Source: Magnetospirillum molischianum DSM 120 (GTDB lineage Bacteria; Pseudomonadota; Alphaproteobacteria; Rhodospirillales; Magnetospirillaceae). Taken from it: a stretch of 33,307 nucleotides of DNA. This document shows positions 1 through 33,307 of the stretch, piece by piece; within the stretch, counting starts at the first letter, position 1, and each line of letters begins with the position of its first letter. The position numbers and the translations under genes were made by a program. The DNA is taken from assembly GCF_000294655.1 (NCBI RefSeq), contig NZ_CAHP01000019.1, forward strand, positions 1-33,307, given 5' to 3'. Under the pieces are notes generated by a model. That model was not told the DNA's origin. It worked only from the letters and a program-made list of their open reading frames with translations, and did not search any database.

Positions 1-1011
1 TACGACCACATCGACCTCCCGGTGATCCGCCCAGTGGTGACCCGAATCGAACTGTTCGGCGGGCGCTGTGGCGGCTGTGGACGTCGTGCCCGGGCCGAGG
101 TGCCGACGGGGATGGCACCGGGAACGCCGTTCGGACCGGGCGTCCGTTCCCTGCTTCTGTATCTCCACCACAGCCACCATGTCGGCTTCGAGCGATTGTC
201 GCGGATGATGAAGGACCTGTTCGGGTTGGCGGTCTCGGAAGGCGCCATCGCCAATGCTTTCCGTCGGGTCCGGACCGGGCTGGACGAGGCACGCGCGGCC
301 ATCAAGGCCAAATTGCTGACCGCCCGGGTGATCGCCTCGGATGAAACCACCACCCGGGTCGATGGCGTCACCCACTGGCAGTGGGTGTTTGTCTCGGATC
401 GGGCGGTGCTGCACGACATTGCGCCGCGCCGGGCCAAAAGCGTCGCCGAGACCGTGTTGGGCGACTACCGCCCCGGGGTCTGGGTGTCCGACCGCTACGC
501 CGGACAGCAGGATCTCGCCCTGGCCCATCAGGTCTGTCTCGCCCATGTCCTGCGCGACGTCCAATACGCCATCGATTGCGGCGACACCGTCTTCGCCCCG
601 AAAATTCGTGATCATCTCCGTTGGGCAATCCGTGTCGGCAAACGACGAACAGAGCTCAAGGACTCTACGCTGGTCGCTTATGCCGCCAAGGCAGAGCGCC
701 GCCTCGACACCCTGCTCGCCATCCCGGTCGCTCATCCAGCTGGGCAAATCCTCCAGCGCCAGATCAAGGCGTGGCGAACGAAGTTCTTCGTCTTCCTCAC
801 CGATCGCGAGGTCCCGCCCACCAACAATGTGTCCGAGCGCGAGATTCGGCCCTCCGTCGTTTTCCGCAAGGTCACCAATGGATTCCGCTCCGACTGGGGT
901 GCCCAAGTCCATGCCGGATATCGGTCTGTCACCGGCACGGCGCGCCTCAAGGGCCAGACTGCCCTTCAGGCCGTTCGTGACCTCGTCAATGGCACCTTCG
1001 TCGTCGCCTGA
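1..1011 (+). CDS. tnpC: IS66-family transposase (TnpC), 5' end outside the window
   Basis: DDE transposase of an IS66-type insertion sequence. The frame is open from base 1 (residues YDHIDLPVIRPVVTR fit the conserved region before the IS66 zinc finger), so the N-terminus lies left of the window; the GTG at 22 is only the first in-frame start codon seen. Counting from 22: a Cys motif CGGCGRR near residues 16-22, a first catalytic Asp in ASDETTTR (about 107), a second in VSDRYAG (about 157) and the Glu in NNVSEREIRP (about 272). The C-terminus appears complete. The IS66 accessory genes tnpA and tnpB would lie outside the window. Family assignment is firm; whether the element is intact cannot be seen. 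Confidence 0.92.
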   Translation, partial: YDHIDLPVIRPVVTRIELFGGRCGGCGRRARAEVPTGMAPGTPFGPGVRSLLLYLHHSHHVGFERLSRMMKDLFGLAVSEGAIANAFRRVRTGLDEARAAIKAKLLTARVIASDETTTRVDGVTHWQWVFVSDRAVLHDIAPRRAKSVAETVLGDYRPGVWVSDRYAGQQDLALAHQVCLAHVLRDVQYAIDCGDTVFAPKIRDHLRWAIRVGKRRTELKDSTLVAYAAKAERRLDTLLAIPVAHPAGQILQRQIKAWRTKFFVFLTDREVPPTNNVSEREIRPSVVFRKVTNGFRSDWGAQVHAGYRSVTGTARLKGQTALQAVRDLVNGTFVVA

Positions 1012-1050
1012 CAAAATCGACGCCAACCCCGTGAGCAATTACGGGATTAC
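1..1050 (+). mobile_element. IS66-family element, right end
   Basis: The non-coding tail after the transposase stop is short. The minus strand reads GTAA at two nearby points (plus positions 1039-1042 and 1047-1050), matching the GTAA that commonly begins IS66 terminal inverted repeats, so the right end is probably at 1042 or 1050. The left end is outside the window, so neither the inverted repeat nor the 8-bp target duplication can be confirmed. The stop codon of the neighbouring minus-strand reading frame (1060-1062) lies just outside. Confidence 0.5.
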
Positions 1051-1059
1051 CCAGATGAG

Positions 1060-1521
1060 CTAAACAACCTTCAGTGAGAATAAAGATGCGCCAATAATCC
1101 GGTCATCATTTAGATCGGGGGCAAAAGAACTGAACTTTTTAGCGTCAGGCGTAATAATCATAATTGTTATGATTCCACCATGAGGGTCGATTCTTCTGAC
1201 AATCGGCACGCTTATGCGCGAGGCATTATCAGAGTTTATTTTTGCCTCGATGGGTTCGCAGAAATCAATTGAAATGAAAATTGATTGACTCTCAAAATAT
1301 GGGAGTCCAGATATTGTGAAAATTATTGATTTTGCATTGACTTCCGGAAGTCTAATAGAGAAAATTGCTTGTCTTGATAATATTGCTCGATCTCCGCCGA
1401 ATGGAATTTGATTGCCAACAAGATGAACTCCTGACCTAAGGGCAAGAAAATAGAATAGTTCAGCGATAGAGTACTCAAATCCTATCCTTAATGTTATTAT
1501 AGGAGCGATTCCCTGGATGTA
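1060..1521 (-). CDS. Glycosyltransferase-associated C-terminal domain in the -1 frame (frameshift extension or remnant)
   Basis: A 153-codon open frame on the minus strand without a good start codon. It overlaps the end of the sulfotransferase-GT2 gene and lies exactly -1 relative to it. It reads like real protein: IGFEYSIAELFYF, then SIIFTISGLPYF, ISVPIVRR, IITPDAKKF and a C-terminus LNDDRIIGASLFSLKVV. The alternating hydrophobic strands and the closing pattern (P-x-S/A, D-x-R-x-x-G, L-x-S-L-x-V) resemble the beta-sandwich domain often appended to bacterial glycosyltransferases; that resemblance is from memory, not a search. Base composition is AT-rich like the upstream gene. Most likely the C-terminal domain of the upstream protein, reached by -1 slippage at 1521-1527 or cut off by an indel. 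Confidence 0.5.
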   Translation of the reverse strand, partial: YIQGIAPIITLRIGFEYSIAELFYFLALRSGVHLVGNQIPFGGDRAILSRQAIFSIRLPEVNAKSIIFTISGLPYFESQSIFISIDFCEPIEAKINSDNASRISVPIVRRIDPHGGIITIMIITPDAKKFSSFAPDLNDDRIIGASLFSLKVV

Positions 1522-3296
1522 TTTTTTGTTTTTAATTTTGATGCTGTGTTGGGCTCTGGAGCGGCATGTGTTCCGGTCACGCGGTTACGGAGCCGAATCC
1601 ACTCATCAATCTTGCTCGTGTAATCAGCCTGCCAACGTGCCTCAATCATCGCAGCGCGGGTAGGATCGAGCTTACCCTGAGCGCGCAGGCATGCGACGTC
1701 GCGCAGGCGTTGAGCCTTGACCATCACATACACAGCCGCCGTGTGCTCAAGAGCTGCCGGGTCGCTATTCAACGCCCCAATCATTCTGTGGCTGTTGTGG
1801 GAATGTTGACGCCACCCGACGAGAGGTCGTGCCAGATAGTGTTGGGATCCAAGCAATGTCGCCCGGAATCCGGTTAGAAGATCAAGGCCGTAAGGGCAGA
1901 GCTCCGGATCCAGAGGTTCAAATGTTTCGATAATCGAACGATGAAAAGCTGAAGAGGCTCCCAGCCAATAGGGGTTATTCTGTTGATCTGCCAAAGCGAT
2001 TGGGTCATCAAGAATAGCATCAGGCAAATTTGTATCCAACAAGCAGCTCGGGATACCTTCTTCGCTAATCAAAACTGCATTGGTGGTTACAAGCCTACAG
2101 TCTGGATGACTGTTAAAATGATTTATGATCACATCAAGGCGACCGGGTAACGTGATGTCATCACTGTCAGCCTGAATAATAATTGGCGCTTTTGAAAGCT
2201 TGATAATATGGGGCAACATACCATGCCCTATTGCAGTACCGTTTCTCATCAAGGTTGCAGTCACGTCAGGCCGGGTAGCCAGTCGATCCAAGACTACATT
2301 GAAGCTGTTGTCGGTGGACCCGTCATCGACCAGTATCAATTCAATATCCCGTCGCCATTGGGCAAACAGGCTGTCGAGTTGAGCGCCAATCCATTCGGCG
2401 TGGTTCCGTACAGGAATAAACACAGCCGCTACAAATGCCGGTCGTGGAGCTGCGGGCGGAGGAGGAGTAACCCACGTGCGGGGGGGAGGGGGAGCAGCCC
2501 AACGATTGATTGCTGCGGTAATTTCATTGTCTTTGTAATATGATTTAACTTCTGGATGAGTGTAAATTTCCTCCAGAGCAGCGCGAGGTAGGCGAAAACA
2601 ATTTTGGAGGGCGCGGTAGATATCTCCCGTAGACTTGGTGCCACCCTCATTCACATGAGGTAGCGTAACATCTATTTCCGGAAAAAGTTCGGCGAGTCCG
2701 GTTTCAATTGCTGTTGGCACATTCTCTTGCCGGAACAGAAGAAGTCGAACATTGTCCTTGAATAAAATAGAGTAGCCACGATCATGGTCAAATGGATGCG
2801 CTTTCAGATCGAAGCCAAAAGGTTTTTCAATCTCTTCCTGAAACCAGAGGAACGGGGCGCGAATCATTAATTCAAGCCAGGTTCGCACAGGATCTTCGTC
2901 ACTGGCATCGCGCAGCCATAGATCAGTGATGCGTGCAGCCATAATATCGGCTGTTGCCTGTGTTGAGTGAGCCATACAGTCCATAAAACAGGACTCAAAA
3001 TTTTGCATTGCAACTGACAAGGAACGAGCAATGGGATCTCGAACCCCACTAATGACCGTTACCTGTTCGCCGCTTGCCATGGCCTCGGCCAAGCGACTGG
3101 CAATCGCTGGCGCTTGATCATGAAAGAGGCGAAGGCCTCGCATCGCGTGATCATCTGAGGCAAAGATACGGGCCAGCGGCTCGTTCAACCAAGCGCCAAG
3201 ACCATGGGAGTTATAAACCTCTCCTGGAAAGCGTTCAGTTAAAAGCTGCGTGATGGAGGTTGTGCAAACCTTTGCATACGTCAATATCAAAATCAT
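1497..3296 (-). CDS. Sulfotransferase-like / GT2 glycosyltransferase fusion protein
   Basis: Two-domain enzyme for a surface glycan. Residues about 1-265 (from the chosen ATG) resemble a sulfotransferase or capsular-polysaccharide protein: AKVCTTSITQLL near residues 8-19 (phosphosulfate-loop-like) and SGVRDPIARS near 83-92 (RDP-type 3'-phosphate motif). A Pro-rich linker (about 268-286) leads to a GT2 domain: FIPVRNHAEW, VDDGSTDNS (about 323-331) and the DxD-like QADSDD (375-380). The ATG at 3296 is preferred over one 19 codons upstream because GAGGGAG lies 6 bases before it. It lies 131 bp downstream of the NeuD-like gene on the same strand, probably one transcript. The 3' end abuts a -1-frame continuation. 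Lower GC than the rest of the window suggests transfer. Sugar and sulfate acceptor are unknown. Confidence 0.82.
   Translation of the reverse strand: MILILTYAKVCTTSITQLLTERFPGEVYNSHGLGAWLNEPLARIFASDDHAMRGLRLFHDQAPAIASRLAEAMASGEQVTVISGVRDPIARSLSVAMQNFESCFMDCMAHSTQATADIMAARITDLWLRDASDEDPVRTWLELMIRAPFLWFQEEIEKPFGFDLKAHPFDHDRGYSILFKDNVRLLLFRQENVPTAIETGLAELFPEIDVTLPHVNEGGTKSTGDIYRALQNCFRLPRAALEEIYTHPEVKSYYKDNEITAAINRWAAPPPPRTWVTPPPPAAPRPAFVAAVFIPVRNHAEWIGAQLDSLFAQWRRDIELILVDDGSTDNSFNVVLDRLATRPDVTATLMRNGTAIGHGMLPHIIKLSKAPIIIQADSDDITLPGRLDVIINHFNSHPDCRLVTTNAVLISEEGIPSCLLDTNLPDAILDDPIALADQQNNPYWLGASSAFHRSIIETFEPLDPELCPYGLDLLTGFRATLLGSQHYLARPLVGWRQHSHNSHRMIGALNSDPAALEHTAAVYVMVKAQRLRDVACLRAQGKLDPTRAAMIEARWQADYTSKIDEWIRLRNRVTGTHAAPEPNTASKLKTKNTSRESLL
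1521..1527 (-). other. A AAA AAT slippery heptamer (candidate -1 frameshift site)
   Basis: In the sulfotransferase-GT2 frame the minus strand reads ACA AAA AAT ACA. The seven bases A AAA AAT fit the X XXY YYZ pattern. A -1 slip here bypasses the stop at 1497-1499 and enters the 153-codon frame exactly where it becomes protein-like. A second A run (AAAAA) lies just upstream. No downstream pseudoknot was worked out. Confidence 0.4.
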
Positions 3297-3427
3297 CAAA
3301 AACTCCCTCTCATCACGAACTCCTGAATGGATCTGCAATGCTTTTACCGGCATTCCATCATATCAATCACGGCACAAAGACAGGATTTTCAGGTCGCAGG
3401 TCCAAATATAACCGTGTGACTGCACAA

Positions 3428-4111
3428 TCACGACCCGTCATCATCGTGCGCTGATGACCTTGCAAAGGAGATGCGGCGTCTCACACGAACGCGCTGATCA
3501 GAATGGGCAATCGTCCCATCCGGCATGTCACGACGAACCACAGCGTTAACACCGATTCGGCAGTCGTCTCCAATCTGAACACCCGCGTGTATCCGCGCGC
3601 CCATTCCGATCATGCATCGCTTACCAAGCCTTGCGTCGCTGGCCACTGTAGCGTGAGGTAAGATAACCGTGAAGTCGCCGACGGATACGCGCGCGCCCAG
3701 GACATTGTGGGCAAAAAGATGAACATGCCGGCCAAGAGTAACGTCGGTTAAAATGGCAAAAGGACCAACATAACACCCTTCATTAAGCTTGGCGTAGGAC
3801 GAGACAACAGATGAAGGGTGGATAAATCTAGGCCATGTACAACCTTTAAGGGCTGGGCGTTCCCTGACGAGTTGTGCCTGCACGGGGTCTGCGATCGTCA
3901 AAAATGCATCGACGTTTGCACCCTCTATATCATCGATCAATTCAACTTGATGGCCTAAGACTTCCCCTTTCGGTTGATCGTCGACCAACTTAGAAACGCG
4001 AACATCGGCAGTCTCGAAAATGCATATGATATTTCGAGCGTTTCTACCAGCGCCAACGAGGAGAATCCCCTCAGGGGCGGGAGGGAACAAAGGATCTCTA
4101 TGGATAGACAC
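3428..4111 (-). CDS. NeuD/PglD-family sugar O- or N-acyltransferase (hexapeptide repeat)
   Basis: Acyltransferase of the PglD/NeuD type, which transfers an acetyl group to an amino-sugar or sialic-type sugar. The N-terminal part has a Rossmann-like strand GILLVGAGRNARNI and KLVDDQPKG; the C-terminal half is a left-handed beta-helix of hexapeptide repeats (VGPFAILTDVTLGRHVHLF, VGDFTVILPHATVASD, RIGVNAVVRRD). The usual catalytic His may be in FIHPSSVV or LFAHNVLG. The frame is open up to 4285, giving 58 more residues that do not look like the family. The GTG at 4111, with GAGAG just before it, gives 227 aa, close to normal; ATG at 4213 is an alternative. Its upstream region is interrupted by the IS3 element about 200 bp away, so its native promoter may be lost. 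Confidence 0.78.
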   Translation of the reverse strand: MSIHRDPLFPPAPEGILLVGAGRNARNIICIFETADVRVSKLVDDQPKGEVLGHQVELIDDIEGANVDAFLTIADPVQAQLVRERPALKGCTWPRFIHPSSVVSSYAKLNEGCYVGPFAILTDVTLGRHVHLFAHNVLGARVSVGDFTVILPHATVASDARLGKRCMIGMGARIHAGVQIGDDCRIGVNAVVRRDMPDGTIAHSDQRVRVRRRISFARSSAHDDDGS

Positions 4112-4314
4112 TTGACTCTCAACGGGCCTGTTTGAGTGAGCCTTTACAGGGCGATGATCGGTCGGGCTACGCCCTCCCTGTCTGCGGTCTCTGCTATCGG
4201 TAGCGAAAATCATGCTGTCACTGCCTAACTCAGTTATCAAAGTAAGCTTATCTGAAAAATTCATGGCTGCTGGCGGATGTGGCACTAGCGATCCTGTCCC
4301 GTGGAGTGGTGGTG

Positions 4315-4356
4315 TGGTAATCCCGCCATTTTTAGCGGGGGTTGGACATAGAATTC
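4315..4356 (+). repeat. IS3 element left terminal inverted repeat
   Basis: Starts TGGTAATCCCGCC and ends near GGACATAGAATTC. It matches the right end (5470-5514, reverse complement), which starts TGGTAATCCCCCC and has GGACGTAGAATT. Ten terminal bases are identical, and the inner block matches with one difference. Confidence 0.7.
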
Positions 4357-5214
4357 ATGCGGCTAATTTCAGTTTCTGGGCGGGTGTGATGCCGCCGATG
4401 CCCATATTGGGGCGGTCGTTGTTGTAGGTCCAGAGCCATTCTGTCGCGTGATCCTGCACCTCCGCGATGGTTTCAAAGAGGAACTGGCCCAGCCATTCAT
4501 GCCGGACCGTCCGGTTGTAACGCTCGACATAGGCGTTCTGCTGCGGCTTGCCGGGCTGGGGATGTGTTGGAGGCCGATGCCGCGCGTCTCGGCCCATTTC
4601 ATCAGCGTACCGCTGATATATTCGGGACCATTGTCGACCCGAATAGCGCCCGGTTTGCCGCGCCATTCGATGATCTGGTTCAGCACCCGCACGACCCGTT
4701 CGGCGGGCAGAGAGAAATCGACTTCGATGCCGAGTCCCTCCCGGTTGAAGTCGTCGAGCACGTTGAGCAGCCGGAAAGCCCGGCCGTCCTCCAGACGATC
4801 TGCCATGAAGTCCATCGACCAGACCTGGTTGGGGGCGTCTGGCACCGTCAGTTCGTCGGGCTTGTCGCGTTTGAGCCGCTTCCGGGGTTTGATCCGCAGG
4901 TTCAGTTCCAACGCGCGATAGATCCGATAGACCCGTTTGTGGTTCCAGCCATGACCCTGGATATTGCGCAGATACAGGAAGCAGAGGCCGAACCCCCAGG
5001 TCTTTCTGGCCTGGGTGAGCCCAATCAGAAGTTCGGCGATCTGCTCTTTCTCGTCGGAGAGCCTTGGGCTGTAGCGATAGCACGTCTCGCTGAGCCCGAA
5101 CGTCCGGCACGCCAACGAAATACTGATCCCTCGTCGCGCCACCGCTGTCTCGGCCATCTCCCGGCGCTGGGATGGCCGGGTTATTTTTTCCGAGAGCCTC
5201 GCGGAGCAATTCAT
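4355..5214 (-). pseudogene. IS3 orfB transposase (DDE), frameshifted
   Basis: The catalytic orfB protein. First Asp in [13 protein letters not shown], second in [11 protein letters not shown], and the Glu in [12 protein letters not shown]. The first two are in one frame (5214 to about 4560) and the Glu-containing tail is in another (about 4560 to 4355, ending QKLKLAA). The break is at a CCCC run (4558-4561, minus strand). Restoring one C would give [20 protein letters not shown] in a single frame. Together with the orfA error this copy cannot make a normal OrfAB without further slippage. Confidence 0.8.
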
Positions 5215-5443
5215 TCTGCATGCTGAGCTCGGCGAACATCTTCTTCAGCCGCCGGTTCTCGTCCTCCAGCCCCTTCATCTCCGAGATCATCGAGGCGTCC
5301 ATCCCGCCGTATTTCGCCCGCCATTTGTAGAACGTCGCGCTGCTCATCTGGTGCTCGCGGCACAGCGTCAGGACCGGGATACCGTCCTCCGCCTGACGTA
5401 GGATCCCCATGATCTGGGCGTCCGTGAACCGACTCTTCTTCAT
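5180..5443 (-). pseudogene. IS3 orfA (helix-turn-helix protein), stop lost
   Basis: Encodes the orfA DNA-binding protein: KKSRFTDAQIMGILRQAE start, HTH region, then a Leu-zipper-like segment [20 protein letters not shown] ending EALGK. In relatives orfA ends just after this point at an A7 run used for -1 slippage (frame GGA AAA AAA TAA). Here the run at 5184-5189 has six A residues, so the stop is out of frame and orfA runs on through a non-native frame as a 362-codon chimera. I infer a one-base deletion. A sequencing error in the homopolymer would look the same. Confidence 0.7.
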
Positions 5444-5469
5444 CCGAATCTCCTCGTTCGCAAGACCGA

Positions 5470-5514
5470 GAAAATTCTACGTCCGCATCCCTTTATTTCC
5501 AGGGGGGATTACCA
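5470..5514 (-). repeat. IS3 element right terminal inverted repeat
   Basis: Read on the minus strand from 5514 inwards it begins TGGTAATCCC, identical to the left end over ten bases. It lies just upstream of orfA, where IS3 elements carry their promoter. Confidence 0.7.
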
Positions 5515-5749
5515 CGCCAGACGATGCTCGATATCCCAGAACCCATGCTGAACGACCATTCCGCCCTCGCATCTCAACCATCAAGGATGGAATCATAAAT
5601 TCAGCCACGACGCCAGTTTCCGGAAGCATCCATGTTTCGACGAAGTGAGTAGGGACGTTCAAGTCGTTGGAAATAGGGTTATAGGTCGGCTCAAAATGAA
5701 TACGCGCAGGGTGAACCTGTCTTTCCTGGAAGCGAAAGGCTGATTGCAC
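5515..5749 (-). pseudogene. 5' fragment of a small unknown gene, cut by the IS3 element
   Basis: Minus-strand frame with a GTG start at 5749 that runs into the IS3 right end. The readable protein (about 78 aa) includes FRFQERQVHPARIHFEP and PTHFVETWMLPETG, then FMIPSL. The W-x-LPET peptide recurs in two other broken frames in this window (near 12.73 and 24.66 kb), so this is a member of a small repeated gene or element. I do not recognise the family. It is divergent from the STAND gene, with 99 bp between the starts. Confidence 0.4.
5611..5633 (-). repeat. Copy 1 of the dispersed TTCCGGAA-centred repeat
   Basis: 23 bases around the palindrome TTCCGGAA. Copy 2 (12720-12742) differs at one base of 23, and homology continues about 24 bases further left at lower identity. 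On the minus strand it encodes W-M-LPETG. It lies left of the STAND module in the same orientation as copy 2 on the right. Confidence 0.6.
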
Positions 5750-5810
5750 GATGGCGGGAAACGCCTTTTAGGAATCTGTTATAACATCTGCATCCCGCTT
5801 AAAGTTTGGA

Positions 5811-5831
5811 GGCACGACATCGGGTCGTGCC
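5811..5831 (+). promoter_or_regulatory. Inverted repeat just upstream of the STAND gene
   Basis: GGCACGAC, a five-base spacer, then GTCGTGCC: a perfect 8-bp dyad ending 17 bases before the ATG at 5849. It lies in the 99-bp region between two divergent starts. A TATAAC box about 30 bp upstream of it could be a -10 element. It could be an operator or an mRNA hairpin near the start. No clear Shine-Dalgarno sequence precedes the ATG. Confidence 0.4.
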
Positions 5832-5848
5832 CCTGATATATCGATTCC

Positions 5849-8800
5849 ATGGCAGACACGAACAATCTCGTCCGATATCGCAATGACGGTGACGACTTCC
5901 ACGTGTTGTGGACGGCCCGCCGGGCATTGAGGCTGCTTGATCCGACTACAGATCTGGTCGGAGTGTCGGTCGAAGGGGTGTCCGAGCGCGAAATCCACGG
6001 CAAGGAACTTGCTGAAGGATTATTGGTCGTCGATACCGCCGAGTATTACGGCTCGCAAGATATCCGTCAGGCCCGACAGATTGTCTACTGTCAGCTGAAA
6101 TACTCCACTCGGAACCCAGATGCGCCCTGGCCGGTTTCCGGCCTGGCCGGGACGCTGGAGGGCTTTGCCGCAAGCTTTCGCGAGAAAGTGTCCGAACTTG
6201 GTGCGCCGGAGGTTCTGGGGAAAATCCGGTTCCAGTTTGTGACCAATCGCCCGATTTCCCCCAGCGTGCTTGCCGCCTTCGAGGCATTCAGGCTTGGAAC
6301 GTCGCCGAAGGTGATCGACAAAGCCGTGCTGGACGCCAGAAATACACTTCTGAGCAAGACGAGCCTGTCCGAAGCTGAATTCCGGGACTTCGCAAGCCTG
6401 GTTCAGTTCCTGGCGGAGCAGCCCGATCGCCGAAGCCTCACGAACTTGTTGGCTCAGGACGCCCGACGGATATCGCTCGACAGTGACGCGACCCTGCGGA
6501 TGAAGGCCTTGGTCCAGGATCACACCACCTCTGACAAGGCTCGGGACAAGGTCATTGACCGTGAAAAGGTTCTGCTGGCCTTCAGAGTGACATCCGACGA
6601 TCTGTTCCCGGCCCCGGCCAAACTCGAACCCGCCGAGTCCGCGTTTCAGCGCACCCAAGAGAAGGATATCGCCTCCACGATCCTTCGGGCGGGATGGCCG
6701 GTCGTCATTCAGGCCCCGGGGGGCATCGGCAAGACCATACTGGCGCAGCGTTTGGGCGGGCACATGCCGCCCGGTTCTGAAACCATCCTGTTTGACGGCT
6801 TTGCCGCCGGAGATTACCGCAACTACCGAACCTACAGGCACCGTGCGGCCCGCGGAGTCCCCCAGATTGTCAACCAACTGGCGGCCAAGGGGCTGTGCGA
6901 CCTGCTGTTGCCGCAAAATGGGTTGTCGGAACAAACCTATCTGCAAGAGCTGTGGCGCAGGCTTGGACAAGCCGCCGAGACCGTGCAAGCCCAGTCCCCC
7001 GATGCCGTGGTTTTGCTGATTATCGATGCCGCCGACAATCTGGGAATGGCGGCCGAAGGCGCGAGTGATAGCAGTTTCGCCGAGGCCTTATTACAGGAAG
7101 CGCCGCCGCAGGGGTGCCGCATCGTGGCCCTGGCCCGCCCTCACCGGGTGGAGCAGTACCTGCGTCCAAGGCAGGAGGCCATCTCCATTTACCTCCAGCC
7201 GTTTTCCGTCGCGGAAAGCGGGCAGTTACTTCGGACAAAGTTTCCCGAGGCATCAGACGAGCAGGTCGCCCTCTTCCACCATTTCACCGACTGCAATCCG
7301 CGCGTCCAAGCCAACGCCCTGCGTGTGGCAAGCGATCTGGCCGCTTTGTGCGAAAGCCTTGGGCCGATGGTAGAAACCGCCGAGACGCTGGTCAAAGGAC
7401 AACTCGACTCCGCATTCCACAAAGTCCTGCGCGAACAGGCGGTGGGTGACGAATTCGATCGCCTGGGTGCCGCCCTCGCCATGTTGCCGCCGCCCGTTCC
7501 GCTCACGACGTTGGCGCAGGCATCAGGACTTACGGAAGACGCAATCCGTAGCTTCGTCGCTGATTTCGCCAATGGACGTCCCATTCTGATCCGCAACGAC
7601 GCGGTCCAATTCCAAGACGAACCGACGGAAACCTGGTTCAAAGACAAATTCGCTAATGCTACAGCGCATTGGGAGACCATGGCCGACCGGCTGGAGCCCT
7701 CTGCCGACACAGACGCCTACGTCGCGGCTATTCTGCCCATCGTCCTGCATCAGGCCGGTCGTCATGATCGGTTGATGGAGTTGGCCCTTGGTGACGCATC
7801 ACCCGAGGCGGCGGACCCGGTGGAGCGGCGGGCGATTGTCCTGCAGCGTGTAACCTACGGGCTCAGGGTTGCCGCTTCGCGCGGACGAACCACGGACACC
7901 GCCAAACTGCTGGTTCGAGCAGCCGAGGAAGTTGCCGCAGATGACCGGCAGGTCGCGTTTCTCAATCGTCATGCGGATCTGATCGGCCATTTGGCCGCTC
8001 CCGAAGTTGTCGCGGAGCATGTTTTCCGACATCGCCCTTGGCGTGAAAGTGGAAAGGCCTTCATCGCCTGCGCAGCCATGCTCTCAGCCAAACCATTGGG
8101 TTTGCCGGAAGCCAGACAATATTTCCGCCTCGCCATGCAATGGCTGAGAGATTGGGCCGCAGAGAGGCGGGCACGCCCAGATGATCATTCTCGTGAAGGG
8201 CTAAAGCCTGCGGAAGTCGCTCTCTATGCGGCGGTCATTTCCAGACTGAATGGGCCCCTGGATATGGCGCGTTTCCTTGGCTATTGGTCAGGGGATATGC
8301 CGTTCCTGGCGGGGGGCGTCGTAGCAACGCAGATGCTGGACAACGGCGACCAGAATATCCTTGAGGATCTCCTCGCCGACGAAGGAGCCCCGCTTCTGGT
8401 TCGTTTGGCGGTCAATAGGGAACTGGTCGAGCGGTGCATCACCCCGCCCGCTGACTCAACACAGCGCCTGCTGGATGAGCTTCTCGTCGAGCCCACTCCC
8501 ATCGAACTGCCGGACCAGCTCGATGGCAGCCCCATTTTCCCTGCCATTGCCTCGGTCGCCGAGGCAGCGATGCGAGCCAAATGTCCGAGTGTCAGCATTC
8601 AAGACCTTTTGGCCCGTTACCCGGTGCCGCATGAACGGGCATACACCCATTACGATCCGGGAGGTAAGCGAAACGCCCTTCTGCGGATGGCATCCATGGC
8701 GGCGATCATGGAAGGGCGTGAGCTCACCATAAAGGATGTTGTGCCCAGCCGCCTGCGCGAAACCTGGGAGAAGAACCGAGGGCACGGGCGGGACGAGCGC

Positions 8801-11800
8801 GAGTTTTCGGATTACTACAGCGCTCTAATCCAGTGGCATATGCTCCGTGAGCGGGCGATCGCGCGGGAAATCTTGGCAACGGACGTCCCGCCAGCAGCAT
8901 TCCAAGAGCAATACGAGGGTGCAGGTCCCGCTCGCTATTCGAACAATCGAGGTGTTGCCCTATTGCGCATGGAGGCTCTGCTCTGGGCCGATGGAGATGA
9001 TGGCTGCGCCGCTGACTTGGAAAATTGGGCAAAGACTGAACAATTGGCCTTTCCAAGCGTGATATGGACGCGTCTGGCTGAGTTGGCCGCATCGCGGCCG
9101 ACTCTCGCCGAATTCGCCCTTCTGTGTGCGGGCCGAGCCCGCGAGGCAACGGTAAGCGAGCGCCAGAACGCCGGCCAAACAGCCGATGATTTGATGGATA
9201 TCGCCAGGGCGCTCCTGCCCCTGGGGCCGACCGAGGCTGGCCATTACCTGCAAGAGGCCCTCGACCATGTGGGGCGGCTGAGCGACGAAATACACCCACA
9301 CCTGGATACTCTGCTTACCCTGGCGGAATGTGCTGGAACCGGCAGGTCTTCGGCACCAGAGGCGTATCGTTTGGCTCGGGCTGCCGAACTTCTGCATGCC
9401 TATAACGATCACAAATTCCCCTGGGAAAGGGTCACGACATCCGTTGCTCGACTGGATTTGCCCTCCGCCTTTACCGCAATCGCCCGTTGGGATGACCGGG
9501 GCGTCGAGGCCGTTCACTGGACGATATCGAGCCTTGCTCCGATGGCGATGCAGCTTGGCCGTCTTTCCCCGGAAACCCTCGTTGCGCTGCATGCCTTTGG
9601 TGGGTATTGGGACGGCAAAGACCGTGCCAAGCAGCTGTTTGCCGGTTTGCCTAACAAGGCGCGGCGTCAGACCGCTCTCGACATCCTGGTGTCCGACCAG
9701 GAACTCGACCGGATGGCGGCAGGAATGTCCTCCAAAGAGCTTCAGGCTGAAGCACGCCGCTACGGCTTGGTAAATGCGCGTCTGGAGTCGCTTACGACCC
9801 TGGGGCAAGACTCGGATCGGGAAGATAAAAAGGCGGCATCATTTTCGGTCGTAGAGAAAGAGCTACCGGATTTGGACAAGTTGCTGGAGGGCTTGGATCC
9901 GGGAACTGCCGCCGGCATCAACCAAGCCATATCCCGTTGGCGGGATGGTCGAGGCGGTATTGATATCGGTGACGTCTTTGCGGCGATGAGGGAACGTGTT
10001 CTCCGAAACAAGCGTGCCGACCATATTGGTGCTTTGGCCAATGGCGACCTTGAATTCGGCAGTTGGGCCATCGAGGCGCTGGAAGGGTGTCGGAAGGATT
10101 GGGGGTATGTCCCGAGTGTACAGGCCGCACTTAGGGCGGCGGTCAGAACCGTCATAGATAAAAAAGCAGAGGATTTGCTTCCGTTCATGGGCTGGGATCG
10201 GGATGACATCGGGCGATGTGTCGCCGTGGGTGGGGAAAGTCGCCCCCAACTGATCCGGCTCATGACGAATTCCATCTCCCAGCGGGTGCGCGACATTCCT
10301 ACCCGCGAATTGTTTCGATTCGTGAATCTTCTCGCGAAAGAATCCCTCTCAAAAGATGAGTCCCAGGAGGTTCTGACCTACGCCCTCGACCGGTTGGAAG
10401 GCCCCCTCCGTGATCAGGATGGCGATGGTCCCTGGTGCGATGACCTTGCCCCTCCGGCTTCGGATGAGGAAGCCGTTGCTGGGTTTCTGTACGCAATGCT
10501 GGCCTCGCCGGAGGCGGAAACCCGATGGCGGGCCGCCCATGCGGTGGTCCGATTAGGGCGCCTTGGCCAGTCTTCGCTGCTGGACGCCGTGGTGAAACTC
10601 TTGCCCCGGACGGAACTGCCCGCCTTCATCGGCGCCGGACTGCCCTTCTATGCTCTCCATGCCCGATTGTGGCTCCTGATCGCCCTGGCACGGTTGGCGG
10701 AGGACGCTCCTCAAGCCGTGATGCCCTATCGGGAAACGCTCATTTACTGGGCTTTGAACGCCGATGAGCCTCATGTCCTGATCCGCCATTTTGCCGCCCA
10801 GGCGGTTTTGGCCTTTGCGGTTCCGGGAGAGGCGGAGCTGGACGACGACGTCATCAAGCGACTGAGATCCGTCAATTCCAGCGCCATGGAGCCGGTGGCG
10901 TCAGATCAGACGCACTACACCGGGTATGATCTCCGACGAGGCCAAGGGCGGAGTCTGATGCCCTATGAGTTCGACGGGAATTGGATTGCCCCACTGGGAA
11001 ATGCCTTCGGCATTCATCCCGATGACGTGTCGGAGAGGGTTGAGAAATGGATCTGCGAACGCTGGGGTATTTCACTTCCAGACCACTATTTTGAGCCACG
11101 AAGCGGCAAGGAGCGACGCCATGGCATCGGGCGGGAGCAGTTATCGACTTTCGATTCCTACCGTTTCTATGTGTGCTGGCATGCACTGCTCTGCGCGGCG
11201 GGGGAACTGGTCCAGCAACTCCCTCCCGCACTCCGATACGAGGAGAATGGCTGGAAGGATTGGATCCGCCGCGTGGACCTGACGCGAGGCGATGGTCGCT
11301 GGCTTTCCGACCGGCGGGATCCGGTGCCGCTCAACCTCTGCCCGGAAATGGGAGAGGTAGGCTACAACCCGGAAAAGAGGGAGATTTGGGCATATTCCAT
11401 CGGGGCCGCTGACCTTGATGCCGTCCTGGGACTGAACGAAACACCGACGAATGAACTGGTCGTAGATGCCTGGTGGTTTCAGAGCCGCTACGAAAACAAA
11501 CAGCGTGTCCGCGTTAATTCGGCAATGGCTTCGCCCGCGACCAGCATGGCACTTCTCCGGACCTTACAGACGGCGGAGAATCTCGACGAGGATAGGGACG
11601 AGGTCCCAGACATCTTCAAGCTGAGAAACCTTGTCACCTCCACGGAACGGGACCGAGAGCTGGACGGCTTGGACGTGTTCGCCGGTGAGGTTTCCTGGCC
11701 ACCCCCAAAACCTAAACGCGAAATCCAACAACTCTTTGAGTTGCTGCCCGACAAGGATTTCCGGAATTGGTATCGGGGAACAATCCCTGTCATGCGGTCG

Positions 11801-12082
11801 GAAATTTGGGGCGCCCGTGTGGATGAACGACGCGGTGATTCGTCCAACAGCGGGCGCCGTGTGTCGGTCACGACACCATTCCTGAAAGAAATTCTTTCTC
11901 ATTTCGGCTGCGATCTGATCATCGAGGTGGAGCTCGAACGTGAATACGAAGACCAACCAGGACGGTACGATCACGAGCACATCGCCAATCGGTCCTACAA
12001 CCGAATCTACCTCCTGCGAGGCGCAACCGGACGCCTCCATACCCTTCACGGATCTGTGCGGCTTTGGCCGGAAGCTGATTGA
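5849..12082 (+). CDS. Giant STAND NTPase with N-terminal DUF4297/Cap4-like nuclease (Avs/AVAST-like defence protein)
   Basis: A 2077-residue protein with the build of anti-phage STAND sensors. Residues about 10-150 look like a PD-(D/E)xK nuclease of the DUF4297/Cap4 type: DGDDFHVLWTARRALRLLDP, SVEGVS (E42), LLVVDTAEYYG (D62) and YCQLKYST (Q82-x-K84), then PW-x-SGL. The NTPase core follows: Walker A QAPGGIGKT (288-296) and Walker B VVLLIIDAADN (387-397). The remainder (about 450-2077) is helical and repeat-rich; HEAT-like helices are visible near 1540-1660, and a conserved-looking block runs from about 1690 (YDLRRGQGRSLMPYEFDG) to the end. In Avs proteins the C-terminal repeats bind a phage protein, the NTPase oligomerises and the nuclease cuts DNA; applying this here is inference. 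A small gene follows directly. Confidence 0.85.
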   Translation: MADTNNLVRYRNDGDDFHVLWTARRALRLLDPTTDLVGVSVEGVSEREIHGKELAEGLLVVDTAEYYGSQDIRQARQIVYCQLKYSTRNPDAPWPVSGLAGTLEGFAASFREKVSELGAPEVLGKIRFQFVTNRPISPSVLAAFEAFRLGTSPKVIDKAVLDARNTLLSKTSLSEAEFRDFASLVQFLAEQPDRRSLTNLLAQDARRISLDSDATLRMKALVQDHTTSDKARDKVIDREKVLLAFRVTSDDLFPAPAKLEPAESAFQRTQEKDIASTILRAGWPVVIQAPGGIGKTILAQRLGGHMPPGSETILFDGFAAGDYRNYRTYRHRAARGVPQIVNQLAAKGLCDLLLPQNGLSEQTYLQELWRRLGQAAETVQAQSPDAVVLLIIDAADNLGMAAEGASDSSFAEALLQEAPPQGCRIVALARPHRVEQYLRPRQEAISIYLQPFSVAESGQLLRTKFPEASDEQVALFHHFTDCNPRVQANALRVASDLAALCESLGPMVETAETLVKGQLDSAFHKVLREQAVGDEFDRLGAALAMLPPPVPLTTLAQASGLTEDAIRSFVADFANGRPILIRNDAVQFQDEPTETWFKDKFANATAHWETMADRLEPSADTDAYVAAILPIVLHQAGRHDRLMELALGDASPEAADPVERRAIVLQRVTYGLRVAASRGRTTDTAKLLVRAAEEVAADDRQVAFLNRHADLIGHLAAPEVVAEHVFRHRPWRESGKAFIACAAMLSAKPLGLPEARQYFRLAMQWLRDWAAERRARPDDHSREGLKPAEVALYAAVISRLNGPLDMARFLGYWSGDMPFLAGGVVATQMLDNGDQNILEDLLADEGAPLLVRLAVNRELVERCITPPADSTQRLLDELLVEPTPIELPDQLDGSPIFPAIASVAEAAMRAKCPSVSIQDLLARYPVPHERAYTHYDPGGKRNALLRMASMAAIMEGRELTIKDVVPSRLRETWEKNRGHGRDEREFSDYYSALIQWHMLRERAIAREILATDVPPAAFQEQYEGAGPARYSNNRGVALLRMEALLWADGDDGCAADLENWAKTEQLAFPSVIWTRLAELAASRPTLAEFALLCAGRAREATVSERQNAGQTADDLMDIARALLPLGPTEAGHYLQEALDHVGRLSDEIHPHLDTLLTLAECAGTGRSSAPEAYRLARAAELLHAYNDHKFPWERVTTSVARLDLPSAFTAIARWDDRGVEAVHWTISSLAPMAMQLGRLSPETLVALHAFGGYWDGKDRAKQLFAGLPNKARRQTALDILVSDQELDRMAAGMSSKELQAEARRYGLVNARLESLTTLGQDSDREDKKAASFSVVEKELPDLDKLLEGLDPGTAAGINQAISRWRDGRGGIDIGDVFAAMRERVLRNKRADHIGALANGDLEFGSWAIEALEGCRKDWGYVPSVQAALRAAVRTVIDKKAEDLLPFMGWDRDDIGRCVAVGGESRPQLIRLMTNSISQRVRDIPTRELFRFVNLLAKESLSKDESQEVLTYALDRLEGPLRDQDGDGPWCDDLAPPASDEEAVAGFLYAMLASPEAETRWRAAHAVVRLGRLGQSSLLDAVVKLLPRTELPAFIGAGLPFYALHARLWLLIALARLAEDAPQAVMPYRETLIYWALNADEPHVLIRHFAAQAVLAFAVPGEAELDDDVIKRLRSVNSSAMEPVASDQTHYTGYDLRRGQGRSLMPYEFDGNWIAPLGNAFGIHPDDVSERVEKWICERWGISLPDHYFEPRSGKERRHGIGREQLSTFDSYRFYVCWHALLCAAGELVQQLPPALRYEENGWKDWIRRVDLTRGDGRWLSDRRDPVPLNLCPEMGEVGYNPEKREIWAYSIGAADLDAVLGLNETPTNELVVDAWWFQSRYENKQRVRVNSAMASPATSMALLRTLQTAENLDEDRDEVPDIFKLRNLVTSTERDRELDGLDVFAGEVSWPPPKPKREIQQLFELLPDKDFRNWYRGTIPVMRSEIWGARVDERRGDSSNSGRRVSVTTPFLKEILSHFGCDLIIEVELEREYEDQPGRYDHEHIANRSYNRIYLLRGATGRLHTLHGSVRLWPEAD

Positions 12083-12092
12083 TGCGCTACAG

Positions 12093-12521
12093 TTGGAACC
12101 GACAGACACACTCGGCCGGTGGATGGCTTATTATCTTGCGGAACGTCTGTTGGATGCTGAACGAGCGTCAGGCCCGGAGAAGGCTAGCCTGGAGCGAGAG
12201 CTCTTCGAGCAGATTCTCCAACTCTGGAAACACCGGGGAAACTGGCCGACACATCAACGCCCGTTTCGCGAAACGGATGACTTGGCCGACAAGCTGAGGA
12301 CTTTCATCGACCGTTCGCGCCCCTGGTATTTCGCGCAAAATGCCAGGGCTTCAAATCACTCTCCCGAAGACTGGATTGATAAGGCGCAGGCACTCGACGT
12401 CGCTGCCCGCGATCTCATCGCTTGGTGCATGAATTATGCTGTCGCGGAGACTTCGGGTGACGATGCCGCGTGGGCTGACGATCACGTCGCCCAACAGCTT
12501 GAAATAATCATCGCCCTATGA
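12093..12521 (+). CDS. Small helical partner protein of the STAND NTPase
   Basis: Follows the STAND gene so closely that they must be co-transcribed. The frame is open from a GTG at 11940, but that would overlap the big gene by 143 bases with low-complexity sequence. Protein-like sequence begins around FGRKLIDALQLEPTDTLGRW. The TTG at 12093 (142 aa) is the start I prefer; it has no strong ribosome site and may depend on coupling to the upstream stop at 12080-12082. Motifs: DTLGRWMAYYLAERLLDAE, ELFEQILQLWKHR and a later AARDLIAWCM helix. There is no membrane segment. I recall similar short RWMA-x-Y / LWKHR proteins beside large STAND genes, but cannot cite a family. Likely an accessory or regulator of the defence protein. 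Confidence 0.65.
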   Translation: MEPTDTLGRWMAYYLAERLLDAERASGPEKASLERELFEQILQLWKHRGNWPTHQRPFRETDDLADKLRTFIDRSRPWYFAQNARASNHSPEDWIDKAQALDVAARDLIAWCMNYAVAETSGDDAAWADDHVAQQLEIIIAL

Positions 12522-12861
12522 GGGTGTACTTATAAATGATTCCAGGTGAACAGGGGATGACCGATCAAAGTGCCGACGATCCGCTCCAGAGCGGCATCGT
12601 TCCGGCCGACCGTTCCCAGAATAGCGGTCACCGCGACCGAACCCAGAACCCGATCTGACCCGCTATCACGCTGCCCCTCTACACCCCGAGAGCCCATGGA
12701 ATCACGAACCCGACATCCGCGCCAGTTTCCGGAAGCGTCCATATGAGCTGATTTGTTTTGGGCCTTATCGCCGCAGAACGTATTCGCGAGGCGATAGCCT
12801 CGTGCCGTATTGAAGCAAAGTAAAACGTCGTCCGTGAAAAATTCGGTTCAGCCCTCCAGGA
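12522..12861 (-). other. Intergenic remnant region between defence module and IS5
   Basis: 340 bases without a convincing gene. On the minus strand short frames remain: one reads LIWTLPETGADVGFVIPWAL then stops (same peptide as the fragment at 5515-5749), and another reads SVAVTAILGTVGRNDAALER to a stop at 12530. A 6-bp hairpin (CGAGGC, GATA, GCCTCG) lies at 12787-12802. The region looks like debris of the same small element found on the left side of the module. Confidence 0.5.
12720..12742 (-). repeat. Copy 2 of the dispersed TTCCGGAA-centred repeat
   Basis: Differs from copy 1 at one base of 23. Same orientation as copy 1, so the two copies flank the STAND module (about 7.1 kb apart) as direct repeats. 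On the minus strand it encodes W-T-LPETG. Confidence 0.6.
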
Positions 12862-14346
12862 TCAGACGGGCTGAGCGTTCAGGTTGTGCCTTTCGGCCCT
12901 GAGGACGGCCCGGATCATGGACAACAAAAGCCTCAGCCAGCGGAGCAGGAGGCGGAAGTTGTGTCCGGCGCCGCAGAGGATGGCGTTGATGCGGTCGCCG
13001 CTCTTTCCCTTGAGGAAGTTCCGCCCGAGAAGGCCGTCGTTTTTCATGTGGCCGATGACGGGTTCGATGGCGCTGCGGCGGCGCAGTTCGCGGCGAATGG
13101 CGTTGGTCGGGGCCTTGTTGCCGGAGATCCAGACCTTGAAGCGATCGAGGCCGTGGCCGCGATAGCCCTTGTCGACATAGATGCGGCGGGCGGTGACGCC
13201 GGTCCAGGCTTCGGTGGCCTCGACGGCAGCCTTGAGGGTATAGCCGTCATAGGGGTTGCCGTGGCGAGCGTCGATATGCAGGACGAAGTGACCTCCGGCG
13301 GCCGGGCGGTTGGTGGTGGTGACGGTGACCTTGCAGCCGAATTCGTAGGGCTTGGCGGCCTTGCCCTTGCCGATGCATTCGACCTCGGGGGCGTGGAGGG
13401 AATAGACCTTCGGCAAGGGATCGCGGCGTTGTTGGGTCATCACCCGTTCGGCCAGCCACAGGGGGCGCTTGAAGGCGTCGGTCAGGGCCTCGTTGCCGGC
13501 GATCTTGCGGCGAATGTCGCGGATCACCCGCCCCGGATAGGTCTTCAGCCGCCGCAATTCGCGGCGCGCCCGGTTGAACTGCTTGGCGTGGGCGTGTAGC
13601 GGCCCTGCTTCATCGCCGCCCGCTTGCCGACGCGGGCGTGGCTCTGGCGAAGGCCGATGCCCCACTCTTGGGCCAGCGCCACCAACTTTTCCCGGGCCCG
13701 CTGCATCAGCTTGGCGTCGGTCGGGAAGGTCACCGCCTTGGGCTGAACGGTGGTATCGACCGTCACCCGCTCCATGTCTTCGGCCTGAAGAGCGCCGGCC
13801 CGGTGGGCGGCGGCCAGGCTCTCCTGCACCAGGGCCGACAGGTCATCGGCGCCGATGCGCTGACGCCAGCGGGTCATCGAGGAGCGGTCCACCGGCAGGG
13901 CGTGCTGGAAGAAGGGTTCGCCGCAGAAATACTGGAAATACGGATCGCAGACCCAGCGATCGCACACCGCCTCGTCAGAGACGGCCGTACATGTGCTTGA
14001 GCAGGTGCAATCCCACCATCAGTCGGGTCGGAACACCCGGGCGCCCCGTTTCCGCGTAAAGCGGCGCGAACCGCTCGTCGAAAAAGCCCCAGGCGACCAA
14101 ACCCGCCAGCCGGACCAAGTCGTGGCGCAGGTTGATGATCTGGTCGAGCCGCGACCGGAACAGGTCGCCCTCGGTCTGCGGCGGTCTCTTGTGCGGCGTC
14201 ATCTCTCCTCCCCGAGCGGCTCTGAGAGAATGCAATCACAACCGATGGGGGGCGTAAAGGGGCAAGGTTGGGATACGAAATTTGCCGGGAATCGGGGGGA
14301 CACGACGCCGAATCTGGCAAATTCGATTACTTCGCCACAGCCCTAA
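12845..14346 (-). mobile_element. IS5-family element (decayed), right border of the defence module
   Basis: About 1.5 kb around the broken transposase. I could not find a convincing pair of terminal inverted repeats, so both ends are estimates. The right end is probably near GGCAAATTCGATTACTTCGC (14316-14335). Confidence 0.5.
12862..14235 (-). pseudogene. IS5-family transposase, two frameshifts
   Basis: Three consecutive minus-strand fragments make one IS5-group DDE transposase. Fragment 1 (14235-13975): MTPHKRPPQTEGDLFRSRLD to LKHMYG. Fragment 2 (about 13967-13600): VSDEAVCDRW, DPYFQYFCGEPFFQH and TVDTTVQPKAVTFPTDAK (first Asp). Fragment 3 (about 13600-12862): HAKQFNRARRELRR, ECIGKGKAAKPYEFG, VDKGYRGHG (second Asp) and RRRSAIEPVIGHMK (Glu). 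All catalytic residues are present, but the frames are broken near 13970 (one extra base) and near 13600 (two extra bases, or one missing). It is therefore inactive unless these are sequencing errors. Confidence 0.85.
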
Positions 14347-14784
14347 ACCCAGGTGACAGGCCGGGCTTGGGGTTATTCACGGACGACTAAAACATCCTGT
14401 CCATAACGATTAGCATCGGCGCCTTCTCTGGCTCCGAGTCTGTGTGTGAGGTGCCTGAGGCAGACTGACAATTATCTCTGTTAAAACAATAGTAATGAAT
14501 GCTACATTTTAATGTATTAACTATGTTTTTATTTAAATTACTAATTTATTTATTAATTTCTATTAAAAATAGAATATGTAAGCAGATTTAATATTTATTA
14601 AGTATTTTCCGTATCTATAATTTTTTTCATGAAACGGGCAGCGTATTTAAGCGAAAATCAATTCGCGGAGTGATAAACCGATGGGAAACCCCAAGCCTAT
14701 CGGTCGGAGATGCAGTCCCCGATCCGTTGAGGCGGGAACAGTTGGTCGCTACGTTGTGGTCTCGGCCTTGCGCACGTTTCAGCC
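14346..14784. promoter_or_regulatory. Very AT-rich intergenic leader of the P-type ATPase operon
   Basis: 439 bases without a gene. Bases about 14461-14640 are far richer in A+T than any other stretch of this window, with runs such as TTTATTTAAATTAC and TAATTTTTTTC. This is a likely site for promoter elements and for binding of an AT-specific nucleoid protein. A hairpin follows closer to the gene (14677-14704). No known riboswitch consensus was recognised. Confidence 0.5.
14677..14704 (+). promoter_or_regulatory. Leader hairpin before the P-type ATPase
   Basis: ACCGATGGG, ten-base loop, CCTATCGGT: nine base pairs with one G-U. It starts 108 bases before the ATG. The loop carries CCCC, which could pair with nearby GGG. 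There is no downstream T run, so it is not a terminator in this direction; it may be part of a structured 5' leader. Confidence 0.3.
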
Positions 14785-17322
14785 ATGACCACAACAATCC
14801 AGGGCTTGAGCGAGTCGGAGGCTAAGGCTAGGCAAAAGGCCGAGGGTTTCAACGAGCTGCCTCGACCGGAGCGGCGCACACCGTTGCGCATTATCATCGA
14901 GGTCGTTCGCGAACCGATGCTGGCGCTGCTCCTGGGTGGCGGCGCGATTTACTTGGTGATCGGGGATCACAAGGATGCTCTGATCCTGCTCGCCTTCGCG
15001 ACGCTGTCCGTGGCCATCACCGTAATCCAGGAGACCCGCACCGAACGGGTTCTCGACGCGTTGCGCGACCTCACCAGCCCGCGCGCCTTGGTGATCCGCG
15101 ATGGACTGCGCAAGCGGATCGCTGGGCGCGACGTGGTGCGGGGCGATGTCGTCGTGCTGGCGGAGGGCGACCGGGTGCCGGCCGACGCGGTGCTGCTCGA
15201 AAGCGATGACCTTCAGACCGACGAATCGCTGTTGACCGGCGAGCCGGTACCAGTGCGCAAGATCGCCAAGGGGGACGAAGCGCTGCCCGATAGCCCCCGC
15301 CCCGGCGGTGACGACCTGCCATGGGTGTTCTCCGGTTCGCTGGTGGTGCGTGGCACGGGGATCGGCGAGGTCGCAGCGATCGGCACGCAAAGCGAGATCG
15401 GCAAGATCGGTCAGTCACTGCGGACGCTGGAGACCGAACCGCCGCGCCTTCAGGCCCAGACCCGCCGGCTGGTCCGGCTGTTCGGTATGGTCGGCGGTGC
15501 GGTCAGCCTTCTGGTAGTGGTGCTGTATGGCACCTTGCGCGGCAGCTGGCTCGACGCGGTGCTGGCCGGCATCGTGCTCGGCATGTCGATGCTGCCCCAG
15601 GAATTTCCGATCGTCCTCACCGTGTTCATGGCGATGGGGGCGTGGCGGATATCAAAGGCGCGGGTGCTGACCCGGCGCGCAGCGGCAATCGAAACTCTGG
15701 GCTCGGCAACGGTGCTCTGCACCGACAAGACCGGCACCCTGACCGAGAACCGCATGACGATCGTCGAGTTGCGTCTGCCTAGTGCCGAGACACTTCACCT
15801 CACCGACGCCCAAGGTGCGGCGCCGCCACCGGAGGCTTTCGCCCCCTTGCTCGAGTTCGGACGCCTCGCCAGCGCGCCGATTCCCTTCGACCCGATGGAC
15901 AAGGCATTTCACCAGCAGGCGGCGGGCGTGGTTCGGTACGGTCCGGAATGGCAGATCGTCCATACGTATGGGCTTCGTCCCGGCCTGCTGGCGATGTCGC
16001 AGATCTGGCGGGCGGGTGACGCGAAAATTGTCGCCGCCAAGGGGGCGCCCGAGGCCATCGCCGATCTGTGCCACCTCGGTGAGCCGGAGCGCGCCGCGTT
16101 GACGACGGCAATGGAGGCGATGGCTGCCGAGGGGCTGCGGGTCTTAGGCGTTGCCCGCGCCGCTTTCAGCGGCGATGCCTGGCCCGAGACGCAGCACGAT
16201 TTCGCCTTCGAGTTCCTCGGCCTCGTCGGCCTTGCCGATCCGCTTCGGCCCAGCGTGCCCGCGGCGGTCAGCGAATGCCGCTCGGCTGGGATCCGCGTGG
16301 TGATGATCACTGGCGACTACTCCGCGACCGCCCGGGCGATTGCCGGTCAGGCCGGTCTTGATGCCCTTGATCTGGTGACGGGGGAAGAGCTCAACAAAAT
16401 GAGCGATGCCGACCTGGCTCAGCGGGTGCGGACCGCGACGGTCTATGCCCGGATCATGCCGGAGCAGAAGTTGCGCATCGTCACCGCGCTGAAGGACGCG
16501 GGCGAGATCGTGGCGATGACCGGCGACGGCGTCAACGACGCGCCATCGCTCAAGGCGGCGCATATCGGTATCGCCATGGGCGGGCGCGGCACCGACGTGG
16601 CGCGCGAGGCAGCCTCGATCGTCCTGCTCGACGACGATTTCGGCTCGATTGTCACCGCCATCCGATTGGGTCGGCGAATCTACGACAATCTGCGCAAGGC
16701 GATGGGTTTCATTTTCGCGGTGCATGTGCCGATCGCCGGAATGGCGCTGCTGCCGCTGCTGTTCGGCCTGCCGATCATGTTCGGACCGATGCACATCGCC
16801 TTTCTTGAGATGGTGATCGATCCGGTCTGCTCGCTGGTGTTTGAGGCCGAGACCGAAGAGAAAAATGTGATGAGCAAGAAGCCGCGCCCCCGCGACGAGC
16901 CGCTATTCTCGGGTTCGCTGATCGCCTGGAGCCTGTTGCAGGGATTCGTCGCCCTCGGCTTGGTCGGCGGCATCTTCTTCGTCGCCCTCGACCGGGGCAT
17001 GCCCGAGGCCGAGGTCCGTGCGCTGACCTTTTTCTCCCTGGTGCTCTCGAGCGTCAGCCTGATCTTCGTCAACCGCTCGTTCGGGGCTTCTCTGGTCACC
17101 GCGCTCGGACGGCCAAACCGGGCGCTGGTTCTGGTTCTGCTCGCCGTGACGGTGATGCTGGGCCTGACGCTGTTGTGGCCATTCGCCAGCACTCTGTTCC
17201 GGTTTGGGCCGTTGCATCCGCATGATCTCGCGGTGACGGCGGGGGCCGGACTCGCCCTTCTGCTGATCCTCGAATTCGTCAAACTGCTGCGGTCGAGATC
17301 GCGACCAAGGGAACAAAATTAA
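14785..17322 (+). CDS. P-type cation-transporting ATPase (P2-like)
   Basis: Inner-membrane ATP-driven cation pump, 845 aa. Actuator motif LLTGEPVPV (TGE at 151-153), phosphorylation motif CTDKTGTLTEN with Asp at about 314, nucleotide-domain KGAPE (from about 419) and hinge MTGDGVNDAPSLK (about 578-590). Hydrophobic segments fit the usual two helices before the actuator, two before the P domain and six at the C-terminus. The helix-4 motif is PQEFP (271-275) instead of PEGLP of Ca2+ pumps or PEMLP of Mg2+ pumps; helix 6 carries MVIDPVCSLVFE. The ion is therefore not assignable, with Ca2+ or another divalent metal likely by family. It leads a tight gene run with a cytochrome b-like protein and an AI-2E permease. 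The upstream leader is unusually AT-rich. Confidence 0.88.
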   Translation: MTTTIQGLSESEAKARQKAEGFNELPRPERRTPLRIIIEVVREPMLALLLGGGAIYLVIGDHKDALILLAFATLSVAITVIQETRTERVLDALRDLTSPRALVIRDGLRKRIAGRDVVRGDVVVLAEGDRVPADAVLLESDDLQTDESLLTGEPVPVRKIAKGDEALPDSPRPGGDDLPWVFSGSLVVRGTGIGEVAAIGTQSEIGKIGQSLRTLETEPPRLQAQTRRLVRLFGMVGGAVSLLVVVLYGTLRGSWLDAVLAGIVLGMSMLPQEFPIVLTVFMAMGAWRISKARVLTRRAAAIETLGSATVLCTDKTGTLTENRMTIVELRLPSAETLHLTDAQGAAPPPEAFAPLLEFGRLASAPIPFDPMDKAFHQQAAGVVRYGPEWQIVHTYGLRPGLLAMSQIWRAGDAKIVAAKGAPEAIADLCHLGEPERAALTTAMEAMAAEGLRVLGVARAAFSGDAWPETQHDFAFEFLGLVGLADPLRPSVPAAVSECRSAGIRVVMITGDYSATARAIAGQAGLDALDLVTGEELNKMSDADLAQRVRTATVYARIMPEQKLRIVTALKDAGEIVAMTGDGVNDAPSLKAAHIGIAMGGRGTDVAREAASIVLLDDDFGSIVTAIRLGRRIYDNLRKAMGFIFAVHVPIAGMALLPLLFGLPIMFGPMHIAFLEMVIDPVCSLVFEAETEEKNVMSKKPRPRDEPLFSGSLIAWSLLQGFVALGLVGGIFFVALDRGMPEAEVRALTFFSLVLSSVSLIFVNRSFGASLVTALGRPNRALVLVLLAVTVMLGLTLLWPFASTLFRFGPLHPHDLAVTAGAGLALLLILEFVKLLRSRSRPREQN

Positions 17323-17340
17323 ATCGGAAAGGATAGCGGC

Positions 17341-17742
17341 ATGCCCCAGTCCCCTGGAAGCATAGAGCGGTACGATTCGCTCTCTCGTCTGCTTCATCTG
17401 CTGATCGCCCTGGGAATCACCGCCGAGCAGATGACCAGTCTGGTGATGATTACGCCAAAGCCCGGACGGGTCCCCAATGATTGGTACGCATTCCATCAAT
17501 CGATCGGCATCATCCTTCTGGGGGTGCTGATCGGCCTGTTCCTCGCGGCAAGCGGGACCGCGTTGGCCTTGACCATCGTCCCCGATGTCGCGCTGTCGCC
17601 GGCCATGCATGCGGTCAAGGAGACGCACGAAGCTGCTGGGCCGTTGATGTGGGCCTATCTGGTGTTGCATCCCGCCATGGCGATCCTCCATCAATTGGCC
17701 GGCCACGACACCCTGGGCCGGATGTTCGGGCACGGCCGCTGA
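17341..17742 (+). CDS. Short cytochrome b561-like membrane protein
   Basis: 133-residue membrane protein resembling cytochrome b561 (YodB/COG3038). The opening RYDSLSRLLHLLIALG matches the family start, and His residues lie where haem ligands are expected: H19, H52 (YAFHQSIG), H96 (KETHEAAG) and H110 (LVLHPAMA). Only about three hydrophobic segments are seen and it is some 40 residues shorter than the usual protein, so the fold may be reduced. It begins 18 bases after the ATPase stop, with AAGGA before the ATG, and ends 11 bases before the next start. It would carry electrons in the inner membrane; the link to the cation pump is unclear. Confidence 0.72.
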   Translation: MPQSPGSIERYDSLSRLLHLLIALGITAEQMTSLVMITPKPGRVPNDWYAFHQSIGIILLGVLIGLFLAASGTALALTIVPDVALSPAMHAVKETHEAAGPLMWAYLVLHPAMAILHQLAGHDTLGRMFGHGR

Positions 17743-17753
17743 CCGATAATCGC

Positions 17754-18803
17754 ATGGCAACAGCCTCGCCCCTCAGCCGTCGTCTGGTGCCCTGGCTGGC
17801 CTTAGCCGGCCTGGGGTGCCTCGTGTATCTGATCATGGACCCCTTCCTTGCGCCGCTGGCCTGGGCGGGGGTTCTGGCCTATGCCTCCTGGCCCTTGACC
17901 AACCGGCTGCGGCTTAAATGCGGCGGGCGGGAAACCCTGGCGGCCGGTATTGCGACCGTCTTGGCGGTTCTGACTCTGTTCGCCCCGCTGCTGTGGCTGG
18001 CTTGGCTGGGGCAGCAGGAAATCGGGCGCATCTATCCCGCCGTGCAAACCTTTATCGCCGCCCCGCCGATGCCCCCGGTTTGGCTGCAACGGCTGCCCTG
18101 GTTGGGGGCGTGGTTGATGCAGCAGCGGGAATCGTTGCTGTCCGATCCCCTAGGCATGGCCTCGCTCGCCAGAACTTGGCTTTCGGACCATGCCATCGAC
18201 GCGGCGATTTTGGCCGGTGGCATTGGGCGAAATCTGGTCAAGCTGGTGCTGGCGCTGACGATTTTGTTTTTCTTCTATCGCGATGGCGCGCGGATGTTCC
18301 GCGAAGTGCGCCATGTTCTGGAGCGTTTCATCGGTCCGCAAGCCCAAGGCTATCTTGCCGCCGCCGGTTCGACGACGCGCGCCGTGGTTTACGGCATTCT
18401 GCTCACCGCCCTGGTGCAAGGCACCGTCGCCGGATTGGGCTATTGGGTGGCGGGGCTGACGTCGCCGGTAACGCTTGGGGTGATGACGGCCCTCTTCGCC
18501 CTGATCCCCTTCGGCACCCCCCTGGCCTGGGGCGGGGCCGGGGCCTGGTTGCTGTTCGAAGGCGAGGTCGGCGCAGCCATCGGCATCTGGATTTGGGGGG
18601 GCGCGGTGGTGAGCCAGATCGATAACGTCTTTCGCCCGATGTTTATTTCCGGAGTCGGGGCCATTCCCTTTCTGCTGGTTCTGTTCGGGGTGATGGGCGG
18701 CATTCTCGCCTTCGGCCTCGTCGGGCTGTTCGTCGGCCCGATCGTCCTGGCGGTGGTCTGGGCCGTGTGGCGTGAATGGGCCGCACATCTCGATGACGCG
18801 TAG
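17754..18803 (+). CDS. AI-2E family transporter (YdiK/PerM type)
   Basis: 349-residue integral membrane protein of the AI-2E/UPF0118 family. Hydrophobic helices cluster at the N-terminus (LALAGLGCLVYLIMDPFLAP), then a soluble loop with Pro-rich PPMPPVW, then C-terminal helices with the family signature IPFGTPLAWGGAG and a Q-x-DN motif in SQIDNVFRP, ending in GPIVLAVVWAVW. The family includes quorum-signal exporters and Na+(Li+)/H+ antiporters; the substrate here is unknown. The frame is open upstream to 17481, but that part is the other frame of the cytochrome gene. The ATG at 17754 is the sensible start, 11 bases after the previous stop. Probably last gene of the ATPase operon. Confidence 0.85.
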   Translation: MATASPLSRRLVPWLALAGLGCLVYLIMDPFLAPLAWAGVLAYASWPLTNRLRLKCGGRETLAAGIATVLAVLTLFAPLLWLAWLGQQEIGRIYPAVQTFIAAPPMPPVWLQRLPWLGAWLMQQRESLLSDPLGMASLARTWLSDHAIDAAILAGGIGRNLVKLVLALTILFFFYRDGARMFREVRHVLERFIGPQAQGYLAAAGSTTRAVVYGILLTALVQGTVAGLGYWVAGLTSPVTLGVMTALFALIPFGTPLAWGGAGAWLLFEGEVGAAIGIWIWGGAVVSQIDNVFRPMFISGVGAIPFLLVLFGVMGGILAFGLVGLFVGPIVLAVVWAVWREWAAHLDDA

Positions 18804-19022
18804 GGTGGCCATGACGCCCGTCATGATCATGGCCGCCCGATCGATGATCATGGCGCTCGGAAACAGGCGGTTGCCCGTGCGGGTCGCGCCATACCGTGGT
18901 GGCCTCGCCCGAGCCGAAACCACTACCCGGCCCGGAATGGGCCGCCTCGTCACGGATCGGCTGGAGCAGTTTTTCCAGTTCCCCCGATCCAGCCAGACTC
19001 CGCGGCATTGGGTGCAGATGGA

Positions 19023-19781
19023 TCAGGGACGCGCCAGCCGCTCCATGTCGCGTAGCCCGGCGGCATAATGGCGGTGGAACGCCGCCAGGGCCGGATCGCT
19101 GGCAGTCCGCTCGACGAATGCCGCCAAGACCGGGCGTTGACGCTGGGCGAATTCGGCGCGATCGACGCCGTCCAGCTGCCGCAGCAAAGGGGCGAACCCC
19201 ACGAGCAGGTCGCCGCCCACCGGATTGGCCGCCGCCGCGACCAGCTTGTCGAGGATGTTCGGCACGGTGGCGACCAGATTCTCGGCGAAGGCGCGTAGCC
19301 GCGTAGCCTGATCTGCCAGGGCACGCAATTCGGCGTCGAACGCCGCGCGGTCGAGGATCGTCTTGTCACGATAGACCGCCGGGGCGGCGGTCGAGACGTC
19401 GCAGGCCCAGCCTGGGCGGGGCACCAGCATCGCCGCCTGGTCGGTCTCGTCACGCTGAGGGTAGAACGGCATCGTCCGGCAGCGCAGCGGCTTGGTCGGA
19501 TGGATGGCGCATAACCCGCCGGGATCGCGTTCCGGGCAGGCCATGGCGGCCGGAAGATAGGACACCGGCGAGATCCGCACCGCGAGGTCTCGCCGACGAT
19601 CCAGTCGGATGGTGGCGCCCAGGCGGGTGGTGATTGCAAATGAGCGATGCCCCTGACGCACCGGGGTCAGCAGCACCGCCAGCGGAAAGCGGCCGGCATG
19701 GGCAATCGCCTCGTCCAGGGTCAGCGGCAGCACGCCGACGCAGCAGTGGCCACAGGCGGTGCAGGCGAAATGGCGTTCCAT
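19023..19781 (-). CDS. YkgJ-family cysteine-cluster protein
   Basis: 252-residue cytoplasmic protein with the CxxCxxCC metal cluster at the N-terminus (C7, C10, C13, C14 in ACTACGHCC) and the second family block ACPERDPGGLCAIHPTKPLR with further Cys. Family members (PF03692) are thought to bind Zn or an Fe-S cluster; their reaction is unknown. The C-terminal half (helices with LRAFAENLVATVPNILDKL) is less conserved. The ATG lies 7 bases after the stop of the YchJ-like gene with GGCGGGG before it, so the two are one operon. Confidence 0.85.
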   Translation of the reverse strand: MERHFACTACGHCCVGVLPLTLDEAIAHAGRFPLAVLLTPVRQGHRSFAITTRLGATIRLDRRRDLAVRISPVSYLPAAMACPERDPGGLCAIHPTKPLRCRTMPFYPQRDETDQAAMLVPRPGWACDVSTAAPAVYRDKTILDRAAFDAELRALADQATRLRAFAENLVATVPNILDKLVAAAANPVGGDLLVGFAPLLRQLDGVDRAEFAQRQRPVLAAFVERTASDPALAAFHRHYAAGLRDMERLARP

Positions 19782-19788
19782 CCCCGCC

Positions 19789-20274
19789 TTACCGGCCGCA
19801 ACAGGTCTTGTATTTCCTTCCCGACCCGCAGGGGCAGGGATCGTTGCGGCCGACCTTGACCACCGTGCGCGGCGGGCTTTTCGGGTTCACGATCCCCTCG
19901 ACATAGACCCAGGCGCCATCGTCGCGGCGGAAGGTCGCCCGCTCGTGGTGCAGATGCGGCTCGCCGCGCATCTTGAAGCGGGCGAGATAGTCGAGGGTTC
20001 CGCTTTCGTCGCCCGCGCCACCGCCCTCGACCGCCAGAACCTCGATCCCCACCGCCGCCGCCTCGCCGGCCGAGTGTCCGACCTCGTCGCGGTCGAACGC
20101 GGCGCGCTTCTCGGGAGCCAGGGTGCGGTCGAGAAAATCGAGGTCACTGCGGATGAATGCGCTGTAGCGCGCCCGCATCAGCGTTTCGACAGTGAGGGCC
20201 GGGCGCGTACCGTCGATCACCGGCCAGCAGCAATCATCGAACGCAAGACCGGATCCGCAGGGACATAACGGCAT
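19789..20274 (-). CDS. ychJ: YchJ-family protein with two SEC-C motifs
   Basis: 161 aa. SEC-C zinc-binding motifs sit at both ends: [15 protein letters not shown] at the start and [16 protein letters not shown] at the end. Between them is the YchJ NTF2-like domain: [21 protein letters not shown] and [19 protein letters not shown]. The family (UPF0225) has no settled function; SEC-C motifs bind zinc and can contact SecB or ribosomal partners. A strong GGAGG lies 5 bases before the ATG. First gene of a two-gene operon with the Cys-cluster protein, divergent from the PepSY gene. Confidence 0.88.
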
Positions 20275-20442
20275 CGTTTCCTCCGTATACGGCGCGCGAC
20301 CTTCGGCACCGGGACAATCGCCGATGATCGTCCGTAGCGGATGAACCCTTCATGAACCGACTCGTCACCGTCAATTCAGTCGGCAGGGGATAGGGTGTTT
20401 CTCAAGGCGCCCCCGGTGCTTCCCGTTCTCAGGAGACCTCAG

Positions 20443-20709
20443 ATGATGACCCGTTCGATCCGTATCCTCGCCGCCCTCGCCAGCCTGTCCTTCGCCGCCC
20501 CGGCTTTTGCCGCCGATCTGTGCAAGCCGGCCGACGGCCCGGCCAAGCCCGAAAGCGAGATCCGCGCGATGCTCGAAGGCCAGGGCTACCAGATCCGCAA
20601 GATCGCCACCGAGGACGGCTGTATTGAGATGAAGGGCACCGACAAGGCCGGCAAGCGGGCCGAGGTCTATGTCCATCCGGTGACCGGCGAGATCGTCAAG
20701 GTGAAGTGA
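20443..20709 (+). CDS. Exported PepSY-domain protein
   Basis: 88-residue periplasmic protein. Signal peptide: MMTRSIRILAALASLSFAA then PAFAAD with cleavage after AFA. The mature part is one PepSY-type domain: SEIRAMLEGQGYQIRKIATE, DGCIEMKGTDKAGKRAEVY, ending VHPVTGEIVKVK. Two Cys residues could form a disulfide. PepSY proteins bind or inhibit proteases or act as small periplasmic regulators. AGGAG lies 7 bases before the ATG. A strong hairpin follows 17 bases after the stop, so it is probably a single transcript. Confidence 0.82.
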   Translation: MMTRSIRILAALASLSFAAPAFAADLCKPADGPAKPESEIRAMLEGQGYQIRKIATEDGCIEMKGTDKAGKRAEVYVHPVTGEIVKVK

Positions 20710-20726
20710 TCCCGCAGCACCATCCT

Positions 20727-20758
20727 GACCGGACCGGCAGCACCCCGCCGGTCCGGTC
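20727..20758 (+). terminator. Hairpin after the PepSY gene (probable intrinsic terminator)
   Basis: GACCGGACCGGC, eight-base loop, GCCGGTCCGGTC: a perfect 12-bp stem, 17 bases after the PepSY stop. The sequence after it (GATCGTCTTCTCC) is only partly T-rich, so termination may be incomplete and some transcription may reach the next gene. Confidence 0.65.
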
Positions 20759-20787
20759 GATCGTCTTCTCCCAGAAGGAGTCTCGTC

Positions 20788-21567
20788 ATGGTCGCGATCC
20801 GACGACTGGTCGGTGTGCTGATGCTGAGTCTGGCTGGCGGAGGCCCCGTCTGCGCCGCAGATACCTTCAGCGATTGCACCGACTGCCCGATCCTGGTGGT
20901 CATCCCGGCCGGTACGGCACGGATCGGCAGCCCGCCCGGCGAACCGGGGCGCGAGACGTTCGAGGAGCCCCGTCACACGGTGACGATCGCCAAGCCCTTC
21001 GCCCTGGGCCGCACCCCGGTGACCCAGGCGGAATGGCAGGCGGTGATGGGCAGCAATCCCAGCCGCTTCAAAAACGACACCCGACCGGTCGAGTCGGTCA
21101 GTTGGATCGAGGTTCAGACGTTCCTTCATCGGTTGAATGAGAAAACCGGCCAGCACTATAGGCTCCCAACCGAAACGGAATGGGAATACGCCGCCCGGGC
21201 CGGGGGCGATACCCGCTATCCCTGGGGCGACGAGATCGGGGTGGGCAAGGCGGCCTGCGTCGGTTGCGGCAGCCGGTGGGACGGCGAGCAGACGGCCCCG
21301 GTGGGGTCGTTCCCGCCGAACCGCTTCGGTCTGTTTGACATGGCGGGCAACGTCTGGCAATGGACCCAGGATTGTTGGTCGGCAAACTATCAGGGCGCTC
21401 CAGCCGACGGCAGCGCGAGGACCGGACCCGAGACCTGCTCGCGGGTGATCCGCGGTGGTTCGTGGGGTAACAGCCCGGCGCATCTGCGCTGCGCCAAGCG
21501 GATGCGTTTCGCCTCGGACTTTCGCTTCATCGACATCGGCGTGCGTATCGCCCGCGACCTTGATTGA
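20788..21567 (+). CDS. Exported formylglycine-generating-enzyme (SUMF1) family protein
   Basis: 259 aa with a signal peptide (about 1-23, VLMLSLAGGGPVCAAD). The remaining sequence is an FGE-sulfatase fold: VIPAGTARIGSPPGEPG, ALGRTPVTQAEWQAVMG, YRLPTETEWEYAARAGG, PWGDE, GLFDMAGNVWQWTQD and RVIRGGSWGNSPAHLRCAKR. True aerobic FGEs have a catalytic Cys pair in the C-terminal region; here only the second Cys position (LRCAKR) is visible, with G-N-S where the first is expected. It is therefore probably a non-FGE member of the fold with an unknown substrate. AAGGAG precedes the ATG. No sulfatase gene lies nearby. Confidence 0.82.
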   Translation: MVAIRRLVGVLMLSLAGGGPVCAADTFSDCTDCPILVVIPAGTARIGSPPGEPGRETFEEPRHTVTIAKPFALGRTPVTQAEWQAVMGSNPSRFKNDTRPVESVSWIEVQTFLHRLNEKTGQHYRLPTETEWEYAARAGGDTRYPWGDEIGVGKAACVGCGSRWDGEQTAPVGSFPPNRFGLFDMAGNVWQWTQDCWSANYQGAPADGSARTGPETCSRVIRGGSWGNSPAHLRCAKRMRFASDFRFIDIGVRIARDLD

Positions 21568-22138
21568 AGGCGGGTATTCGGGTGACACTATTCTTTGCAC
21601 GGGGATCGAGGAGAGGCCATGGCGACTCCTCTATCCTCCCCATGGTATTCTCGTGCGAATAATTAAGACGACGAATGGGGGGAACCGGGATGAGTATGGC
21701 GACGTTACGCCCACGATCATCTCGGGTTCAGATGCAGCGGTCCCGGCGATAGCGACTTGCCCTGCTGATTATGCTCGCCGCCGTCGGGTAACCTTTGCGG
21801 ATATTGCATCTGTTCCCATCGCCTAGATTTTATGCGATTCCAGTTTTCAGGACTCGTTCGGATTCATTTTGGCAAGACGGCCGTCCGAGTTTGGCGGCAC
21901 CGGCAGCAATTAATCCAGTTGTATTGCCTGAGAGGATTCGGTCCGGGCGGCACGCGAGGCTGAATGGCTTGTTCTTGACTAATAACGAGCATGGACTTTC
22001 CATCACACCCGCTCGGTGAGTGAGTGTCCCTGATCGAGGATATAGTCGCCAAACTGGACGTTTGGTATAGGAAAGCGCAAATTAGATACATAGCCTGCCG
22101 ACCTGATCCTGTTCCGCCTGCGCTTCAAGGGGGTGACC
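21568..22138. other. Intergenic region, no gene recognised
   Basis: 571 bases, less GC-rich than the flanks. Only short frames occur, none with a recognisable domain. It must contain the promoter of the MEDS-histidine kinase pair. No tRNA, repeat or IS end was seen. Confidence 0.5.
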
Positions 22139-22759
22139 ATGACCCGCGATGCCGTGCCTGTCTCTCTTGGCTTCACTGCCCAGACTTTTCCAGCTGGGGT
22201 GCATATCTGCCATATCTTCGGGAGCGAATCCGAGCGGATCCAGGCCTTGGAGCATTTCGTGCGCAGCGGATTGAAGGCCGGCGAACGCACGGCCTGCTTC
22301 TCCGATCGGCTCGATCATGACCATCTGTCATGCTACCTGGCCGATAATGGCGTGTCGCATCGCGATTGCGTCGAGTCCGGAGCCTTGCTGACAGATTCCC
22401 CTCGCGAGGTCTATTTCCAGGACCAGCGATTCGACCCCGACCGTATCGTCGAGACCGTGCGGCGTTTTCACCTGGATTCGGTTGCCCAAGGCTACCCCGC
22501 CGCCCGAGTGATCGGCGAAATGACCGCTGAAATCCAGACCATCTCCGGCGGTGACCGGCTGATGGAGTATGAATCCCGTATCAGCCTGTTGTTGACCGAC
22601 CATCCGGTCACCGCCGTCTGCCAGTACGATGCCACCGCTTTCGACGGTGCGACGATCATGCAGGTGCTGAAAGTCCATCCGTTGATGGTGATTCGCGGCG
22701 CTGTCATACACAACCCGTTCTTCATAGCGCCGGAGGAGATCCTTGCCCGGCGCAGATAA
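22139..22759 (+). CDS. MEDS-domain sensory protein (DcmR-like)
   Basis: 206-residue cytoplasmic protein with a MEDS domain (PF14417), a sensor module of methanogens and methylotrophs that is often placed next to histidine kinases. Visible features: AGVHICHIFGSESERIQAL, LKAGERTACFSDRL, then REVYFQDQRFDPDRIVETV, ARVIGEMTAEI, EYESRISLLL and VCQYDATAFDG. The alternating pattern is RecA/KaiC-like without a Walker A motif. ATG at 22139 has AGGGGGTG just upstream. Its last 17 bases overlap the histidine kinase gene, and GGAGGAG for that gene lies inside it, so the two are coupled. It likely senses a ligand and passes the signal to the kinase. The ligand is unknown. Confidence 0.8.
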   Translation: MTRDAVPVSLGFTAQTFPAGVHICHIFGSESERIQALEHFVRSGLKAGERTACFSDRLDHDHLSCYLADNGVSHRDCVESGALLTDSPREVYFQDQRFDPDRIVETVRRFHLDSVAQGYPAARVIGEMTAEIQTISGGDRLMEYESRISLLLTDHPVTAVCQYDATAFDGATIMQVLKVHPLMVIRGAVIHNPFFIAPEEILARRR

Positions 22760-24299
22760 CCCCGATTCCAACGCTTTCCAGGCTCTCGATAACCGTGTCC
22801 TGGGACAGTTGCTCCTGATGCAGAGCGTCATCGCCATCCTCCCTGAAGGGGCGGTGATCCCTTTCGTACTCGAAGGGTTCGCCGACCTCCCAGGCGTTGC
22901 AACAGTGGCGTTTGACCCGGATCCCAATCGCGTGGCCGGGCAAGGCTCGGTCGCTTTTTCTCTGTCGATGGGGGGCTCGACCAGCGGCAATCTGCTGGTC
23001 GATGTCGTCGAGTCCGCGACCTTCGCCCCCTATTGCGATTATCTGCGCAATTTCTGCTTCATGGTTGCCGTGATCCTGGAAGAACGCCGTTTGCGCCGGC
23101 TAACGGCGCAGCACCAGGAGCAGTTGGAAGATCTGGTCGCCGAGCGCACCCGGCGGCTCACCGTCGAGGTCGAGGCGCATCAACAGGCCGTGTTGGCGCT
23201 GAGCCAGCGTGACTTGGTTTTCCATCGGCTTGTTCAAGCAATTCCCCACGGGATCGTCCTGATCAACACCGACGGCAGCGTCGGCTACCTCAACCCGGCC
23301 TTCACCCACATCCTCGGCTACACGTTGGCCGACATCCCCGATTCCGATTTGTGGTGGAGGAAAGCATGTCCCGACCCTCTCTATCGCCAAATGGTAATGG
23401 ACTCATGGCAGAGAGCGGTCATCGACCCGCCGGAATTCCGTCAAGCTGACGAGACCTTCACCGTCCGCCATCAGGACGGCAGCGACCGGATCATCGCGTT
23501 CGTCGCGGTGCAACTGCCCGACCAGCGGGTGCTGGTCACCCTTGACGACGTCACCGAGCGCAAGCGTGCCGCCGAAGACCTACGCGACAAGAACGCGGCG
23601 CTCGAGCGCTCCAACGCCGAGCTTGAAGCCTTCTCCTATGCCGCTTCGCACGATCTGCGCGAGCCGCTGCGTAATATCAAATCGTTCACCACCTTGCTGG
23701 CGCGGCGCCTTGACGACCGATTGCAGGACGAGGAACGGGAAATCGTCATCATCATCACCGACGCTGCCGCCCGCATGGATGCCCTGGTCCGTGATTTGCT
23801 TGACCTGTCGCTGGTCGGCCGTATCGAAAAGCCGATGGTGCCGGTCTCGTTGCACAACGTGGCCATGTCAGCGATGAATAGCCTGCGGATCCAGATTGAA
23901 ACCGCGGGCGCCATCGTTGCGATTCACAGCAACCTGCCAACCGTTATCGGTAATTCGGACGAGCTGTGCCGTGTCTTCGTCAACCTGATCGGAAACGCTC
24001 TCAAATATCGCCGGGACGCTCCTCCCGAGATCGACATCGATTGCCAGGCTGACGGAGAGATCTGGCTGATACAGATCCGTGACAACGGGATCGGCATCGA
24101 AACCGGGCTGGGGTATGAGGAGCGGATTTTTGGGCTGTTCCAGCGCCTGCACCATCGCAACGAATACAGCGGCACCGGTATCGGCTTGCCGATATGCCGC
24201 AAGATCATCACCCGGCATGGCGGACGGATCTGGATCGAATCCGAAGGGGTCGGCCGCGGGCTCCGCTGCTGCTTCACCCTTCCGGCCATCACGGTCTGA
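22743..24299 (+). CDS. PAS-domain sensor histidine kinase, TTG start
   Basis: 518-residue soluble histidine kinase. Residues about 15-115 look GAF-like; a coiled coil follows (about 113-156, RRLRRLTAQHQEQLEDLVAE), then a PAS domain (about 157-275, IPHGIVLINTDGSVGYLNPA, TLDDVTERKRA). The HisKA box is AASHDLREPLRNIKSF with phospho-His at about 303. HATPase: N box NLIGNALKYRRD, G1 DNGIGIE, F box IFGLFQRLH, G2 GTGIGLPICRKI. No transmembrane helix is evident. The TTG at 22743 is supported by GGAGGAG five bases upstream, and it overlaps the MEDS gene by 17 bases. No response regulator is adjacent, so the output partner is elsewhere. Confidence 0.87.
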   Translation: MPGADNPDSNAFQALDNRVLGQLLLMQSVIAILPEGAVIPFVLEGFADLPGVATVAFDPDPNRVAGQGSVAFSLSMGGSTSGNLLVDVVESATFAPYCDYLRNFCFMVAVILEERRLRRLTAQHQEQLEDLVAERTRRLTVEVEAHQQAVLALSQRDLVFHRLVQAIPHGIVLINTDGSVGYLNPAFTHILGYTLADIPDSDLWWRKACPDPLYRQMVMDSWQRAVIDPPEFRQADETFTVRHQDGSDRIIAFVAVQLPDQRVLVTLDDVTERKRAAEDLRDKNAALERSNAELEAFSYAASHDLREPLRNIKSFTTLLARRLDDRLQDEEREIVIIITDAAARMDALVRDLLDLSLVGRIEKPMVPVSLHNVAMSAMNSLRIQIETAGAIVAIHSNLPTVIGNSDELCRVFVNLIGNALKYRRDAPPEIDIDCQADGEIWLIQIRDNGIGIETGLGYEERIFGLFQRLHHRNEYSGTGIGLPICRKIITRHGGRIWIESEGVGRGLRCCFTLPAITV

Positions 24300-24377
24300 T
24301 CATTGATCTTCAGATCGGTGTTGACCGAGGTTACATCTCTAAATTCGCGCTATAGTGGGTCTAATCTTGCAGACACA

Positions 24378-24503
24378 ATGAATACGGTCGGGCGCTGCAG
24401 CACCATCGGCATCGCCCGCGCCAGGGCGGCGGTCACGATGGTCAATATGGCCTACAACATGAAGCGCTGGTGCTGGCTCGACCGTCAGGCCGCCATCGCC
24501 TGA
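24378..24503 (+). pseudogene. C-terminal remnant of an IS5-like transposase
   Basis: 41 codons ending at TGA 24501-24503: STIGIARARAAVTMVNMAYN then MKRWCWLDRQ. The pattern (R-A-x-V, N-x-AYN-x-KR) is the C-terminal helix of IS5-type transposases after the catalytic Glu. The rest of the gene is missing; upstream sequence is unrelated. Confidence 0.55.
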
Positions 24504-24535
24504 CCGGGTGGCCCCGGGATGGGGCCACCCGGTCA
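24501..24535. repeat. Perfect 15-bp inverted repeat (strong hairpin)
   Basis: TGACCGGGTGGCCCC, five-base spacer GGGAT, GGGGCCACCCGGTCA: 15 of 15 pairs. It begins on the stop codon of the transposase remnant. There is no T run on either side. It could end the transposase or kinase transcript or be an IS-linked structure. Confidence 0.7.
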
Positions 24536-24913
24536 TTGCAGGCGGCTTCCCTCGCAATCTCCCTCCTCGGACCAGCGGAGATCTGTTCCGCGCCCCCAAA
24601 ATCGGGCCAGCACTCGCCTCGTCAGTGCCATTTCGGCCGGTCGGTGCTGGTTTCCGGAAGTATCCACGTGGCGGCGACAAAGGTTGGCTGTTTCTTGTGC
24701 TGGAAAATCAGGGTTTCCCGGCGCTTGCATGGATCGCCTTGAATCGTCAGAGCCTGTTTGGCGAGTGCCGATCGCAGCCACCGCGGAGCATCCGAATCAG
24801 CGAATGCTTGCGCCCGCGGACGCGACGAAAGAAGTCGTGTTTCCGACGTTTCCCCAAGATACTGGCGTGACTCCGCAGAGCGTCAGTCTGCTCTCGCGCC
24901 TATAAGTGAAAGC
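24536..24913. other. Debris region without a gene
   Basis: 378 bases holding copy 3 of the TTCCGGAA repeat and, on the minus strand, a broken frame reading QHKKQPTFVAATWILPETS then a stop. PTFV-x-x-TW-x-LPET matches the fragment next to the STAND gene (PTHFVETWMLPETG). Nothing else was recognised. Confidence 0.5.
24645..24667 (-). repeat. Copy 3 of the dispersed TTCCGGAA-centred repeat
   Basis: Core GGTTTCCGGAAGTATCCAC resembles copies 1 and 2 (AGTTTCCGGAAGCATCCAT type) with a handful of transitions. The encoded W-I-LPET and the preceding PTFV peptide are conserved on the minus strand. Confidence 0.5.
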
Positions 24914-25003
24914 CCCAGCCAAGCTAGGCTGAGGGCGATGATCCAGCCGCCGCGCACCGCCGAGACGGTGCGCAAAAACCCGCTGGGGCTCTACGTCACC
25001 GCC
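24914..25003 (+). pseudogene. TrbF (VirB8-like) C-terminal remnant
   Basis: The frame reads LRAMIQPPRTAETVRKNPLG then LYVTA, matching my memory of the C-terminus of the conjugation protein TrbF (IQ-x-P-R-T-A-x-x-x-RKNPLG-x-YV-x-A, normally followed by a WSREL tail). The tail is missing: after YVTA the sequence switches to a different gene remnant. A deletion has removed the intervening trbG and trbI genes. Confidence 0.5.
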
Positions 25004-25017
25004 CCGGCTGGCCGCCT

Positions 25018-25129
25018 CGCGTCATCGTCATCACTGTCAGTCCCGACCTCAACCGCGATCTCGCCGCTTATGCCGAGGCCTGTCGTCAAGGCCTACGGCC
25101 AGCCCGAGGCCGTTGCCAACCTGATCCCG
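25018..25129 (+). pseudogene. DUF2274 (trb-operon) protein remnant, frameshifted
   Basis: One frame reads RVIVITVSPDLNRDLAAYAE then ACRQ; after one extra base the next frame continues AYGQPEAVANLIP. Joined they match the DUF2274 protein that follows trbI in trb operons (VSP-x-L-x-R-x-L-x-x-YA, then A-V-A-x-LIP). The start and the end are lost. Sitting right behind a TrbF tail, it marks a collapsed conjugation operon. Confidence 0.5.
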
Positions 25130-25146
25130 CCGAACCGGTTCGGCGG
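25127..25146. repeat. Perfect 20-bp palindrome
   Basis: CCGCCGAACCGGTTCGGCGG reads the same on both strands. It lies at the end of the trb debris, about 75 bases beyond the end of the TylF-like gene. It could be a terminator-like hairpin for that minus-strand gene or part of the old element. Confidence 0.5.
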
Positions 25147-25220
25147 CGGGGGCGGGAACACGCCAGGAGGGGAAGAGGGGTAATCGGGCACGCTGTAGCG
25201 TGGACTGGAAATCCGTTCAT

Positions 25221-26933
25221 TTATCTGTCTGTCCGAATTTCCCGGCCCGGCTCTTTCGATCTGCTCACCGAGGGGCGACAGGCAACAACGGTGAACATCG
25301 GCGCCAGCATCCCATTGGGTCCGTGTTGATGGTGGATGTGGACCTCTGCGTTGGGGAAACCGAGGCAGCCCAGGGCTTGAACGAAGAAGCGCGGCGAAAA
25401 AGACCACCACGTATCCAGTACCGCTGCGCCCTCGGCATCGGGGATCAGCCGCATCACCGGAAGTTCCCCCAGCGTGGAATCGTACAGGTCGGTTACGATG
25501 ATCGTTTCGTTTACCCGCGCGGCCACGCTTTCCAGGATGGAAAACGGCGATCGCGTGTGGAGCAGGATCGCGGCGAGGACCCCGATATCGAACCGTCCGA
25601 TGGCGGCGGGAACAGCCTCGGGAACGGTTTCGATCAGGCGGGTCTGCGACTTGAGATGGTGGTGCATGTACCAGAAGGAATTGCGGACACGAATGATCCC
25701 CTGCAAGAAGGAGGCGCGCCATGCATCCCGGTCAATGCCCTGATGAGGGAAAACGTCCCACAGGCGTTTCAGGGGCGGCTCTACGGCGGTGACGCTGGCG
25801 CCAGCCTGCTCCATATGGAACGTCAGATAGCCGCTGGCCGGCCCGATCTCCAGCACGCTTTTCCCCGCGAAATCGACAGCCCCGAGATAAGCGGCCGTGT
25901 TCGTCCGCAGATCCCACTGCCCGGCGATGACCCCCTCGGGTGTCTCCATGGTGTGATAGAAATCGCAGGCGGAAAGCGGCGGTTGAGGCCGCTCGATCAC
26001 GGTGAACGGCGCGTCGGGCGAGGATTCCGAACGAGGCGGGCGTTTCCCCTCCTTGCGCCACGCCATGCCGGTCCAGTCGATTGGCTCCAGCGGGGTGGTG
26101 ATCCCCCGTTCGGTTCGGAAATCCTCCACCGCCTGGCGGCACGGCGGCAGGGCACCGTAATCGTCGATGATAATGAAGCCGCCGGGCACCACCCTGTCGT
26201 AAAGGGTGAGAAGGGCATCCATGGTTGATTCGTATAGATCGCCATCCAGACGCAACAAGGCAATCGGGCCGGTCGGCGCCTGCGGCAGGGTGTCGCGGAA
26301 CCATCCCGGCAGAAATCGAACCTGATCGTCGAGCAGATCGTAGCGAGCGAACAACGCCTTCACCCGTTCCTCGGACACCGCCAGGATGGGAGCCCGCCGC
26401 TTGCTCAGATCGTAATCCTTATCTTCCTGGACCGAGGGGGCCGGCACACCGCGGAAGGAATCCGCGACCCATACGATGCGGTCGGTCACACCGTGGGCGG
26501 CAAGATGCGCCCGCATGAAAATGGTGGCGCCGCCGCGCCAGACGCCGGTTTCGATCATGTCACCGGGAATGTCTTCGGCCAGGATAGCATCCAGGCAGAA
26601 ATGCAGATGGTCCAACCGCTGGCAGCCGATCATGGTGTGGACGTGTTCGGAAATGTCGCGCGGATCGTAGGGCCGCCCGCCGTCTTCCGGCCAGAGCACC
26701 ATATTGCCGTCGTTGCGCACCGCCACAAGGCGGGCCATGATATCGGGGCGTCGGGCCGCAATGTCGCGGATGACCTCGGCGTCCGGTTCCGCTCCCTGGC
26801 GGCGGCACAGCAGCAGATAATGCAAAACGGCCTCCAGTTCGAGATAGAGCTCGTTGAGCAGCGATCGCTTGATCAGCCGGAGATATCTGTCGGCAAGAGA
26901 CGCATCGGTACCGAGAGAGGGATAGAGTGACAT
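25221..26933 (-). CDS. Two-domain methyltransferase: TylF/MycF-like plus class I SAM methyltransferase
   Basis: 570 aa. N-terminal part (about 1-290) is a TylF/macrocin-O-methyltransferase type enzyme: MIETGVWRGGATIFM (126-140), LRLDGDLYEST (228-237, metal/SAM Asp pair), IIIDDYGALPPCRQAV. The C-terminal part (about 325-560) is a second SAM methyltransferase: SVLEIGPASGYLTFHM (motif I, 359-374) and ETIIVTDLYDSTLGE. TylF methylates sugar hydroxyls; two joined domains could methylate one glycan at two positions. ATG 26933 has GAAAGG upstream. It is divergent from the next methyltransferase, with 75 bases between the starts. It lies in a glycosylation cluster. Substrate is not known. Confidence 0.82.
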   Translation of the reverse strand: MSLYPSLGTDASLADRYLRLIKRSLLNELYLELEAVLHYLLLCRRQGAEPDAEVIRDIAARRPDIMARLVAVRNDGNMVLWPEDGGRPYDPRDISEHVHTMIGCQRLDHLHFCLDAILAEDIPGDMIETGVWRGGATIFMRAHLAAHGVTDRIVWVADSFRGVPAPSVQEDKDYDLSKRRAPILAVSEERVKALFARYDLLDDQVRFLPGWFRDTLPQAPTGPIALLRLDGDLYESTMDALLTLYDRVVPGGFIIIDDYGALPPCRQAVEDFRTERGITTPLEPIDWTGMAWRKEGKRPPRSESSPDAPFTVIERPQPPLSACDFYHTMETPEGVIAGQWDLRTNTAAYLGAVDFAGKSVLEIGPASGYLTFHMEQAGASVTAVEPPLKRLWDVFPHQGIDRDAWRASFLQGIIRVRNSFWYMHHHLKSQTRLIETVPEAVPAAIGRFDIGVLAAILLHTRSPFSILESVAARVNETIIVTDLYDSTLGELPVMRLIPDAEGAAVLDTWWSFSPRFFVQALGCLGFPNAEVHIHHQHGPNGMLAPMFTVVACRPSVSRSKEPGREIRTDR

Positions 26934-27008
26934 CGTGGCCTTTCAAGAAGAGGTCAGCCCGTGGTGGTGAACCGTTGGACCGGAATGCTCGGGGGACAGG
27001 AGCCCGCC

Positions 27009-27923
27009 ATGACTGAAATCAGCAACAGGATCGATGCGGTCTGGGGAGATCCGGCGGCGTGGGAGGCCGCCGGTTGGCAATGGGAGCGGCTTCCGGAGAT
27101 CCGGCGCATGGTAAACCGCCATGTTACCGGCGACGAGGCGATCGATCCGCTCGGCTGGTTCTTCCGGCGCGTCGCCAGGGAACGGCCCTTGCCGCTGGGC
27201 CGAGCCCTGGTTCTCGCCTGTGGCAGCGGCGGCCTGGAACTGAGGCTGATCGGCGAGGGCATGGTCCGCGAAATCGTTGCGGTCGATCTCTCGCCACGAT
27301 CTCTGGAGGTGGCACGGGCGACGGCGCGGCAGAGCGGGGTGACTGGGATCGAGTATCGCTGCTGCGACATGAACGCGCTGGATGTCGCCGGCCCCTTCGA
27401 CCTCGTGATCGGCAGCAGCGCCCTGCATCATTGCGAAAATCTTGAAGGTATTTTCGACGCCATCCGTCGGATTCTGGTACCGGGCGGCTGGTTCTTCCTG
27501 AATGATTATGTCGGCCCCAATCGCTTGCAATACGATGCCGCTCAGGTAATGCAGGTTAATCGCCTTCTGCAGCTTCTTCCGGATCATTTGGTGGTGAACG
27601 AGGCTGGCTTCAGCCGACGCGGCTTCCGGCGCGCTCCGGTCGCCGAGGTGGTTGCCTTCGATCCCAGCGAGGCTCCCCGCTCCGCCGATATCCTGCGGGT
27701 GATGCGGCAGAGCTTGGCGGTGGAGACGGTGCGGCCCTACGGAGGCAACCTGCTGTACCTGACATTGTCCAATCTGGCGCAAAATTTCGATGTCGAGCAT
27801 TCGGGCGATGCCGTCGCGCTGGACTATCTGAAACTGCTCATCGAGGCCTCCGATCATTGGCGGGTGACGCGGCCGGGCCAGGATCATTTCGCCGTTGCCG
27901 TCGCCCGCCAGCCCATCAGCTGA
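27009..27923 (+). CDS. Class I SAM-dependent methyltransferase
   Basis: 304 aa. Motif I ALVLACGSGGLELRLI (about 66-81), acidic end of strand 2 VDLSPRSLEVA, motif II-like CDMNALDVAGPFDLVIGSSA, then HHCENLEGIFDAIRRILVPG (Methyltransf_11/25 type). The frame begins at a GTG 48 bases upstream, but ATG 27009 has AGGAG 7 bases before it and is preferred. The 3' end overlaps the 3' end of the convergent minus-strand methyltransferase by 40 bases. It is flanked by two methyltransferases and a giant glycosyltransferase, so a glycan target is likely. Confidence 0.8.
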   Translation: MTEISNRIDAVWGDPAAWEAAGWQWERLPEIRRMVNRHVTGDEAIDPLGWFFRRVARERPLPLGRALVLACGSGGLELRLIGEGMVREIVAVDLSPRSLEVARATARQSGVTGIEYRCCDMNALDVAGPFDLVIGSSALHHCENLEGIFDAIRRILVPGGWFFLNDYVGPNRLQYDAAQVMQVNRLLQLLPDHLVVNEAGFSRRGFRRAPVAEVVAFDPSEAPRSADILRVMRQSLAVETVRPYGGNLLYLTLSNLAQNFDVEHSGDAVALDYLKLLIEASDHWRVTRPGQDHFAVAVARQPIS

Positions 27924-28747
27924 TCGAGCGCGCTCCAGTCGTTTCTGGCGAGGGCGAGGTGGTTGGCGATGATTGGACCATAGGGGAGCGCGGCGTAGGC
28001 CGCCAGAATGACCTCGAAACGGTCGCGTAAGACGATCGAATCCGGACAAAGGGCGGTAATCAGCGTCAGGCCGGTCGGGGCCGTTGGAAGGGTCAGCAGG
28101 CGCAGATCGGGGCGAATCGCCCGCAGGCACGGCACCACCTTCCAGGCGTCTCCGGTGTAGAAGCCCGTTCGCCGCGCTTGGGTGGCGGTGAGCGGATCGA
28201 GCGGCCAAGTGTCGTGCAGGGCGATGACTGCGCCCGGAGCGGCATGGGCTTCCAGGGCGATGAAATCATGGAGCACGCTGGCGAAGCGATGGTCGCCGTC
28301 AATGAAGGCGAAGTCGACCGGGCCGGGCAGTTCGGTGACCGCGTCGGGATCGTTGAAGAAATCCGCGCTGGTGCGGGCGATGAGCCGGGTCGTCGACGGC
28401 AGCGGCAATTCGGGTGGGGGGTGCGCGGCGGGGTCAATGCCGACGGCGTGCGCCGCGGCGGAGGCAAGGCGCAGGCTGCGCCCGGTCTCGACGCCGATCT
28501 CCAGATAGAGGCGTGGCCGCAGGGTCTGGTGAAGGCGCCGCAGCCAGTCGAGATAATCCGGTCCCGGCCGTTGGGCGAGGGCAAGGCCCAGATGCGCTTC
28601 GGGAAGATTCGCCTCCCGGCGCAAGGCCTCGGTGAAGCAATCCGCCGCGCGCCGCCTGTCTCCCCGTCGCAACGCCTGCCGGCCCTCGACGAGCAGGCGG
28701 CGGAGCGGCAGGGGCCAGGGATGGGTCGTCGTCGGCGGCTCGATCAT
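27884..28747 (-). CDS. Methyltransf_24-type methyltransferase with a short TPR-like N-terminus
   Basis: 287 aa. Residues about 12-57 look like one TPR hairpin (LRRGDRRRAADCFTEALRRE). The SAM domain follows: RLYLEIGVETGRSLRLA (about 79-95), VDFAFIDGDHRFASVLHDF (about 144-162) and GAVIALHDTW. The ATG at 28747 overlaps the stop of the glycosyltransferase gene in an ATGA, so translation is coupled. It likely methylates the glycan built by that enzyme. The 3' end overlaps a convergent gene by 40 bases. Confidence 0.8.
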   Translation of the reverse strand: MIEPPTTTHPWPLPLRRLLVEGRQALRRGDRRRAADCFTEALRREANLPEAHLGLALAQRPGPDYLDWLRRLHQTLRPRLYLEIGVETGRSLRLASAAAHAVGIDPAAHPPPELPLPSTTRLIARTSADFFNDPDAVTELPGPVDFAFIDGDHRFASVLHDFIALEAHAAPGAVIALHDTWPLDPLTATQARRTGFYTGDAWKVVPCLRAIRPDLRLLTLPTAPTGLTLITALCPDSIVLRDRFEVILAAYAALPYGPIIANHLALARNDWSALDQLMGWRATATAK

Positions 28748-31700
28748 CGTGCCGCCTCGGTCAGGACCGCCTCGCGCAGGGTGGCGCGGAAGCGGTCGGG
28801 GTCGTGCTCCTCGATCACCCGTGCCATGGCGGAGTCGCGGATGCGCCGCCACAATGCGTCATCCTCGTGCAGAGCCGCCATGGCCGCAGCGAACCCATCG
28901 GCATCGCGTCCGACGAGGATCTCCGTCCCGTTGCCCCAGCCCAACTGCCGCACCAGCAGCGGGGTTGCCACCACCGGCAGACCGGCGGCAGCGGCCTCGA
29001 TCACTTTGAGGGGAATGCCGGCGGCAAAGCGGGTCGGGGCCACGAAGACGGCGGCCTGATCATACCATGGCGTGGGATCCTCAACCCGCCCGACCAGACG
29101 AACCCGCTCGCAGGCCAGGGCGGCAATCCGCGCCGACCGGCATTCGCCGATGATGGTCAGGCAGGGCGGTGGAGCGGCCCTCCGAAGGGAAAGACGGGGC
29201 AGAACCGTTTCGACCAGCCAGACCAGACTGTCCTCGTTGGGGCTGCCGGGTGTCAGGGCGCCCAGGAACAGGAACCCGCTTCGGCCGGAGCGGGTCGGGG
29301 GGGCCGGGTGCGGGGACTGGGCATGACTCACGATATCAACCCTGGCGGCTCCGCCGACCGCGAACAAGTGGGCCTCACGCCGGGAAACGGCCAGAACCCG
29401 ATCGGCGTGGGCGCCCAGGTCCAGTTCTTCCTGCAGACGCCGGTGCGCCTCGACGCGGGAGAGCGGCCTGCCGGTGACGGCAGCCTGGATGATGTCGCGC
29501 CGCGCGAACAGGGCCTCGGCGTCGTAAACTACCCGCATCGTGGCAAACAGGTGGGGACGTCGGCGGCGGATCGCCTCGATGATCGCCATATTGGGCGGAC
29601 GGCTGACCAGCAACACATCATACAGCCCCTGGCGCCGGTCGAGAAAATCCTCCAGCGTTGAGGCGTTCTGATCGAGCGCCACCTCGATCTCGGCGGGCAG
29701 GGTCTGATAAACGGCGGTCCAGTCGCTTTCGGCAATCCACATCGGAAAGAAGGTGACATGACAGCCGGCTAGCGCGGATAGCATCAGGCGCGCGCGCGGG
29801 TTTCCCGCACCGCGGGCCGTGTGCGGCACCCCGTTGTCGATCACCAGAACACGCGGCGCTGGCACCGCCGCCCAGCGGTCGCGCACTGGCCGCGCGGTGG
29901 CCGGCGACGGGCGGGAACGCAAGAAATCGGCGTGACGGGCCAGGAAAGCGCTGCGGTTGCGCCGGATCATGATGGCGGCTGCATCGGACGTGAGGGTGCT
30001 GCCGCCCTCCACATGGGTGAGAATGACTGCGGGATCGTAGACCACGCGGAAGCCGGCGCGGTGAACCCTGAGGCAAAGATCAGTGTCTTCGTAATAAGCG
30101 GGGGCCAGGGCGGTCTCAAAGCCGCCCAGCGCCTGCCACAGCGGACGCGGCAGCAGCAGGAAGGCCCCCGAGACATAATCGACGTCGCGCCGGAAGCGGA
30201 ATTCCGGCCGGGCGGGATTCTCGCCCCGCCCGTAGCCGACGGTGGAGCCGTCATTGAAGACGATCCCGCCGGCCTCCTGAAGCGAGCCGTCGACCAGCAC
30301 CACACGCCCCCCGACCACGCCGATCGACGGGTCCGATTCGAGGCAGCGCTGCGCCGTGGCGAGGGCTTCGCGATGCAGAAAGGCATCATTGTTGAGGAAC
30401 AGGATCTGTTTGCCGCGCGCCCGGGCCGCTCCTTGATTGGCCGCGAGCAGGAAGCCGACATTGTCGTCGTTGCGCAGCACGATGGCGCCGCTCACCCGCG
30501 CCAGCATCGCGGGCGTCTCATCGGTAGAGGCATTGTCGACGATGATGGTCTCGATGTTTTCCTGCTGCTGGTCGGCCAGGGCGACAAGGGCCCGCAGACT
30601 GAGCCCTGCCTGATTGTACAGCACGATCACCACCGACAGGTCGGGCCGGTCCGGAGCCGGCAGCCTTAAAACGCCGTCCCGTTTCAGCCAGACCGCCAAG
30701 GCGCGGCGGGCCAACGCCTGACAGCGGCTTTTGTGGTCGGGCGCGGCGGTGATCGCGGTTAGGCCGTCGCGGGCCTGCAGCCACGCCGCCTCCAATTGGG
30801 CGGTGACGCGGCGCGCGTTAAGCAGGGGAGCGGCGCGGAGACGGTCGCGCAGTGTTCGCCGGATCTCGGCCAGACCCTGTCTGTCGGCGGCAAGGGTGCG
30901 GGCGATCGCGAGATAATCGGCCGGACGTGTCGCGATCCAGTCGGCCCCTCCTGCCGCGGCGAGCAGGGATGCCCCCTGCCGTTCCGCCATAAGCCCACTC
31001 CCCGCCAGCGTCACCACCGGCACGCCCATCCACAGGGCGTCGGCCAGGCACAGCCCGCCATTGGCAGGGAAACTGTCGAGGGCGATGTCGATCGCGGCGA
31101 AGCTGTGCAGATAATCGGCGTAAGGCTGCTGAAACCGATAGATCACCCGCTCTGGCGCGATCCCGCGTTCGTGGAGCAGGGCGGAGACCTCCGCGCGGAA
31201 TTCCCCGTCATGGGCGTGACGGCCAAGCAGCATCAGGCGCGATTCCGCCACGCTGGCCAGCAGGTCGGCCCAGGTTTCCAGGCAGATGCGGCTGAGGCGG
31301 AAGCCGCGTACCGGGCAGCCGAAGGTGACGATGCCGGTTTCCACCGCCGGCGACGGACCGATGGCCGGGGCAACCGCCGGGGGCGTCCAGCACCATTGTC
31401 CACCGCTCAGGGTGAGGCAGTCTTCGTCGTGATGCTCGGCGAGGGCGGGGGGCAGGGCAACGCTGTCGGTGATCAGCATGTCGAAGAGACCGCCGCTCGG
31501 TCCCCAGCTCCCAAACCAGCCGCATTGCAGCGGCGCCAGGCGACGGCGCAGGAAGCGCAGGACTTCTGCCTGTCCATGGAAGGGGTGGAGGCCGACGGTG
31601 TCAACAACGACATCAATGTCGTTGGCTGCACAGGAGGCCGCCAGATCGACCCCGGCGAGCGGATGGACGAGGACGCGCGAGCGCAGATCCGGCGGCAGGG

Positions 31701-32865
31701 CTTCGACATCATCAGTATAGAGATGCAGCGTCACCACCGCCGGATCATGCGTGGCGAGAACCCCCGTCAGTAACGCATGATGATAATGGGAGGCGAGATA
31801 GGCAACGTTCAGTCTCTGGCCCGGTGTGGGGGCGGGGCGGGGACGGGGTGGCAGAGCCCCCCACGCCACGCCATGCTCCAGTCCCCACTGCCGCAGTTGG
31901 CGGGCGGTGGCGGTCGGGGGGAGGGGGCCGGCCATGGCGTCCAGGTACAGGCAGGCGATTTCCATCTCGGACTCTTGCGGGAAGGCCGTCCGGGCGGCCT
32001 GGGTGATCCGCAGGGTTTCCTGGACATTGCCGAACCCGGCCAGCCATTCCAGGCACTCGCGCAGAACGCGGCGATGCAGGTCGGCGGGCAACAGCCGCAC
32101 CAGATCGGCGGCGGGCGGATAGGCTGCCGCGGCAAGTCGGACCGCGACATGGGCGGCCTCGGGATGCTGGCTGTCGCGGTAAAGCAGGCGGCCGGCGCGG
32201 TCCGCGGCATTACGCCAGGCGTGGTCGCGGTCATCGGGCGCGGCCAGTCCCTGCCACAGATGGATCCTGGCCAGCAGGGCATCGGCGGCGTACCGCAACG
32301 GGCCGGACCCGACCGCCTTGAGGGCGGCGGCGATCGCGTCCTGGTGGCGACCGGCCAACGCCAGGAGTTCCGCCTGTTCCAGCCAGCATTCGCCACGCTC
32401 GGGCGTCAGGTCGCAGGCCTTGCGCAGGGCAATCAAGGCTTCCGGCAGGCGGTCATCCATCACCAGAACCCAGGCGAGCTGTCCCAGCACGTCGCTGCGG
32501 CGCGGCGCTAGAGCATGGGCGTGGTGCAGGGCGTCCTCCGCCTCGGCGAGCCGGTTTTGGCGATGGCGCACATGGCCGAGGCACCGCCAGGATTCGGCAT
32601 CGTTGGGGGCCAGGGCCACCGCCTGTTCGGCATGGCGTTCGGCTGCGGCCATCTGGTTCGATGCCTGATGGGCAAAACTGGCCATGACGTGGGCGGCGGG
32701 CAAGGCCGGGGCTAGGTGCAGCAGCGTGTGGCAGAGTTCGGCCGCCACCGGTAGGTTGCCCGCGTCCAGTTCCAGGGCGGCGGAGTGCCGCAGGGCGTCG
32801 CAATCGGTTGGCGCCAACCTCCTGGCCCGGCGGGCGGCCAGCCGGGCGGTGGTCCACCGGCCCAT
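28744..32865 (-). CDS. Giant multi-domain glycosyltransferase: TPR - GT41 (OGT/SPINDLY) - GT2 - GT4
   Basis: The readable frame is 1373 aa. Residues about 1-230 are TPR repeats (AESWRCLGHVRHRQNRLAEA, DVLGQLAWVLVMDDRLPEAL). A GT41/O-GlcNAc-transferase catalytic region follows (about 350-700): LNVAYLASHYHHALLTGVL, RLMLLGRHAHDGEF and the nucleotide-sugar loop GGLCLADALWMGVPVVTL near 600. A GT2 domain (about 740-1000) has SVVIVLYNQAG, VDNASTDE, FLNNDAF and YYEDTDL. The C-terminal GT4/GT1 domain (about 1003-1365) has FLFLGALTPGSPNEDSL and RFAAGIPLKVIEAAAAG. Three transferase domains in one chain suggest assembly of a short glycan, possibly on protein. The 5' part lies in another frame beyond the G10 tract at 32952, so the ATG at 32865 is not the native start. 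It is coupled to the methyltransferase downstream. Confidence 0.85.
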   Translation of the reverse strand: MGRWTTARLAARRARRLAPTDCDALRHSAALELDAGNLPVAAELCHTLLHLAPALPAAHVMASFAHQASNQMAAAERHAEQAVALAPNDAESWRCLGHVRHRQNRLAEAEDALHHAHALAPRRSDVLGQLAWVLVMDDRLPEALIALRKACDLTPERGECWLEQAELLALAGRHQDAIAAALKAVGSGPLRYAADALLARIHLWQGLAAPDDRDHAWRNAADRAGRLLYRDSQHPEAAHVAVRLAAAAYPPAADLVRLLPADLHRRVLRECLEWLAGFGNVQETLRITQAARTAFPQESEMEIACLYLDAMAGPLPPTATARQLRQWGLEHGVAWGALPPRPRPAPTPGQRLNVAYLASHYHHALLTGVLATHDPAVVTLHLYTDDVEALPPDLRSRVLVHPLAGVDLAASCAANDIDVVVDTVGLHPFHGQAEVLRFLRRRLAPLQCGWFGSWGPSGGLFDMLITDSVALPPALAEHHDEDCLTLSGGQWCWTPPAVAPAIGPSPAVETGIVTFGCPVRGFRLSRICLETWADLLASVAESRLMLLGRHAHDGEFRAEVSALLHERGIAPERVIYRFQQPYADYLHSFAAIDIALDSFPANGGLCLADALWMGVPVVTLAGSGLMAERQGASLLAAAGGADWIATRPADYLAIARTLAADRQGLAEIRRTLRDRLRAAPLLNARRVTAQLEAAWLQARDGLTAITAAPDHKSRCQALARRALAVWLKRDGVLRLPAPDRPDLSVVIVLYNQAGLSLRALVALADQQQENIETIIVDNASTDETPAMLARVSGAIVLRNDDNVGFLLAANQGAARARGKQILFLNNDAFLHREALATAQRCLESDPSIGVVGGRVVLVDGSLQEAGGIVFNDGSTVGYGRGENPARPEFRFRRDVDYVSGAFLLLPRPLWQALGGFETALAPAYYEDTDLCLRVHRAGFRVVYDPAVILTHVEGGSTLTSDAAAIMIRRNRSAFLARHADFLRSRPSPATARPVRDRWAAVPAPRVLVIDNGVPHTARGAGNPRARLMLSALAGCHVTFFPMWIAESDWTAVYQTLPAEIEVALDQNASTLEDFLDRRQGLYDVLLVSRPPNMAIIEAIRRRRPHLFATMRVVYDAEALFARRDIIQAAVTGRPLSRVEAHRRLQEELDLGAHADRVLAVSRREAHLFAVGGAARVDIVSHAQSPHPAPPTRSGRSGFLFLGALTPGSPNEDSLVWLVETVLPRLSLRRAAPPPCLTIIGECRSARIAALACERVRLVGRVEDPTPWYDQAAVFVAPTRFAAGIPLKVIEAAAAGLPVVATPLLVRQLGWGNGTEILVGRDADGFAAAMAALHEDDALWRRIRDSAMARVIEEHDPDRFRATLREAVLTEAAR

Positions 32866-32951
32866 CTGGTGGAGCGCGGTTGACAGGGCGGTCCACAGAT
32901 CGGCGGCATGGCAGGTGCGTTGCAGCAGGGCATGGAGATGCGGGCGGGCGG

Positions 32952-32961
32952 CCCCCCCCCC
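32952..32961 (-). repeat. Poly-G tract (G10) inside the glycosyltransferase gene
   Basis: Ten G residues on the minus strand near the 5' end of the coding region. The flanking frames join only if the length is 9 (or 6 or 12). Such mononucleotide tracts cause on/off phase variation in many surface-glycan genes. A sequencing or assembly error at the homopolymer is the main alternative. Confidence 0.7.
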
Positions 32962-33307
32962 GGTGCTGTCCGATCAAGGCCCAGGCCAGTTGTTTGCGGG
33001 CGGCGGCGTGGTCGGGTGCCTCGCGCAGCACGCTGTCCATCAGGTCCGCCGCCGCCTCGGCCTGACCGAGGGCCAGCATCAGGCGAGACCGCGCCAAGCT
33101 GGCGGCGATCAAGGCGGGGTCGTGTCCCTGGGCCTGGGCAAAGCAGTTCAGTGCCGCTTCGGGTTGGTTCCGATCCTGTTCGATCTGGCCGCGTAGAAGC
33201 CAGCCCTCGCCCCAATCCGGCCATCGCCCGACGATCTGCGCGGCGACCAAGGCCGCCTGCGCCCCGGCGCCGCTTTCGCGCAGCACCTGCGCTTGCCGCA
33301 GGTGCAA
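32952..33307 (-). pseudogene. N-terminal TPR part of the giant glycosyltransferase, out of frame
   Basis: From the right edge the minus strand is open: QAALVAAQIVGRWPDWGEGW, EAALNCFAQAQGHDPALIAA, EAAADLMDSVLREAPDHAAA, KQLAWALIGQHRGGG. These are TPR repeats that continue naturally into the main frame (RPHLHALLQ, HAADLWTALSTALHQMGRW) if the G10 run has nine G residues. With ten G residues the frame leaves the gene. The true start is beyond the window. Confidence 0.75.

Follow-up and report, generated by a model that had tools for sequence, protein, structure and literature searches.

Does the pair of genes at 5849-12521 of this contig belong to a known defence system or to a subtype of its own, and are both of its genes intact? 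The window, i.e. the whole stretch of DNA that was analysed, is the entire contig C19 (33,307 bp) of a genome in 61 contigs (3.8 Mb). A sequence-only reading had described the pair as an Avs-like module framed by insertion sequences (IS), with a nuclease, a STAND NTPase and a long sensor half whose C-terminal block might define a subtype. Judged by its sequence, the locus represents a known system in divergent form, and its partner gene is damaged. We consider it very probable that it is a divergent AVAST type 3 locus in which Avs3a would act as a terminase-sensing, NTPase-switched nuclease, the activity of Avs3b being doubtful. The features involved are the following.

5849..12082, + strand: avs3a, 2077 aa, complete; nuclease, STAND NTPase and helical sensor (PADLOC, 8dgc, dN/dS)
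5849..6568, + strand: Cap4-like PD-(D/E)xK nuclease, residues ~1-240 (E42, D62, Q82, K84; conservation; model of residues 1-710)
6569..7348, + strand: STAND/NACHT NTPase, residues ~241-500 (Walker A at 289-296, Walker B from 389)
7349..12079, + strand: winged-helix-like region and helical sensor, residues ~501-2077 (identity by region; colinear with SeAvs3)
11940..12521, + strand: avs3b, 193 aa, C-terminally truncated (PADLOC Avs3b; 260-aa relatives; GGAG before GTG)
12502..12503, no strand: junction at which DNA homology to full-length avs3b ends (blastn against L042 and L044; alignment)
4316..5513, - strand: IS3 element, ends GGTAATCC and GGATTACC, without target duplication; incidental neighbour
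12827..14387, - strand: IS5-like element, with 6-bp target duplication TAAAAC at 12821-12826 and 14388-14393; incidental neighbour

Elsewhere in the window, carbohydrate-modifying genes are found at 1497-4285 and 25221-32865 (glycosyltransferases, a NeuD-like acetyltransferase and a TylF-like methyltransferase), a 1373-aa multi-domain glycosyltransferase among them, and the left end of the contig carries an IS66 transposase.

Assignment to the Avs3 family

The PADLOC Avs3a profile matched the 2077-aa protein end to end (residues 5-2066, 1326 bits) and the small ORF was recognised as Avs3b (E 3.9e-29, 100 bits). At E values up to 1 each gene gave a single PADLOC match, Avs3a and Avs3b respectively, and none of the other Avs models matched. 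When the PDB sequences were searched, SeAvs3 (PDB 8dgc) covered residues 6-2071 of Avs3a with an E value of 5e-267, the remaining five matches, none better than E 0.055, being ABC-type ATPases. The best NCBIfam matches agree with both assignments, at scores (1416 of 2800 bits for Avs3a and 103 of 200 for Avs3b) that do not reach the equivalog cut-offs, which set a threshold for naming and not for mechanism. For this reason we have filed the pair under the Avs3 family, where it is divergent, and not as NCBI's equivalog, and with such scores the trigger may differ as well. These profile and sequence matches make it nearly certain that the avs3a product is the sensor-nuclease Avs3a known from AVAST type 3. 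The Avs architecture expected beforehand is thus narrowed, by PADLOC, NCBIfam and 8dgc, to Avs3 with an Avs3b partner.

Domains and conservation of Avs3a

The residues named in the sequence-only reading for the nuclease (E42, D62, Q82 and K84) and the Walker motifs are exactly where they had been placed, with APGGIGKT at 289-296 and LLIIDAADN from 389. Q82, K84, G294, K295, D393, A394 and D396 are present in all 22 aligned Avs3a proteins, and E42 and D62 in 21 of them, the exception being a gap in the copy of a Shewanella plasmid. Every one of the 22 matched Avs3a in both PADLOC and NCBIfam, two of them with a weak match to LmuA as well. Pfam detected the NACHT domain in Avs3a with E 8.8e-6 and 26.1 bits, slightly below its cut-off of 26.7.

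Residues 1-710 were modelled with a mean pLDDT of 76.6, the start of the nuclease (residues 1-60) being weak. The top Foldseek match of this model was 8dgc (E 1.7e-46), an entry with the title 'Avs3 bound to phage PhiV-1 terminase', followed by a STAND protein and Apaf-1, with Avs4 at 5.4e-6 and EfAvs5 at 6.2e-6. The superposition on 8dgc gave a TM of only 0.53 and an rmsd of 23.6, perhaps because the orientation of the domains in the model is off; the placement relative to other Avs types comes from PADLOC and from the order of the Foldseek matches. Neither a non-nuclease N-terminus nor a non-STAND NTPase was found, the model fitting 8dgc best. By its residues and its fold match to 8dgc the N-terminus is a Cap4-like PD-(D/E)xK nuclease, and by its Walker motifs, the NACHT match and the fold ranking the central part is a STAND/NACHT NTPase.

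The protein is also under selection, with dN/dS values for avs3a (2077 codons) of 0.22 against Paramagnetospirillum caucaseum and 0.19 against genome G089, to whose copies Avs3a is 85% and 83% identical, respectively. Calculated by segment, all 12 values were 0.32 or below. Together with the full-length match to a curated family, these ratios put the 2077-aa protein far outside what chance would give.

One way to look for a new subtype is to follow the identity along the protein. Compared with the Avs3a of a Klebsiella plasmid it was 37% in residues 1-240, 41% in 241-500, 34% in 501-700, 26% in 701-1000, 21% in 1001-1300, 15% in 1301-1500, 41% in 1501-1676 and 29% in the last 401. The variable part of Avs3a is therefore mainly the middle of the sensor, most of all residues 701-1500. 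The length of the sensor half, pointed out earlier as a peculiarity, turned out to be ordinary (2077 aa for the whole protein against a median of 2101.5 among 22 proteins). A stronger proposal would make the locus an Avs subtype in its own right, set apart by its C-terminal sensor block and moving as a module between IS elements; it would agree with the scores below the NCBI cut-offs and with the IS elements on both sides. However, the C-terminal block aligns through the end of SeAvs3, and the last 401 residues were not the region of lowest identity in any of the 18 relatives compared (18 of 21). A new C-terminal subtype is ruled out by this region-by-region comparison, and the combined proposal appears hardly credible, also in the light of the flanks described below.

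A truncated Avs3b

The sequence-only reading had a small gene following directly. The gene is there, but rather than following avs3a it has its first 143 bp within it, and it is shortened. Its start is a GTG at 11940, inside avs3a and preceded by GGAG, and a start codon is located at the same offset of avs3b in P. caucaseum, M. fulvum and G089. Such an overlap is usual in the family, e.g. 107 bp in the Klebsiella plasmid. In both P. caucaseum and M. fulvum Avs3b has 260 aa, and the window DNA matches their avs3b (blastn and alignment) through base 12502 and not beyond. Since homology to the 260-aa copies ends there, about 70 residues of Avs3b are missing and 193 aa are left, of which the final few are unrelated to the relatives. 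The junction at 12502 may be a fault of the assembly. Avs3b thus keeps its core and has lost its C-terminal part, which makes its activity doubtful.

A possible, though rather unlikely, explanation is that we see a copy of the same family in decay, in which the system was disabled when Avs3b lost its end while avs3a is still undamaged. Besides the truncation at 12502, the state of the close copies is in line with decay: only one of the four, that of P. caucaseum, has both genes at full length, avs3b is broken in two (in G089 homology stops at 12117, which leaves about 59 residues of Avs3b) and avs3a is broken in a third, being in two pieces in M. fulvum; IS elements are also found near both sides of the pair. 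On the other hand, the frame of avs3a is fully open with its key residues conserved, and what Avs3b has lost is its poorly conserved part, in which conservation reaches 70% in 2 of 62 columns, compared with 23 of 151 in the core that was kept. The dN/dS of avs3b (187 codons) was 0.26 in the comparison with P. caucaseum; the value for M. fulvum, 0.44, rests on few changes.

The model of Avs3b (five sequences) was all helical with a mean pLDDT of 54.8; with a best Foldseek E of 0.89 we claim no fold match, and the best match among PDB sequences (O43-rpxdoc-EK1_B, E 0.021) is likewise too weak for a fold claim. Pfam gave weak matches, each in one of 14 members. No function of Avs3b was found in the open-licence literature, where the two papers containing the string 'avs3b' are unrelated as far as their titles and the beginnings of their abstracts tell.

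Insertion sequences, flanks and mobility

IS3 and IS5 elements on both sides had been taken as the frame of a module. Both are present, but they lie outside 5849-12521 and are incidental neighbours. The IS3 element has 18 matching stretches in the genome, its own included. Among five other copies compared, the one with both ends visible shows a 4-bp duplication (ACTT); the flanks of the window copy are GTGT and ACGC, not a duplication, so one flank has probably been rearranged. For the IS5-like element there are nine matching stretches, its own included, and a second copy has a 6-bp duplication (TTCCTA), comparable with TAAAAC in the window. The IS5-like element is an independent insertion about 300 bp beyond avs3b. 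A composite transposon was considered and rejected, the two elements being different and only the right one having a duplication of its own. The different families of the elements, and the separate insertion of the right one, argue equally against the IS-bounded subtype module.

The flanks of the relatives contradict an IS-bounded module as well. DNA homology to M. fulvum extends over 5631-12502, that to P. caucaseum over 5864-12502 and that to G089 over 5793-12117; in these three close relatives it is thus confined to the gene pair and no more than 218 bp in front of it, and the four genomes carry the pair at unrelated places. The locus has probably moved between genomes, as suggested by the near-equal identity of the same-genus copy (85%) and of one from a different family within the order (83%), from which we infer horizontal transfer. 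A 23-bp direct repeat with one mismatch flanks the gene pair (5611-5633 and 12720-12742); pieces of the left flank recur at six other places of the genome and a 22-bp piece of the right one at one other place.

Distribution of Avs3a and association with Avs3b

Avs3a matches were found in 10 of 149 genomes in the search for relatives, in 4 of 385 genomes of the class sample with the NCBIfam model (none above the cut-off) and, when the PADLOC model was used, in 8 of 398 of the phylum sample, where two are short fragments, the own genome being included in each count. The locus extends the range of Avs3 to the magnetic spirilla. On plasmids there were 19 records with an Avs3a match, of which 14 were examined and 12 entered the alignment, while 50,697 phage records contained no Avs3 match. 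Scanning viral contigs with the Avs3a alignment gave two loci and with the Avs3b alignment one further locus, with Avs3a and Avs3b adjacent; since the Avs3a scan had overlooked it, the viral-contig scans are incomplete.

Avs3b was detected in 4 of the 398 phylum-sample genomes and adjoined Avs3a in all four. In the Avs3a tree, 13 of the 22 rows have a downstream Avs3b, a label that includes L043 (~59 residues left) and the truncated window copy; L047 was scored as lacking it despite a short fused remnant. Alignment and tree omit L044 and L027 (both with avs3a split between two frames), L051 and L052 (G106 fragments), the distant, split and TIR-bearing L061, and the loci from viral contigs and the phylum sample. 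Only two changes of state are needed on this tree, and none of 500 shuffles was as low (mean 7.2). Twelve of the 13 Avs3b-bearing rows fall into one group (support 93/94, not starred), six rows lacking Avs3b into a second (100/100), and the other four comprise one row with and three without it. The presence of Avs3b follows the Avs3a tree, which suggests that the pair shares a task in one branch of Avs3a and that Avs3a is independent in another. A branch wholly without Avs3b also speaks against decay as the consequence of the shortened gene. This tie of Avs3b to one large branch, along with the natural losses of its end, provides material for finding its role.

Some relatives depart from the common arrangement. 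In L047 (4894-11346, G147:C109), near a contig end, a short Avs3b-like stretch is fused in frame to the C-terminus of Avs3a. The distant relative on the Aliarcobacter plasmid pM830MA (L061) is split over two genes (4275-6326 and 7610-10228), with a TIR in place of the nuclease before the NTPase in the first and a sensor-like part in the second. On the Shewanella baltica plasmid (L053) the start of Avs3a (4221-10523) is unaligned and without Pfam match, and a small ORF (3922-4215) ends just upstream; either a split gene or a different N-terminus may be the reason.

Proposed mechanism and resident phage genes

Avs3a would be a single-chain pattern-recognition receptor. What its helical sensor grips is most likely the large subunit of the terminase of an infecting phage. 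Once the terminase is bound, the STAND NTPase would oligomerise and switch on the N-terminal nuclease, which would cut DNA so that the infection is aborted. Terminase sensing, oligomerisation and DNA cutting are inferred for this protein by analogy with SeAvs3 and from the literature. PMC12931631 describes Avs1-Avs4 nucleases that kill the cell upon recognising the large terminase, the portal or Ksap1, and PMC12799240 mentions Avs triggering by terminase and oligomerisation. As a conjecture, Avs3b, a small helical protein, probably assists Avs3a in the branch that retains it. It is also conceivable, if quite unlikely, that the branch of Avs3a found in the magnetospirilla is on its way to independence from Avs3b, and that the short Avs3b is a core naturally split from its C-terminal tail. 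If so, these copies and the Avs3b-less branch would make the job of Avs3b testable, e.g. whether Avs3a is bound by the core, with the tail limiting or tuning it.

The host itself carries a potential trigger: another of its contigs, C28, encodes a large terminase (TerL, C28:31622-32140) and a portal, together with a head protease, a major head protein and a tail sheath (nine ORFs scanned; cluster in G000:C28, L086 8880-18372). This phage gene set could act as a self-trigger of the host's own Avs3. Terminase_6N had no match in the host genome; the same search was positive in Caulobacter and other controls.

Comparison with known systems

The closest known system is AVAST type 3, represented by SeAvs3 (8dgc) and by the Avs3a/Avs3b pairs of the plasmids NZ_CP089387 (Klebsiella variicola) and NZ_CP049829 (Janthinobacterium lividum), with which the window protein is colinear over its full length. 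The catalytic and Walker residues are the same, and so is the small overlapping Avs3b gene downstream. The window protein differs in being only ~30% identical overall, and the pair in falling below the NCBIfam equivalog cut-offs and having a truncated Avs3b. Much nearer in sequence is the Avs3 of Paramagnetospirillum caucaseum SO-1 (NZ_AONQ01000058), with its 85% identical Avs3a, the same overlap and the same avs3b start, yet its Avs3b is full length at 260 aa and its flanking DNA is unrelated. Avs4 (PDB 8dgf) and Avs5 (PDB 9jap) have the STAND core fold in common with Avs3a, but as fold matches (E 5.4e-6 and 6.2e-6) they are far weaker than 8dgc (1.7e-46).
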